A stretch of DNA of 64,000 nucleotides, from contig CAISYZ010000186.1 in assembly GCA_903889895.1 (NCBI GenBank), forward strand, positions 1 through 64,000, read 5' to 3'. Below are positions 1 to 64,000 of the stretch, piece after piece. Made by a program: the position numbers and the translations under genes. The notes beneath the pieces were generated by a model. The model saw only the letters and a list, made by a program, of their open reading frames with translations. It did not search any database and was not told where the DNA came from. Origin of the DNA: an uncultured Verrucomicrobia subdivision 3 bacterium (lineage in GTDB: Bacteria; Verrucomicrobiota; Verrucomicrobiia; Limisphaerales; UBA11358). Numbering within the stretch: position 1 is the first letter of the stretch; each line of letters opens with the position of its first letter.

Positions 1-373
1 CAACGAGTTTCTCGCGCATCGCCCACGGCTGCGCCATGTGGACGAGCGTCGGATAAATCACCGCTGCGCCGTGCGGATGGTAGTTACCCGAAGTGTCACC
101 GCAAATTTTCGCGCACTTGATATGCTTGCGACCCGGAAACAGCGATAGGTTTTCCATCGCATACAAAATGCGGCGCTGCGACGGCTTGAGCCCATCGCGA
201 ACGTCGGGCAACGCGCGCGAAATGATGACGGACATCGAGTAGTCGAGGAACGAGTTCTTGATCTCGTCGGCGACGTTGATCTTGGAAATCTTTTCGCCTT
301 GCGTGTAAGCGCCGCCGCTCGGTTTTTGTTCCGGCGATTGCGGTGGCTGATTCGGTTCAATTTCGTCTGGCAT
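1..373 (-). CDS. gyrA: DNA gyrase subunit A, N-terminal part (truncated by window edge)
   Basis: Reading the minus strand from an ATG at 373-371 gives an uninterrupted frame to the window edge, about 124 residues of the GyrA N-terminus. It starts [16 protein letters not shown] and continues through the DNA-binding core segment [16 protein letters not shown] and the helix [20 protein letters not shown]. GyrA is the breakage-reunion subunit of gyrase, which introduces negative supercoils; the catalytic Tyr lies beyond the window. It begins 30 bp after the gyrB stop, so the two form a gyrB-gyrA operon. The residues aligned with E. coli GyrA Ser83 and Asp87 are Ala and Pro here. A purely computed ORF on this strand in another frame (58-360) is a shadow. 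Confidence 0.95.
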
Positions 374-403
374 GATACGGATTCGGGAAAAAGTTAAATT
401 GGA

Positions 404-2998
<2,595 letters not shown>

Positions 2999-3153
2999 TG
3001 CGAAACTGCGGGTATTTTTGGCAAAAAACACCATTAGTTGTGGCATTTTATACTTGCCAACCAAACCCGTTGTGGATGCAAAAAATCGCCACCCAACCCG
3101 TTTGTGAACAAATCCAACTCGCTTTTTCCCGCCGCAATCCGTAATTTCGACAG

Positions 3154-6045
3154 ATGGACTCGACTGAAAAGAATTTTGCCCATCCCGATCAATTTGTCCG
3201 CCGCCACATCGGCCCGAACGCGCCAGAAACCGGCGCGATGCTCGCGCTCCTCGGACACAAGAATCTCGACGAGTTGATTGACGCCGCCGTGCCGAAAAAA
3301 ATCCGGCTGCCGAAAAATTTGAAGCTGCCCGCCGCGCGTAGCGAACACGACGCGCTCGCCGAACTCAAGCGCATCGCCTCCGAGAACAAGGTGTTCCGCT
3401 CGTTCATCGGCCAGGGTTATTACGGCACCATCACGCCGCCGGTCATCCAGCGCAACGTCCTCGAGAACCCCGGCTGGTATACGCAATACACGCCGTATCA
3501 GGCCGAGATTTCCCAAGGCCGGCTCGAAGCGCTGCTGAACTTTCAGACCATGGTCACGGACCTCACCGCGATGGACATTGCGAACGCCTCGCTGCTCGAC
3601 GAGGCCACCGCCTGCGCCGAGGCCATGATGATGAGCCACCGGTTCAAAGGCTCAGACGCGCGCAATGTTTTCTTCGTCTCGGAAAATTGCCATCCGCAAA
3701 ACATCGAGGTCGTCCGCACGCGCGGCGAAGCGCTCGGAGTCAAGGTGCTGGTCGGCGACCATCACACGTTTGTATTTTCTGAAAATGTTTTTGGCGCGCT
3801 GGTGCAATATCCGGATACGTTCGGTGCCATCCATGATTTCGCGCCATTCATCGCGAAGGCGCATGCCGCCGGGGCGATGGTCACGGTTTCAGCGGATCTG
3901 CTCGCGCTCACCCTGCTGAAGCCGCCGGGGGAATTCGGGGCGGACATCGCGGTCGGCAGCGCGCAGCGCTTCGGCGTGCCGCTGGGCTACGGCGGACCGC
4001 ATGCGGCGTTTTTCGCCACGAAGGATGAATTCAAACGCCAGATGCCGGGGCGTATCATCGGTGTCTCGAAAGATTCGCGCGGCAAGCCTGCGCTGCGCCT
4101 CGCGCTCGGCACGCGCGAGCAGCACATCCGCCGCGAGAAAGCCACGAGCAACATCTGCACCGCGCAGGCGTTGCTCGCGAACATGGCGTCGCTTTACGCG
4201 TGCTACCACGGGCCGAATGGATTGAAGAAAATTGCCGAGCGAGTTCATTCAATGGCTGATTACTTTGCCGGCGCAATTATGGCAAACGGCTTCACCGTTG
4301 ATTATGCGGAATTTTTCGACACCGTTGGCGTTGAATGCAAATCAGGCATGCAACGCGACGAAATCATTCAACGCGCAACCGAATCTTTAATCAATATTCG
4401 CCAGCATGGAGAAAAATTAATTCTCGTTTCGTTCGATGAAACTTCCAGTTTTGCAATCTTGTATGAGTTGATTTCCGTTTTTACGGGCAAGCCGTTGAAA
4501 TCTCTCACGCCCAAAAAACATTTCGAAGTTGGAGAAATAAAATTGGGATTTAGAGATCAGTTCAAACGTAGCAGCAAATTCCTCCAACACTCCGTCTTCA
4601 ACCGCCATCACAGCGAGACCGAGATGCTCCGCTACATCAAGCGGCTCGAATCGCGCGACCTTTCGCTCACGGCCTCGATGATTCCGCTCGGCTCCTGCAC
4701 GATGAAGCTCAATGCGGCAGCGGAAATGTTTCCGGTGTCGTGGCCGGAGTTTGCGAAGATCCATCCGTTCGCGCCGCTCGGTCAGGCGCGCGGCTACCAG
4801 ATCCTTTTCCAGAACCTCGAAGACTGGCTGGAGGAATGCACGGGCTTCGCGGGCATTTCCTTGCAGCCCAACGCCGGTTCGCAGGGCGAATACGCCGGCC
4901 TGCTCGTCATCCGCGCGTATCACGAGTCGCGCGGCGACGCGCATCGGAACGTCTGCCTGATTCCCACCTCGGCGCACGGCACGAATCCGGCGAGCGCGGC
5001 GATGGCGGGGATGAAGATTGTCGCCGTGGCGTGCGACCCCAACGGCAACATTGATGTCGCCGACTTGAAGGCGAAGGCCGAGGCGAACCAAAAGGATTTG
5101 TCCTGCCTGATGATCACCTATCCCAGCACGCACGGCGTGTTTGAGGAAACCATCCAGCAGATTTGCGAAATCATCCACGCGAACGGCGGGCAGGTTTACA
5201 TGGACGGCGCGAACATGAACGCGCAAGTCGGCCTCACCTCGCCAGGTTTCATCGGCGCGGACGTGTGCCATTTGAATTTGCACAAGACGTTTTGCATTCC
5301 GCACGGTGGCGGCGGGCCGGGCGTGGGACCGATTGGTGTGGCGAAGCATCTCGTGCCGTTTCTGCCGAGCCATCCGGTGTTCACCGCGCGACTGGACGAA
5401 GATCATTCCAAGAAACACATCGGCCCGGTCAGCGCCGCGCCGTGGGGCAGCGCGAGCATCCTGCCGATTCCGTGGATGTATATCGCGATGATGGGCGCGG
5501 ACGGCCTGACCGAGGCGACCAAGTTCGCCATCCTCAACGCGAATTATATTTCCAAGCGGCTGGAGAATTATTTTCCCACGCTCTATCGCAGCAATGGCCT
5601 CGTAGCGCACGAATGTATTTTGGATTTGCGCGCTTTCCACGCCACCACCGCCGAGGATGTGGCCAAGCGCCTGATGGATTATGGCTTCCACGCGCCCACG
5701 CTCTCGTGGCCCGTCGCCGGCACACTGATGGTGGAACCGACCGAAAGCGAATCCAAATACGAACTCGACCGTTTCTGCGACGCGATGATTGCCATCCACG
5801 CCGAAATGACTGCCGTGGAAAACGGCACCGCTGACGCGAAGAACAATCTGCTCAAGAACGCGCCGCACACGGCCGACCAGATTGCCAGCGATGCTTGGAA
5901 CCGGCCTTACAGCCGCGAACAGGCGGCGTTTCCGGCGAAGGATTTGCACGACTACAAATTCTGGCCGCACGTCAGCCGCGTGGACAACGTCTTCGGCGAC
6001 CGCAATCCGGTTTGTTCGTGCGTGGGGATGGAGAATTATGCTTAA
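3154..6045 (+). CDS. gcvP: Glycine dehydrogenase (decarboxylating), P-protein of the glycine cleavage system
   Basis: This 963-residue single-chain P-protein catalyses PLP-dependent decarboxylation of glycine and passes the aminomethyl group to lipoyl H-protein. The N-terminal half starts [11 protein letters not shown] and contains [23 protein letters not shown]. The C-terminal half carries the PLP-lysine motif [20 protein letters not shown] (Lys about residue 711) and [10 protein letters not shown]. Length matches the fused form of most Gram-negatives, so no separate gcvPA/gcvPB is expected. No gcvT or gcvH lies next to it. Bases about 4225-4600, the linker between the two halves, are visibly AT-richer and use different synonymous codons from the flanks. 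The last codons overlap the next ORF. Confidence 0.97.
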
Positions 6046-6685
6046 AGAAATTATTTTTGCTATTTCAGCGAGCGGTATAGCCATAGCTGCTCTGGCATGG
6101 TTGGCAAAAGCGATAGTTTTGCATTTCTTGTCAAAGGATGTTGAAACCTTCAAAGCAAAAATTCAGGCGGAATCGGAAATCGAGATTGAAAAACTTAAAA
6201 GCGCATTAAATCAAACTGCGTATGAACACGAAGTTGTTTTTGGGCATCTTCATAAGCAGCGGCTTGAGGCAATTTTACAAATTCATGCAGCCTTGTTAGA
6301 TGTTAAATCCGCCGTAGAAAGAGTGGTCACACTTCATCAGGGACCAAATTTCCATGAAGACAGAATCACCAACGGACGGATTGCGGAAGAAAAAGCTCGT
6401 GATTTTTATCCGCTTTTTGAACAAAAGAAGTTATTTCTAGACGAAAAGCTGGCCGAAGAGATTGATGCTTTGGTTGTGAAATTTTTTCAACTCACTATAC
6501 GTTTCAATGTAGAAATGACATTGGCAACATCGCCGATTACTCATGAAAGACATGAAACAGCGTCAAACGTATGGACAGCTAATTGGAATGCCTTCGAGAA
6601 GGAATTGAAGCCAATCATGCGGTCACTTGAAAATCAATTCAGAAGTTTATTAGGCGTTTCTCCGAGCCAGAAGTCCGATAAATAA
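6038..6685 (+). CDS. Small AT-rich membrane-anchored coiled-coil protein of unknown function
   Basis: I chose the ATG at 6038, which overlaps the gcvP stop (6043-6045) by eight bases and gives 215 residues. Residues about 4-30 form one hydrophobic segment ([20 protein letters not shown]), followed directly by a charged helical stretch rich in Glu, Lys and Leu that should be a coiled coil (about 33-60). The remainder looks alpha-helical and soluble. I recognise no family. Base composition is much more AT-rich than its neighbours, which suggests acquisition from a different source. The overlap would allow translational coupling to gcvP, but no functional link is implied. Confidence 0.7.
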
Positions 6686-6747
6686 GTTACCCAATCCGTG
6701 TTCATTGCCGTCCATCCCGTCTTCATTTCATTTCGGCGCGGCAAGCC

Positions 6748-7095
6748 GTGGTTCATTTGATTTCAGAAGGCTTCGTTCGGCGGGAATTTCTCGAAAAACC
6801 AAGGTTTTCGGCGGTTTTGCCGGTGGCAGCGTTCATAAACCGACCGGCAGAGGTCATTTGGCGACTGACAGACGCAATAAGTCAACTGACAGACGCGATT
6901 TGGCGGTTGTCAGTGGTCAAAAATCAACAGCACGAGGTCGTCCGGCAACTGGCAGATGTCATCCGGCGACCGCACATGGTCATAAATCAACAGCACGAAG
7001 CCATTTTCCAACCGACATATGCGATTGGGCGACCGGCAGATGGCGTTTTTCAATTTCCAGATCGAATCGGGCAACTGACAGACGCAATCTTTTGA
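6748..7095 (+). CDS. Possible small heptad-repeat protein encoded by the 21-bp array (doubtful gene)
   Basis: From a GTG at 6748 an open frame of 115 codons covers twelve of the 21-bp repeat units and reads them as twelve consecutive heptapeptides of the type RLTDAIW, QLADVIR, QPTYAIG. Changes between units are conservative in this frame (Asp/Glu, Ile/Val, Leu/Pro), as expected for a coiled-coil-like repeat. It stops at the TGA in 7093-7095, where unit 12 deviates. I see no good Shine-Dalgarno sequence and no ATG. Two other frames, one per strand, are also open across much of the array, so coding is unproven. Confidence 0.3.
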   Translation: MVHLISEGFVRREFLEKPRFSAVLPVAAFINRPAEVIWRLTDAISQLTDAIWRLSVVKNQQHEVVRQLADVIRRPHMVINQQHEAIFQPTYAIGRPADGVFQFPDRIGQLTDAIF

Positions 7096-7114
7096 CCGGC
7101 AGATTGAATCCGGC
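6842..7114. repeat. Degenerate 21-bp tandem repeat array, 13 phased units
   Basis: Thirteen units of exactly 21 bp follow one another without a single insertion or deletion. Unit starts are 6842, 6863, 6884, 6905, 6926, 6947, 6968, 6989, 7010, 7031, 7052, 7073 and 7094. The core is (G/A)ACTGACAGACGCNATTTGGC with considerable substitution between units. There are no unique spacers, so this is not a CRISPR array. The 460-bp interval 6686-7145 holds nothing else I can support. Confidence 0.85.
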
Positions 7115-7145
7115 GGCCGGCGGGGCGTTGCGGCGGGTGAAAGTT

Positions 7146-7409
7146 TCACTCGCCGCGCGGCAAATGGAGTTCGGACTGGATGGCGGCGAGTTCCGCGCGC
7201 GGTTCGTCGGCGACATGGTCCAGCCGGTCGGCGCGCTGATACCAGTAGCGGGCGTTGGCGAGGTCGCCTTCGACCTTATGCAGCACGGCATGAATCCACG
7301 CGGCGCTGGGGTCGTCTTCGTGGCGCTGGACCAGTTGATGCGCGGTGTCCCAGTCGCCGGCGAGGGCCAGTTCAATTGCGCGGAGCAGTTCAGTTTTTGG
7401 CGCGTTCAT
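7146..7409 (-). CDS. Small conserved hypothetical protein, TPR-like
   Basis: An ATG at 7409 gives 87 residues beginning [20 protein letters not shown]. The sequence has the helix-turn-helix look of one to two TPR-type hairpins, with [16 protein letters not shown] followed by [20 protein letters not shown]. Proteins of this size and pattern occur widely as conserved hypotheticals without assigned function; that statement is from memory. It is divergent from the hemerythrin gene that follows, with about 90 bp between the two start codons. A longer frame extends to 7733 but would run antisense through the hemerythrin coding region, so I prefer the short start. Confidence 0.7.
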
Positions 7410-7496
7410 ACCGGTTGTTTTAACGGTGAACGGCGGCGGCGGCAAATGGATTTGCTCTTGCATCAAAATGGGCGCTTCCGCAAGCTGGCGGCAGCC

Positions 7497-7940
7497 ATGA
7501 AAATCACAGATGTATTGCGCGCGGAACACGCGGTGTTCCACAACCTGTTCGACCACATCGAGGCCAGCGTGCCGAAGCTCAAGACGCTCGGCGAGGTGAA
7601 GGCGCTCGCCGCGGTGGTGGACAAGGTGCATGCGCCGCATTCCAAATTGGAGGATGACCTGTTCATCGAGCCGCTGGAGCCGTATTTCGACCAGATGGGC
7701 CAGCGCGAGACGTTTCACGCGGAGCATGAACACATTGAGTCGACGTTAATCAAGGTGCAGAAGGCGCGCACGCTCAAGGACGCAAAGAAGATTTTGCTGC
7801 AAGCCATCGCCGCGTCGCGCAAACATTTCGACAAGGAAGAGCGCATCGTGTTCCCGCTGGCCGAACGGATTCTCAAGGCGAAAACCCTGACCGATCTGGG
7901 CGCCCAATGGTTATCGCGCCGCGACCCGGCAAAAAAATAA
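7497..7940 (+). CDS. Hemerythrin HHE cation-binding domain protein
   Basis: This encodes 147 residues from the ATG at 7497; an in-frame ATG at 7446 would add 17 residues of less typical sequence. The four-helix iron-binding pattern is visible: [15 protein letters not shown], then [16 protein letters not shown], then [12 protein letters not shown], then [16 protein letters not shown]. The His and Glu residues in these helices are the expected di-iron ligands. Such single-domain HHE proteins bind O2 or iron and are often linked to oxygen or nitric-oxide sensing and protection; the specific role here is unknown. It is convergent with xth, with no gap between the two coding ends. Confidence 0.9.
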
Positions 7941-8693
7941 TCAGGCGATTTCGATTCCCACCGGGCAATGGTCGCTGCCCAGCACCTCCGGACGAATATA
8001 GGCCTTTTTCAGGCGCGGCCGCAGCTTGGCGGAGAGCAGGAAATAATCAATGCGCCAGCCGACATTCCGTGACCGCGCGCCGGACATCGGGCTCCACCAG
8101 GTGTAATGTCCTCCACCCGGCTCGAACTCGCGGAAGGTGTCCACGAACCCCGCGTTCACAAACGCGGTGAAGCCGGTGCGCTCCTCGATGGTGAAGCCAT
8201 GATTGCGGACATTCGCCTTGGGATTCGCCAGATCAATCTCCGTGTGCGCCACATTCAGGTCGCCGCAAAAGATGACGGGCTTTTTCTTTCCCAACTGCTT
8301 GAGATATTTTAAAAAGTCCGCATCCCACACCTGACGATACGGCAGGCGTTCCAGTTCACGCTTGGAATTGGGCGTGTAAACATTGACCAGAAAAAAATCT
8401 TTATACTCGGCGGTCAGCACGCGGCCTTCCTTGTCATGTTCCGCGATGCCGATGTGCGGCGTCACCTGGAGCGGACGTTCCTTCGTGAAGATGGCGGTGC
8501 CGGAATACCCCTTTTTCTCCGCGCTGTTCCAATAAGTCGTGTAAGTCGCCGGCCAAAGCTGTTCCACTTGGTCCGGCGTGCATTTGGTTTCCTGTAAACA
8601 GAGGATGTCCGGCTTCTCCGTGTCGAGAAATTCCAGAAAATTTTTCTTCAACACGGCGCGCAGGCCGTTGACGTTCCAGGAAATGAGTTTCAT
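7941..8693 (-). CDS. xth: Exodeoxyribonuclease III (AP endonuclease family)
   Basis: This 250-residue endonuclease/exonuclease/phosphatase-fold enzyme cleaves DNA at abasic sites and has 3'-5' exonuclease activity in base excision repair. Visible motifs are MKLISWNVNGLRA, the metal-binding Glu in LCLQETKC, the catalytic GDLNVAHTEIDLANP and the terminal GSDHCPVGIEI with the catalytic Asp-His pair. Length is normal for the family. Its ATG overlaps the glgB stop by four bases (ATGA), so it is probably co-transcribed and translationally coupled, although the functions are unrelated. Confidence 0.96.
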   Translation of the reverse strand: MKLISWNVNGLRAVLKKNFLEFLDTEKPDILCLQETKCTPDQVEQLWPATYTTYWNSAEKKGYSGTAIFTKERPLQVTPHIGIAEHDKEGRVLTAEYKDFFLVNVYTPNSKRELERLPYRQVWDADFLKYLKQLGKKKPVIFCGDLNVAHTEIDLANPKANVRNHGFTIEERTGFTAFVNAGFVDTFREFEPGGGHYTWWSPMSGARSRNVGWRIDYFLLSAKLRPRLKKAYIRPEVLGSDHCPVGIEIA

Positions 8694-10885
8694 TCCGCCT
8701 GAAAAACCGTGACGCTCAACGGCGGCAAATTAAATTCCGCCGAATATTGCTGGCCGTGGGCTGCAATATTTTGCGCGGTAACGCCGCCGTAATTTCCCTG
8801 ATTGCTGCCGCCGTAAATTTCCGCGTCGCTGTTCAACGCCTCTTTCCATTTGCCGCCGCACGGCACGCCGACGCGATAGCCGGGGCGCGGCACCGGCGTG
8901 AGATTTAGAATAACAACCGTGTGGTTCTTGCCGTCGGCGGTCTGACGCAGGAACGACAGCAAGCTGTTCTCGCGGTCGTTGCAGTCAATCCATTGAAAAC
9001 CCGCGTGGTCGTAGTCCGCCGACCAGAGCGCCGGGGAATTTCTGTAAAGATGGTTCAAATCTGCAAGAAATTTTTGCGCGCCGGCGTGGAACGGCCCCGC
9101 GCCGAGCAGCCACCAGTCGAGCTGCGCGTTCTCATTCCATTCCTTGACCTGCCCGAATTCACCGCCCATGAACAAAAGTTTTTTTCCGGGAAACAACCAC
9201 TGGTAGCCAAGCAGCGTGCGGAGGTTCGCAAATTTCTGCCAGTCGTCGCCGGGCATCCGCGTGATGAGCGAACCTTTGCCGTGGACCACTTCGTCGTGCG
9301 ACAGCGGCAGGACGAAATTTTCATTGTGATGATACAGCATCGCAAACGTGAGATCGTTCTGATGATACTTGCGATGAATCGGCTCGTGCTTGAAATAACC
9401 AAGCGTGTCGTGCATCCAACCCATGTTCCACTTGAACGTGAAACCGAGTCCGCCGATGTAAGGAGGCCGCGTCACCTGCGGCCAAGCGGTGCTCTCCTCG
9501 GCGATGGTCACCACGCCGGGAAATTCCGTCTGCGTGATGTGGTTGAATTTTTTCAGGAATTCAATTGCCTCCAGATTTTCGCGCCCGCCGTATTGATTCG
9601 GAATCCATTCGCCGGCCTTACGCGAATAGTCGAGGTAAAGCATCGAGGCAACGGCGTCCACGCGCAGGCCGTCGATGTGAAAACGTTCGCACCAGTAAAG
9701 CGCGTTGGCGACGAGGAAATTCACCACCTCGTGCCGGCCGAAATTAAAGATGAGCGTGCCCCAATCCTGATGCGCACCCTTGCGCGGGTCCTCGTGTTCG
9801 AACAACGCCGTGCCGTCGAACTTGGCCAGCGCCCATTCGTCGCGCGGAAAATGCGCGGGCACCCAATCCACGATGACACCGATGCCAGCCTGATGCAGCG
9901 CGTTGACGAGAAACTGAAAATCGTCCGGCGTGCCGAAGCGGCTCGTCGGCGCATAAAAGCCCGTGACCTGATAACCCCACGACGGATAAAATGCATGTTC
10001 CGCCACGGGCAAAAATTCGACGTGCGTGAAGCCCATCTTCGTGACGTATTCGGCGAGCGGCTGCGCCAACTTGCGATAACTCCACGATTCCGTAGCCGTC
10101 TTTTTTTGCCACGAGCCAACGTGGACTTCATAAACGCTCATCGGCGAACGCAACGCGTCGCGCTCCTTGCGTTGCTTCAGCCACGCGTCGTCGCTCCAGG
10201 AAAACTTCTTGGTATCCCAAACAATCGCCGCCTGCTTGGGTGCAACCTCGAAGAAAAAACCGAATGGATCGGTGTTCAATTTGACATGGCCGTGCGCATC
10301 ACGGATCTCAAACTTGTAATGTGCGCCCTGCCCCACGCCGGGAATAAAAATCTCCCACACGCCGGACGCGCCGAGCATCCGCAGTGCGTGGAACCGCCCG
10401 TCCCAGTTGTTGAAATCGCCCACGACGCTGACGCGCTGCGCGTTCGGCGCCCAGACCGCGAAGCTCGTGCCGTGAACGCCGTCAATCGTGCGGAGCTGCG
10501 CGCCGAGCTTGTCGAAAATCTTCCGTTCATCGCCTTTGCCAAAAAGAAACAAATCAGATTCACCCAATGTCGGCAGAAATGAATAGGCATCGCGCGTGCG
10601 GCGAGTCTGGCCGGCCTTGTCCGTGACGATCAAATCGTAGGCATAAACCATTTTTGCCGCCGTGGTGACGGCTTCAAAAATATCCGTGTTCGGAATCCGC
10701 TGGAGTTCCAACTTCGGCTTGTTTTTTTCATGCACCGGCGCGATTTCGACTTTTTGCGCATCGGGCAGGAGCGCACGGATGACGAGCCCGGATTGGTCGC
10801 CAAGCGGGTGCATGCCGAGAAGCGTGTGCGGGGACTGATGCGTGAGTTCAACCAGACTGCGAAGTTCGTCGGGCGTCAGAATCAT
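8690..10885 (-). CDS. glgB: 1,4-alpha-glucan branching enzyme
   Basis: This 731-residue GH13 enzyme introduces alpha-1,6 branches in glycogen. Order: a GlgB N-terminal module (about 1-110), a CBM48 domain (about 120-220, FAVWAPNAQRVSVVGDFNNW), the catalytic barrel, and an all-beta C-terminal domain. The nucleophile is Asp410 in GLRVDAVASM, the acid/base Glu463 in TIAEESTAW, and LPLSHDEVVHGKGS supplies the third carboxylate; these numbers nearly match E. coli GlgB. The enzyme implies glycogen storage, but no glgA or glgC is present in the window. Confidence 0.97.
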   Translation of the reverse strand: MILTPDELRSLVELTHQSPHTLLGMHPLGDQSGLVIRALLPDAQKVEIAPVHEKNKPKLELQRIPNTDIFEAVTTAAKMVYAYDLIVTDKAGQTRRTRDAYSFLPTLGESDLFLFGKGDERKIFDKLGAQLRTIDGVHGTSFAVWAPNAQRVSVVGDFNNWDGRFHALRMLGASGVWEIFIPGVGQGAHYKFEIRDAHGHVKLNTDPFGFFFEVAPKQAAIVWDTKKFSWSDDAWLKQRKERDALRSPMSVYEVHVGSWQKKTATESWSYRKLAQPLAEYVTKMGFTHVEFLPVAEHAFYPSWGYQVTGFYAPTSRFGTPDDFQFLVNALHQAGIGVIVDWVPAHFPRDEWALAKFDGTALFEHEDPRKGAHQDWGTLIFNFGRHEVVNFLVANALYWCERFHIDGLRVDAVASMLYLDYSRKAGEWIPNQYGGRENLEAIEFLKKFNHITQTEFPGVVTIAEESTAWPQVTRPPYIGGLGFTFKWNMGWMHDTLGYFKHEPIHRKYHQNDLTFAMLYHHNENFVLPLSHDEVVHGKGSLITRMPGDDWQKFANLRTLLGYQWLFPGKKLLFMGGEFGQVKEWNENAQLDWWLLGAGPFHAGAQKFLADLNHLYRNSPALWSADYDHAGFQWIDCNDRENSLLSFLRQTADGKNHTVVILNLTPVPRPGYRVGVPCGGKWKEALNSDAEIYGGSNQGNYGGVTAQNIAAHGQQYSAEFNLPPLSVTVFQAE

Positions 10886-10981
10886 GATGCGACTCTAGCA
10901 AAGTATTTTTGGCAAGGCACGACAAAGAAACGTCGCGGGCTTAAAATGTTCACACCGGAAAAAGACCACCGACAAAAAGAA

Positions 10982-11009
10982 AAGCGGCCGGACACTACTC
11001 CGGCCGCTT
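10982..11009 (-). terminator. Rho-independent terminator ending the 35-kb gene run
   Basis: A perfect 11-bp inverted repeat (10982-10992 with 10999-11009, arms AAGCGGCCGGA/TCCGGCCGCTT) encloses a 6-base loop. On the minus strand the stem is followed by a U-rich tract (TTTTCTTTTTG), so it terminates transcription coming from coaE. It lies about 115 bp after the coaE stop. The rest of 10886-11122 holds the 5' flank of glgB and a weaker 7-bp stem at 11030-11052. Confidence 0.85.
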
Positions 11010-11122
11010 CAACAACACTTTAAATCTTTTGTTGGAGTCACTACTTCCAACATCAAAAGCATAACACAGCGGCGGATTTTGGCTTGTCCCCAGTTATGGT
11101 TACATGCAGGGGACAAGAAAAC

Positions 11123-11707
11123 TCAGGGTTTTTGAAGGATTTTGGCAAGCTGGCGGCGGTGAACCGCGGGCTGGCCTTCCGACCAGACGACAAATTGGGA
11201 GCGGGCGATTTTTTGTGCCACCGGCAATTGCGCGGTGAGGCGGCGGCGAATCTGGTCATCGGTCCAGCCCCGGGCCAACAGCCGTTCGCGCTGGGATGAC
11301 GGCGAGCAGGCCAGGCAAATGATTTCATCGAACTGGTTTTCCGCCTGCGTCTCGAACAGCAGCGGGATGACGACGACGGCCAGCGGCCAATTTTCCCGAC
11401 GCCACGTTTCAACCTGCGCCAGCCAGCATTCGCGGATGCGCGGATGCAGGATGTTTTCAAGCTGCTTCCGTGCGGATTCGTCGCCGAAAACTTTTTCAGC
11501 GAGCGCGGCGCGGTTAAGCGAACCGTCGGATAGAATCATTTCGCCGCCGAATTCGCGGCGAATTTCCGCCAGCGCGGGGCGGCCGGGCTGGACGAGTTCG
11601 CGGGCCAGTTCATCCGTGTCCACCACCCGCGCGCCCAGCGACAAAAGAAAACCGGCGGCGGTGGATTTGCCCATCCCCACGCCGCCGGTCAAACCGAGGA
11701 GCTTCAT
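11123..11707 (-). CDS. coaE: Dephospho-CoA kinase
   Basis: This 194-residue P-loop kinase catalyses the last step of coenzyme A synthesis, phosphorylating the ribose 3'-hydroxyl of dephospho-CoA. The N-terminal Walker A motif is GLTGGVGMGKST, followed by VVDTDELAREL (substrate-binding Asp) and the conserved ILHPRIRE and VVVIPLLFET. Length is typical. It begins 15 bp after the S53 protease stop and is the last gene before the terminator at 10982-11009, so a housekeeping gene is probably read from the same transcript as the protease and giant-protein genes. Confidence 0.96.
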   Translation of the reverse strand: MKLLGLTGGVGMGKSTAAGFLLSLGARVVDTDELARELVQPGRPALAEIRREFGGEMILSDGSLNRAALAEKVFGDESARKQLENILHPRIRECWLAQVETWRRENWPLAVVVIPLLFETQAENQFDEIICLACSPSSQRERLLARGWTDDQIRRRLTAQLPVAQKIARSQFVVWSEGQPAVHRRQLAKILQKP

Positions 11708-11722
11708 GCCGGAAGCCGGTCG

Positions 11723-14275
11723 TTACGGACCGGTGACCGCCCGGTAGAACCGGTGCGCAAAGTTGGTGGCATCAAAGTTGGTGAACGTGAAGGGCTCAGT
11801 ATTCGTCAGGATGGGAATCCACGAAAGCAGGTTCGTGGAGGCCTGGATGATGACGGACTGGCCGGGCGCGTTGGTGATGCTCAACTGGAAGCCGCCGCCC
11901 GACCCACCCAGAACGGCGGACAATTGCGGGGCCGGCGGATAGGCGACATTGACAAGAGCCGAGGCGGAATTGTTGTCCGGATTGGGATCGGGCGTGGACG
12001 CCTGGGCGATGGCCGTGGCCTCAACGGTGCCGGCGGCGGCCGGCGTCTGGACGGTGAGCGTCAACGAGGCTCCGGCCGTATTGGTCAGGCCGTTGGTGGT
12101 GACCGACCAGGAAACCTGGGAGCCTTCGACGAGAATCTGATTAGCCAGCGTCGCGTTGCTGGAGAGCAGGCTGGCACCGGACGGCAATGTGACGGAGACC
12201 AGCACGTTGCTGGAGGTGCAATAGCCGTAGTTGGTGACGGTGAGGCTGTAAACCACATTGGAACCGGGCAACGCATTGGTCGGGCTGACGGACATGGTCA
12301 CACCCAAATCCGCCACGAGGCCGACGGGGTTGGCCAGCGTCAAGGTGATGAACCAGCCGTTGGAAATCATGCCGCCGAAGAGCGTCGGGGAATCATCCAT
12401 CACAAACAACGCCCAGGTGCCGTTGGGGCTGCCGCCGTTCACGGCGGAAAGCGTGGCGCCATAGGGCGGCGGCGGCGGAGAAATATGCAGCGCCAAATTA
12501 TAGTTGGCCCCCGTGGTGAGGGCGTTGATCAGATTGGTGCCGTTGGGCGTGCCCAGGCCGGTGCACAGGTCATAGTTTGTCACCGCATAAAACAGGTTGG
12601 GGCTGCCGCTCCAAGTGTTGTTGCCGGTCGTGATGTCATTAAAACAGTTGGTGTAGGTCGAAATGCCGGCAATATGGTAGATGGCCGGATTAATAAAACC
12701 GATGGCCCCACGTCCGGAATTCGTGCCCTGCTGGTTGATCAAGGAGGTGAAAGCCGCCCACAACGGAGACGCACAACTGGTGCCACCGACCTGATATTCC
12801 ACCCCGCCATCGGCGATCACGAGCACATTATCCGCCGTCAGGGCGACATCGGGGAAATTGCGATAGGTCGTGGAACCCTGGCAAGCCGTCATGCTGACAT
12901 TCGTCTGCCAATAAGGAATCTTGTAATAGGTGCTGATGCCGCCGCTGCTGCCAATCCCGTCGGCACCGTATTCAATGCCCCAATTCCAAACGGTCTCAGA
13001 AATTTTGGCCGAAGCGGTCGGGGTCATCGTCAGCGTGGTGCCACCCACGGAAGTGACATAAGCGCTGTCGGCGGGCGTGCCAAAGCCAAACGGGCTGTCC
13101 ACCGTGCCGGCGGGATAGGCACAGCTGTCGCCGGCGGCCACAAAGAAAGACTGCCCCTGCAGGGCCATCTGCTGGAAAATGGCATCGGTGGTGGCTGACG
13201 GTCCACCGGTCCAGCCCCAAGAACAGCTTACCTGATTGGCGAGGTCGTCCGTGGCAATCTTGTTCAACACGTCGTTGGGATGAAAGTTATTAGGGTCGCC
13301 TTCATACACAATGATTTTGGCCAGCGCCGGCGCCATGGAGACGGCCATCTCGATGTCCAAGGAGACTTCCACCTCGCCGCCGTTGCCGGTGGGAGCGCCG
13401 CTGAAACCATCCAGCAAAACATTTTGCAGCGGAATATTGGTGCGACCGGCCAGCGTTTCGTAGGCCTGAATGTCACTGGCGTTATAACCATCAAACTGCA
13501 CCAGCGCCACACTTTGAATGGCGCCATTAAGGGACGAGCCCGGGATGTAGGCATTGCGAAAGTCATTGCCAACATAGGTGCCAAACGGACCGGAACCGGT
13601 GTTGTGCTTGGCCGTGGGGACCGGCAATTTGGGAATATGGGCCTGCGAAGTCACGTCGGCCGATTGCGTCAACGGCCTGGCTTGGTAATGGGCCTGCGGA
13701 CGGCGGTAGCTGTCCAGACCGCTAATGTCTTGAACCACCAATCCCGCCGGCACCGAGGGCTCGCTGTCCGGCGCATAGAAATCGCGGTTCTCGCTCGGAT
13801 GATGATATGTATGCAGCTTGATTTGAAACGCCTGCTCAACATCCGAGGATTTGCCGCTGACATCCACCAGCAGCCGGTTGGAATACGTGGTGGTCACGGT
13901 CAACCCGTGCTGTTTGGCAAACGCGACAACCGCCTGATAATCTTTTTCCGTGGGGCTGAATTGATCCGCAAACTGCGCCGGCGTCAGAAATTTATGATAG
14001 TTCGGACTGGCCGGATCATAAACCTCCTGAAGCAGATTGGTGAGCGCGGCCTGATTGCGCAAGGCCAGACCGATGGCCAAATGCAAGGTTGTATCCCCGG
14101 CCAGTTGTGCCTTGACGGGCAACTGCGACACGACGCCGAGGTAATGACCCGGCAACGTCACGCGACCGGCATCTGCCGCCAGCGCGCCGGTGCCGGACAA
14201 CGCCAGGGCCAGCGTCAAACCTGTCATCAAAAAACTATTGCGAATTAAATTCCTCATATAACGATTTCGTTTCAT
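11723..14275 (-). CDS. Secreted S53 (pro-kumamolisin) protease fused to half a P-domain and a DUF11-type tail
   Basis: I chose the ATG at 14275 (850 residues) because the earlier in-frame start at 14308 would overlap the giant gene's stop. It has a signal peptide (about 1-34, ending GTGALAADA), a pro-kumamolisin domain (about 35-200) and an S53 catalytic domain with Glu303/Asp307 in EVSLDIEM, oxyanion Asp383 in AAGDS and the nucleophile Ser500 in GGTSCASP. The peptidase should be acid-active and autoprocessing, as is known for the family. After the domain end, at about residue 597, the sequence switches to the C-terminal half of a P-domain-like module (PYGATLSAVNGG, NGTWALFVMDD, GGMISNGWFITLTL). 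A DUF11-type repeat (about 655-775) and a C-terminal module ending HRFYRAVTGP follow. The first half of that P-domain is missing here but sits at the end of the upstream giant gene. Confidence 0.9.
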   Translation of the reverse strand: MKRNRYMRNLIRNSFLMTGLTLALALSGTGALAADAGRVTLPGHYLGVVSQLPVKAQLAGDTTLHLAIGLALRNQAALTNLLQEVYDPASPNYHKFLTPAQFADQFSPTEKDYQAVVAFAKQHGLTVTTTYSNRLLVDVSGKSSDVEQAFQIKLHTYHHPSENRDFYAPDSEPSVPAGLVVQDISGLDSYRRPQAHYQARPLTQSADVTSQAHIPKLPVPTAKHNTGSGPFGTYVGNDFRNAYIPGSSLNGAIQSVALVQFDGYNASDIQAYETLAGRTNIPLQNVLLDGFSGAPTGNGGEVEVSLDIEMAVSMAPALAKIIVYEGDPNNFHPNDVLNKIATDDLANQVSCSWGWTGGPSATTDAIFQQMALQGQSFFVAAGDSCAYPAGTVDSPFGFGTPADSAYVTSVGGTTLTMTPTASAKISETVWNWGIEYGADGIGSSGGISTYYKIPYWQTNVSMTACQGSTTYRNFPDVALTADNVLVIADGGVEYQVGGTSCASPLWAAFTSLINQQGTNSGRGAIGFINPAIYHIAGISTYTNCFNDITTGNNTWSGSPNLFYAVTNYDLCTGLGTPNGTNLINALTTGANYNLALHISPPPPPYGATLSAVNGGSPNGTWALFVMDDSPTLFGGMISNGWFITLTLANPVGLVADLGVTMSVSPTNALPGSNVVYSLTVTNYGYCTSSNVLVSVTLPSGASLLSSNATLANQILVEGSQVSWSVTTNGLTNTAGASLTLTVQTPAAAGTVEATAIAQASTPDPNPDNNSASALVNVAYPPAPQLSAVLGGSGGGFQLSITNAPGQSVIIQASTNLLSWIPILTNTEPFTFTNFDATNFAHRFYRAVTGP
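12310..12490 (-). other. Orphan C-terminal half of a P-domain-like module inside the protease gene
   Basis: The encoded stretch PPPPPYGATLSAVNGG through NGTWALFVMDDS to SNGWFITLTLA is the second half of the beta-sandwich module that usually follows a segment of the type VTLTFDDAA...TFP. Here it directly follows the end of an S53 domain (NLINALTTG). The matching first half ends the giant protein at 14281. Confidence 0.8.
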
Positions 14276-14280
14276 GCCAA

Positions 14281-14560
14281 TCAAGGGAAGGTGACGGGTG
14301 ACGGCCATTGCGTCGGTTTGTTCGTGCCGGTGACAATCTGACCATTCTGGGTCAGATTCGTCGCCGCCGCGTCGTCAAAGGTGAGCGTTACTTTGGTGAT
14401 CTGATTGCCCGCACCGGCGTGCGACATGATCAACGTGTCTGACTGGTTGGGAGCCACCACCAGCGCGCTCATCTGGCCGGGCTCGTAATGGCTCAAATTG
14501 GTCAAGGTGACGGTGGCCTTGGTGACCACCCCATTCAGACCGCTGATGTTAATGTAGGAC
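14281..14560 (-). other. Orphan N-terminal half of a P-domain-like module at the end of the giant gene
   Basis: The encoded end of the giant protein, SGLNGVVTKATVTLTNLSH...SDTLIMSHAGAG...VTLTFDDAAATNL, is the first half of a P-domain-like beta-sandwich. It breaks at PSPVTFP followed immediately by TGA. In intact homologues that I know this position continues into a Pro-rich PYG segment, which is exactly what the downstream protease gene contains at about 12485. Confidence 0.8.
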
Positions 14561-17500
14561 GGATACGGACTGGCCACACCGTTCGGATTGATAATGATGG
14601 TCGCCGTATTGGAAACGACCGTCTTCCAGGTGCCGAGCGTGAAGGTGAAGATGGCCGTGCCCAGATTGCTGCTGCCGTTCGACAGATTAAAGTTGGCAAC
14701 AATGTTCTGCGCGTTGGTGCCGTTGGCCACAAATGTATAGGGCTGGAACTTGGCCGCACCGCCCACCGTGAGCAACCCGTAGCTGGCCGACGCGCTAGAA
14801 GCGCCGTTGGTAAAGGTCACGCCGTTGGTAGCCACCAACGTGGCGACGAGGTTGGTTACATTCAGGCCCGCGCTGGCGCGGAAGCCGAAGGCAACCGTAT
14901 TGGTTTCACCCGGATCAATAATACCGTTGGCCGGCGAGAAACCTTCCTTCACCAGCACCGCGCCGGAAGGCACCACCAGACTGCCGCTGACATCGTGGAT
15001 AGTCAGCGTGCTGAAACTCGGATAAATCAAGGCCGCATTCGTCGGGCTGGACAACTGCATCAACACGGTCAAATCCTGCTGGATGGCAGTGTTGTCCAAA
15101 ATGGTCACGCCAAAATTCTGGCTGGTCTGGCCATTTGTAAATACGAGCGTGCCGCTAGCTGGCAGGTAATTCTGGTTGGCCACGGCGGTGCCATTGGTGG
15201 TGGCATAGTTCACGGAAACCGTGGTGTTGGTGTAGCCGGTGCGGAACACGGTGATGTTTGCAACGACATTGGATTTGAGCACCGTGTAAGTCGGGCTGGA
15301 GAACTGCACGCCGCAATTGATGTCCACAATCGTGACCACTTCATTGGTGGGCGCCATCAGCACGCCGGTGGCCGTGGGCTGCGCCAGCACCACGTTGAAG
15401 GTGCGGTTGCCTTCCAGCAAATTGTTGCCAATGATCGGCACGACGATGGTGTTCGTGGCGATGCCGTTGGTGAACACGAGCGTGCCGCTGACGGGAACAT
15501 AATCCGTGCCGGCCACCGCCGTGATGTTGGTGGTGTAATAGCTGACGGAAAGCGGGATGGTGTTGGTGTTCAGCACCACCGGTTCGGCGCTCGGGTTGGA
15601 GCAGACCACGGTGATCAACAGGTTGGTGCCGCTCTTCAAGACACTGACCGCGTTGGTGGTGAAGCTCAAGCCCGCCAAGCTACCCTGGATATACACCAGC
15701 GCGCTGGACGGTTGCACGACCGTCGTGCCCGCAGACGGTCCGGACAGGTTGATGCCGAACGAAACATTGGTCGTAAGCGAGCGGTTGTAGAGCGGAACGG
15801 AAATGGCCGCGACGGTTTCACCGGGATTGAAGGTCATCGTCCCGGTGGACGGGACGTAATTATATCCGGCCACCGCCGTGCCATTGTTGGTGGTCGCGTA
15901 ATTCACCGTGATAGTGTCATTGGTGTTGCCAAACCGCTGGACAAACACCAGCCCAACCGAGTTGGTCTCACTGACGTAGTTGGTGGCCGACTGGAACGCA
16001 AGGCCAGAATTGCCGCTCACAATGGTCACGGTGGCATTGGTCGGTGCGGTCAGCGCCACGCCGGTGGTCGGATTAACCAGATAGACCGAGAAGGTAGTCG
16101 TTTGGAACACCAGCGGATTGTTGATCAGCGGAATCTGGAACGACTCGCTCGTCTGGCCATCCGGAATAGAGACGGTGACCGGGCTATTGACATAATTACT
16201 GCCGGGTGCCGCCGAGCCGGGCACCAGCACATAATTCACGTTGATGTTATCGGAGAAGCCGTTCGTGCGGAGCACCGTCAAATTGGCAAACCCATCCGTC
16301 GAATTCACGACATAATTCGTGGCGCTTAATTGCAACTGGCCCAGCGCAAACACCGTGTCATTGATGGTCAGGGTGGCGTTCGACGGGCTGGTCAGCAAGG
16401 AGCCCAGCACATTCGTCAATTGCAAGCCCACCGTGCGATTGCCTTCCGGAATGGTGTTGTTGATGATCGGAATCTGAACAGTCTTGTCCGTGTCGCCCGG
16501 ATTGAAGGTGACGGTGGCGTTGGTCGGATAATAATCCGTGCCAATCACCGCCGAGCCATTGGTGGTGGTGCTGAAGTTCACCATGCTCGTGCCGCTGGTC
16601 GAGCCCTGCCGGATGATATCAATGGTCGCCACACCGTTGACCGTGTTCTTGGGAATTGTATAGTTCGCTGACAGGAAACTCAGCGTGCTGTTCACATTGA
16701 TAATGGTGAGCACGGCGGTGGACTGGTCGCCCAGACTGGCCGGTGCACTGGGGTTATCCAAAGCCAGATTCACGGTCAGATTGGAGGTGGTGAACAGGTT
16801 GTTGATCACCGGCACAAAAATCTGTTCAAACACTTCGCCCGCCGGGAACGCCAGATTGGTGCTGACCGGCAGGTAGTTAACCCCGGCCACTGCGCTGCCG
16901 CCGTTCGTGGTGGCAAAATTTACATAGACGAGGCCGGAACCGTCGGCATTCGTGCCGCTGGTGCCACCAGTGCGCGCGACCGTGATGATGCCGAAGCCGG
17001 CGTTCTCAGCAATCTGGAAGCTGGCCGAGCTGAACTGGAACGTGCCGGAACCGGTCGCAGAGTTGCCATAGAGCCGGGCGATGTAATCGGCGGCCTGACC
17101 GTTGAACTGCGTGAACGCACCGCCGATGACAATCATGCCGTCGGCCGGTTGGACCACGGCAGCATTGACGGCGCCATTAGCGCCAGCACCAAAGTTGATG
17201 GTCGGATCCACCACGCCAGTGGACAAAAGGCGGGTCAAGCCGCTGCGGGTGACGCCGTTGGCCCGGGTGAACTGGCCGCCGACTATGATCCGGTTGTCCG
17301 CCTGCAAGACGATGGTTGAAACCGTGCCGTTGATGCCACCGGCCGAATTGGTGACAAACGCCAGGTCCAAGCTGCCGTCAGCATTGAGCCGGGCGAGGTG
17401 GTTGACCGCAACATTGTTGATGTTCGTGAAATCACCGCCGATGAGAATGCCACCGTCCAGCTGAAGTGCGATGGCACGCACGGCGGCGTTGACACTGACT

Positions 17501-20500
17501 TTCGCCGCAAAATTGGTGTCCACGGAACCGTTGCTGTTCAGGCGAACCAAATTGGCAACTACCGTATTGTTGAAATTCGTGAAGGAACCGCCCGCCAGCA
17601 CCTGGCCGGCATTGTAGATGGAATTGGTCGGATACGCAGCAAGGGCATAGACCGCGCCGTTGGCGCCAATACCGGTGGCAAACGTCGCATCCACCGCACC
17701 GCTGTTAAACAGGCGGACAATGCCCGGATACGAAGTTCCGTTGAAGGTGCTGAACGCACCGCCTACATATAGCTCACGCGCGCCATTGATGAAGGTTTCG
17801 GCCAGGGCAAAGACGGAATTATCCGCGCCCGAGCCGGGACTGAAGCTGCTGTCCAGCGTGCCGTCCGTCATCAGGCGTGCAATGCGGTTGCGCACGGTGC
17901 TGTTCACGTTCGCAAAGGCACCGCCGATCACTATCCGGTCATCCGTCTGGCTGATCAGGGCATTGACCGAGCCGTCCGCGCCAGCCAGACCATTGAGAAA
18001 GGCCGTATCGAGCGAACCGTCAAGATTCAGACGGGCCACATGACTGCGGCTCGCGCCATCTACCAAACTAAAGCCACCACCGGCCACAATCTGGCCGTCG
18101 GACTCAAGTGCGAGCGCCAGCACACTATTGTTCATGCTGCCGGTGAATGACGGATCCAGCGAACCCGGCGGCTGGTTAAACGACTGCACGTCCACGATGT
18201 TCACCGGCGATGTGACGGGCGAACCCAAGACGGCACCGGCACTCGGAGTGAACAAATTGACCGTAAAGAAGAATGCGCTGGGCGGCGGGTTCGTCTTGCC
18301 GTCATTCAAAATCGGCACGGTGAAGCTGCTGGTCAACTGCCCCTGCGCAAAGTGCAGCACACCATTGGTGGCGACATAGTTCGTGCCGGCAAACGCGGTG
18401 ACATTGGTGGTGGCAAAATTAACCGTCGCCGCCCCCAAGCCGGAGCCCGAACGTGTGACCGTGATGGTGGCATAGCCACCGTTCTCGTTCACCAGATAAC
18501 TGGCGCGGCTAAACTGGAACGTGCCGTTGCTGTTGTCATCCACAATGTTCATGACGGCGTTCGTGACGCCCCCCAGAACCAGCGGCGAATTGGTGCCGTT
18601 CAAGGTGGGGTTGAACAACGCCAGACCGAACTGCTTGTTGGGCGCGCCCACCACGCTGTTGGTCAGGAGCGGGATGCTGACCGTGCGCGGCGAGACATCA
18701 CCGCTATTCCAAGTGAGCGTGTTGGTCGTGCCAAGATAATCCACACCATTGATGGCGGTGCCGTTGGTCGTGGCATATTGCACGGTGAGCGTGCCCTTGC
18801 TGCCGACGGAACGGGTCACGGTAAAGGCGATGGCCTGCGCGCTCAATTTGGCGGTGTAATAGTTGGTGGTCAGGTTCAGGAAGCCCTGATAGTTCGGATT
18901 GATGATGCGCAACACCGCGTTGCTCAAGCCGAGGAAAGCGTTACCACCGCTCGAATCCTGAATGTTGTTCAACAGCAGGTTGACGGTTTTTTCCGCCGTC
19001 GAGATATAGCTGTTTTCCAAGATGTTCACGGTGAAATTATTCAAAGACTGACCGGGGCTGAAAATGAGCGAACCGCTCGCCGCCGAATAATCCGTGCCCA
19101 GCACCGCCGTGCTGCCGTTGGTCGTGGTCTGGTAAGAGACCGTAACCGTGCCGATGGTGCTATTGGTGCGAACCACATTCACCACGGCGGTCGAATTGGT
19201 GGCCGTATAAGTCGGCGAGCTGAAACCAAAGGTGCCGTCCTGATGCCCATTGTCCACGATGGTCAGCGGCGCATAAGATTCACCCAGGGCCACGCCCACC
19301 GGAATGTTCTGGCCGCCAAGATAGAACTGGTCGGCATCCGCCGGATTGGCCATTTGCAGACCCGCGCTCAAGTTGCCGGAGGTCTGGCTGTCGTTGATGA
19401 TGGTGATATTGACGGAGGCCGGACCGTTGAAACCATACTTCAACAACGAGCCATAGGTAGACTGCATGATGCCGGCCGAGCCGAACCAGCCGTCACTGTG
19501 CATACGCGAAGGGTCGTTATATTCCCAATCAATGGGATACAGCGGGGCGACCGAACTGTAGGAATAATCCGCGCCGCTCTGGGCCAAACCCGGCAGCACG
19601 GCAAAATTTGCGGAGGCATAGCCCAGCGCGCCGTTGGTGCGCACCAAGGTGATCGGCTCGGTCAGCTGGGTCTTGTTGACGGCATAACTGGTGGAAACCA
19701 TGCCGATGTTGCCGGGCCCGGGCGTGACGCCGCCAATCAGGCGGGCGACGTTGCTCCGGTTGCGGACACCGTCACGCGACTTGGGTTCAAGGGCCGAACC
19801 ACCTTCGGCAACCCACAGATTCGGATCCGCGAAGCTGGGCAGCAGGCCCCGTTCCTCATCCAGAGTGTCGCGAACGTTATAATCCGCCTGACCACCGCCG
19901 ACTTCCTGGAACGCACCGCCAATCATCACATTGCCATCACCCTGCACCGCCAATGAATAAACAGTTCCCGGCGCATCACTGAAGAGGATGCGCGGCAGGC
20001 CCGCAAACTGGTTGTAGGCCGTGTCCAGGAACGTCGTGTCCAGCGTGCCGTTGGGATAAATCCGCGCGAAGCCGAGGCGGTGCGTGCCGTTATAGGTGGT
20101 GAAGGAGCCGCCGAGATACAGCGTGCCGTCCAGCTGCGGCATGATCGAATAAAGGACGCCGTCCAAACCGGTGCCACAATAAAACGCGTTGTCCAACGAA
20201 CCATCGGCATTGAATCGCACGATACGGCTGGCGGCGGTGCCGTTGACCGTGAGAAAATTGCCGCCGGCGACAATCTGGCTGTTAAGCTGCCAAGCCAAGG
20301 ACATCACCGCCCCGTCCGCGCCCGAGCCGGGGTTGAATGTGGTGTCGAGCGAGCCGTCAGTGTTCAGGCGGGCGATATTGGAGTAATGCTGGCCGGCGAC
20401 GTTGAACTGGCCGCCCACCATGATGCCCTGGGAAGACTGCGGGATGCTGACCGAGGCGGTGTAGTTCCAACTGGTGCTGGCGTTGGTGGAGCCGCCCTGG

Positions 20501-23500
20501 TTCATCACAATCGTGAGAAGATTCGTGGTAAAGCCGCCAACGGGGGCAAACGGCAGCACAATCGAGCCGGGGCCGGTGACATTGCCCGTGTCATAAACCA
20601 ACACGCCGGTGCCCGCCGCGATGTTGGTGTTGCCATAGAAAATCCTCATGTCGTTGGGATTATTCGCCATGTTGTAGTTCACCGTCAGCGTGCCCGCTGT
20701 CAAAGTGCCCAAATTGATGGCCTGATCATCCTCGTTGGTGCTGGATGAGCTTCGGGTAAGGTTGAAAAGCTTCGCCGCCGCCTGCGCCATCGAATAGACC
20801 GGGCCGGTCAGGACATTGCTGGCATTGAAGGTCGTGTCCAGTGCACCGGAGGGCAGCAAGCGCGCTACATAGCTGCAAGGCGTGCCGTTATAGGCGGTGA
20901 AATCACCACCCGCCAGAATGGATCCGTCCGACTGCAGCAGGACGCTCCAGACCGTGCCATTGAATCCTGATCCCGGATTGAAACTGGTGTCCAAAGACCC
21001 ATTGGCTGCAACGAGCGCGATGGAGTTTCGCTGGGTGCCTTTATAGGAACTAAAATCACCGCCGATGAACACTTCGTTAGCCGGGGTCAGCGCCAGCGAG
21101 CGGATGAACTCGCCGTTTTGAACATTGATACCAATGCCGGAATTGAAGGTGGTATCGAGCGAACCATCAGCATTCAACCGGGCCAAGCCATTGACGATAT
21201 GCGCGCTGTTGTTGCCATCCGCATAGGTCGCGAAGGAGCCGCCAATGATGGTCTGGTTGGCCGGCGTCAGCGCCAGTGCATAAACTTCACTGAAAGGATC
21301 GGTGCCGGGATTGACCACCGACGTGCCGAGCGTCAGCGAATTCGTGACGAAGGCCAAATCCACGGCAAAGTCCGGATTATACAACTCATCCACCGAGCCG
21401 GCGGGCGGCACCGTGTCATCAAACAGAATGGTTACCGTGGTTTCCGCCACCATACCGGCCTGAACCGGATTGCCGTCTTTGTCTTCGGTGTAAATCCCGA
21501 TGCGGACGTCCTTGTTGAACGTGTTCACCTGGTTGTTCTGGATGTTGAAATGAATCGGCTGCGACTGGAACGGATTGTTGTTACCACCCGGGAAGGTGAG
21601 CGATCCGTCGGCGCTGGTGAAGTCCGAATTCGTGCCCAAGACGCCGGCGGTGGTTGCCGGGGTTGGCGTGGCATAGTCCGAACCGGCCTGGAGCGGGAAA
21701 TAGATGTTGCGGTCATCCGCGCCGTTCTTGGTCAGGAAGTAATTGTCAAACCGGTAATAGACGGTGGTGGACGCACGGTTCGTGCCCATGCGGTTGACAT
21801 AAACCGTCACCGGGGTGTTGGGGAAATAACTCGGCTCATCGCGGGGCACGCGGTAACAGGCCTTGGAGAAGTTGAATACGCCGTTGGTCGGCTGCAAGTT
21901 CACCGTAACATTGGTGGTATAAGTCGTGTTGGTCACACCCAAGACGACAACCGTGTTGCTGGTGATAAGCTGCGTGCGACTCGGGCCATGTGGATCAATG
22001 TCGCAGTCCAGAATCCGGCAGAGAGCCTGACCGAAAATGTTGTCCACCCGCGGGACCGACACGCTGGTGGTTTCATTAGTGTCCCGCCGCGGATTGGACA
22101 GCACCACCGTGAAGTCACGATTTGGCCGGGAAATCCCGCCGTCATCAATGATGGGCACCACGATGGTCTTGCTCATCTCATAGTCATCAAACACCAGCGT
22201 GCCGCTGATTGGCGTATAATCCACGTTGGACAAGGCCGGCACATCGCCCTGCGTCAGCATATTGGTATAGCCATCTGCCGTGGCATAATCCACCAGAGCG
22301 CGGCCCGACGAACCGGCCACACGGGTCACGGTGACCAAAAGACCATAAACGTCGTGGGTATAATAGGTATCCGTGGTTGACCGATACTCGTCAGCATTGA
22401 CCGGGCCCACGACGCCGTGGGTAAAACCACCGCGGGATGAAATGGAGCCCTCCGTCTCCGCACAATGATACAGAAGGATAGGATTGCCGTTCGTGTCGGT
22501 GATGCCGGTCTGATCCACATCCTCGGACGCAAACCGGAACGCACCGGAGGAATGGTAAGCCCAGTTAATTTGAATCGCCCCCGTGCCAGTGATGGTGAAC
22601 TGCGCGGTCTGGGGATTATAAACCTCGCTCGCTTTCGTATCCGCCGCGAAATAATAAGTGGTGCCCGCCTTGGCATTAAAGCGAAGTCCGCTGGGCCCGC
22701 TGAAGGGCTCGGTATATTGCGAACTCACCGGTTGAAATATGCCACCTTGATTGGTGATGACATTCGGTATCAAGACAATGTAAGGTGGAACATTGGTAAA
22801 ATAAAAGCTGCTGTAACCATTGGTGCTGACCACGCTATTGGTGTTGAAAATATTCTGACCGGTATAGTTGAACTGGGTTTGCGGAAAATTCGGATACAAA
22901 TCATCGTTCGCCGCCACCTGGTTGAGATTACCCAGGCTGGTGCCCGTGAAGACGGCCAGCACAGTGTCCAGTTTGACGCCGTTGGTGCTTACGCTGCCGA
23001 TGGTATCCACCGTCACCTCGCCGTCGGCGGGCGCAGTCCACTGGACCCAGACGGGTGCCGTCGGTGCAAAGCCGGCAATGTTCGGGTCGCCGATTTCCGG
23101 TGCGCCGCCGGTATTATTGATATTGGTGACACCCCAGGTGCCATTGATTACCAGCGGCGTCTCAAAGCTCAGACCGGGCGGCGTGTTGGTGCCGATAATG
23201 GTCACCGTCTCCACGCTGGGCACAAGCAACTGGCCGGGCGCGGTTGGCGCAGACAAAGTCACGTTAAAGGTCCGGTTGCTCTGCACCGAGTTGTTGATCA
23301 GCAGCGGCACAGTGAAGTAGCCAAGCGACTGTCCGTTGGTGAGCGTGAGCGTGCCGCTGGTGGCGGTGTAATCCGTGCCGGCCACCGCCGTGCCGCCGCC
23401 GGTCGCATAATTCACCGAGACTGGGCCGACATTCGGGTTGGAGGAAATGACCTCAATGATGGCGCTGCCGGCATTGCGATAAACACTCTGAGCCGCCGTG

Positions 23501-26500
23501 AGGAAGCTGATGCCCGCATCCGCATCGTGGTCAATCACGGTAGTCACGCTCGGCGCGGTAAGTTGCGCGCCAAGGCTCGGATTAAACAGGCCGACACTGA
23601 AGAACAAATCACCCGTCACAAGCGGATCATGGATGGTGGTGAGGGTGATGGACTTCACGGAATCACCGGGATTAAACGTCAGCAGTGCGTTGGTGACGCC
23701 AATGAAATTGGTGCCGGCCACCGCGGTGCCGTTGGTGGTGGAATAATATACCGTGGTCGTGCCATTGGTGTTGTTGAGGCGGATGACATTCAACACCACG
23801 GAACCATTCACCGTGCCGGAAGGCTCGGTGAAGCTGTTCGTCCCAAGCGCAAAGGCCAGGCCGACGTTGGTGTTGAGAATGGTCACCGTGGCATTGGTCG
23901 GCGTGGCCAACGAGGCACCGCCGGTCGGATTAAACAGGTTCACGTTCAGATATTCCGGCCCTTCCGCCGTGGCGGTGTTGACTGCCTGCACGACAAAGGA
24001 TTTGCTGGTCTCACCATCGGCAAAATTCAGCACGCCATTAGTTGAAAGATATTTCAGGCCGGAAACGGCCGTGCCGTCCTGCGTGTTGAAGCCCACCGAC
24101 ACCGTGCCATAGGAACCATAGGTGCGCTGGACGGTAACATAGGCCGCGGAATAGCCCACCCCACCACCTTCCGTGACGATGTAATTGGTGGCAATGAAAC
24201 TCAGCTGACCGGGGGCATTCACCGTGTCGATGATCGTCAGGGTTGCGTTCGTCGGCGTGGCCAGGACCGGCGGCGTCAGCGAAGAACCTGCGGGATTCGA
24301 CAATTGCAGACCAACGGTCTGATTCCCTTCCGGGATACCGTTGTTGTTGATCGGAATATTAACCGTGACATTCGATACTCCCGGGGCGAACGTCAGCACT
24401 GCATTCGTAGGGGCGTAATCCAGACCGATGGTGGCCGTGCCGTTGGTGGTCGTGGTAAAAAAGACCGAGGCCGAGCCGTTGATGCCGCCGTTGCGGGAAA
24501 CAGTGATCGGGGCCACGCCGTTGACGACATTCTTGGACACCGAATACGTGGCCGAGGAGAAGCTAATCGTCGAGTCGTCATTGGTGATATACAAGGTCGC
24601 AATGGGCTGGTCGCCGATTTCCGCCGGGGCCGTGGGGTTGGCCAGCGCGAGGTTGACCGTCAGGTTGGTCGTCACCACGCCGTCATCCATCACGGGAATC
24701 TTAAAGGTCTTGAGCACCTCGCCCAACGGGAAATCCAGCACATACGGGGACAGGTTGCTGTAGTTGACCCCGCCCACCGCCGAGCCGTCGGTGGCGTTGG
24801 CCGTAATGAACACGTCGCCTGAAGGCGCATTGCTGGTGCCGCCTGTGCGGATGACGGTGATGGTCACATTCGTGCCATCTTCATCCACGCCGTAATCCGA
24901 CGAAGAGAACTGGAAGGCGCCCGAACCGCTGATGGAGCCGCCATAAATCCGCGCAATATACGCATGCGGTGCGCCGTCATACTGGGTGAAACCGCCGGCG
25001 AGAATAATTTTTTCATCAGGCACATTGGTCGGATAGCCATTGATGGTGTCCTCCTGGATGGCCAGCGCCGCGACAAAGTTGTTAGCCCCGGTGCCGAAAT
25101 TGATGGTCGGATCCACCGAGCCATCGGGATTCAGGCGGGTGATGCGGTTACGGGTGACGCCACTGGCGGTGGTGAAACTGCCGCCGACCACAATGCGGTT
25201 GTTGCTCTGGATGGCCAAGGCAAGCACCGCGTCACTGGCACCGACCCCGGGATTGAAGGATGTATCCACCGAGCCGTCCGCATTCAGACGGGCGATGCGG
25301 TTGAACGCCACGCCGTTGACATTGGTGAACAAACCACCGATGACAATCTTGCCATCCAATTGCACCGCAATGGCCCGCACGGAACCGCTGGCTCCCGCAC
25401 CCGGATTGAAAGCCGTGTCCACCGAGCCGTCCACATTCAGACGGGCAATATGATTGAAGTTGGTCACGCCGTTATAGCTCGTGAAATCACCGCCGATGAT
25501 AATCCGACCATCCGGCTGCACCGCGAGAGCATAGACCGTGGCGTTCGCGCCCAAGCCGCCCGCGTTAAAGGTCGTGTCCGGCGGACCGCTCGCGGTCAGT
25601 TCCGCAATGCCGTTGAAGGTGTTGCCGCTGACCGTGGCAAAGGCCCCGCCGATGAGCACCTCGCCATTGACCGGCGATTGGGCGATGGCATAGACCGTGT
25701 TGTCCGCACCGGAGCCCGGCTGGAACAGGCTGTCGAGGGTGCCGTCATAATTCAACCGCGCGACATGGTTCAACACCACGCTGTTCACGTTGGTGAACAG
25801 ACCGCCAATGAGGATGCGCCCATCCGTCTGCACGGCAATGGCCCGCACCGAGCCGTTCGCGCCCATGGCGGAAGAAGGCAGGGAGAAGCCGGCATCAATG
25901 CTGCCATCCGCATTCAACCGCGCGATGTGATAGCGGGTGACGCCGTCCGCCAAGGTGAAGTCGCCGCCGGCCAGAATCTGGTTGTTCGGCTGGAGCGCGA
26001 GGGCATAAACGTTGTTGTTGAACCCGGCCGAGGAATCAAAGGTGATGTCCGAAGAACCTGGTGATTCCTCGACATTGAGCGTGTTGATGATGGTCAACGT
26101 GGCGGTGGCGGGGGAACCAAGATTGCTGCCGCCCAATTGCAGGGTGAGATTCAGCGGCGTGGCGTTGGTGTTGCTGTTGTTGATGATCGGCACAGTGAAA
26201 TACTGGCTCACCTGGCCGTTGGTAAAGATCATCGTGCCGGAATTGGTCTGGTAATCAATGCCGTTGACCGCCGTATTGTCCAGCGTCGTGAAAGTGTTGG
26301 TAATGGAACCGACGCTGCCACCGAGCCGCACCACCGGGATCAGCGCATAGCCGCCGTTTTTATTGACGGAATAGGCCGCCGTGCTGAACTGCACCGCGCC
26401 CGCCGAATCCACATTGTTGATGGTCAGGGTGGCATTGGTGCCGCCAAACGCCAGCAGCGTGCTGTTGTTGGTGCCATTGACCGTGGAATTGGTCAGGTAA

Positions 26501-29500
26501 ATGCCAGCCGTGAGGTTGGCCGTGACCACATGGTCGTCCAATACCGGAATCGCAATGGTCTGCGGCGAAGCGTTGCCGCTATTCCAAGTCAGGATATTGG
26601 TGGAACCGACGTAGTTGATGCCGTTGATCGCTGTTCCGTCGGTGGTGACCACGGTGACGCCGAGCGTGCCACTGCTGCTGCCGGCGCGGTTGACCGTGAC
26701 ATAGAGCACACGGGAATTTTCATTTGTGGCAAAATTAGCCTGAGCAAATTCCAGATGACCATATGAATTGCCATTCGGGTTGATGAGCGTCAGCACCGCG
26801 TTAGTCTGACCGATAGTGGCCCCGCCCGTCGCCCCAAACAGACTTAGGTTGACTGTCTTGTCCGGCTGAACCGAGGTGTATTTACTCTTGGTCGGGATGG
26901 TGAAAGAAGCGCTGCTCTGACCGACGGCAAAGGAAAGAAAATTGGTGCTGCCGGTATAATCCACTCCGTTCGTGGCCGTGCCGTTGCTGGTGGCATACCC
27001 GACCTGCACGGCAACCCCGGTGCCATTGGTGCGGGTAACCGTAATCGTGGCCGTGCTGCCATTTTCCACCACTGAATAAGCCAGCGCACTGTAACCCAGA
27101 ACCCCGGGCAGGGCGTTTACATCAATAATGGTCAACGGCGCGGACGCGCGCGCACCCAAGGCCGCGTCCAACTCAATAAACTCGCCGCCCAGCTTGAAAG
27201 TCGCGCCGGAGGGATTCGACAGCGAGAAGTCAGCGCTCAAATTGCCACTGATGTTGCCACTGTTGGTCACCGTGACATAGACATCCGCTGCCCGCGTAAT
27301 CAGCGGGGTGGTTTGAAAGTTTGGCCCATACACGCTCACCTCATACAGCCAAGCCGCCGCCGTCCAAGCTGTCCCCCAAGTCGGATCATCATAATTAGTG
27401 CTCAAACCAAAATCCGCACCGGTGGCCACGCCCGGACCAGCGGTGGCGGTGTTGGTCGAGAACGTCGCACTGGCAATGCCCAGGTTGCCATTGGTGCGGA
27501 TTAGCGAAACGTAAAGCGAGCCGGCACTGTTGTTAACCGAATACTGGTTGTAAAGAAATTCGATGTTCCCAGGTCCGGGTGTCGAACCACCCACCAACCG
27601 GGCCACATTGCTGCGAGGACGGATGTCATCCCGCGTATAACCGCCGCCGACGCGGTCAAAGGTGCCCCCGATAATCACATTCCCGCCGCTCTCCTCCGCC
27701 AGCGCATAAATGGCATTGCGCGTGTTATAATTGAGCGGATTGAGATAGGTATAGTTGGTGCCGACGGCATCGGGATTAAAATAGGCATTGGGCACGCCGG
27801 CCAAGGCATTGTAAGCTCCATCCATGAAGCTGGTGTCCACCGAACCGTCCGTAAATAGAAGCGCCAGCCCTTCACGCCGGGTCTGGTTGAATGTGGTCAG
27901 ATTGCCGGCGATGAGAATTTCACCATTTGTCTGGAGCAGCATGGCATAAATCGTGTCCGAGTCTCCCGTGATCGGATTCAACGTGCCCGTGCCGGGCGAG
28001 AAGGTCAAATCCAGCGTGCCATCCGTGTTCAGCCGGGCCAGACCATTGTAGTTGACCAGGTTGTAATAGGAGAAGGATCCGCCAATCAATATACGTCCAT
28101 CCGTCTGCACCGCGAGCGAATGGATGGTATCCGTGGCAAAAGTATCCGGATTAAAAGTGCCGATGCCCGGCGAGAAGGTCGTGTCGAGCGAACCATCCAC
28201 ATTCAAGCGCGCCACCGCGCCGCTGCTGACGCCGGCAACATTCTCAAACGCCCCGCCGATGAGGACGCGGCCGGAAGCATCGAGGGCAATCGCATTGACC
28301 ACGCCATCCGGACCGATGCCGGGATTGAAGGTGGTGTCCAGTGAGCCGTCCGCATTCAGACGGGCCACCCCCTTCACCATGTTGCCGTTGTAATTGGTAA
28401 ACGCACCAGCGATGTAAACCTGGCCGCTCGGGGCCAGTGCCACGGCCCAGACAATGCCATCCGCACCGGTGCCGGGATTGAAGGTGGCATCCAGCGAGCC
28501 ATCGGTGTTCAAGCGGGCGATGTAATGCCGATTGTTGCCATTGTAGGCGGTAAAATTACCGCCGATGATGATCTTGCCATCCGCCGGCTGCAGGGCCAGC
28601 GCGGCGATGAAATCATTCGGACCGGAACAGGCCGAGTTATACCACGGAGAAAAATCCCCCTGAAAGGCGGGGTCTTGAAAACCATTCGGCAGCAAACGAA
28701 CGATGCGGTTGTATTGCTGCTGGTCAAAGGTGGTAAAGCTGCCCGCAACGATGGCGTCGCCATTCGGCTGCTCGGCCACGGCATAGACCGTGCCGCCACC
28801 GCCGGCCGTGCCGGGAGAAGCCTGAAACGGCGGATTGGAGTCAGACACCCCGTTCTGATTCCAAGTGCGGTCCACCGCACCCGCCGGCTGCTGCCCGCCG
28901 TCGGTATCATTGAAAAGAATGGTCACATTCGCACGGTTGACCTGTCCGACCGTTTCATAGGTATGGGCAGACGGATCGGCAAAATAAATCCGGACGGAAA
29001 TATCCATGTTGAACTCCACCTGACCGTTGTCGAGGATGGGAATGGAAATGGTTTGTGGAGTCGTAACATTGGCGCCCCATGAAACCGTGCCACTGACCGG
29101 CGTAAAGTCAGTATTCGGGGTGGCATAGTCTGAACCAGCCTGCAGCGGAAAGGTGTCAGCCGGATTATAGCCAATGGTGCCCGTGGGGTCAGTGGTATAA
29201 TCTATGGAAACCGACTGCGCAAGATTTGGCGACGTGCTGCGCAACACGCTGATAACGGCGTTACCGCCGTTTACATCCTTATCTACGCGGAAAGTGGCGC
29301 GCTCCAAGTTAAGCGCATCCAAGCCGGCAGATGGATACCGCGTGCTTTCCACCGTCACCACAGTCTGGGTGATGGTGCCCAGCGTGGGCGGGATCAATGT
29401 GGACGGCTCCTGCGAATCCAAACGCGGGTTGGAAAGAATCAGATAAGGAGCGACAGCCGGGAGTTGCGTCTTGCCAATAAGACCCACATTTTGGGTCACC

Positions 29501-30729
29501 GGCAAAATCACATCCTCATTCAGCACCTGATTATCGAAAACAATCGTGTTGGTGCCAGCGGTCAGACCAGAATTATTGAGCACGATTGCATTGGTCAAAT
29601 TGACGGTATAGCTGACCAGACTGGGATTCCCCAGATTGGTAACGCTAAATGAACCATTGGTGGCGGAGTAGGTGATAATGGTCATCTCGCTAAACGTATT
29701 GGTTGTGGAGAAGACGATGTTGTAGTCGGTGGTGTTGGTCACCGGCGGCAACAGCACCTGCGTCAGGTTCAGAGCATTGGTCACTGAATTGGTAAGAACA
29801 GTGGTGGTAATGTAATCGTAGGTTTTACCTGACGTGTTGGTGGCAACGTTGCCATTGTTGGGATCCGGATAACGCACGCCATTGTAATAAACAAAGGTGT
29901 TGGTGGTGATGGTATTGGTGGTGAAGACGATGTTCTGAACATTGGTGGCGGTCGGCAGAACTACCGTATAATCCACCAACGCCCGGCCATAACCCGGACT
30001 CGGACGGGTGACGGTGATCCGCGCGCCGAGAACACTCTTATTTACGGTTGCACCATCCTGCGCCACGGGCGAGCTGGATTCCCGTTCGCTATAGACGTAG
30101 TTCGCCGTGGAAAATTGGAAACCGCCGGTCGGAATCGTCGCAATCTTGGCATCCCAGTTCAGAACATAGGGGCCGGCGTTGTCGTTGGGGGCGCTGCCGT
30201 CATCCCAACTTTCAACCGCGAGGTAATAGGTGGTGCCGGCCACCACGGGCAGGTTCACCTCGCTGTAGGCATTGCCCAGCCCGTCCACCTGGCCATCATC
30301 GTCAGAAATGAGGTTGGTCAGGCTGCCGTCGCACATGGTGACCACCCCGGGAGCATTGGTGCTCGTCCAAACTGACAAAAGGAAATCAAGACCGGAACCA
30401 CTGCCCGCGGTGTCCGCCTCCAGCGTCCCGTTGGCCGGCGCCGTCCACGCATACCAGACGGTATTGGTGATATTTTCCACATTATATTCGGGATCATAAA
30501 CCGCGTTGGTTTCACAAGGCTCCAGGGTGGCCAAGGTGTTATCACCATTCGTGCTGCCATAGTTTGCAGTCAAAATGGTGGCGTTTGCAAAGTTATCGTT
30601 CGTCGGCTGGGCGGCGGCGAGGCCGGCGGCCAGCAGAAAGGCCGCCGCACCGGCAAGTCGCAGCCAGCGGGCGGGACGCACGCGGCAAATCATCATCAGG
30701 CTGGCAAGTTGGTTTCGCATCTTTTTCAC
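14281..30729 (-). CDS. Giant secreted Calx-beta / delta-60 repeat protein (about 5,482 residues), truncated in a P-domain
   Basis: The GTG at 30729 is chosen because GGAG lies 8 nt upstream (30741-30738); ATG at 30720 is an alternative. A signal peptide (LAGAAAFLLAAGLAAAQ) leads into a pre-peptidase-like module NDNFANATIL...NTVWYAWTAPANG. Then come Calx-beta-like repeats (about 22 in all, signature NGTAVAGxDYxxxSGTLxFxxGQ) alternating with four blocks of seven delta-60 repeats (GGxFTxYNGxxxxxIARLNxDGSLDxxFNPG). Order by bases: module 30610-30120, Calx, block 1, Calx, block 2, Calx, second module 23175-22570, Calx, block 3, Calx, block 4, six Calx, then half a P-domain ending KPTQWPSPVTFP at the stop. 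Calx-beta domains bind calcium; such proteins are usually surface adhesins. Low Cys, high Asn/Thr/Gly. The C-terminal tail expected for this architecture is in the next gene. Confidence 0.93.
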   Translation of the reverse strand: MKKMRNQLASLMMICRVRPARWLRLAGAAAFLLAAGLAAAQPTNDNFANATILTANYGSTNGDNTLATLEPCETNAVYDPEYNVENITNTVWYAWTAPANGTLEADTAGSGSGLDFLLSVWTSTNAPGVVTMCDGSLTNLISDDDGQVDGLGNAYSEVNLPVVAGTTYYLAVESWDDGSAPNDNAGPYVLNWDAKIATIPTGGFQFSTANYVYSERESSSPVAQDGATVNKSVLGARITVTRPSPGYGRALVDYTVVLPTATNVQNIVFTTNTITTNTFVYYNGVRYPDPNNGNVATNTSGKTYDYITTTVLTNSVTNALNLTQVLLPPVTNTTDYNIVFSTTNTFSEMTIITYSATNGSFSVTNLGNPSLVSYTVNLTNAIVLNNSGLTAGTNTIVFDNQVLNEDVILPVTQNVGLIGKTQLPAVAPYLILSNPRLDSQEPSTLIPPTLGTITQTVVTVESTRYPSAGLDALNLERATFRVDKDVNGGNAVISVLRSTSPNLAQSVSIDYTTDPTGTIGYNPADTFPLQAGSDYATPNTDFTPVSGTVSWGANVTTPQTISIPILDNGQVEFNMDISVRIYFADPSAHTYETVGQVNRANVTILFNDTDGGQQPAGAVDRTWNQNGVSDSNPPFQASPGTAGGGGTVYAVAEQPNGDAIVAGSFTTFDQQQYNRIVRLLPNGFQDPAFQGDFSPWYNSACSGPNDFIAALALQPADGKIIIGGNFTAYNGNNRHYIARLNTDGSLDATFNPGTGADGIVWAVALAPSGQVYIAGAFTNYNGNMVKGVARLNADGSLDTTFNPGIGPDGVVNAIALDASGRVLIGGAFENVAGVSSGAVARLNVDGSLDTTFSPGIGTFNPDTFATDTIHSLAVQTDGRILIGGSFSYYNLVNYNGLARLNTDGTLDLTFSPGTGTLNPITGDSDTIYAMLLQTNGEILIAGNLTTFNQTRREGLALLFTDGSVDTSFMDGAYNALAGVPNAYFNPDAVGTNYTYLNPLNYNTRNAIYALAEESGGNVIIGGTFDRVGGGYTRDDIRPRSNVARLVGGSTPGPGNIEFLYNQYSVNNSAGSLYVSLIRTNGNLGIASATFSTNTATAGPGVATGADFGLSTNYDDPTWGTAWTAAAWLYEVSVYGPNFQTTPLITRAADVYVTVTNSGNISGNLSADFSLSNPSGATFKLGGEFIELDAALGARASAPLTIIDVNALPGVLGYSALAYSVVENGSTATITVTRTNGTGVAVQVGYATSNGTATNGVDYTGSTNFLSFAVGQSSASFTIPTKSKYTSVQPDKTVNLSLFGATGGATIGQTNAVLTLINPNGNSYGHLEFAQANFATNENSRVLYVTVNRAGSSSGTLGVTVVTTDGTAINGINYVGSTNILTWNSGNASPQTIAIPVLDDHVVTANLTAGIYLTNSTVNGTNNSTLLAFGGTNATLTINNVDSAGAVQFSTAAYSVNKNGGYALIPVVRLGGSVGSITNTFTTLDNTAVNGIDYQTNSGTMIFTNGQVSQYFTVPIINNSNTNATPLNLTLQLGGSNLGSPATATLTIINTLNVEESPGSSDITFDSSAGFNNNVYALALQPNNQILAGGDFTLADGVTRYHIARLNADGSIDAGFSLPSSAMGANGSVRAIAVQTDGRILIGGLFTNVNSVVLNHVARLNYDGTLDSLFQPGSGADNTVYAIAQSPVNGEVLIGGAFATVSGNTFNGIAELTASGPPDTTFNAGGLGANATVYALAVQPDGRIIIGGDFTSYNGVTNFNHIARLNVDGSVDTAFNPGAGASGSVRAIAVQLDGKIVIGGLFTNVNGVAFNRIARLNADGSVDTSFNPGVGASDAVLALAIQSNNRIVVGGSFTTASGVTRNRITRLNPDGSVDPTINFGTGANNFVAALAIQEDTINGYPTNVPDEKIILAGGFTQYDGAPHAYIARIYGGSISGSGAFQFSSSDYGVDEDGTNVTITVIRTGGTSNAPSGDVFITANATDGSAVGGVNYSNLSPYVLDFPLGEVLKTFKIPVMDDGVVTTNLTVNLALANPTAPAEIGDQPIATLYITNDDSTISFSSATYSVSKNVVNGVAPITVSRNGGINGSASVFFTTTTNGTATIGLDYAPTNAVLTFAPGVSNVTVNIPINNNGIPEGNQTVGLQLSNPAGSSLTPPVLATPTNATLTIIDTVNAPGQLSFIATNYIVTEGGGVGYSAAYVTVQRTYGSYGTVSVGFNTQDGTAVSGLKYLSTNGVLNFADGETSKSFVVQAVNTATAEGPEYLNVNLFNPTGGASLATPTNATVTILNTNVGLAFALGTNSFTEPSGTVNGSVVLNVIRLNNTNGTTTVYYSTTNGTAVAGTNFIGVTNALLTFNPGDSVKSITLTTIHDPLVTGDLFFSVGLFNPSLGAQLTAPSVTTVIDHDADAGISFLTAAQSVYRNAGSAIIEVISSNPNVGPVSVNYATGGGTAVAGTDYTATSGTLTLTNGQSLGYFTVPLLINNSVQSNRTFNVTLSAPTAPGQLLVPSVETVTIIGTNTPPGLSFETPLVINGTWGVTNINNTGGAPEIGDPNIAGFAPTAPVWVQWTAPADGEVTVDTIGSVSTNGVKLDTVLAVFTGTSLGNLNQVAANDDLYPNFPQTQFNYTGQNIFNTNSVVSTNGYSSFYFTNVPPYIVLIPNVITNQGGIFQPVSSQYTEPFSGPSGLRFNAKAGTTYYFAADTKASEVYNPQTAQFTITGTGAIQINWAYHSSGAFRFASEDVDQTGITDTNGNPILLYHCAETEGSISSRGGFTHGVVGPVNADEYRSTTDTYYTHDVYGLLVTVTRVAGSSGRALVDYATADGYTNMLTQGDVPALSNVDYTPISGTLVFDDYEMSKTIVVPIIDDGGISRPNRDFTVVLSNPRRDTNETTSVSVPRVDNIFGQALCRILDCDIDPHGPSRTQLITSNTVVVLGVTNTTYTTNVTVNLQPTNGVFNFSKACYRVPRDEPSYFPNTPVTVYVNRMGTNRASTTVYYRFDNYFLTKNGADDRNIYFPLQAGSDYATPTPATTAGVLGTNSDFTSADGSLTFPGGNNNPFQSQPIHFNIQNNQVNTFNKDVRIGIYTEDKDGNPVQAGMVAETTVTILFDDTVPPAGSVDELYNPDFAVDLAFVTNSLTLGTSVVNPGTDPFSEVYALALTPANQTIIGGSFATYADGNNSAHIVNGLARLNADGSLDTTFNSGIGINVQNGEFIRSLALTPANEVFIGGDFSSYKGTQRNSIALVAANGSLDTSFNPGSGFNGTVWSVLLQSDGSILAGGDFTAYNGTPCSYVARLLPSGALDTTFNASNVLTGPVYSMAQAAAKLFNLTRSSSSTNEDDQAINLGTLTAGTLTVNYNMANNPNDMRIFYGNTNIAAGTGVLVYDTGNVTGPGSIVLPFAPVGGFTTNLLTIVMNQGGSTNASTSWNYTASVSIPQSSQGIMVGGQFNVAGQHYSNIARLNTDGSLDTTFNPGSGADGAVMSLAWQLNSQIVAGGNFLTVNGTAASRIVRFNADGSLDNAFYCGTGLDGVLYSIMPQLDGTLYLGGSFTTYNGTHRLGFARIYPNGTLDTTFLDTAYNQFAGLPRILFSDAPGTVYSLAVQGDGNVMIGGAFQEVGGGQADYNVRDTLDEERGLLPSFADPNLWVAEGGSALEPKSRDGVRNRSNVARLIGGVTPGPGNIGMVSTSYAVNKTQLTEPITLVRTNGALGYASANFAVLPGLAQSGADYSYSSVAPLYPIDWEYNDPSRMHSDGWFGSAGIMQSTYGSLLKYGFNGPASVNITIINDSQTSGNLSAGLQMANPADADQFYLGGQNIPVGVALGESYAPLTIVDNGHQDGTFGFSSPTYTATNSTAVVNVVRTNSTIGTVTVSYQTTTNGSTAVLGTDYSAASGSLIFSPGQSLNNFTVNILENSYISTAEKTVNLLLNNIQDSSGGNAFLGLSNAVLRIINPNYQGFLNLTTNYYTAKLSAQAIAFTVTRSVGSKGTLTVQYATTNGTAINGVDYLGTTNTLTWNSGDVSPRTVSIPLLTNSVVGAPNKQFGLALFNPTLNGTNSPLVLGGVTNAVMNIVDDNSNGTFQFSRASYLVNENGGYATITVTRSGSGLGAATVNFATTNVTAFAGTNYVATNGVLHFAQGQLTSSFTVPILNDGKTNPPPSAFFFTVNLFTPSAGAVLGSPVTSPVNIVDVQSFNQPPGSLDPSFTGSMNNSVLALALESDGQIVAGGGFSLVDGASRSHVARLNLDGSLDTAFLNGLAGADGSVNALISQTDDRIVIGGAFANVNSTVRNRIARLMTDGTLDSSFSPGSGADNSVFALAETFINGARELYVGGAFSTFNGTSYPGIVRLFNSGAVDATFATGIGANGAVYALAAYPTNSIYNAGQVLAGGSFTNFNNTVVANLVRLNSNGSVDTNFAAKVSVNAAVRAIALQLDGGILIGGDFTNINNVAVNHLARLNADGSLDLAFVTNSAGGINGTVSTIVLQADNRIIVGGQFTRANGVTRSGLTRLLSTGVVDPTINFGAGANGAVNAAVVQPADGMIVIGGAFTQFNGQAADYIARLYGNSATGSGTFQFSSASFQIAENAGFGIITVARTGGTSGTNADGSGLVYVNFATTNGGSAVAGVNYLPVSTNLAFPAGEVFEQIFVPVINNLFTTSNLTVNLALDNPSAPASLGDQSTAVLTIINVNSTLSFLSANYTIPKNTVNGVATIDIIRQGSTSGTSMVNFSTTTNGSAVIGTDYYPTNATVTFNPGDTDKTVQIPIINNTIPEGNRTVGLQLTNVLGSLLTSPSNATLTINDTVFALGQLQLSATNYVVNSTDGFANLTVLRTNGFSDNINVNYVLVPGSAAPGSNYVNSPVTVSIPDGQTSESFQIPLINNPLVFQTTTFSVYLVNPTTGVALTAPTNATVTIVSGNSGLAFQSATNYVSETNSVGLVFVQRFGNTNDTITVNYATTNNGTAVAGYNYVPSTGTMTFNPGETVAAISVPLYNRSLTTNVSFGINLSGPSAGTTVVQPSSALVYIQGSLAGLSFTTNAVSVLKSGTNLLITVVCSNPSAEPVVLNTNTIPLSVSYYTTNITAVAGTDYVPVSGTLVFTNGIATNTIVVPIIGNNLLEGNRTFNVVLAQPTATGVLMAPTNEVVTIVDINCGVQFSSPTYTVLKSNVVANITVFRTGYTNTTVSVNYATTNGTAVANQNYLPASGTLVFTNGQTSQNFGVTILDNTAIQQDLTVLMQLSSPTNAALIYPSFSTLTIHDVSGSLVVPSGAVLVKEGFSPANGIIDPGETNTVAFGFRASAGLNVTNLVATLVATNGVTFTNGASSASASYGLLTVGGAAKFQPYTFVANGTNAQNIVANFNLSNGSSNLGTAIFTFTLGTWKTVVSNTATIIINPNGVASPYPSYINISGLNGVVTKATVTLTNLSHYEPGQMSALVVAPNQSDTLIMSHAGAGNQITKVTLTFDDAAATNLTQNGQIVTGTNKPTQWPSPVTFP
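17060..18170 (-). repeat. Delta-60 block 4: seven repeats (predicted beta-propeller)
   Basis: Seven regular copies run from PGSLDPSFTGSMNNSVLALAL to DYIARLYGNSATGSG. Beginning, ending and several copy-specific features, such as the sixth copy ending VDPTINFG, match block 2 and indicate common origin by duplication. Confidence 0.85.
19730..21400 (-). repeat. Delta-60 block 3: seven repeats with a ~115-residue insert between copies 3 and 4
   Basis: Seven copies run from SVDELYNPDFAVDL to SNVARLIGGVTPGPGN. Between copies 3 and 4 (bases about 20430-20770) a different segment is inserted, beginning AAAKLFNLTRSSSSTNED and containing MRIFYGNTNIAAGTGVLVYD. Copy 7 has a charged insert (DTLDEERGLLPSF). 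The start and end correspond to block 1. Confidence 0.85.
24930..26065 (-). repeat. Delta-60 block 2: seven repeats (predicted beta-propeller)
   Basis: Seven copies run from SSDITFDSSAGFNNNVYALAL to AYIARIYGGSISGSG. They are more regular than block 1 (about 53 residues each), and the linker after it, GAFQFSSSDYGVDEDG, opens the next Calx-beta run. Block 4 has the same beginning and ending style. Confidence 0.85.
27590..28880 (-). repeat. Delta-60 block 1: seven repeats (predicted beta-propeller)
   Basis: Seven successive copies of the delta-60 pattern (ILIGGSF...YN...ARLNTDGTLDLTF) are encoded, beginning after AVDRTWNQNG and ending SNVARLVGGSTPGPGN. The last copy lacks the DGSLD part and carries a short insert (GGGYTRDDIRPR). 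Repeat length is about 50-65 residues. Seven copies fit one seven-bladed propeller. Confidence 0.85.
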
Positions 30730-30779
30730 AAAATTATCTCCGATGTTTCCGGCGGCTCGGCCACCAAGGTTCATCTATA

Positions 30780-30806
30780 AATCTGCCTTCAGTCGTTGCT
30801 TATCAA
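30780..30806 (-). promoter_or_regulatory. Weak candidate promoter before the giant gene
   Basis: The 127-bp gap before the giant gene is the largest in the 35-kb run. On the minus strand it contains TTGATA (30806-30801) followed by an AT-rich TTTATAGAT around 30785-30778, at 17-21 bp spacing depending on the hexamer taken. Match quality is mediocre. A separate promoter would let the giant protein be expressed independently of the pilus genes. Confidence 0.25.
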
Positions 30807-30856
30807 TTTAACGGCAGCGCCGGATGACGCCGCCGACTCAAGTTTGGGTTATAGCT

Positions 30857-33800
30857 TCAATACACCGGCCACGTCAGGTCGGCATTGACCTGCACATTGT
30901 AAAACCGCGTCGGGTCGCTCAAAAAGCCGAAATCCAAAAATCTCACCGGCTGCGGCGCCGATGGAGCGGAGAATGGCGAGGTGAAATTCGTCAGCACCGT
31001 CCACGGGCCGTTCGAATTGGTGCTGTAATAAACCGTGTTCATCGCGTTCGGAATCGTGTTCCAAGTGATGGCCATGGCGAGCGGCGGCACATTGGTGATT
31101 CCGATGCTCACGTTGTATTGGTCAGGCGTGAAGAACGGAGAAAGGCCATGAGCCAGGTCATAAGCAACTGAATTACCATCGCCGTTGGGATCCAGGTCGG
31201 AACTCTGCCACAGGGCGGAATTAATCAGATTGGTGACGCCGTTGGAAACAAACGGAACGGAGCTGTAATAACCGGCGTAGCCTGGCACCCAGCGCAGCCG
31301 GCCGTGGTTCTTGCCACTGAAGATGCTCGCCTTGTCAATCGCCTCGGCCACGGTGACGCCGTTGATGAGCGCATCGCCGAAATAGATGGTGAGGTTGGTA
31401 TTGATATTCAGCCAGTTGGTAAATTCAAAACTGGTGGTGACACCATTGGTCAGATATCCGGTGAACTCCAGCAGGTCCACATACAGCGCGTTGTTCGTGC
31501 CGGTGGCGCCGGTGAAATTCATCCGGCTAGTCGGGCCCTGCACGGAGAGCAGCAGATGTCCGATGGCCATGTTGTTCGAGTAACCTTGCACCGAGACTCC
31601 ATAGTTGGTCCCCGCCCAGGTGTTAAGAATGGCCTTGTTCGGTCCGGGCGCAAGGTTCGTAATCGTTGTGCCCAACAGGTCCCCCGTCGGCGGCTTGATG
31701 GCAAGGTCAATACCCTGCCCGCCGGTGCCGCTCGAACTGCCCACGGTCCAAAAGTTGCCGTTGGTCAGTCCGGCATCAATGAAGTTAGTCGGCGTGAGCG
31801 TGAGCGAGAGACATTGGAGGGTCAGATTGCTCATGAGCAAGGTGTCCGCCGTGAGAGAAATATTGCCGCCGGCATAGATGGCACCGTTCGTCAGCGTGGT
31901 GGTCAGCGTGTTGGCGGTGAAGTTGCCGGCACCATTGGTGATGACGCCGCTGCTCAGGAAATTATCCGCAAACAGCGTCGTGCCCTGATCGGCAACCAGA
32001 CCGTTGTTGATGAAGGCAACGTAAGGCACCGTGAATGAGGATGAGTTGGTCACCGCCGGAATGGCATTGGCGCCACCAAAAAGCGTGTTGTGTCCGTTCC
32101 ACGTGAGCCGCGCCGACGTGGTGGTGGTGGGGACAGCATTGCCGGCCGCCCCAGTCTGGGCTGCGGTCACCGTGAACGAATTACCAACCAAGGCGCCGGC
32201 CCGGACAAACAAGTTGGACTTGGTGGCCGTGCTGTAAATTTTGCCCGCGCCCGGCGCGCCATTGATGGCGGCAATCAAATTGCTGATGGAACCGTTGAGG
32301 GTGGAGCCCAGCTTGACTTCATTGGCCGTCTTGTTGACCAACTGGCTGACGAAGACATATTGGTTGGTGCCAATGACGACCTTCGCCTGTTTCTGGAGAT
32401 TCACATTACCAACTTTGGAAAGCGTGCCGCTAGCCGTGGTCGCCGGCGAGCCGGGGGTGATGGAAACGCTGCTGGATTGGCCGATGAAGTTCGCCAGATT
32501 GGCTCCGGCGCGGATGGCACCGTTGTTGGTCAGACAGCTCAAATTCGGCAATTGGCTCAAACCGAGGGCACCATTGCCAATCCAATTCAATTCACCGTCC
32601 AGCGAGGTGGCACCGCCACCGATTATGTTGGTCGTGAGCGTGATTTGTTGCGCATCAATGGACAGAGAGGAATAGACATTAAGCGTATCGCTGATGACCA
32701 GATTGGTGGCGCAATGCACCTTCAGGTTCTGCACCCACGGCACGCTGGTGGGCTGCAACTGACTATAGACCAACAGCACGCGGAAATCATTGGTGAGGCC
32801 GGTATTGGGATCCACCTCGATCCAGCGCGTGCTCCACGCCTGAATGCCGCCGCTCCAATTAGGCAGGTTGGCCTCCAGCAAATTGCTGATGGTCAGGAAG
32901 CCGTTTGTCACCCCGAGGTTGAGGTCCGCGTAAGGCGAAAGAATTTGCGCACCGGCGCTGCCGTCAAACTGGTTGGTAGCCGTGAGCGACAAGTAATTCT
33001 GTCCGCCGATGATGGCATTGGCCAGGTTCAATTCCTGACTGGCCGAGATCATGAACCGGGCCGGCAGGTTCGTCAGCGTGCCGTGCGGGTTGGTATCGCT
33101 GACATTGGTTGAAACCGACGTGGCCAGAATCTGGCCATTCATGTAGGAATAGGGATTGGTGATATTCGCCGTGGTAAAGATATTCTGGAATCCAGCCGTG
33201 ACGGGATTGACCAAGAGCGGGGTGGATGAGGAAACAAAGGAGAAGTTGTCCGGCACGCCGCCAATAATCGCCACATTGGTGGAAGCACCAAACACATAGT
33301 TATCCGTCAAATAAAGATAGTTGGTCGTGCTGATACCGGTGGACGGATCCAGCGACGACCCCACCCATTCCACATGAGCCGCCCCGCCCTCAAACCCGAG
33401 GTTGATGGTGCCGGGTTCATCAATATAAACATTATACGGTGCCTGCGGGCTGTTGTTCTCAACGAAAACCGCGCGATTAATGACATTGCCGGTGCCCGCC
33501 TGGATGCGCTGACTAAAATAGGCGGTCGAGTTGGTCAGCACCAAATAGTAGGGACTAATTGGAACAAATGAGGACAGCGCCGAATTGGCGTTCAAGTCGA
33601 GGCCAGGATTCCAGTCACCATTGGTATCCAAGCCAGCCACGCCCACACTGTTAAAATTAACATTGTCGAGCAGGGTGGTGCCGACCACTCCCTGATTAGC
33701 ATTCAACGTGCTTTCCATGGTGAACACGCCCCGGGTCAAATCCACGTTCTGGCCGGTCATCTGCATCAAGCCTTCCGCGCCCACCACGATATCGCCCGGA

Positions 33801-34348
33801 TTCGTGATGTTCGTGGCCGAGATGATGCACTGGCCAAGGCTGGTCAGGATATAAAACTGAAAACCGCCAAAATCAAAGACGTTGTTGTTATCAATCAGCG
33901 AATCCACACGGATGGTGCCCTGGTTGAAAAAGGAGCCGGCCATGAAGTTGTTGTTCAACGCCGGCGCCCAAGTGTCAAACTCAGCCTTCACGCCATAAAG
34001 GCTAAAAATAAATCCATTGGTATTCGGCGGACTGTTGAAGGTCATCAAGCCATTGGCACCATTGGTATAATCAATGGTGTTCTTGAATTCATACGGCACC
34101 GAAGTCTTGGTCGAATAGGTGGTGTAGGTGATGTTGAACTGGCTTTCGTTGTCAAAAATCGTGGCATCAATGATCGGCGGCGGGTTGCCAGGCACGGTGT
34201 AGGAACTATTGGCGAGGTTCTGGTAAATCGGATCCGTTGCCCGGACCGACTGGACGGAAAGCACAGCCAAGCCGGTAAGGCAAAGGGCATTTTTTAGCCA
34301 AACAGCCACGCTGGCAGAAGAATTATTTTTTGAGGCCATGCGGTTCAT
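30857..34348 (-). CDS. Large exported protein of unknown function
   Basis: The ATG at 34348 overlaps the upstream stop as ATGA, giving 1,163 residues; ATG at 34339 is an alternative. A signal peptide follows a short charged start (LKNALCLTGLAVLSVQSVRA). The body is rich in Asn, Thr, Gly and Ser and is almost certainly beta-structure, with repeated NLxLTNNGxIxAG-like strands that resemble a beta-helix passenger domain, but I recognise no named family. Near the C-terminus DLDPNGDGNSVAYDLAHG looks like a calcium-binding loop of the dockerin/type-3-thrombospondin kind. It ends with the C-terminal module shared with other exported proteins here (TVYYSTNSNGPWTVL...TRFYNVQV). Confidence 0.85.
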   Translation of the reverse strand: MNRMASKNNSSASVAVWLKNALCLTGLAVLSVQSVRATDPIYQNLANSSYTVPGNPPPIIDATIFDNESQFNITYTTYSTKTSVPYEFKNTIDYTNGANGLMTFNSPPNTNGFIFSLYGVKAEFDTWAPALNNNFMAGSFFNQGTIRVDSLIDNNNVFDFGGFQFYILTSLGQCIISATNITNPGDIVVGAEGLMQMTGQNVDLTRGVFTMESTLNANQGVVGTTLLDNVNFNSVGVAGLDTNGDWNPGLDLNANSALSSFVPISPYYLVLTNSTAYFSQRIQAGTGNVINRAVFVENNSPQAPYNVYIDEPGTINLGFEGGAAHVEWVGSSLDPSTGISTTNYLYLTDNYVFGASTNVAIIGGVPDNFSFVSSSTPLLVNPVTAGFQNIFTTANITNPYSYMNGQILATSVSTNVSDTNPHGTLTNLPARFMISASQELNLANAIIGGQNYLSLTATNQFDGSAGAQILSPYADLNLGVTNGFLTISNLLEANLPNWSGGIQAWSTRWIEVDPNTGLTNDFRVLLVYSQLQPTSVPWVQNLKVHCATNLVISDTLNVYSSLSIDAQQITLTTNIIGGGATSLDGELNWIGNGALGLSQLPNLSCLTNNGAIRAGANLANFIGQSSSVSITPGSPATTASGTLSKVGNVNLQKQAKVVIGTNQYVFVSQLVNKTANEVKLGSTLNGSISNLIAAINGAPGAGKIYSTATKSNLFVRAGALVGNSFTVTAAQTGAAGNAVPTTTTSARLTWNGHNTLFGGANAIPAVTNSSSFTVPYVAFINNGLVADQGTTLFADNFLSSGVITNGAGNFTANTLTTTLTNGAIYAGGNISLTADTLLMSNLTLQCLSLTLTPTNFIDAGLTNGNFWTVGSSSGTGGQGIDLAIKPPTGDLLGTTITNLAPGPNKAILNTWAGTNYGVSVQGYSNNMAIGHLLLSVQGPTSRMNFTGATGTNNALYVDLLEFTGYLTNGVTTSFEFTNWLNINTNLTIYFGDALINGVTVAEAIDKASIFSGKNHGRLRWVPGYAGYYSSVPFVSNGVTNLINSALWQSSDLDPNGDGNSVAYDLAHGLSPFFTPDQYNVSIGITNVPPLAMAITWNTIPNAMNTVYYSTNSNGPWTVLTNFTSPFSAPSAPQPVRFLDFGFLSDPTRFYNVQVNADLTWPVY

Positions 34349-36660
34349 TGGATTACAAGGGAATAGCTCCACTGCGCCGAGATGGACAGTGAATCGGTCA
34401 GGGTGAAAGTGACATCATATACCAGCGGACTGGGTGCTTGCCATACGGGGGTGCCGGAAAGGATGCCATCCGTGGACATCGTCAAGCCGGGCGGCAATCC
34501 AGAAGCCGACCAGGTGAACGGCGGCGTCAGACTGGTGCTAGTGGCAGAGAACTGCACTGGGCCATAAGGCACGCCATTAGTGCCATTGTCCAAGCTAGTG
34601 GGGGAAATCTGGGTCAACACTTGGCTGCCCAAATTATCGAGACTAGTGCCGTCCGGATAAATGACCGGAGCATTGGTGCTGTCATCGAAGGACGCCCAAG
34701 CCGCCGTGGGCACCTGCGTAGTCTCATCCACAATCGTGGGGATGGTGGTCAGGAACGGATTGGCTTCAAACCCATTGCGGAAAGTGTCCCCAATCTCATT
34801 ATAATCAAATACCGTGTTGGGTGTGATGACCCCCGGACCGGCCAACCCCGGCAAAACCTGGGACACGTCATAATTGATGTTACGGGTGACGGTGCCATTA
34901 AAGGTGTTGGCTACACCTTGATCCGTGGCCGTCAGCAGAATTTCCGGAGCCGCGACCTGACGGTCAAAATGCTGGGTATGCATGGCACCATTGGTAATCA
35001 CGACCATGGTATAGCTGTTGGTCTGCGGCTGCCAGAACTGGCCAATCAGCGAATCGTAGTCCACCCGGACAAATTGAACCTTGCCGATTCCTTGATACAA
35101 ACCAACGGCATTAGGCGTCTGCGCACAGGTCACCGGCAAGGTGACATAGGTGTAATTGGTATACCAAGTAATCAAGCTCTGCGAATAATTATAGGACGTG
35201 CTGTTGGTGGCAGTGACCACATTGGTGCTGGCCCCGGTGAGCAGGTTGGTGGTGTAAACCACACTCTTCTGCAAAGTATAAAGAATATCCACCGGACATT
35301 TATTGTTTCCGAGCAAAGGCAGGATATAAAAGCTGCCGGAGGGGACATTTTTCAATGTCACCTTAACCGTGTTGGTGGTGGTGACTGGCGGCGAGCCATA
35401 GGGCGCACCAATCTTTTGCGATGTCGTCACGGTTTGCAGCAGCGCCGGGGTATTGCTGGAGTAATAATTGGTCACAACATTGGCAAACGTGGTGATATAC
35501 TTTTGCAACGGATAATAGGAACGATTGGTAACGAGCAACAACGTCGGCGGTGTGCCGTATGGGGAACCCAACGGTGCCGCCACATAGGTGGCGGTGACGG
35601 TTGTGTTGGTGGCGAGAATCCAATAGTTTTGGGAACTGGTCACCACCAGGCCCGGATAATTGGTGGCCAGCGTGCCTGGATCATTAGTGGTGGATGCCAG
35701 ATAGAAGGAGTGAAAATCAAAAGTTCCGTAGCCCGTAACCGTGTTGGGGTTGACAGGAAATAATGTCTGCGGGCCGGCAATGTTGGTGCTGGCCGTGAAC
35801 AGCAGGCTACCGTTGGGCACCCGTTCCCGGTTCACATTGTTTGTGGAAAGGAGAAAGCCCCAACCGGCCACGTCGTCCCGGGTCAACCCGGTGTAGAAGC
35901 CACCCACTTGCAAACCACCAAATAGATCACCGTCATTGGAAGCCACGGCGTTGTAACCATCCGCCAGCGGATCGGCGGCAAAGGGCACCGTAAAGGCAAG
36001 GGGATTTGGACCAGTGCAATTCTCAATGATATAATAGGTATAAAGCACATCGTTGACATAGGATGAATACACAGCATGGCTTAGCAGGGAACTGGCAATA
36101 TCAAAATTACGCTGAACGACAAGATACTCCGTGGTCAATGGACAGCCCGGCGGAGCAAAGCGATCATGCAAAGTCCAAGTAAACCGCTCGGGCTGCGCCA
36201 AACCCATCTGCTCCACGAGCAGATGCAACGTCGCGGATTTCAAATCTGTCAAATACAGGGCGGTGGCCGTGGGATTCACATGCTGCGATTCCATCGGATA
36301 GGTGGACAAATTGAGTTTGTTTGCATTGGTGAGGTTATTCATGATGGCCACCGCACTGTCCACGGCCGCCACACCATTGGAACCGAAAAAGCCGAGGAAA
36401 TTAGCATCGCAGGAATAATAAATTACGGGGACATCGCGCCGATATCCTTGATCAAGGTTTTTGGGAGCACCGATATCGCCCAGATAAACCGGGCCGCCAG
36501 GAAAACCATAATCCAAGTAAGCGAGACCGTAGCCAATAACTACCGTCTGCCAGGCATCGCCGCCATTGCCCTGTGGCCCCAGCAAGGCAAAGCCCCAACT
36601 CGACTGCAGGCCGACCGCCAGCAGCACCATCCAGGAAAATCTTTTAATTGTTCGCAGCAT
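34345..36660 (-). CDS. Exported protein of unknown function with a C-terminal putative Ig (He_PIG-like) domain
   Basis: The ATG at 36660 (771 residues) is preferred because a typical signal peptide follows (KRFSWMVLLAVGLQSSWGFA); the frame extends upstream without one and would run into the previous gene. Residues about 25-330 form a conserved-looking globular part (QGNGGDAWQTVVIGYGLAYLD, PGGPVYLGDIGAPKN) that I cannot assign. The middle is Thr/Asn-rich. The end, LPPGLTMSTDGILSGTP followed by FTLTDSLSISAQWSYSL, is the hallmark of a putative-Ig He_PIG repeat. It sits 11 bp after the preceding gene and overlaps the next start by four bases. Confidence 0.82.
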   Translation of the reverse strand: MLRTIKRFSWMVLLAVGLQSSWGFALLGPQGNGGDAWQTVVIGYGLAYLDYGFPGGPVYLGDIGAPKNLDQGYRRDVPVIYYSCDANFLGFFGSNGVAAVDSAVAIMNNLTNANKLNLSTYPMESQHVNPTATALYLTDLKSATLHLLVEQMGLAQPERFTWTLHDRFAPPGCPLTTEYLVVQRNFDIASSLLSHAVYSSYVNDVLYTYYIIENCTGPNPLAFTVPFAADPLADGYNAVASNDGDLFGGLQVGGFYTGLTRDDVAGWGFLLSTNNVNRERVPNGSLLFTASTNIAGPQTLFPVNPNTVTGYGTFDFHSFYLASTTNDPGTLATNYPGLVVTSSQNYWILATNTTVTATYVAAPLGSPYGTPPTLLLVTNRSYYPLQKYITTFANVVTNYYSSNTPALLQTVTTSQKIGAPYGSPPVTTTNTVKVTLKNVPSGSFYILPLLGNNKCPVDILYTLQKSVVYTTNLLTGASTNVVTATNSTSYNYSQSLITWYTNYTYVTLPVTCAQTPNAVGLYQGIGKVQFVRVDYDSLIGQFWQPQTNSYTMVVITNGAMHTQHFDRQVAAPEILLTATDQGVANTFNGTVTRNINYDVSQVLPGLAGPGVITPNTVFDYNEIGDTFRNGFEANPFLTTIPTIVDETTQVPTAAWASFDDSTNAPVIYPDGTSLDNLGSQVLTQISPTSLDNGTNGVPYGPVQFSATSTSLTPPFTWSASGLPPGLTMSTDGILSGTPVWQAPSPLVYDVTFTLTDSLSISAQWSYSLVIQ

Positions 36661-36671
36661 ACAAATGATGT

Positions 36672-38753
36672 TTAGCGTAAAAGCAACACGTGATAATAAC
36701 CGACCGTGCCGCCCTTGATGAATATGGAATCGGTGTGGCCGGCCGCAAAGCGTGGCGAACCCACCGGCTGCCAAGTGGTGAAATTGGTAGTGACTTCAAC
36801 CTGATAAATCGCCCCGGGCTGGGTGTTCCAAGACAAATATTTGCCATTTTTTGTTTGTGAAATGGCGGCGGTCAGCCAAGTGCTGGAATCCTTCGGATTT
36901 CCCCCACTTAAATAAATCTGCTCCAAGGTAGGGCCTGTCTCACCAAGTCGGTCGCCGGCGGCCAGCCAGAGGTTCGTGGCACCCGATCCAAATTGTTCGA
37001 CCATCCATTCCCAAGGAATACTACCCCAGCTCAAACCGCTCCATGTCCTGCCTTGTGCCGCTGCCGAAACCGGCGAGTGCCGGCCATCATTCAAGACATA
37101 ACCCACCTGAAAAGTGTGCGTGCTGTTCGTGGTCAATCCATGAACCACCGACATCGTCCAGAGATTGCTCGTGACCAGCGCCAGCGGCGTGGCGGAGCCA
37201 TCCGCATAGACTTCAAAGTTGGCCACGGAAAGGCCCGGCAATGTCGGCCAAGAAACCTGCAATTCCGGCTGATAAATTCCCTTTGTCACCTTAAACGGCG
37301 CATAGACGTAGGGTTTGGCCAGCGGCTGTAACAAAGAGGTCACGTCCGCGTAACGCTGCGCATACAAATCAAAACCGTAGTTTAAACCAGTGTAACTCGT
37401 CCAGACCGCCACAAACTGGCTGCTGCCGTCCGAAGCCACCGCCGGTTCCATTTGCCGGCTGACGGTGGTGGTATTGACCGGCAGTTCTCCGCCGACCAGC
37501 GTGCCGTCACTATGGACAAACTGACCGAAGACGCCTTCGCGGGAACCATCTTGTCCCAGGCTCACCCACACCACAAAATACTCCTGATTGAGCGAACAGA
37601 TTCTCGGAGAATACTGGTCGCCGTATGTATAATTGTTAACCCGCACCACCGGACCAGCTACGGCGGCGTTGCTAAATGGGCGCGCAAAAATATCCCAGCC
37701 ATTGGTTTGGGTTACCGAATCATGCGCGGACCAGACGACCATGAAGCTGCCGTCCGCCGCCGTGGCCAAACCCGGGGTTGCGCAAGGGTTGGAATCAGTG
37801 TCCACCAGAAATTCATTGCCGACAGCCACGGCATTGCTTCGAAAAAGCCGGGCATAAACGTCCACGCTGGGCAGGGTCACGGCGCTGGCCGTTTGATAAA
37901 CCGTATTACTACCAAGCGAGGGAGCCGCGACCTGTTCCTGCTCGGAAATCCAAGCCACCACAAAACCGCCAGTCGCCAGCGCTGTCACCGCCGGGGTGCG
38001 TTGGTTGAAGTTGATAAACTGGTTGACCAAAAATTCGCCGCCAATCTTTTTGCCCGCCGGCGAAAACAATTGGCCATAGACATCCTGCAGGGAGTTTGAC
38101 TTGGCCTCATCGTAACTGCCCCACACCACTACGGCATTGCCATTGCTCAAAACAGCTACTGCCGGATTGATTTGGAAATTATTGGTGAAAGTATCCACCA
38201 GAATGTCGCTGGTTGTCGTAAACGTGTTGCTGGCCGTCAGAAAGCGGGCGTAGATGTGTTGGAAGCCCAGTTTGCCACCCTGCCAGACAAACACCGCTCC
38301 GCCGTTATTCAATAAGGCGACCCGGGCATTCTGCTGATCGTTCGAACCCTGCGCATTCACCCGGAAAGTTCCCAAGCTCGCCGAGAGCGTGCTGTTCAGC
38401 TGACTGGCGCTAACACCCCAGCCGGAGCCGTCGGTGATGTTGTCCTGCCAAACCACAAAGCCGCCAGAAGCCGAAAGCGCCACGTCGGGAAACATCTGGT
38501 CACCGGGCAACTGGCCGACAATGGCATATTCGGTGCCGTTGGTGCCGTAATAATTGGTTTGCGCAGAAGCGAAAAATGGCGACAACAAGCCGCAGGCAAA
38601 GCCTACAGCCAGCATTTGCGAACAAACAAGCGGCAAATTCATGAGGGCCGAGGAAAATAACCCATTCCGGCGGGTTTGTCTAAATTTTCCCGTCGTTGCC
38701 GCCGGCTGCTTTATCGCACCGGCCACTTTGTTAATCCAGCTTTGCAAATTCAT
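36672..38753 (-). CDS. Exported protein with seven propeller-like repeats
   Basis: The ATG at 38753 gives 693 residues and begins 2 bp after the exonuclease stop. The N-terminus is long and basic before a hydrophobic segment (SQMLAVGFACGLLSPFFASAQ), probably the signal peptide, cleaved near residue 65. Residues about 85-480 contain seven copies of a ~55-residue repeat of the form PAVAVLSNGNAVVVWGSYD...DVYGQLFSPAGKKIGGEFLVN; the Trp after VV and the DVYARxF strand recur in nearly all. Seven copies suggest one seven-bladed propeller. A fibronectin-like segment follows, then the C-terminal module IYQVEVTTNFTTWQPV...YYHVLLLR. Confidence 0.85.
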   Translation of the reverse strand: MNLQSWINKVAGAIKQPAATTGKFRQTRRNGLFSSALMNLPLVCSQMLAVGFACGLLSPFFASAQTNYYGTNGTEYAIVGQLPGDQMFPDVALSASGGFVVWQDNITDGSGWGVSASQLNSTLSASLGTFRVNAQGSNDQQNARVALLNNGGAVFVWQGGKLGFQHIYARFLTASNTFTTTSDILVDTFTNNFQINPAVAVLSNGNAVVVWGSYDEAKSNSLQDVYGQLFSPAGKKIGGEFLVNQFINFNQRTPAVTALATGGFVVAWISEQEQVAAPSLGSNTVYQTASAVTLPSVDVYARLFRSNAVAVGNEFLVDTDSNPCATPGLATAADGSFMVVWSAHDSVTQTNGWDIFARPFSNAAVAGPVVRVNNYTYGDQYSPRICSLNQEYFVVWVSLGQDGSREGVFGQFVHSDGTLVGGELPVNTTTVSRQMEPAVASDGSSQFVAVWTSYTGLNYGFDLYAQRYADVTSLLQPLAKPYVYAPFKVTKGIYQPELQVSWPTLPGLSVANFEVYADGSATPLALVTSNLWTMSVVHGLTTNSTHTFQVGYVLNDGRHSPVSAAAQGRTWSGLSWGSIPWEWMVEQFGSGATNLWLAAGDRLGETGPTLEQIYLSGGNPKDSSTWLTAAISQTKNGKYLSWNTQPGAIYQVEVTTNFTTWQPVGSPRFAAGHTDSIFIKGGTVGYYHVLLLR

Positions 38754-38755
38754 GT

Positions 38756-39634
38756 TCAAATCAATTCTGCCTGTTTTTCGCCGGGCACATCCAGCGCGGC
38801 GATCATGCCCTTGAAACCCCAGCTGGCAAACAGCCGACGCAACGCCGCCATGTCACCCGCCCGGACTGCCAGTTTATCCGGCGCAAATTCGCACGGCACA
38901 TCTGGCAACCGCACCAGCCGCTGGTTGCGCCGGAGGTTGTCCGCCGCTGCGTGCAACGCCTGTCGCAATTTTTCCGACTTTACTTCGCCTATCCGCGCCA
39001 GCAAATTTTCTACCGAGCCAAACTGTTTCAACAGTTCGGTGGCTGTCTTTGGCCCGACACCGGGCACGCCGGGGATGTTGTCCACCGCGTCGCCCATTAG
39101 CGCGAGCCAGTCAGCCACCTGCTCCGGAGGCACGCCGGTTTTGGCTAGCACCTGCCCGCATTCCCAAACTACTCCGGTCTTGTCGTTCGGGTTCAACAAC
39201 CCGATCTGCGCCGAGACCAACTGCATAAAATCTTTGTCGGAGCTGGCAATCACCACTTTCCAGCCCGACGCCGCCGCCGCCCGAGACAGGGTGGCGATGT
39301 AGTCATCCGCCTCGACACCGTCCTCCCGCAGGCTAGCTATTCCTGCCGCCGCCAAATAATCCGCAATCCCGTCCAACTGCGACCGCAAATCCGCCGGCAT
39401 GGGCGGTCGCTGCGCCTTATAATCAGGCAGTTCGGCCAGCCGCTCCGCACTCAACCCACCATCCCAGACAACCATCAAATGCGATGGAGCCACAGCCTGC
39501 CGCATTTTTTCGAGCATTTTGACGAAGCCGTAAATGGCATTCGTCGGCTGCCCAGCGGGCGAACGCAACTCGCGGATGGCGTGAAACGCCCGATACGCGT
39601 AGGCGTGCCCGTCAACAATCAGTAGCCGGCTCAC
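38756..39634 (-). CDS. Stand-alone 5'-3' exonuclease (PolA N-domain type)
   Basis: This 292-residue FEN-like nuclease corresponds to the 5' nuclease domain of DNA polymerase I without the polymerase. Visible are LLIVDGHAYAYRAFHA, VVWDGGLSAERL...YKAQR, the metal-binding GVEADDYIAT and ASSDKDFMQLV, and the helix-hairpin-helix GDAVDNIPGVPGVGPKTA. All expected Asp ligands appear present. Such enzymes remove 5' flaps or RNA primers. Its start overlaps the preceding secretin fragment by four bases (ATGA), and the next exported protein starts 2 bp after its stop. That is an odd place for a DNA-repair gene. Confidence 0.93.
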   Translation of the reverse strand: MSRLLIVDGHAYAYRAFHAIRELRSPAGQPTNAIYGFVKMLEKMRQAVAPSHLMVVWDGGLSAERLAELPDYKAQRPPMPADLRSQLDGIADYLAAAGIASLREDGVEADDYIATLSRAAAASGWKVVIASSDKDFMQLVSAQIGLLNPNDKTGVVWECGQVLAKTGVPPEQVADWLALMGDAVDNIPGVPGVGPKTATELLKQFGSVENLLARIGEVKSEKLRQALHAAADNLRRNQRLVRLPDVPCEFAPDKLAVRAGDMAALRRLFASWGFKGMIAALDVPGEKQAELI

Positions 39635-40290
39635 TCTTGGACCACCGGCGGCGGAATTTTCTGCACGCTTTCCGTCACCTTGCCGGCACCGGCGGGCTGG
39701 GATGGAATCGTGCTCTGAGCAAACGGCAAATCGTCATCGGTGTGAACCCGGTTGCCCGCCGGGTCAACAATCGTAGCGGTGACAAAAATCATCAGATTTT
39801 TTTTCTGGGTGGACTTGCTCTGGCTTTGAAAAAAGCGCCCCAACATCGGCAGATCACCGATGACCGGCAGCTTGTCCTTCGTGGACTGCACTTCCGAAGA
39901 AATTAAGCCGCCAAGCACCACGGTCTGGTTGTCCCAGACATTCACCGTGGTCACCACCTGACGAACGGTGAAGTCTGGAAGGATCACCGGCAACTGCACC
40001 ACATTCAAGTTGCCCGTGACACTGGGAATCGTCGGGGGCGTATCGTAGCCATTGAACACGGTCACCGATGGGATCAGCGACATGTTGATGGTATAACCAT
40101 CAGATAAAACATACGGAACCACATCCAGGATCGGTCCGGTTTCCACCGGCTGGGTGATGAAGGTGATAGCCGAGGTGCCAGGATTGATTTGTTGAACCTG
40201 GGCATTCAGGGAAGACGCCCCCATCAGCCCGCCTGCCACCAGCCCGGCAACCGCCAGCCGGGAAAATTGTTTGGATGAATTTTTTTTCAT
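39631..40290 (-). CDS. pilQ: Split secretin, C-terminal part with its own signal peptide
   Basis: This encodes 219 residues. Residues 1-31 form a clean signal peptide (SRLAVAGLVAGGLMGASSLNAQ). The rest is the C-terminal part of a type II/IV secretin: TGPILDVVPYVLSDGYTIN, FTVRQVVTTVNVWDNQTVVLGGL, and the terminal signature VIGDLPMLGRFFQSQS...KKNLMIFVTATIVDPAGN. These strands form the membrane-spanning barrel/gate and oligomerisation region. The N-terminal secretin domains end at 40311 in the preceding ORF, 20 bp upstream. Either the outer-membrane channel assembles from two separately exported chains, or the gene is disrupted. Confidence 0.88.
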   Translation of the reverse strand: MKKNSSKQFSRLAVAGLVAGGLMGASSLNAQVQQINPGTSAITFITQPVETGPILDVVPYVLSDGYTINMSLIPSVTVFNGYDTPPTIPSVTGNLNVVQLPVILPDFTVRQVVTTVNVWDNQTVVLGGLISSEVQSTKDKLPVIGDLPMLGRFFQSQSKSTQKKNLMIFVTATIVDPAGNRVHTDDDLPFAQSTIPSQPAGAGKVTESVQKIPPPVVQE

Positions 40291-40310
40291 ATAGTCTCGC
40301 TATAAAAAGT

Positions 40311-42584
40311 TTACGGAACGGTTCCACCGGCGGCACCAGTTTGAGCCGCTGTTCCCTGCTGGAAATTGACACTTGTAATAACGGTGATTACCTGGGTGGC
40401 GCGCATCTGAGTCTGGCGTCCGCTGGTCGTCGTGATTTCGGGTTCTGCCAACGATTCATAACCGCTGCGCTGCTCCAGGGCGTGAATAACCATCCGGAAA
40501 TTCGGATCGGTCAGGATGCCGGTAATCGTCGCCACCGTGGGTGCAGAATTGCGCAGCCCGCTGGTTAACATTTGATCTGTGGCTGCACCGGCAATCAGAT
40601 TGGCTGCCGTGTTGCCCGGAAATGCCCCCAAAGGATTTGCCGCCGTAACCGGCACGTTGAGGGAAGGCGCGGTGCCAGCCTGACCGACCACCGAGCCGTT
40701 ACCGCTCATGTTGAATTGGCCAAGATACCAATCGAAACCCAAAGCCTTGTTGTCATCCTGTTCCACTTCGATGAAGCGCGCCTTAATATGAACCTGTGGA
40801 GCGACTTCATTCAGCATCTCAATGGCGCGTTCAATCGTATCCAAATCCTGCTCGGTAGCTTTCACGAAAAGTTTGCCTAGGCGGTCGTTGAAAAAAACCG
40901 CCTTCCCCGGTGGATTCATCAGATTTACACCCAAAGCTGTGAAATAGGCGCGAGCCGCCGCGCTAACCGTGGAAGCAAGCGTGATTTGGGTAATGTAGTT
41001 GATACCGCCTTGGCCACCCACACCACCGCCACCACCGGCACCAGTTGTGCCAGCATTGAGCGGATTAATAGCACCATTCTGCCCACCGCCGCCGCCACCA
41101 CCACCACCGCCGCCGCTACCCGTGTTGCGCAGCCCACCAGCGCCAGCAAAGGCGTTAACCACACCAATAACCGCACCGTTGTTTTGATTGTTGCCACCAC
41201 CACCGCCGCCGCCGCCACCACCGCTGCTGCCACCACCAGAGTTATTTATGGCACCAAAGCTTGAAGAGCTAACGCTCTCTAGGCCGGAATAAAATGTGTT
41301 CGGATCGACTTTAAAAATGCGGGTGAACAGCTGTGGCGACTCGGCACCTTTGGAGGAGAATACTACGGCAAAATCCTGCACCGTGTATTTTATCGGATGA
41401 TCGGCCACCATTACAATCGCATCCAAAACATCCGCCAGCCGCACATCCGACAAATTGGGAATCTTGACAATGAAAGAGCCGACATCAACCGCCTCGCCAC
41501 CAGCGGCAGGTGCCGCATTGGCCTGCGGTAAACCGGTAGCCGGATCAATGGCCGGAGCCGCGGCCGGAGCGCCAGGCAAACCTAGTCCGCCACCTAAACC
41601 GTTGCCCGCCGGGGCGGCTATTTCCGGACCGGATTGATCTGGATTCGGGTTGATAAGGAAATTGATACCTTTGCGTTCCGGATCACGCAACCGTGATTGT
41701 TCAGAGAGATTGCGCAACACTTCGCTCAACGGCAAACCATCGAAGGAAACCGTGTCCAGCCGGATATGATCCAACTTGGCCATGATGGCCTGCCGGCCGG
41801 GCCCAGTATAAATCAATGTGTTCGTGGCGTAAGGATTGCCTGCCACGAGGTTGTTCTTATTGGAAGGCAGAATCCAATGTTTCTCCACGTCGGCCATGCG
41901 CACTTGGGTGTCTTCCGTGTGCATCGCGGCTTCACGTGCGAACTTGGCCTGTTGAATAAGATTCAAATAATATGAAGCCGCACCATTGTCAGGATCCAGC
42001 AAGAGCGCCTGGTTCAACTTGGCCTCGGCATCCTCCAGTTTACCCATTTCGTAAAGCAGCTTCCCGTCTTGAACCATGGTCTTGGCGTCCAGCTTCTGGC
42101 TGGCAATCTGTGGCATCTGCTCCATCACCGCTGCGCTGGGAATGCGCCCCTTGTTGGCGGCCAGCATCTGATCATTTTGCTTCTTGAAAGCCAGCGCCTC
42201 GGCGTGTTGGGGTGCAACTTTCAACACCTGCTGCACTTGCGTGGCAGCTTCGCGCAAATCCCCGTGGCTCTGCGCATCCCGCGCCAAGGCCAGCCGCGTG
42301 GCCGCAAGACCATTGATGGCTTGGGCATTTTCAGCGTCAATGCCGGAACCGATTTGCTGCGCCAGTTCGCAGGACTCCTGATAAAGCTTCGCGGCAGCCA
42401 CGGTCTCGCCGGACTGAGCGGCATGGCGCGCGTCAGCGAGCTTTTGGCGCAACACAATGGTGTTGGCCTGACGTAACACGGCTTCGTTGACCGCCGTGGC
42501 GGTGGGGCTATCCTGGGCTGGCGCGATTGCGGGCAAGGCAAGCAAGGCGGCAAGACCGAGGAAAAGAATGGCGGCTTTAGTCAT
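40311..42584 (-). CDS. pilQ: Split secretin, N-terminal part (TPR plus secretin N-domains, Gly-rich loops)
   Basis: This 757-residue protein has a signal peptide (1-23), a TPR-containing periplasmic region (about 30-240), a short secretin N-domain (about 270-315, VSFDGLPLSEVLRNLSEQS), two long poly-Gly loops (about 446-470 and 489-530), and the beginning of the secretin domain (IKARFIEVEQDDNKALGFDW, EPEITTTSGRQTQMRATQVITVIT). It stops at 40311 where the secretin would normally continue to its conserved C-terminal strands. The architecture and gene neighbours match the Amuc_1098-type secretin of Verrucomicrobiota, the outer-membrane pore of a type IV pilus-like machine. It is the fourth gene of the pilus-type cluster, 52 bp after the previous one. 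Confidence 0.9.
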   Translation of the reverse strand: MTKAAILFLGLAALLALPAIAPAQDSPTATAVNEAVLRQANTIVLRQKLADARHAAQSGETVAAAKLYQESCELAQQIGSGIDAENAQAINGLAATRLALARDAQSHGDLREAATQVQQVLKVAPQHAEALAFKKQNDQMLAANKGRIPSAAVMEQMPQIASQKLDAKTMVQDGKLLYEMGKLEDAEAKLNQALLLDPDNGAASYYLNLIQQAKFAREAAMHTEDTQVRMADVEKHWILPSNKNNLVAGNPYATNTLIYTGPGRQAIMAKLDHIRLDTVSFDGLPLSEVLRNLSEQSRLRDPERKGINFLINPNPDQSGPEIAAPAGNGLGGGLGLPGAPAAAPAIDPATGLPQANAAPAAGGEAVDVGSFIVKIPNLSDVRLADVLDAIVMVADHPIKYTVQDFAVVFSSKGAESPQLFTRIFKVDPNTFYSGLESVSSSSFGAINNSGGGSSGGGGGGGGGGNNQNNGAVIGVVNAFAGAGGLRNTGSGGGGGGGGGGGQNGAINPLNAGTTGAGGGGGVGGQGGINYITQITLASTVSAAARAYFTALGVNLMNPPGKAVFFNDRLGKLFVKATEQDLDTIERAIEMLNEVAPQVHIKARFIEVEQDDNKALGFDWYLGQFNMSGNGSVVGQAGTAPSLNVPVTAANPLGAFPGNTAANLIAGAATDQMLTSGLRNSAPTVATITGILTDPNFRMVIHALEQRSGYESLAEPEITTTSGRQTQMRATQVITVITSVNFQQGTAAQTGAAGGTVP
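41030..41260 (-). repeat. GGN triplet tracts coding poly-glycine in the secretin
   Basis: Runs of glycine codons at about 41029-41043, 41083-41118 and 41194-41242 encode three poly-Gly stretches, the longest of ten to eleven residues, separated by Asn/Ala-rich sequence. On the plus strand they appear as CCACCACCGCCGCC tracts. They sit in a periplasmic loop and could vary in length by slippage without changing frame. Confidence 0.8.
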
Positions 42585-42636
42585 GGCAATGTGAGGTTCT
42601 TCAAAGTGGCGCGGTTCAATAAGGAATTTTTAACAG

Positions 42637-43422
42637 TCAGGGGGCAAATGGCAAAGCAGATTTTTTCTGGTTGGACTGATCCATCAAAACCAACTCATTC
42701 TGGCTAACCTCAGAAACGAGGAAATCCGTGAAATTAAACGAAACTTTTGTCCCCACCCGGCAATTGTGAAAAACTTTTTTCTCCGGGTCATAGCGAAAAT
42801 CAGCCATGTAACCGTCCACGCGCCGAAACGGTTTGTCGCGCAACACCGTCACGGTCTCGCCCGAATCCGCCAAATTGATGAGCACAGAGTCGGGATTCTC
42901 TGGCGCGCCTATCACATCCACCAGCGTGAACATGTCATTCTTGTCGCCCTTGGAAACAAAACGCTGCTGCTTATGCCGCTTGGCCAGCGTGGCGGCAGCC
43001 TGTCGTTCCACACCGATGACATAGCGCGCACCAGCCTCGTTGGTCGTAGCTGAATCCAATGTTAGGACCAGATACAGCGGGACGATGTTCGTCACCACCG
43101 CCACTTGTGGGCCAACGCTGGTATCTTTCTTAACGATGCGATTATCCAAAGTTTTCTGCCACTGAAACGGATTGAACAGCTTGTTGCCGGTTTCCAAATC
43201 CAACACAAAGGGCGATTGCAACCGCGTCATCGCGGCGCCATTGGTCGTCAAATCCAAATCCGGCAGCGCCTTGGCGGGAGGATTAATCAGCCCATTCGCT
43301 GCGTCATCCATCGCCTGCTTGTCCGACGCAATGTAAAACAGCATGAACACCAGCACGCCAATCAGACCCGCCAGCACAATGCCCAGCAAAATCTTTTCGT
43401 AATGTTTTTTGAAAAATTGCAT
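42637..43422 (-). CDS. Amuc_1099-like pilus-cluster inner-membrane protein (positional PilP analogue)
   Basis: This encodes 261 residues. One transmembrane segment at about 11-31 (ILLGIVLAGLIGVLVFMLFYI) is followed by a periplasmic domain containing LFNPFQWQ, LTLDSATTNEAGARYVIGVE and a C-terminal small beta-domain (KVSFNFTDFLVSEVSQNELVLMD). No named domain is obvious. Assignment rests on position between the Amuc_1100-like gene (1 bp upstream) and the secretin (52 bp downstream), the same order as in Akkermansia. It probably links the inner-membrane complex to the secretin. Confidence 0.75.
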   Translation of the reverse strand: MQFFKKHYEKILLGIVLAGLIGVLVFMLFYIASDKQAMDDAANGLINPPAKALPDLDLTTNGAAMTRLQSPFVLDLETGNKLFNPFQWQKTLDNRIVKKDTSVGPQVAVVTNIVPLYLVLTLDSATTNEAGARYVIGVERQAAATLAKRHKQQRFVSKGDKNDMFTLVDVIGAPENPDSVLINLADSGETVTVLRDKPFRRVDGYMADFRYDPEKKVFHNCRVGTKVSFNFTDFLVSEVSQNELVLMDQSNQKKSALPFAP

Positions 43423-43423
43423 T

Positions 43424-44377
43424 TTAACTCTTAGGCAACAGTTTCACCAAACCGACTTCCAGTGAGACGCGGAGAACCTGCTCCTTCAAAATCGTCTGCA
43501 AACCGCCCTTGCCCGCCGTCGGTTGGACCGGAGCCGTCGGAGCCGGCATCATCCCCGGTTGCATCATCCCCGGCGGCAACAGCGCCCCCGGCATGCCGCC
43601 CGGCTGCATCCCAGCATCCGTCGGCGCGGCGAAGGCGGAGGATCCCGCTGGCTGGACATTGATGGACTTGATCAAAAACGTATTTGACGAAGTCGCAAAC
43701 GCGCCGATCACATGAGAAAGTTCGGGTGTGAAGCAACGGAAGGTAACAACATAGGGAGTTATCACGGCCAAGTCATTGGTGACCGGACGTTCGTCAATGT
43801 AATCGCCCGGCGAGCCTGCCGCATCGTCCGGCGAAACGCGCACCCGTTGGATACCATCCAAAGCATTCACGCGTGCGGAAAAGACAGTATCTGCTATGGC
43901 CTTGACCTCGCCCAACTGCTCCGCCAATGGACTCAGGCTACCGTCAGCGAATTTCACCAAGGTGCGCTGGGCCGAAAATGAAAAATCATATTTCGGAGGC
44001 AGCATCACGCCTGCATCATCAGCCTCATGTTGCAAGACATCAATCGTGCGACGCAGCGCCCCGGCGTAGGTTTCACTGCTGACATTGTCCGCCGGAATGG
44101 CCGGGATGGATTGAAAATAATTCCGCGAGGAAGCGATCCAAGCGCGCACCTGCTGCTCCTGATCCTTGGCGATTTTGGTATTGTCCACCTTCTCGTTTCC
44201 TGGTGACGGCTGTTGCTGCTGCAGATTTTTTAACGTGCCATAAATCTCGTTGAGCTTGTCGGCCGCGTCGGAGTTGCGGGTCCAATCCTTGTAGATGTAA
44301 AAACCGCCCGCGCCGAGCAACGCCAAGGTGACAACGCCGCCAATCACGATGAAAAGATTTCGTTTGATCCAGCCCAT
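43424..44377 (-). CDS. Amuc_1100-like PilO/PilN-type membrane protein
   Basis: This protein has 317 residues, the same length I recall for Akkermansia Amuc_1100. A transmembrane helix at about 8-28 (LFIVIGGVVTLALLGAGGFYIY) is followed by a coiled-coil segment (about 33-60) and a PilO-like alpha/beta periplasmic domain. A Pro/Gly/Met-rich linker (about 252-285, GGMPGALLPPGMMQPGMM) and a last strand (KEQVLRVSLEVGLVKLL) complete it. The order TM, coiled coil, domain, Ala/Pro linker, final strand parallels Amuc_1100. It should sit in the inner membrane with the PilM-like protein, whose gene ends 1 bp upstream. Confidence 0.8.
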   Translation of the reverse strand: MGWIKRNLFIVIGGVVTLALLGAGGFYIYKDWTRNSDAADKLNEIYGTLKNLQQQQPSPGNEKVDNTKIAKDQEQQVRAWIASSRNYFQSIPAIPADNVSSETYAGALRRTIDVLQHEADDAGVMLPPKYDFSFSAQRTLVKFADGSLSPLAEQLGEVKAIADTVFSARVNALDGIQRVRVSPDDAAGSPGDYIDERPVTNDLAVITPYVVTFRCFTPELSHVIGAFATSSNTFLIKSINVQPAGSSAFAAPTDAGMQPGGMPGALLPPGMMQPGMMPAPTAPVQPTAGKGGLQTILKEQVLRVSLEVGLVKLLPKS

Positions 44378-44378
44378 A

Positions 44379-46232
44379 TCAAAAATTAAGCGGGTTGAGC
44401 GGCATCACGTTCACGGTGAAAGTGAAAGTTCCGGTGGTTTCGTCCGGCACAATGTTTCCGACCAGCGACGTCGCCTTCGGATCAACCAGCGGTGAAGACT
44501 TGATTTCATTTTCCACCGCGTAGGCAATTTCACTGTCCGGCGCATCTACGCCGACAAGCCTGACGGCGCGGCATACTAACGTAATCACGGCGTTTGTATT
44601 GCCCGCAACTGCAGCCTGACCAGCGTCACCTGCCGGCGGCGGCGAGATGGCTGGCAGCATACCGGGCATACCGGGCATACCCGGCGGCGGCGGAGCACCC
44701 ATGCCGGGCATGGGAGCACCTAGGTTGGCACCGACAGCCGCAGTTCCTAGGTTGGCCGCTGATGTCATGGATTCAATCCAGATACCAACATCTACGCCCG
44801 CCTTTTCGGAGGCGAGCTTTTTCTGAATATCCGCTTCCGACCGAATCAGGGCGCGGCGCATTTCCGCAAGAAAATCGCCCCAATAATACCGCTGCTGCAA
44901 CCACGATAGCAGCTTGCCAGCTTCTGCTTGAGACTTCTGAAGTTTTTTGTAGGCACCATTGAACCGGTCCATCTTGGCATTCAACTCCGCCACCTTGGGA
45001 TTAAGCCGGTCAATTTCCGTCTCTTTGTTGACCGCCAGTTTCTGGAACAAAAAACCGACACCGAAGGCGACCAGCACCAGGCTGATGACCGTGGCGATAA
45101 AATAAGGCTTTTTCTGGTTGAAAGACTGCCAGCGCAGCGTGCTCTCCGGCATCAAATTCATTTCCACCGGACACGTCGCCAGATTCCGCAAGCCGAGGCC
45201 GACGACTTCGCCCAAGCCGTGTGCGACACGCGAAAGCGCTTCGAGATCCACCGCCGGATCAATCTGCACATTGCGGAATGGATTGAAATATTCCACCGGC
45301 ACGTTCAATTTTTCGGCGAAAAACTGCGCCGTGTAAGGCATGATGCTCGCACCACCGGACAGGAACAGGCGCTGTGGCTTGGTGCCGCCCTGCTGGCCGG
45401 TGTAAAACTGCATCGTCTGATTGACTTGGATATGCAGTTTGGTCATGAACTGCCGCGCGATTTTCGAGATGGCCGCCTGATGCGGATTCTCCGGCTCTTC
45501 ATAGGCGCCGCCTAGGCTGACAAAGCCTTCCGCGATTTTAATTTTTTCCGCCTCGTCAAATTTTAACTTCGACTCATTGGCAAAATCCTGCGTGATGATG
45601 TTCGCGCCCAGGTTAATGCTGCGGGAGAAAACTTTACCCTTCTCAAAGAACAGCAGGTTGCTCGTCTTCGCGCCGATGTCGAGCAGCATGGTGCAGTCTT
45701 CAAGGTCGGGATAATTGTAGCGGAAAGAATTGCACAGCGCGGCCGGCGAGGCGTCGCACAACTGTAATTTTAATTTGGCCTGGTCAGCCACGCGGAAAAG
45801 CCCCTCGACGATTTCCGACTTGATGGCGACGAGCAGCACTTCCAACTCGCCGCTCGCAGCCGAGCCGAGAATTTGGTAATCCCAAACCACTTCGGAAAGC
45901 GGAAACGGCACGTTCTGCTGCGCCTCGTATTGAATGATCTGGCCGACCTTGGCGGCATCCACCGGCGGCAGTTTTACAAACTTGGAAAAGACATGAAAAC
46001 CGGGCGCGCAGACGTTGACGCTCTTCGCCTTGAGACCTTTTTCCGCCAGCACTTCCTGTAGTGCCTGCAAAATGGTCTTCTCACGGGTGGCCTCCTGCGA
46101 ACCTTCCAGGCCGAGCGGCTTGATGGCAAAATTCTTCAGCAGCAAACCGCCTGACTCGTTGATTTCAAACTCGGCCAGCTTGAGGCTACCGGCTCCGAAA
46201 TCAACCGTCAAAAATGACTTGGTGTTCAGCAT
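44379..46232 (-). CDS. pilM: PilM-PilN-like fusion, type IV pilus assembly protein
   Basis: This 617-residue protein combines an actin-like PilM part (about 1-350) with a PilN-like membrane part. The actin-like ATP-binding motifs are FLTVDFGAGSLKLAEF, MLLDIGAKTSNLLFF and RLFLSGGASIMPY; the pilus-type KLPPVDAAKVGQIIQYEAQQ is also clear. A transmembrane helix at about 375-397 is followed by a coiled coil (ETEIDRLNPKVAELNAKMD) and a Met/Pro/Gly-rich linker (MPGMGAPPPPGMPGMPGM). The final domain, VRLVGVDAPDSEIAYAVENE, resembles PilN. Normal PilM is about 350 residues and cytoplasmic, so the fusion anchors it. It is the first gene of the 35-kb run and is divergent from the acylphosphatase gene across 166 bp with no convincing promoter. 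Confidence 0.9.
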   Translation of the reverse strand: MLNTKSFLTVDFGAGSLKLAEFEINESGGLLLKNFAIKPLGLEGSQEATREKTILQALQEVLAEKGLKAKSVNVCAPGFHVFSKFVKLPPVDAAKVGQIIQYEAQQNVPFPLSEVVWDYQILGSAASGELEVLLVAIKSEIVEGLFRVADQAKLKLQLCDASPAALCNSFRYNYPDLEDCTMLLDIGAKTSNLLFFEKGKVFSRSINLGANIITQDFANESKLKFDEAEKIKIAEGFVSLGGAYEEPENPHQAAISKIARQFMTKLHIQVNQTMQFYTGQQGGTKPQRLFLSGGASIMPYTAQFFAEKLNVPVEYFNPFRNVQIDPAVDLEALSRVAHGLGEVVGLGLRNLATCPVEMNLMPESTLRWQSFNQKKPYFIATVISLVLVAFGVGFLFQKLAVNKETEIDRLNPKVAELNAKMDRFNGAYKKLQKSQAEAGKLLSWLQQRYYWGDFLAEMRRALIRSEADIQKKLASEKAGVDVGIWIESMTSAANLGTAAVGANLGAPMPGMGAPPPPGMPGMPGMLPAISPPPAGDAGQAAVAGNTNAVITLVCRAVRLVGVDAPDSEIAYAVENEIKSSPLVDPKATSLVGNIVPDETTGTFTFTVNVMPLNPLNF

Positions 46233-46398
46233 GTGTTAAACGACCCGCCACCCAGAAAACTCCGGGGTCAAAATTTTATGCGTGGCAGCGCGTTGTGATT
46301 ACGGCAAATCCGGCATCCGGTCAAACCAAAAAGAGAAATCTTTGCGCCACCGCACAAAAAATATTGCATCCCGCCCGCGGCTTTGGCTTCATCCCGCC

Positions 46399-46698
46399 AT
46401 GTCACGACCGGTTTCCACCAACGCCCGCCGCCGGATGATCGTTTATTTTGCCGGTCGCGTGCAGGGTGTCGGCTTTCGCTACACCGCCAAGACCGTTGCC
46501 ACCGGCTTTGAAATCACCGGCACCATCCGCAATCTGCCCGACGGCCGCGTGGAACTCGTGGCCGAGGGCGACATGGCGGAACTCGACGCCTTTCGCGCCG
46601 ACCTGCGCGATGCAGGTCTTGCTGGATTTATTCGTGACGAGCAGGTAATGTGGGCGGACGCGAAAAATGAATTTCGGGGATTTGAGATTGTTCGTTAG
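46399..46698 (+). CDS. acyP: Acylphosphatase
   Basis: From ATG 46399 this gives 99 residues; ATG 46435 would give 87, also plausible for the family (about 90). It hydrolyses acyl phosphates such as carbamoyl phosphate. The signature VQGVGFRYTAKTVA holds the phosphate-binding Arg, and GTIRNLPDGRVELVAEG holds the catalytic Asn. It lies 3 bp before the metallophosphoesterase gene and probably starts the small plus-strand operon 46399-48461. Confidence 0.93.
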   Translation: MSRPVSTNARRRMIVYFAGRVQGVGFRYTAKTVATGFEITGTIRNLPDGRVELVAEGDMAELDAFRADLRDAGLAGFIRDEQVMWADAKNEFRGFEIVR

Positions 46699-46701
46699 GA
46701 A

Positions 46702-47424
46702 ATGAAATACGCTATCATCGCAGACATCCACGGCAACTTGGACGCTTTTCAGGTTGTGCTGGAGGACATTCGTGCCCAGAACGCCACCCACATCGTCTGC
46801 CTCGGCGATGTCGTCGGCTACAACGCACAGCCTAAGGAATGTCTGAAGATCGTCCGCGACATGAACATTCCGTGCGTGAAGGGCAATCACGACGATCTCT
46901 GCTCCACCAACAACGAGCTTGAAGGTTTCAATCCCCACGCCGCTGACGCCGTCCACTGGACGCGCGCGCAATTGGACGAAGAAGAAAAAGCCTGGCTGCG
47001 CGATTTGAAATACACCCGCATGGCGGCGAATTTCACGATGGTTCACGCCACGCTCGACGCGCCGGACAAGTGGCAATACGTTTTCGACAAGCTTGCCGCT
47101 GCCGCCAGTTTTCCCTATCAAAACACGCAGATGTGCTTCTTCGGCCACACGCATGTGCCCGTCGCCTTCATGCGCGACACTGTTGTGCGCGGCGGCACCT
47201 ATTCGAAGTTCAAGGTGGACTCCTCGAAAAAATATTTTATCAACGTTGGTGCCGTCGGCCAGCCGCGCGACAACAATCCCAAGTCCGCCTACGTCATTTA
47301 CGACATGGACGCGCAGACGATTGAACTCCGCCGCCTCGATTACGACATCGAATCCGCCCAACGGAAAATCCGCGAGGCCGGCCTGCCCGAACGCCTCGCC
47401 GAACGGCTGGCCTACGGCCGTTGA
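46702..47424 (+). CDS. Calcineurin-like metallophosphoesterase
   Basis: This 240-residue protein has the full set of metallophosphoesterase motifs: IADIHGNLDAF, LGDVVGYN, KGNHDDL, VHATL and FFGHTHVP. The family comprises di-metal phosphodiesterases; the substrate cannot be told. It belongs to the subgroup with an N-terminal DxHGN and a C-terminal INVGAVGQPRD, often annotated as a YfcE-like or diadenosine-tetraphosphatase-like protein. Its stop overlaps the start of the glycosyltransferase gene. Confidence 0.93.
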   Translation: MKYAIIADIHGNLDAFQVVLEDIRAQNATHIVCLGDVVGYNAQPKECLKIVRDMNIPCVKGNHDDLCSTNNELEGFNPHAADAVHWTRAQLDEEEKAWLRDLKYTRMAANFTMVHATLDAPDKWQYVFDKLAAAASFPYQNTQMCFFGHTHVPVAFMRDTVVRGGTYSKFKVDSSKKYFINVGAVGQPRDNNPKSAYVIYDMDAQTIELRRLDYDIESAQRKIREAGLPERLAERLAYGR

Positions 47425-48461
47425 AAATTCTCATCCTCAAACCCAGTTCGCTCGGCGACGTGATTCACGCGCTGCCCGTGCTGCGTCTGCTGAAACGACA
47501 TCAGCCGAACGCGGAAATTTTCTGGTGGATTGACTCCGCGCTCGCGCCGCTCATCGAAGGCGATTCTGACCTGGCCGGCATTGTCCGCTTCGAACGCAAG
47601 CGCTGGGCCAAGCCGCAGCACTGGCCGGAAATGGTTCGCAGCCTCCGCTGGCTGCGCGCGCAAAACTTTGATCTCGTCATTGATCTGCAATGCCTTGCCC
47701 GCAGCGGCGCATTTGCGTGGCTGGCCAATGGCAAACAACTCATCGGCCTCGACGAAGTCCGCGAAGGCGCGCGCGGCTTTTACGACGTCGCCGTGCCGCG
47801 CAAAGATTTTCACACGCACGCCGTGGACTGGTATCTCGCCGTGCTGCCGCCGCTCGGCGTGCCCGTTCATAAAAATTTCAACTGGCTGCCCGAACGCCCG
47901 CAGATTGCCGAGGATGTCCATAAAAAGTGGCTTCAAGAAAATGCGAAATGCGAAATGCGAAATGCGAAATTGATCCTGCTCCAGCCCGGCGCGCGCTGGT
48001 TGAACAAACGCTGGCCCGTTCAGCATTTTGCCGAACTCGTCCGCGCGCTCGCAAAAAAATTTCCTGAGGCGCGCTTCGGCGTGCTCGGCGGCAAGGACGA
48101 CGCGCCGCTGGGCCAGCAGATTGCCCAAGTGGCGCCGGAAAAAGTTTTGAATCTCTGCGGCGCAACGTCGCTGCCCGAAATGATCGAGTGGGTTCGCCTC
48201 GGTGATTTGCTTGTGACCAACGACACCGGCCCGATGCACGTGGCCGCCGCGCTCGGCAAGCCGCTCATCGCGCTCTTCGGCCCGACCGCGCCGGAACGCA
48301 CCGGCCCTTACGGCCAGCTGGAAAATGTTCTGCGCCTGAAACTCCCCTGCTCGCCTTGCCTGAAATCGGATTGCCATTATGAAAAAACGGACGAGTGCCT
48401 GCGCGCATTTACCCCAGCGATGGTTGTGGCTCGCGTGGAAAAATTGCTGACACGCGCTTGA
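47421..48461 (+). CDS. Glycosyltransferase family 9 (heptosyltransferase-like)
   Basis: The TTG at 47421 overlaps the previous stop (TTGA) and gives 346 residues. GT9 features are the N-terminal LILKPSSLGDVIHALPVL and the C-terminal sugar-nucleotide site TNDTGPMHVAAALGKPLIALFGPTAP. A second typical box is LLQPGARWLNKRWP. The enzyme probably adds a heptose or related sugar to the lipopolysaccharide core. At 47941-47968 four 7-bp repeats insert the peptide ENAKCEMRNAK just before the second domain. Confidence 0.92.
   Translation: MKILILKPSSLGDVIHALPVLRLLKRHQPNAEIFWWIDSALAPLIEGDSDLAGIVRFERKRWAKPQHWPEMVRSLRWLRAQNFDLVIDLQCLARSGAFAWLANGKQLIGLDEVREGARGFYDVAVPRKDFHTHAVDWYLAVLPPLGVPVHKNFNWLPERPQIAEDVHKKWLQENAKCEMRNAKLILLQPGARWLNKRWPVQHFAELVRALAKKFPEARFGVLGGKDDAPLGQQIAQVAPEKVLNLCGATSLPEMIEWVRLGDLLVTNDTGPMHVAAALGKPLIALFGPTAPERTGPYGQLENVLRLKLPCSPCLKSDCHYEKTDECLRAFTPAMVVARVEKLLTRA
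47941..47968 (+). repeat. Four tandem copies of a 7-bp unit (ATGCGAA) inside the GT9 gene
   Basis: Four exact copies of ATGCGAA (47941-47968) lie in the region coding for the linker between the two Rossmann domains of the glycosyltransferase. Because 7 is not a multiple of 3, only changes of three units keep the frame. The local translation (NAKCEMRNAK) is unlike family sequence. Confidence 0.9.
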
Positions 48462-48491
48462 CGAAATATATTTCCGCGCCACGCTGAAGCC

Positions 48492-49127
48492 ATGAAATCC
48501 GCCGCGCTCCTGTTTCTGCTCGCCGTTCAATTTGGTTTCGCCGGTAGCATTGAACTTTTCAACGGCACCAACTTCGCCGGCTGGACATTTTGCATGAAGG
48601 ACAACGCCGACCCGCTAAATACTTGGAGCGTCACGAACGGCGTCATTCATTGCACCGGCAAGCCCACCGGTTATCTCCGCACCACACAAAGTTTCAGCAA
48701 TTATACAGTCGCCGTCGAATGGCGCTTCCGCAAAATCGCGCCCAAAGCCGACAACACTGGCGTGCTCGTTCATATGCAGTTGCCCGACAAAGTCTGGCCG
48801 ATGTGCGTGCAGAACCAGGGCAAATCCGGCCGGCAGGGCGACCTCTTCGTCATGGCTGGCGCGGAGTGCAAAGAGCATCTCGCGCTGGGCAAGGATGCCA
48901 ACACGCCCGTACCGCTGCGCGGAGCAGCGAATGAAAATCCCATAGGCAAATGGAACACCAACGTCACGATTTGCGCCGGCAACAAGGTTCAGGCCATCAT
49001 CAACGGCAAGCTGCTAAACGAAATTACCGAATGCACCATTTCATCGGGCTTCATTGGCATCCAGAGTGAAGGCGGCGACATTGAAATCCGATCAGTTGAT
49101 TATTTACCTCTAAAAGACAGCCGTTAA
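48492..49127 (+). CDS. Secreted DUF1080 / 3-keto-disaccharide hydrolase domain protein
   Basis: This 211-residue protein has a signal peptide (about 1-17, ALLFLLAVQFGFAG). The DUF1080 fold is recognisable from IELFNGTNFAGWTF, WSVTNGVIHCTGKPTGYLRT, NYTVAVEWRF and NTGVLVHMQ, ending with IQSEGGDIEIRSVDYLPL. This concanavalin-like fold is common in Verrucomicrobiota and Planctomycetes and includes enzymes acting on 3-keto-glycosides. It begins 30 bp after the glycosyltransferase stop, so it may share that transcript. Confidence 0.92.
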   Translation: MKSAALLFLLAVQFGFAGSIELFNGTNFAGWTFCMKDNADPLNTWSVTNGVIHCTGKPTGYLRTTQSFSNYTVAVEWRFRKIAPKADNTGVLVHMQLPDKVWPMCVQNQGKSGRQGDLFVMAGAECKEHLALGKDANTPVPLRGAANENPIGKWNTNVTICAGNKVQAIINGKLLNEITECTISSGFIGIQSEGGDIEIRSVDYLPLKDSR

Positions 49128-49171
49128 GAATTCAACCTGTTATAAATACCAATTAAAGCCTAGATTAAATC

Positions 49172-49915
49172 ATGAAACAGATATTATCAGCCATGCTGTT
49201 GTTCAGCCTTGTGATTGGCATTTGTTCCGGGGCAATAATCGCCGTCAAGCCTCCACAGCCGATTGCCTGCTGGCCGGGAAACGGCAATACTCAGGACATT
49301 ATCGGAGGAGACAACGGCACCATCGTGGGCAACGTGCGCTACCGCAGTGATGGTTTCTCTAAGTCATTTTCTTTTGACGGCAACTCTTCATTTGTCGCGA
49401 TCCCCAATGCTCCAGCCTTTCTTTTTCAAGACCAGCTCACCATCGAATTGTGGATGAAACCAAGCACCGACAATTTGATGAACAACTACAAAGGCCTCGT
49501 CTCCAGTGATTTTTTTGGCATAGAAATTTCCAACGGTTACGGCGGCACAATAGGCGTCAATTTTTATACCAGCTCAACCGCCGGCGCTTCCTGGGGCGAA
49601 ACGTCATCGGCCAATGGCGGTGGTGCAGTCGTTAAGTCTGGACGCTGGCATCACATCGCTGGAGTCTATGACGGCAATTCCGTGCAGTTGTATGTTGATG
49701 GCAAACCATGGGGAAATTCTGCTGCCTGTTCGGGAAACATCTCCCCGATGCTTGACGGCAGCTACCTTTGCATCGGCGGTGAGGATGGCCGAACCTTTTG
49801 CGGTTGCACCGACCGCTATTTCCAAGGCCTGATAGGCGAAGTAAAAATCTACAACCGCCCGCTTACAGCCTTGGAAATCCAGTCTGAATTCAAACAAGGC
49901 CAGTTCCGCAAGTAG
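49172..49915 (+). CDS. Secreted LamG (concanavalin A-like) domain protein
   Basis: This 247-residue protein has a signal peptide (about 1-20, LLFSLVIGICSGA). A LamG/Laminin_G_3 fold follows: PIACWPGNGNTQDIIGGDNG, SFSFDGNSSFVAIPN, QLTIELWMKPS, HHIAGVYDGNSVQLYVDG and IGEVKIYNRPLTALEIQ. Such domains bind carbohydrates or proteins; no catalytic domain is attached. Composition is slightly AT-richer than the neighbours. The last 26 bases overlap the end of the convergent cca gene. Confidence 0.9.
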   Translation: MKQILSAMLLFSLVIGICSGAIIAVKPPQPIACWPGNGNTQDIIGGDNGTIVGNVRYRSDGFSKSFSFDGNSSFVAIPNAPAFLFQDQLTIELWMKPSTDNLMNNYKGLVSSDFFGIEISNGYGGTIGVNFYTSSTAGASWGETSSANGGGAVVKSGRWHHIAGVYDGNSVQLYVDGKPWGNSAACSGNISPMLDGSYLCIGGEDGRTFCGCTDRYFQGLIGEVKIYNRPLTALEIQSEFKQGQFRK

Positions 49916-51248
49916 CCTTAATATTCAGCTTTACCCAGGCCCGCGCCTCGGCAGGTGTTTTTATTTCCTCCGCAAGCTGTTGGTCGCGCAGCTCGTGCAA
50001 CAGCTCACCAATGCGTTTGCCGCGCGGAATGCCCAGCGCCAGCAAATCGTCGCCGGTCAGCAACGGCGGCAGGATTTCCGGCTGATTTTTTAATTCTTCC
50101 GCCGCCGCCACGCAAAAATCGTAGTGCGACAAGTCGCCATGCGCACCGAGACAATCCATCCGGTGCAGTTCCAGTTCGAGCGGAAACGTCTCGCGCAGCA
50201 GCATTCGCCGCAGCGTGGCCTTGCGCATGAGCTTCACGTCCTTGAACTGCATGTGATGGCGCACCGCCGCGATAATTTCCTCAATCGCGCGGTTCGGAAA
50301 TTTCAATCGCTGCAATAATTTTTCCGCCATCTCGGCACCGACTTTTTCATGGCCGTAAAAATGAATTTTGCCGGTCACCAAATCTTTCGCTTGCGTGGCC
50401 GGCTTGGCGATGTCATGCAGCAGCACGGCCCACGGCAGAGCTTCCCCGGCGTCGGCGGGCAATTTTTCCAGCATCAGCCGGAGATGGTTGAACACGCTGC
50501 CTTCGGGATGAAAATCCGGCGACTGCTCGCAGGCGATGGTCGGCACCAGTTCGGGCAATACCTGTTCCAAAAGGCCGCTGGCGCGCAGTAAATCCAACCC
50601 GCGCGCGGCGTGCGGCGGACGAAATAATTTAAGCAGCTCATCGCGCACGCGTTCGGCGCTGATGATTTGGATTTTCGGCGCGAGGGTTTGGATGGCGGCA
50701 AATGTTTCCAACTCAATCGCAAAATTCAACTGCGCCGCAAAACGCACCGCGCGGAGCATCCGCAAATGATCCTCGCCAAAACGCTCTTCGGGCCGGCCAA
50801 TCGTGCGGATGATTTTCGCACGCAGGTCTTTTTGACCGCCCACCCAGTCGTGGATTTTTTCCGTGAGCGGATCGTAAAACAGGCCGTTAACCGTGAAGTC
50901 GCGGCGCAGCGCATCGGCTTCGGCATTTGCGAACTCCACCTTCTCCGGGCGGCGACCGTCCTGGTAATCCGCCTCGGCGCGGAACGTGGCCACCTGAAAT
51001 TGCAGCCCATTTTCAACGACGATGACGACGCCAAATTTCCGGCCGACGGGAATGGTTTTCTTGAAAAGTTTTTCCACCTGCTCCGGCCTGGCATCCGTGG
51101 CGATGTCAAAATCCTGCGCGGCGCGGCCGAGCAAAAAATCGCGCACGCAACCACCGACCCAGAACGCAGCAAAACCGGCGTGTTGCAGTGTGGCAACAAT
51201 TTCTTTGGCGGATTGGCGCGGTGAACTCACGAAGCCATTCTCACGCAA
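49890..51248 (-). CDS. cca: CCA tRNA nucleotidyltransferase / poly(A) polymerase family with HD domain
   Basis: This 452-residue class II nucleotidyltransferase adds or repairs the tRNA 3' CCA. The head domain shows WVGGCVRDFLLGRAAQDFDIATDA with the catalytic Asp pair, then RRDFTVNGLFYDP and the RNA-binding LRMLRAVRFAAQL. An HD hydrolase domain follows (about 255-370, LPWAVLLHDIAKPA, FYGHEKVGAEM), as in bifunctional enzymes. Specificity (CCA versus poly(A)) cannot be fixed by eye. It converges on the LamG gene with a 26-bp overlap. Confidence 0.92.
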   Translation of the reverse strand: MRENGFVSSPRQSAKEIVATLQHAGFAAFWVGGCVRDFLLGRAAQDFDIATDARPEQVEKLFKKTIPVGRKFGVVIVVENGLQFQVATFRAEADYQDGRRPEKVEFANAEADALRRDFTVNGLFYDPLTEKIHDWVGGQKDLRAKIIRTIGRPEERFGEDHLRMLRAVRFAAQLNFAIELETFAAIQTLAPKIQIISAERVRDELLKLFRPPHAARGLDLLRASGLLEQVLPELVPTIACEQSPDFHPEGSVFNHLRLMLEKLPADAGEALPWAVLLHDIAKPATQAKDLVTGKIHFYGHEKVGAEMAEKLLQRLKFPNRAIEEIIAAVRHHMQFKDVKLMRKATLRRMLLRETFPLELELHRMDCLGAHGDLSHYDFCVAAAEELKNQPEILPPLLTGDDLLALGIPRGKRIGELLHELRDQQLAEEIKTPAEARAWVKLNIKATCGTGLV

Positions 51249-51269
51249 AGGTGCAAAGTCGCAAATAAT

Positions 51270-52184
51270 TTATTCTCCTCCCCAGATGCGCTTGAGATGC
51301 GCAATGCCCAGTTTGGCGGATTCCACCGGCACCTTGGGGCTGAGTTCAAACACCTTGATGTGCTCCGGCTTCACCAGCGGCGCGAGCGCGGCGAAATCAA
51401 TGTCGCCGCCGCCCGGCGGAAAATGGTCGCGCGCGGGAAATTTAACGTCATGGATGTGAAAGCCTGCCAGCCGGTCCACCCGTTCGGCGAGAAACCGCGC
51501 GTGATCAATGAACCCGAGGTCATGCTTGATTTGCGCGTGGCCGGTGTCGTGCCAGTAATTCACCGTCGGCCCGGGAAATTCCGTCAGCAGCGCGGCAAAG
51601 TCAGATTCCACAGGCAACTCCTCCACCGCCTCGCGGATTTCGATGCCGAATTTGATGCCCCGCGCCTTGGCCTCGCCGTAAAGTCCGCGCAGGGTGTCGC
51701 GGGAATGATCCCAAAACTTTTTTTTCTTCGCCGCGCGCGCGGCCTCAGCTTCCGCGACAATTTTTTGGAATTTTGGCGTGCCGCGTTCGCCGCGCTCCAG
51801 CAGTTCCTTAAGTTTGCCGGTGTAATCCTTCAAGTCCATGCTGCCAAAATGCAGCACCACGAGCGGCGCGCCGACTTTTGACGCAAACTCCAGTGTGTTC
51901 AGCGTGTGCTTGGTGGCGAGCTGACGGTCACGCTCGCGGTCGGAAGAAAATTCGTAGAGGTTCGGCGCGGGCTTGTCCACGCCCACGGGCAGCGGGCAGA
52001 AATTATGCAGGCTGGAAATTTTGATCTCGCCCGCGCGCACGGCCTCGAAGATGCCGGGCACGAGGCTGATGCGGATGCCGTGGCTCAACTCGGCGTATTC
52101 AAAACCGAGGTCGCGGATTTCGCGCAGCATCGCGCGGCCGTCCGTGTGACGCGCGGAGTTCCAGCAGGTCGAAAGGGAATACAT
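51270..52184 (-). CDS. TIM-barrel sugar phosphate isomerase/epimerase-like protein
   Basis: The ATG at 52184 gives 304 residues beginning MYSLSTCWNSARHTDG, a typical first strand of the AP-endonuclease-2/xylose-isomerase-like barrel; a longer frame to 52256 adds residues with no family character. Other barrel elements are GFEYAELSHG, APLVVLHFGS, KFGIEIREAVEE, NYWHDTGHAQI and GFHIHDVKFP, with His, Glu and Asp positions suitable for metal binding. The substrate is unknown. It lies 111 bp after rpsU, separated by an inverted repeat, and 21 bp before cca. Confidence 0.88.
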   Translation of the reverse strand: MYSLSTCWNSARHTDGRAMLREIRDLGFEYAELSHGIRISLVPGIFEAVRAGEIKISSLHNFCPLPVGVDKPAPNLYEFSSDRERDRQLATKHTLNTLEFASKVGAPLVVLHFGSMDLKDYTGKLKELLERGERGTPKFQKIVAEAEAARAAKKKKFWDHSRDTLRGLYGEAKARGIKFGIEIREAVEELPVESDFAALLTEFPGPTVNYWHDTGHAQIKHDLGFIDHARFLAERVDRLAGFHIHDVKFPARDHFPPGGGDIDFAALAPLVKPEHIKVFELSPKVPVESAKLGIAHLKRIWGGE

Positions 52185-52236
52185 GGTGGCGAGTCGTGAG
52201 CCGTGAATGGTAAAATCGTTAAATTGGTTAAATGAA

Positions 52237-52278
52237 GAATCGTTAAACCGTGGCAAGGATGCAACGATTTAACGATTC
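52237..52278 (-). repeat. Perfect 11-bp inverted repeat between rpsU and the TIM-barrel gene
   Basis: GAATCGTTAAA (52237-52247) pairs with TTTAACGATTC (52268-52278) across a 20-base loop. Related sequence (AATCGTTAAATTGGTTAAAT) lies just beside it at 52214-52233. There is no strong U-tract on the minus strand, so attenuation after rpsU is possible but not shown. Confidence 0.6.
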
Positions 52279-52295
52279 AACTAATTTAGCTTGGC

Positions 52296-52493
52296 CTAGT
52301 CGTCGGCGTGGCGCGCGGCGAGCATGGCGGAGAAGCGGGAAACCTTTTCCTTGCGCCGACGAACGGCGCTGGGTTTCTCGAACTGGCGGCGGCTGCGGAC
52401 AATCTTCAGCGTGCCTTCGCGGTCGACTTTTTTCTTCAGCCGGCGCAGCGCGCGGTCCACAGGTTCACCTTTTTTCAGTTTAATCTCGGTCAT
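52296..52493 (-). CDS. rpsU: 30S ribosomal protein S21
   Basis: The ATG at 52493 gives 65 residues, the family's usual length, starting MTEIKLKKGEPVDRALRRLKKKVDREG and ending in a basic tail (RRRKEKVSRFSAMLAARHADD). The frame is open further upstream to 52649 but that part is the promoter and leader. AAGGA lies about 11 nt before the ATG. S21 takes part in translation initiation on the 30S subunit near the anti-Shine-Dalgarno region. Confidence 0.95.
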   Translation of the reverse strand: MTEIKLKKGEPVDRALRRLKKKVDREGTLKIVRSRRQFEKPSAVRRRKEKVSRFSAMLAARHADD

Positions 52494-52563
52494 TACACTC
52501 ACATCCTTCCGGGGGCGGGGACAACTTGCCACGGGCAAATTCCCGCAAAATTTAGGAACGCGG

Positions 52564-52591
52564 AGCATAGGTTTTTTCCGCGTAAAGTCAA
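52564..52591 (-). promoter_or_regulatory. Candidate sigma70-type promoter of rpsU
   Basis: On the minus strand TTGACT (52591-52586) and TATGCT (52569-52564) are separated by 16 bp. The predicted start is about 60 nt before the rpsU ATG. Both boxes are close to consensus. Confidence 0.55.
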
Positions 52592-52741
52592 TGTTTTTCC
52601 AGCAGCAAACCCGCTTACCATGACCCCGGCGCCGAATTTGACTAGACAACGGGAACCGGCGGAAATACGGTCTCTTCCGGCGGCGCTAGTCCATCCACGC
52701 CGCCGGCACCAACCCAAACCGTGACCGAAAGTCGAGCTACC

Positions 52742-53032
52742 ATGAACATTGTCATCCGTATCTACCGCGGACGCGGCGTTAAGCAGCTTTTTGACATCGG
52801 CGAACAACACGCCGCCGAACTGCAAGCCCGCATGCGCTCCATCCCGGACCTCGTAAGCTACACCCTGTCCCGCGACAGCGAGGGCGGATTCTCCGTCACC
52901 GTTTGCGAGACCAAGCGCAGCCTCAATCAGAGCATCAAGACCGCACGCGCCTTCCTGACCCAGCACGCCCCGAAAATGACCGTGGGCGCGATGCACATCC
53001 TCGAGGGCAAGGTCATCACGCATGTGAAATAA
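52742..53032 (+). CDS. Small conserved protein of unknown function
   Basis: The ATG at 52742 gives 96 residues (a GTG at 52721 would add seven). The sequence MNIVIRIYRGRG...EQHAAELQARMRSIPDLVSYTLSRDSEGGFSVTVCETK looks like a small alpha/beta ferredoxin-like (dimeric ABM-type) fold, with a C-terminal helix and strand (VGAMHILEGKVITHVK). I cannot assign a function. It is divergent from rpsU and convergent with pnp, with the shared terminator at 53101-53134 after it. Confidence 0.75.
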   Translation: MNIVIRIYRGRGVKQLFDIGEQHAAELQARMRSIPDLVSYTLSRDSEGGFSVTVCETKRSLNQSIKTARAFLTQHAPKMTVGAMHILEGKVITHVK

Positions 53033-53100
53033 TTCGGCTAGAAGCCATCTCGGAAAATCTGGCAAACTAAATTTTCCAAAGATTTCCTGTTTCAAACAAA

Positions 53101-53134
53101 AAAAGCGCGGAAGGCTTTTGCCCTCCGCGCTTTT
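53101..53134 (-). terminator. Rho-independent terminator between the convergent small gene and pnp
   Basis: An 11-bp perfect stem (53101-53111 with 53124-53134, AAAAGCGCGGA/TCCGCGCTTTT) has a 12-base loop. On the minus strand, after pnp, it is followed by a run of Ts (CTTTTTTTG); on the plus strand by a weaker TTTT. It can serve both genes and is stronger for pnp. Confidence 0.85.
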
Positions 53135-53149
53135 GAATTGGTTGACTGA

Positions 53150-55291
53150 TTAAGCCTTGGGCGCTTCGTCCGCTGCGGCTTCTTTGTCGCGGTCTTCCAT
53201 CGCAGCTTTGCGCGAGAGTTTCACACGGCCTTTTTCATCCACGCCGAGGCATTTCACGGTGATGTCGTCGCCGACTTTCACGATGTCCTCGGTCTTCTTC
53301 ACGCGGAAGTTGGCCAACTCGCTGATGTGCACGAGGCCGTCCTTGCCCGGGAGAAATTCGACGAACGCGCCGAATTCTTTCACGGTCACAACCTTGCCAC
53401 GGTAAATCTTGCCGATCTCGGCTTCGGCAGTGGAACCGGCAATCGCGTCCACGGCGATCTTCATGCCCTCGGCGGACACGGAGAAGATGTTGACCGTGCC
53501 GTCGTCCTCGATGTCGATTTCGCAGCCGGATTCCTCGACGAGGCGCTTGATGTTCTTGCCGCCGGGTCCGATGATCAAACCGATCTTCTCGGGGTTGATC
53601 TTGAGCGTGGTGATGCGCGGGGCGTATTTGCTGATTTCCTTGCGCGGCTCGGCAATGGTCTTGGCCATCTCGGCGAGAATCGCGTGGCGGGCAATGCGGG
53701 CTTTTTCCACCGCAATTTCCATGATGGCGTGCGGCAGGCCTTTCAGCTTCAAATCCAATTGGAAACCGGTGATGCCCTTCTCGGTGCCGGCGATTTTGCA
53801 GTCCATGTCGCAATACGCATCTTCCCAACCGATGATGTCGGTGAGGAGTTGGTATTTGGAAATGCTGTCGCCGCTGTATTCGGTGCAGATGCCGACGCTG
53901 ATGCCAGCCACCGGACGAATCATCGGAACGCCGGCGTCGAGCAAAGCGAGCGTGCCACCGCAAACCGAGGCCATCGAGGTGGAACCGTTGGATTCCATGA
54001 TTTCGCTGGTGACGCGCACGGCGTAGGGATAGGTGTCGAGCGGAATCATCGGCTCGATGGAGCGTTCGGCGAGCGCGCCGTGGCCGATTTCGCGGCGGCC
54101 GGGGCCGCTGATACGGCCGGTTTCGCCGACAGAGAAATTCGGGAAGTTGTAGTGCAGGATGAATTTCTTTTCCGTGCCGCCGCCGGTGTAGGAATCAAAT
54201 TCCTGAGCATCGTCGCCGGTGCCGAGCGTAACCAGTGTGACGGCCTGCGTTTCGCCGCGCGCAAAAATCGCCGAGCCGTGAGCGCGGGGAAGAATGCTGA
54301 CTTCGCTGGAAATCGGGCGCACCTGTTCAAAATTACGACCGTCGAGACGCTTGCCGCTTTCGAGAATCAGTTTGCGGACAGCTTCCTTCTGGATGTAATA
54401 AAACGCGTCGTTGATGACGAACGGTGTGACTTTCTCCGCGCCGTATTTGGCGACGAGCTTTTCACCGACTTCGTTCTTGATGGCGTTGCAGGCTCCTTCG
54501 CGGTTCAATTTGCCGGGCGTGAGCAAGGCGGGAACGAAACGGTCGCCAGCGAGCGCCTTCGCGTCCGCGAGAATTTCGTCGGGGACAATCTTGAGCGTGA
54601 TGGCGCGCTTGGTCTTGCCGACCTTCGCGGCGAGTTCCTTCTGCGCGGCGATCTGCGGCTGGATGACTTCCTGGGCGTATTTCAACGCGGCGTTGAAGTC
54701 GGCTTCGGAGATTTCCTTGGCCGCGCCTTCATACATGACGATGTCCTTTTCGTTGCCGACATAGACGAGGTCGAGATCGCTCTCGGCCTGTTCGGCGTGC
54801 GTGGGGTTGGCGACAAACTTACCACCAATGCGACCGATGCGCGCGGCACCGAGCGGGCCGGCCCACGGAATGTCGGAAACCATCAGCGCAGCACTCGCGC
54901 CAATGATGCTCAAAATATCGGGATCGTTCTCGCCATCCGCGCTGAGAAGGACAGTCTGGACCTGAACTTCGTTATACCAGCCTTTCGGGAAGAGCGGACG
55001 GATCGGACGGTCGGTGAGACGGCAGGTGAGAATTTCTTTTTCCGTCGGCCGGCCTTCGCGCTTGAAATAGCCGCCGGGGAACTTGCCCGCCGCCGCCGCC
55101 TTCTCGCGGTAATCCACGGTGAGTGGGAAGAAGTCCTGGCCGTCTTTCGCCTTGGTGGCGGCGACGGCAGCGACGACGACAATCGTCTCGCCGAGTTGCA
55201 CGGTGACGGCACCGTCGGCCTGTTTGGCCAGCTTGCCGGATTCAATGGTAATGGATTTGTCGCCGATGGCGGCGGTGATTTTATGTGACAT
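53150..55291 (-). CDS. pnp: Polyribonucleotide nucleotidyltransferase (PNPase)
   Basis: This 713-residue phosphorolytic 3'-5' exoribonuclease is part of RNA degradation. Domains: first RNase PH (about 1-220, [21 protein letters not shown]), linker helices, second RNase PH (about 320-540, catalytic [21 protein letters not shown] and [17 protein letters not shown]), KH ([14 protein letters not shown]) and S1 ([26 protein letters not shown]). Length is normal. It follows rpsO in the conserved rpsO-pnp arrangement with a structured 206-bp gap, suggesting processing-dependent autoregulation as in E. coli; that is inference. Confidence 0.97.
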
Positions 55292-55307
55292 GACTAACTT
55301 TCTTTCA

Positions 55308-55477
55308 CCGCCTCCCGAGGAACTTCAGTGAACCCCGAAAGGTTTCGGAGCTGAATGAAATTTCCCGAAGGCGGATTTTATTTTCGCGAGGTTTTGGTTG
55401 AGGAGTCAGGCAGTTCGCGCGGGCTGCTGAATCCAAAGACGAAAGGCGGGCTTGGTTAAATAAGCCACGCCTTTCGT
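55308..55477 (-). promoter_or_regulatory. Structured rpsO-pnp intergenic leader (nested hairpins)
   Basis: Two hairpins lie in the 206-bp gap. Near pnp, CCGCCT/AGGCGG (55308-55313 with 55369-55374) encloses TTCAG/CTGAA (55324-55328 with 55351-55355), which encloses CCGAA/TTCGG (55335-55348). Near rpsO, a 10-bp stem ACGAAAGGCG/CGCCTTTCGT (55439-55448 with 55468-55477) is extended by GGCTT/AAGCC. Neither is followed by a good U-tract on the minus strand, so they look like processing or regulatory structures rather than a simple terminator. Confidence 0.5.
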
Positions 55478-55497
55478 AAATTAAAACGAAACGGGGC

Positions 55498-55755
55498 TTA
55501 CTTGCGCAGCTTGAGCTTTTTGGTGACCGATTGGTAGCGGCCCAAATCCGTGTTCTGCAAATAATCGAGCAGGCGGCGGCGCTGGCTGACCATGATCAGC
55601 AGACCACGGCGGGAGCTGTGATCCTTCTTGGCGGTCTGCAAGTGCTCGGTCAAATGGTTGATGCGGTGCGTGAGCAGCGCGATTTGCACATCGGCGGACC
55701 CGGTGTCCTTGGCGTGCGTCTTGAACGTTTCAATCGTTTTCGTCTTTGCTTCCAT
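55498..55755 (-). CDS. rpsO: 30S ribosomal protein S15
   Basis: This encodes 85 residues (usual 88-89; the N-terminus is slightly short). The S15 signature is clear: [48 protein letters not shown] and the tail [13 protein letters not shown]15 is a primary 16S rRNA-binding protein of the platform. No Shine-Dalgarno sequence is evident in the short leader. It is followed by pnp. Confidence 0.95.
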
Positions 55756-55772
55756 AATTAAATGAGTTCGAG

Positions 55773-55801
55773 AGGATAATTATTCGCATTAGCGGTGTAA
55801 A
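55773..55801 (-). promoter_or_regulatory. Candidate sigma70-type promoter of rpsO
   Basis: On the minus strand TTTACA (55801-55796), a 17-bp spacer, and TATCCT (55778-55773). The predicted start is only about 11 nt before the rpsO ATG, consistent with the lack of a ribosome binding site in the leader. Confidence 0.5.
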
Positions 55802-55900
55802 GCGAATTACGCCACGATTTTTGACTGGGACCGCCGCCGCCGCGCTCGGGCGCGTCGAATAATCTCGCCAATATCCGCCGGCGCTGGCAGGTTGCCGGCC

Positions 55901-58213
55901 ATGAATTGCAGCTTGAAATTTCTCGCCGTTACGCTGGCCGTGGCCGCTGGATGGGGCCTTTCCGCCCATGCCGCCGGCGGCACCAATCTCTTTGGTTTCA
56001 GCGGCAAGGAGATTTATCCCATTGACCAGCAGATTGCCAACCTCCACGTCGCTGACCTCGACGGAGATGGCTTGAACGACATCATCGTCGTAAACAATCT
56101 GCGTTCCAAAATCAACCTGCTCTACAATCTCAGCGGCAAAACCAACCGCGCCGACGCCGCGAGCGCGCGCAAGCTGGAATTAAACGAGTTGCCGCCGGAC
56201 GCGCGCTTCCGCATTGATTCGGTGCCCACCGAGGAACGCATCGCTGCGCTTGCCGTCGCCGATGTGAACGGCGATGGCCGGCCCGATCTGATTTATTTCG
56301 GCGACACGAAGGATTTGATGGTCCGATACAACCTTGGCACAAACGGCTGGAGCGAGCCGAAGCAATGGCACCTCGACGACGGCCACATGGATCCAAACGC
56401 GCTCGCCGTCGGCGACTTGAATGGCGACGGTCTCAACGACATCGCCCTGCTCGGCGACAACGGCGTGGTCTATTTCCTCGCGCAGCAAAAAGACCACACG
56501 CTGGCCGAGCCGGTGAAGATTCCGTATTCCGGCACGCCCAAGGCCATCCAGATTGCCGACATCAACGGCGATGGGAAAAATGATCTGGTCTTTGTGGACT
56601 TTGACAGCCCGACACCTTTCCGGGTGCGGCTGCAGATTGCCGGCGGGCAACTGGGGCCGGAGATTTATTTCAAGACGCAACCCGTCCGCTCGTTCTGGCT
56701 CGATACGCTCGCCGGCGGCACGACCAATTATCTCGTGGATATCGTGACAGCCACAGGCCGCGCGGAAGTCTCGCAGTTCACGCGCAAGCCGGCGGAGCCG
56801 CTCACGGGAAAATTCCGGCAGGGCCAGTTGCAAATCCTGCCGCTCAACAAATCCGACGCCGCGCAGCGCGGGGTGCTGTGGGCGGACGTGGATGGCGACG
56901 GCCGCACGGATTTGATCGTCGCGGAACCGGAGAGCGGCCAGCTTTCCGTTTATCTCCAGCAGGCGGACGGCACGCTCACCTCGCCGAAAAAATTCCCCAG
57001 CCTCGCGGGCGTTGCGCAAATCGCCGTGGCCGACTGGAACCAGGACGGTCATCCGGAAATCTTTTTGTTGAGCCACGATGAAAATTCCGTGGCCGTCACG
57101 CAGTTTGACAAAAACGGCCGGCTGCCCTTCCCCACACCGCTGCCACTCGATGGCAAGCCGCTCGCCATGGCCGTGGGCGCATTGAAGCCCGGCGCCAAAC
57201 CCACGCTCGCCATTCTCGTGGACAAGGACGGCGTGCGCTCGCTCGTCACCCGCACCGCCGACGGCAAGACCGCGACGCAACAGTTGAGCGACAGCTTCAA
57301 GTCCAATCCCACGACGCTCGCGATTCAGGATGTGAATCAGGACGGCCTCGCGGATTTGGTGGTGCTGATTCCCTACGAAAAAATCAAGGTGCTGCTGCAA
57401 AAGAAAGACGGCAAGTTTAACGAAGTGGATGTGGATCCGCCGGGCGGCGCGATGGAACAGCCGTGGCTCGCCGCCGCCGATGTGGACGGCACCGGCAAAA
57501 CGGAATTGCTGCTGCCGCAGAAAAATTTTCTCCGCGCCGTCGTGCTGGAACCAGCGGCGAAAGTTGCCGGCTCGACGAATCCGCCGGAATGGAAATTCAC
57601 CGTGAAAGACCAGATCAACGGCTCCGCCAGCGACTCGCGCATCATCGGCGCGGCGGCGGTGGCGAATGGCACGAACGCCGTGCCGTCGCTGTTTTTGTTC
57701 GACGCGGAACACAAGCAGTTGACGCTTTGCGAACGCGATGCCGCCGGCGTGTGGCAGGTGGTGAAAAATCTGGATTTGCCGGTGACGACCTTTAGCGGCA
57801 TCAGCACCACATCGCTTGGCGGTGCGGCGGTCGCATTCACCGGCCAGAATTCCGTGGCGTGGCTGCCGCTCGGCGGCGACGTTTGGCAGCTCAAGCGGCT
57901 GGATGATTACGACACCTCCATCAAGGACGGTTATCTCAACGACGTCGTCGCCGGCGACCTGACCGGTGGCGGCCGCAAGCAACTCATCTTCATGGAAACG
58001 GCGAAAAATTATCTCGATGTCGTGAACTTCAGCGCGGCGGGCAAGCTCGTGCCGGGCGACCGCTGGCAGGTGTTTGAGCAGCACACGTTTCGCGGCGCGC
58101 AGAACGCGCTGCCCGAACCGCGCGAATGCGCCGTGGCCGACGTGACCGGCGACGGCAAGAACGACCTCATCGTGCTCGTCCACGACCGGATTCTGGTTTA
58201 TCCGCAGGAATAA
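55901..58213 (+). CDS. Secreted FG-GAP/VCBS repeat protein
   Basis: The ATG at 55901 (770 residues) is followed by a signal peptide (LKFLAVTLAVAAGWGLSAHA); a TTG nine bases earlier is less likely. About ten repeats contain calcium-binding loops of the type DLDGDGLNDI, DVNGDGRPDLI, DINGDGKNDLVF, DVDGDGRTDLIV and, at the very end, DVTGDGKNDLIVLV. Such repeats fold as an integrin-alpha-like beta-propeller, usually extracellular binding proteins. A Thr/Asn-poor, more acidic composition sets it apart from the giant protein. It is divergent from rpsO and convergent with the next gene. Confidence 0.92.
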   Translation: MNCSLKFLAVTLAVAAGWGLSAHAAGGTNLFGFSGKEIYPIDQQIANLHVADLDGDGLNDIIVVNNLRSKINLLYNLSGKTNRADAASARKLELNELPPDARFRIDSVPTEERIAALAVADVNGDGRPDLIYFGDTKDLMVRYNLGTNGWSEPKQWHLDDGHMDPNALAVGDLNGDGLNDIALLGDNGVVYFLAQQKDHTLAEPVKIPYSGTPKAIQIADINGDGKNDLVFVDFDSPTPFRVRLQIAGGQLGPEIYFKTQPVRSFWLDTLAGGTTNYLVDIVTATGRAEVSQFTRKPAEPLTGKFRQGQLQILPLNKSDAAQRGVLWADVDGDGRTDLIVAEPESGQLSVYLQQADGTLTSPKKFPSLAGVAQIAVADWNQDGHPEIFLLSHDENSVAVTQFDKNGRLPFPTPLPLDGKPLAMAVGALKPGAKPTLAILVDKDGVRSLVTRTADGKTATQQLSDSFKSNPTTLAIQDVNQDGLADLVVLIPYEKIKVLLQKKDGKFNEVDVDPPGGAMEQPWLAAADVDGTGKTELLLPQKNFLRAVVLEPAAKVAGSTNPPEWKFTVKDQINGSASDSRIIGAAAVANGTNAVPSLFLFDAEHKQLTLCERDAAGVWQVVKNLDLPVTTFSGISTTSLGGAAVAFTGQNSVAWLPLGGDVWQLKRLDDYDTSIKDGYLNDVVAGDLTGGGRKQLIFMETAKNYLDVVNFSAAGKLVPGDRWQVFEQHTFRGAQNALPEPRECAVADVTGDGKNDLIVLVHDRILVYPQE

Positions 58214-58258
58214 AATTTATGGATGATGCCAGAGTCCCACGTTTATAAAATTGTATCT

Positions 58259-59155
58259 TTAATTGACGGGGACGAGGCGAAAGAAAAGGTTGCCTGCTGT
58301 AATACTATTCGTCACCGGACTGTTGGTGGCCGAATCAGTGCAGTCGTTCCAGAAAACAGAATTAAGACTGGCGTTGGTCTGCAATTTCCAGACGGAAGTG
58401 TATGCCGTCCACGAAACGATTGCCTGATTGTTCGCGACCTGTAGGGACAGAGCCGGTGGTGGTTCCGGCAACGTGGTGAAGAATGCCGCTTCGCTGACAT
58501 TCAGCGTGGGAACCACATCCCACTGGCCGTTTCCAAGATAAGTGCTGGTGGTGAAAACCGTGGACACCTTTTCTCCGATAAACGGCATCCGGCCAAGGAT
58601 GTTTAGAAAAATGTTAGTTCCAATGTCTAGAGTGGGGCAGGCGTCTCCCAGCAAATAAACTCCGGGTGATTTTGAAAATACATTTGGCAACACAAACTCA
58701 AAATTTGGCTCATTTTGTGCATTTGTGAATAAATTGCCATCGTGGTTATATACAGTCCCTAGAAAGCCATTGGTAAATGGCTGCGGAGCGGTAACCATGA
58801 CGCCGACGCCCGGCGTAAGCACCAGATTTTTCGACCAGGCTCCGTTTGTGTAGGTTGAAGCAATGTTAAACGTCCGGTTAGTTGGATTCCAAAATGAAAC
58901 TATCGTTCCTTCTGGGAGGGTGATTTGCAAATAAGGTGCATACAGTGTTGGTATTGTTGAAGTGATATTAAATATTTCATTCAGTGAATTGCTCGAACCA
59001 ATTTCGAGGTCGAGTGCAAAATAATTAGTTCCGGCTATAAAAATACGCGTATAATATCCCGATATATCCTGTGAATACGTTTGTGCAAAGCCATCGTTGA
59101 TTCCCGTAAAACAGACGGCGGCAGTCAGTAACATACTGGTAAATTTCCCGCTCAT
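58259..59155 (-). CDS. Secreted protein of unknown function with the shared C-terminal module
   Basis: This 298-residue protein has a signal peptide (about 1-24, MLLTAAVCFTGINDGFAQ). The body is Asn/Thr/Phe-rich beta-structure with no recognised domain (GYYTRIFIAGTNYFALDLE, SFWNPTNRTFNIASTY). The last 70 residues, ALSLQVANNQAIVSWTAYTS followed by WKLQTNASLNSVFWND and NLFFRLVPVN, are a copy of the C-terminal module seen in other exported proteins of the window. Base composition is clearly more AT-rich than its neighbours, suggesting a different history. Confidence 0.8.
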   Translation of the reverse strand: MSGKFTSMLLTAAVCFTGINDGFAQTYSQDISGYYTRIFIAGTNYFALDLEIGSSNSLNEIFNITSTIPTLYAPYLQITLPEGTIVSFWNPTNRTFNIASTYTNGAWSKNLVLTPGVGVMVTAPQPFTNGFLGTVYNHDGNLFTNAQNEPNFEFVLPNVFSKSPGVYLLGDACPTLDIGTNIFLNILGRMPFIGEKVSTVFTTSTYLGNGQWDVVPTLNVSEAAFFTTLPEPPPALSLQVANNQAIVSWTAYTSVWKLQTNASLNSVFWNDCTDSATNSPVTNSITAGNLFFRLVPVN

Positions 59156-59233
59156 GTCACTAGCATAGCCAATTTTCTGGAAAATTCACACTTAAACAAA
59201 GTTGCCGTAGCCATTGGCGTTCACCGCATTATT

Positions 59234-60079
59234 TCAAAGCTCCACTGTCGCGCACGGCACGTCCTGCGCGGCGATTTGCAGCTGGACGTGTTTCGCGCCG
59301 ATGTGGTGGAGTTGCTCCGCCATGACGTGTTCAGCGAGCGCAGGTGTATTGCATTCGCGGCTCAAGTGCGCGAGGTAAAGCTGTTTCAAGCTGGATGAAA
59401 TGATTTGCGCAACAGTCTCGGCGGCGGTGACATTGGATATATGCCCGTGCCGGCCAAGGATGCGCTGCTTCAACGCCCATGAGCGGCGCGGACATTCTTG
59501 CAACATCTTCACGTCGTGGTTGGATTCGAGGACGAGCACGTTCGCGACGCGGATGCGTTCCAGCACGAGCTTGGTGACGTGGCCGAGGTCGGTGGCAAAA
59601 CCGATGTTGCCGGCGGCGGTGCGGAGGACGTAGCCCACCGGATCCTGCGCGTCGTGCGGAATGGAAAATGTCTCAATGCCGACCTCGCCGATTTCAAAGC
59701 TCGCGCCGGTCTCGAACAACCGCCAGTCAATTTTGGATTTGAGCAGCGTCGTGCCGTCCGCGCCGGCGAAGGCCGGTTTCTTTTTGGAATCCCATTTGGC
59801 TTTGAGCGCCCAAATCGTCCCGTCCTGCGTGCCGCGATTACAGAAAACCGGGATGTGAAATTTATCTGCGAGTCCAAGAATGCCAGCGATGTGGTCGGAA
59901 TGTTCGTGGGTAATTAAAATCGCGGAAAGATTTTCCGGTGTCTTGCCGATGGTGGCGAGGCGCTTGCGGATTTGCAGCGGCGAGAAACCGGCATCCACGA
60001 GGATGCGGGTTTCGCCGGCCTCGACGTAGGCGCAGTTGCCGGCCGAACCGCTGCCGAGGATGGTTAAATGCACGGACAC
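59234..60079 (-). CDS. MBL-fold metallo-hydrolase, YycJ/WalJ type
   Basis: This 281-residue metallo-beta-lactamase-fold protein starts LTILGSGSAGNCAYVEAG and has the di-metal site THEHSDHIAGI (HxHxDH), FSIPHDAQDPVGYVL, GFATDLGHV, LVLESNHD and the terminal YLAHLSRECNTP. This combination is typical of the YycJ family of cytosolic exonuclease-like hydrolases linked to DNA maintenance; the true substrate is uncertain. It is divergent from the S53 protease gene that follows. Confidence 0.92.
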   Translation of the reverse strand: MSVHLTILGSGSAGNCAYVEAGETRILVDAGFSPLQIRKRLATIGKTPENLSAILITHEHSDHIAGILGLADKFHIPVFCNRGTQDGTIWALKAKWDSKKKPAFAGADGTTLLKSKIDWRLFETGASFEIGEVGIETFSIPHDAQDPVGYVLRTAAGNIGFATDLGHVTKLVLERIRVANVLVLESNHDVKMLQECPRRSWALKQRILGRHGHISNVTAAETVAQIISSSLKQLYLAHLSRECNTPALAEHVMAEQLHHIGAKHVQLQIAAQDVPCATVEL

Positions 60080-60135
60080 GCGGGGAAATTAAAGCGGAAA
60101 CCGGATGGCGGAAAGCGGAAAGCGCGCAGCGCAAA

Positions 60136-60163
60136 TTGACATGGCTCGGAGATGGGTTAGCCT
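60136..60163 (+). promoter_or_regulatory. Candidate promoter of the second S53 protease
   Basis: A perfect TTGACA (60136-60141) is followed after 16 bp by TAGCCT (60158-60163), a poor -10. The predicted start would be about 50 nt before the ATG at 60223. Confidence 0.35.
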
Positions 60164-60222
60164 TTCGGGAAACATTGGACAAAATCGGGAACGCAAAATG
60201 CTTTTGTCGTCTTAAAACAAAC

Positions 60223-63200
60223 ATGTTTCGCAAAACGAGTCTTTTTCGCGTGGCCGCCGTGCTGGGCCTGTTCCTGACCGCTGGCGTTTGTCCTATTTCT
60301 GGCGCGGGTGTCAAAACTTTGCACGGTCATGTGCCGGCGATCGTCGGCAAGCTAACACCGCTTGGCGAGTTGCCGGCGACAAATGAGTTGTGGCTGGCCA
60401 TCGGCCTGCCGCTCCGCGACCCGGCGGGCTTGAGCAATTTTCTCGCGGACGTTTATAATCCGGCCAGCCCGAATTACCGGCATTACCTGACGCCGGAGCA
60501 GTTCACCGCGAAGTTTGGCCCGACCGAAAAAGATTACGCCGCCGTGCAAGCCTTTGCCACCGCGAGCGGATTCCGCATCGCCGCCACACACGGCAACCGG
60601 CTCATCCTCGACGTGCAGGCGAAGCCGGCGGACATCGAGCGCGCTTTTCATTTTCACCTGCGCCGCTTCCAGCACCCGACCGAGGCGCGGGAATTTTTTG
60701 CGCCGGATGCGGAACCGACGGTGGATCTCGCTTTGCCGGTGGCGGACGTAAGCGGCTTGAGCAACTACCAGTTGCCACACCCGAAACTGTTGAAGAAAAA
60801 AATCGCGGATGGCAAGGTCGCCACCAAGACCGGTTCCGCGCCGACCGGCGACTATCTCGGCGACGATTTCCGAGCGGCGTATGTGCCGGATACGACGTTG
60901 ACGGGCGTGGGACAAATGGTCGGCCTGTTGCAGTTCGACGGGTTTTATACGAATGACATCAACTCGTATGCGCAGCTCGCAGGCGGCGGGCGCGCGAACA
61001 TTCCCATTCAAACCGTTTTGCTGGACGGCTTCAGCGGCAAGCCCACGACCGGAGCCAACAGTGGGAACATTGAGGTGACATTGGACATTGAAATGACGAT
61101 GTCCATGGCTCCGGGACTTTCCAAAATCATTGTCTTTTCCGGCGGCCCCTACGGTTCGCAAAACGACATCTTGAACACCATGGCGGCGAGTAACATGGTG
61201 AAAAGTTTGAGCTGCTCGTGGGGCTGGGGCGGCGGGCCGGATGCCACCATTGATGCGATTTTTCAGCAGATGGCGGCGCAGGGACAATCTTTCTTCAATG
61301 CCTCCGGCGACAGCGACGCCTTCACGACCGGATCCAGCTCAGCCAATGGCGTTGATAACACACAGCTCCAAAATGCCCCCTCCAGCTCGCCCTACATCAC
61401 GCAGGTGGGCGGCACTACGTTGTTAACGACCGGACCGGGTGGCGCGTGGCAGTCGGAATCCGTCTGGAACTGGGGCGGCGGCACCGGCAGCAGCGGCGGC
61501 ATCAGCAGCTATTACCCCATTCCCACGTGGCAATCCGGCGTCAGCATGGCTAACAATCAAGGCTCCACCACCAAACGCAACATTCCGGACGTCGCGCTGA
61601 CTGCGGACAATGTTTATACCTATTCAGACAACGGCTCCGCGAGCAGCGTGGGCGGCACGAGCTGCGCCGCCCCGCTGTGGGCCGGGCTAGCGGCGCTGGC
61701 CAACCAGCAGGCCACCCAGACCGGCAACGCATCCGTCGGCTTCATCAACCCGACGGTTTATGCGCTGGGCACCTCGGCCAGCTATACGCAGGGTTTTCAT
61801 GACATCACCAAGGGCGACAACACCTGGAGCAAAAGCACAACGCAATTTTACGCGGTGAGCGGTTATGATCTTTGCACCGGCTGGGGCACGCCGGCAGGAC
61901 AGGCGCTGTTGGACGCGCTGGTGGGACAGGTGGGTTCGGTCACGGATTCGCTCGGCATCGTTTCCAATTCGCAGCTCTCGGCCACGGGACCGGCAGGCGG
62001 GCCTTTCAGCCCGGCGGGTTTTTCCGTGACGCTGACCAATTCTGGCACCACATCGCTGACGTGGTCGTGGGGCAATCCCGGCGTAGTGGACTGGCTGACC
62101 ACCGTCCCCACCGCGGGTTCGCTTGACCCGCAGGCAACCACCAATGTAAACATCAACTTCGCCCCAGCCGTCACGAACCTGGCTGCGGGCAACTATTCCG
62201 CGACGCTAATGTTCTCCAACCAGGTGACGGCAGCGGTGCAATACGTCGTCGTGCGATTGCAGGTGTTGCCGTTGCTGTCAGTTTCGCCGGCCGGCGGGTT
62301 CACCTTCATCGGGCCGAAAGCCGGACCGTTCTTTCCCTCGTCGCAAAACTTCACCATCGCCAACCTCGGCAGTTTGCCGGTCGGATGGAAAGTGGTGGTT
62401 TCCAACGTGACCTGGCTGGCCGTGAGCCAGACCAATGGCACCGCCCCGGCATCCGGCCAAAGCACTTTCACCATCAGCCTGACGGCCAAGGCCAATTCGC
62501 TGGCCGCCGGTTCCTACAAAACCACCGTGGCGGTGAAGAACAGCGCCAACAAAGTCATCCAAAATTTGCCGTTCACCTTGGCGGTCGCGCAAAACCTCGT
62601 GACCAACGGCGGATTTGAAACCGGAAATTTTGCGGGCTGGACTCTAAATGCCGGCACCACCTCGGTGGGCAAACGCAGCGGTTTGGTGCATTCGGGCAAA
62701 TACGGCGCGATGTTGGGACAGTCCACCACGCTGGGTTATCTCTCGCAACTGCTGCCGACCTTTGCCGGCCAGACCTACCAGCTTTCCGTGTGGGTGCACA
62801 ACCCCAACAACACCCTCGGCGCCACGCCGAATGAATTTCAGATCCAGTGGGAAGGCAACACGATTTTCGACCGCGTCAACCTGCCCTTTGGCGCCTGGAG
62901 CAATTTGCAGTTCACCGTCACCGCCACCATGACCGGTTCGCAGCTCCAGTTCGGCTTCCGCGACGACCCTTATTACCTCGGCTTGGATGACGTCAGCGTG
63001 AAAGCGATTGTCGCGCCCCACCTGAAGGCCATTGTGCAACCGCCGCCAACCACACCGGCATTCCATTTCGACTTCACCGTCACGCCCGGCTCGGTTTATC
63101 AAGTGCAATACAAGACAAACCTGACGCAGCCGGACTGGATTGACCTCGGCCCGACCAGCACGGCGGACACGGAGACCTTCACGCTGACCGACACCAACAC

Positions 63201-63246
63201 CGCGCCCTTCGCGCAGAAATTTTACCGGCTGAAGCTCGTGCAGTAA
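60223..63246 (+). CDS. Secreted S53 (pro-kumamolisin) protease with a CBM-like C-terminal region
   Basis: From ATG 60223 this gives 1,007 residues; the frame is open further upstream, but the signal peptide (SLFRVAAVLGLFLTAGVCPISGA) fixes the start. Domains: pro-kumamolisin (about 28-200), S53 catalytic with Glu284/Asp288 in EVTLDIEM, Asp363 in ASGDSD and Ser480 in GGTSCAAP. Two immunoglobulin-like segments with the theme GPAGGPFSPAGFSVTLTNSG follow (about 575-790). Next is a carbohydrate-binding-like domain (about 795-930, LVTNGGFETGNFAGWTLNAG) and the shared C-terminal module (YQVQYKTNLTQPDWIDL...QKFYRLKLVQ). Its tail therefore differs completely from the S53 protein at 11723-14275. A paralogue starts 9 bp downstream. 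Confidence 0.93.
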   Translation: MFRKTSLFRVAAVLGLFLTAGVCPISGAGVKTLHGHVPAIVGKLTPLGELPATNELWLAIGLPLRDPAGLSNFLADVYNPASPNYRHYLTPEQFTAKFGPTEKDYAAVQAFATASGFRIAATHGNRLILDVQAKPADIERAFHFHLRRFQHPTEAREFFAPDAEPTVDLALPVADVSGLSNYQLPHPKLLKKKIADGKVATKTGSAPTGDYLGDDFRAAYVPDTTLTGVGQMVGLLQFDGFYTNDINSYAQLAGGGRANIPIQTVLLDGFSGKPTTGANSGNIEVTLDIEMTMSMAPGLSKIIVFSGGPYGSQNDILNTMAASNMVKSLSCSWGWGGGPDATIDAIFQQMAAQGQSFFNASGDSDAFTTGSSSANGVDNTQLQNAPSSSPYITQVGGTTLLTTGPGGAWQSESVWNWGGGTGSSGGISSYYPIPTWQSGVSMANNQGSTTKRNIPDVALTADNVYTYSDNGSASSVGGTSCAAPLWAGLAALANQQATQTGNASVGFINPTVYALGTSASYTQGFHDITKGDNTWSKSTTQFYAVSGYDLCTGWGTPAGQALLDALVGQVGSVTDSLGIVSNSQLSATGPAGGPFSPAGFSVTLTNSGTTSLTWSWGNPGVVDWLTTVPTAGSLDPQATTNVNINFAPAVTNLAAGNYSATLMFSNQVTAAVQYVVVRLQVLPLLSVSPAGGFTFIGPKAGPFFPSSQNFTIANLGSLPVGWKVVVSNVTWLAVSQTNGTAPASGQSTFTISLTAKANSLAAGSYKTTVAVKNSANKVIQNLPFTLAVAQNLVTNGGFETGNFAGWTLNAGTTSVGKRSGLVHSGKYGAMLGQSTTLGYLSQLLPTFAGQTYQLSVWVHNPNNTLGATPNEFQIQWEGNTIFDRVNLPFGAWSNLQFTVTATMTGSQLQFGFRDDPYYLGLDDVSVKAIVAPHLKAIVQPPPTTPAFHFDFTVTPGSVYQVQYKTNLTQPDWIDLGPTSTADTETFTLTDTNTAPFAQKFYRLKLVQ

Positions 63247-63255
63247 GTTTGAACC

Positions 63256-64000
63256 ATGCCCGATTGCGCCCAGATGAAACGTGCGTTGGCTGCATTAGTA
63301 TTATTAACCGCAGCCATAAGTGTTTTGGCTGCGGATACCGGCCGGAAAATTCTTCATGGCCACACCATTCCCATTACCAGCAAGCTGACGCCGCTCGGCC
63401 AACTGCCCGCGACGAAGGAGCTTTCCGTCGCCATTGGCCTGCCGCTGCGCCACGAGGCGGACTTGGACGAATTCATCAGCCAGCTTTACAATCCAAGCAG
63501 CACAAACTACCACAAATTCATCGGCCCGGCGGAGTTTGCCGCGCGTTTCGGCCCGACGGCAAATGATTACGCGGCGGTTAAAAAATTTGCGGCGGAACAC
63601 GGCTTGAAAGTTACCCAGACTTACGCCAACCGGCTGGTGCTGGATGTCCGGGGACGCGTTGGCGATTTTGAGCGCGCGTTCCAAATCCAACTGCACACCT
63701 ACCGGCATCCGGAAGAAGCGCGGAATTTTTTCGCGCCCGATACTGAGCCGTCGGTGCCGGTGAACCTGCCGGTGGCCGACATGATGGGCTTGAGTGATTA
63801 CTCGCGGCCGCGGCCCTTGCTGCACGCTGTTCCGCAAGCGAAAATTTCGCCGCTGAATTACAACGGCTCCGGCCCGGGCGGCTCTTACCAGGGCAGTGAC
63901 TTTCGCAACGCCTACTTTCCCAATTCACCGCTGACAGGCGGCGGCCAGGTGGTGGCGGTGTTTGAAGAGGACACCTATTATCAGGCCGACATTACCAATT
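63256..64000 (+). CDS. Third S53 protease, N-terminal part (truncated by window edge)
   Basis: From ATG 63256 the frame is open to the window edge (248 codons). It begins MPDCAQMKRALAALVLLTA with a signal peptide to about residue 26 (SVLAADTG), then a pro-kumamolisin domain closely paralleling the upstream protein: ILHGHTIPITSKLTPLGQLPATKEL, YNPSSTNYHKFIGPAEFAARFGP and DTEPSVPVNLPVADMMGLSDY. The start of the catalytic domain (SDFRNAYFPN...GGGQVVAVFEEDTY) is reached at the edge; the active-site residues lie outside. It is a tandem duplicate of the preceding gene, separated by 9 bp. Confidence 0.93.
   Translation, partial: MPDCAQMKRALAALVLLTAAISVLAADTGRKILHGHTIPITSKLTPLGQLPATKELSVAIGLPLRHEADLDEFISQLYNPSSTNYHKFIGPAEFAARFGPTANDYAAVKKFAAEHGLKVTQTYANRLVLDVRGRVGDFERAFQIQLHTYRHPEEARNFFAPDTEPSVPVNLPVADMMGLSDYSRPRPLLHAVPQAKISPLNYNGSGPGGSYQGSDFRNAYFPNSPLTGGGQVVAVFEEDTYYQADITN

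Follow-up and report, generated by a model that had tools for sequence, protein, structure and literature searches.

Does the operon around Amuc_1100 of Akkermansia muciniphila have a true counterpart in a lineage outside that genus, and what should be made of the fact that the secretin of this counterpart is encoded by two genes? We addressed these questions in a stretch of 64,000 nucleotides (hereafter the window) from an uncultured bacterium of the order Limisphaerales, which belongs to the phylum Verrucomicrobiota. The source genome is a 4.14 Mb bin that is 76% complete and also encodes PilB/PilT-type (T2SSE family) ATPases. The gene order proposed in the first-pass annotation, a PilM-like fusion followed by a 317-residue PilO-like protein and a periplasmic protein with one transmembrane (TM) helix, is present between positions 46232 and 42637 of the minus strand:

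44379..46232, minus strand: PilM-like fusion of the Amuc_1101 family, 617 aa, with matches to NCBIfam Amuc_1101_fam, PilM TIGR01175 and Pfam PilM_2; cytoplasmic PilM domain, one TM helix, coiled coil and periplasmic domain
43424..44377, minus strand: Amuc_1100 homologue (PilO-like), 317 aa, recognized through NCBIfam, hhalign, an AlphaFold model and Foldseek
42637..43422, minus strand: one-TM periplasmic protein in the place of Amuc_1099 / PilP, 261 aa

The three open reading frames abut, and the secretin comes next. The order and reading frames of the trio are kept in dozens of relatives (about 45-85% protein identity within the genus), and the arrangement is therefore far beyond chance. The annotation was also right that a secretin follows, but the single gene it assumed turned out to be two, at 42584-40311 and 40290-39631.

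The PilM-like fusion matches the Amuc_1101 family (NF045709) with an E-value of 9.6e-143 and 477 bits over residues 1-462, covering the PilM part and the TM region; this score falls below the equivalog cut-off of 650 bits. The matches to PilM TIGR01175 (143 bits, above its cut-off) and Pfam PilM_2 (133 bits) agree in kind. The 317-residue protein aligns over its full length with the Amuc_1100 family (NF038287; E 1.1e-17, residues 1-315 with profile positions 1-325 of 326); since its 64.5 bits are under the equivalog cut-off of 180 bits, by sequence it is an Amuc_1100 homologue rather than a certified equivalog. An hhalign comparison of the window's family with the Akkermansiaceae-type Amuc_1100 gave 99.7% and an E-value of 1.6e-25 over 306 columns (1-317 with 1-310). 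In the structure predicted by AlphaFold (pLDDT 83.7) the protein has the same fold as Amuc_1100: the ten best Foldseek matches in the PDB are Amuc_1100 chains (E 3e-9 to 2e-8; TM-score by target length 0.70-0.78), followed by PilO. The suspected likeness to Amuc_1100 thus extends past the TM helix in both the profile and the structure comparison. PDB searches with the single sequence or with genus or order profiles did not find Amuc_1100, which was found by the family profile, hhalign and the structure comparison. The locus that we take as Akkermansia muciniphila (L183) was recognized by its 1100 protein, which matches PDB entries 6lad and 6kny over the whole length with an E-value of 1e-183.

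For the third member of the trio the resemblance is more limited. Residues 1-75 of the 261-residue protein align with Amuc_1099 in hhalign (E 5.8e-8); beyond the N-terminal 70 or so residues, the periplasmic part gives no significant alignment to Amuc_1099. The NCBIfam Amuc_1099 family (NF042425) does not match the protein up to an E-value of 1, and Pfam scans detect no domain in it and no match to PilP. By position the protein corresponds to PilP in pilMNOPQ. The designation of the three genes as an Amuc_1099/1100/1101-like trio is well founded for 1100 and 1101, on profiles, hhalign and the model, and weaker for 1099.

The trio does lie outside Akkermansia, as the annotation pointed out, but this is no peculiarity of the window. 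Amuc_1100-family matches occur in 302 of the 388 sampled genomes of the phylum (36 above the cut-off), C-terminal parts of Amuc_1098-type secretins are likewise found in 302 of the 388 at an E-value of 1e-20, and homologues of the secretin Amuc_1098 in other Verrucomicrobia have already been reported (PMC4960237). From these two distributions we conclude that the trio is the ordinary, phylum-wide pilMNOPQ-like core of the Verrucomicrobiota. The same gene order is seen in those loci of the genus and of other families of the order whose neighbourhoods could be read. One record bears the title Akkermansia muciniphila (CAMCWI010000059.1), but its operon is of the Limisphaerales type and in the tree it clusters with a second locus of our set, L149; it is probably a misnamed bin. 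Placing the window in an environmental lineage is reasonable, as its nearest named relatives are metagenome bins of Limisphaerales / Verrucomicrobia subdivision 3, several of them labelled bog or carrying codes like those of lake surveys. The phylum-wide spread, the conserved gene order and the ATPases in the genome indicate that the ancestral role of the Amuc_1100 operon was very probably that of a pilus machine part. Its occurrence throughout the phylum, environmental lineages included, argues that Amuc_1100 was first a PilO-like part of this machine and that its effect on the host is secondary.

The secretin region, all of it on the minus strand, reads as follows:

40311..42584, minus strand: secretin N-terminal chain, 757 aa, with a signal peptide, TPR, the N domains and the start of the secretin domain as far as the gate loop, of which it contains the first half; Amuc_1098_fam 228 bits and a weak match to PF00263 positions 1-43 of 169
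40291..40310, minus strand: 20-base gap between the secretin genes, where the reading frame changes
39631..40290, minus strand: secretin C-terminal chain, 219 aa; PF00263 positions 41-169 (96 bits), Amuc_1098_fam profile positions 663-804
40201..40290, minus strand: predicted signal peptide of the C-terminal chain, MKKNSSKQFSRLAVAGLVAGGLMGASSLNA before Q, with features common to the 30 tabulated C halves
38756..39634, minus strand: 5'-3' exonuclease-like gene, named from its sequence, directly downstream of the C chain with a 4-base overlap

The two chains match complementary parts of both PF00263 and the Amuc_1098 profile. Their best stretches on the Amuc_1098 family secretin profile (NF042912), 14-383 and 663-804 of 805, assign the pair to this family, with whole-chain scores of 228 bits (N) and 124 bits (C) against a cut-off of 750 bits. 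The single polypeptide with N domains and barrel that characterizes NF042912 is replaced by two genes, each with a signal peptide; the C-terminal chain begins with its own predicted one and continues with the remainder of the secretin domain. Long glycine-rich stretches precede the N3-like domain of the N chain (window positions 40900-41300, minus strand). Among the neighbours, the exonuclease-like gene is conserved and stands outside the machine. Two open reading frames of 695 and 809 aa (34345-38759, minus strand), the latter without a match in a Pfam scan, have relatives in 59 and 55 of the 80 named loci around the operon, and for this reason may belong functionally to the pilus or secretion system. 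A few genes downstream of the secretin, an open reading frame of 5497 aa (14281-30774, minus strand) contains many Calx-beta and DUF5122 beta-propeller repeats; this giant putative surface protein is possibly a cargo.

Where does the break fall within the secretin fold? In an HMM built from fused secretins, the stretch before the interrupted loop aligns with ...GQEVPVLTGSQTTSGDN... of PulD (residues 455-470 as counted from the printed alignment), and the start of the loop coincides with LTG at PulD 461-463. In XcpD, residues 466-496 make up the central gate, which is flanked by two strands and two pivot glycines and has its tip at 477-480 (PMC10550240). For pIV, glycines 267 and 297 delimit gate 1, in which residues 275-289 are disordered (PMC8563730). 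Judged by the alignment, the break sits within the central gate loop. All sequences of the fused alignment have the glycine that precedes the return strand (GPxLDV). The first pivot glycine of type II secretion system (T2SS) secretins is not conserved here in the HMM alignment, and the gate assignment therefore rests on the alignment and the place of the loop. In a model of a fused sibling, whose best PDB matches are secretins (pLDDT 65, which is modest, for a monomer), strands at 201-212 and 241-261 flank a disordered segment, 217-236, at the site of the break.

The two-gene form is not confined to the window. A search of 59 related genomes found a short separate frame for the secretin C part in about half of the genus, and junctions read in 78 distinct loci were split in 30 and fused in 48. 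After a search of 245 genomes of the order the tally rose to at least 49 distinct split and 64 distinct fused loci, numbers that come from a chosen set and not a random draw, and so give no frequency. In G034, whose genome is 94% complete, the split gene is the sole strong secretin match. The break always lies in one Gly/Thr-rich loop, and fused siblings keep a Gly/Asn/Thr-rich loop whole at that place. Across the first 30 split loci every C half begins with ATG, 14-39 bases past the N stop (208 in one case), and the C gene is found in all three frame relations to the N gene; each C half has a charged n-region, a hydrophobic stretch and an A-x-A-like site ahead of the mature start. Later split loci were read less strictly, the automatic C start being too early or absent in some, but their printed C halves show a stretch that resembles a signal peptide and ends in AQ or the like. 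The N tail and the mature C head of the 30 split loci add up to 35-49 residues (median 39), and the fused loops of the 78-locus set measure 34-47 (median 37); in some of the loci read later the N tail is longer and reaches as many as 45 residues, leaving aside the Peptidase_S74 cases described below.

Beyond the order the split form was checked in 388 genomes, among the matches listed. G123, from another family of the phylum, seemed to have a split, which proved to be a contig end, as did the short frames of G301 and G129. One further short frame outside the order, of 348 aa in G416, could be either a genuine split or a contig end. L251 and L255 are contig ends as well.

We consider it probable, with good though not full confidence, that both chains are exported and assemble together into a single channel with free ends in its gate loops. 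The operon in the window would then be a Verrucomicrobiota pilMNOPQ-like unit composed of a PilM-N fusion (Amuc_1101), a PilO-like protein (Amuc_1100), a protein in the PilP place (Amuc_1099) and a secretin of the Amuc_1098 type. The N chain, exported by its own signal peptide, would contribute the periplasmic domains, together with the initial strands of the secretin domain, and stop midway through the gate loop. The C chain, exported by the second signal peptide, would begin in the second half of the loop and add the remaining strands. Through strand pairing the two would fold together into a normal double-walled outer-membrane multimer, in which each gate consists of two free ends in place of a closed loop. 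The cargo would be a type IV pilus or a related filament. The fuller reading, a natural two-chain secretin that arose repeatedly in one bacterial order and whose free-end loops gate differently, is in our estimate evenly poised between true and false.

The history of the split bears on this reading. On a tree of the flanking genes of 96 loci, the split and fused states require at least 14 changes, 11 of which are forced by well-supported branches. Split loci make up part of the window's genus and of two further family-level groups (f16 and f136) and occur singly in three more (f119, f126 and f19), in each case beside fused relatives; a split locus from yet another group (L242, f123) was left out of this tree. 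At least six family-level groups within the order thus contain the split. The nearest relatives outside the genus are fused; within it, the loci that branch off deepest have the split form, and the fused ones are nested among them. A tree of the secretin domain alone groups most of the genus's fused alleles together, which suggests re-fusion followed by exchange between species, in a direction that the counts cannot prove.

Three loci point to how a loop may have been opened. In L232, L234 and L239 the N chain runs past the loop into a domain with an SDRN.K motif, which Pfam recognizes as Peptidase_S74 in L232 (E 6.8e-12) and L239 (E 2.2e-13); L234 is assigned by the motif only. Peptidase_S74 domains are self-cleaving chaperones: they help phage tail spikes to assemble as trimers and release themselves by cleavage at a serine. 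By analogy, the mature N chain of these loci might end in the loop again after self-cleavage, hinting that a domain of this type at the gate loop is one route to loop opening.

The most serious alternative explanation is that the two-chain secretin works exactly like the one-chain form, the split being tolerated because the loop is disordered, with gating unchanged. We give this possibility slightly less than an even chance. Repeated switching between the two states on the operon tree and the clustering of fused alleles, as if they had been exchanged, are what one would expect if it were correct. On the other hand, the split persists through most of a diverse genus and recurs in other families, which suggests more than accident, although this is no proof of a benefit.

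If the chains had instead parted ways, one would act alone or with another secretin, and the other would be an independent protein of the periplasm or a regulator. Several genomes (G005, G020, G024, G031 and others) encode an additional Amuc_1098-like secretin, which is unsplit and about 1000-1300 aa long. It could share the work there, and nothing more direct speaks for this explanation; against it, the halves are complementary and do not overlap, the loop remnants sum to one loop, the genes stay adjacent, and close relatives have the fused form in the same operon, as illustrated by the window and its close sister L054, one split and the other fused. We regard it as unlikely.

A broken gene, through decay of a dispensable channel or an error of metagenome assembly, is more improbable still. 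Those records that carry names are of metagenome-assembled genomes, and the second secretin of some relatives is of the same type; however, many different assemblies, contributing at least 49 distinct loci, have the split in the same loop, always with an intact second open reading frame whose signal-peptide-like start is seen in no fused relative. The C half is also under strong constraint in several pairs: of the seven closest pairs with usable dS, four have a dN/dS of 0.07-0.16, and the other three, at low dS, have 0.37-0.82. Least credible of all is a continuous protein made by frameshifting or stop read-through at the junction, since the genes, within tens of bases of each other and probably co-transcribed, stand in all three frame relations across species, and the joined product would hold a signal peptide within its gate loop.

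The two-chain channel remains our preferred reading, and its interest lies in how secretins are commonly viewed. The type II, III and IV systems are held to have secretin rings built from a single unbroken chain, with a gate loop that closes off the outer membrane. When a lineage cuts this chain at the gate again and again, with the channel still under selection, it provides a natural experiment on secretin assembly and gating, for which the closely matched uncut siblings serve as controls.

Compared with Amuc_1098-1101 of Akkermansia muciniphila, the window has the same gene order (1101-1100-1099-1098) and the same families for 1101, 1100 and 1098, and the two Amuc_1100 proteins are both 317 aa long with matching predicted folds. 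The 1099-like protein of the window, in contrast, is shorter than that of Akkermansia and demonstrably related to it only at the N-terminus, and the Akkermansia secretin is one protein of 907 residues whereas that of the window consists of two chains. With the pilMNOPQ genes of type IVa pili and with GspD / XcpD of the T2SS the window shares the operon logic, the relationship to PilM and PilO, the secretin fold and the place of the gate loop; the solved secretins described in PMC10550240 and PMC8563730 have single-chain subunits with a continuous gate loop, unlike the split subunit proposed here. Our literature search for split or heteromeric secretins found only the RhcC1/RhcC2 case, the type III secretion secretin of rhizobia and some Pseudomonas syringae (PMC3574062, PMC3973906), which like that of the window is encoded by two genes. 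In strain NGR234, RhcC1 (NolW) contains only N0 and Secretin_N, and RhcC2, identified by its place between a response-regulator gene (the y4xI/ttsI place) and the next gene (the y4xK place), contains a complete PF00263 (1-169). The window does not have this type of cut between N domains and a whole barrel domain. The rhcC genes lie apart in their cluster and encode N domains separated from an intact barrel, whereas the secretin genes of the window are adjacent and the cut between them divides PF00263 itself, into 1-43 and 41-169.
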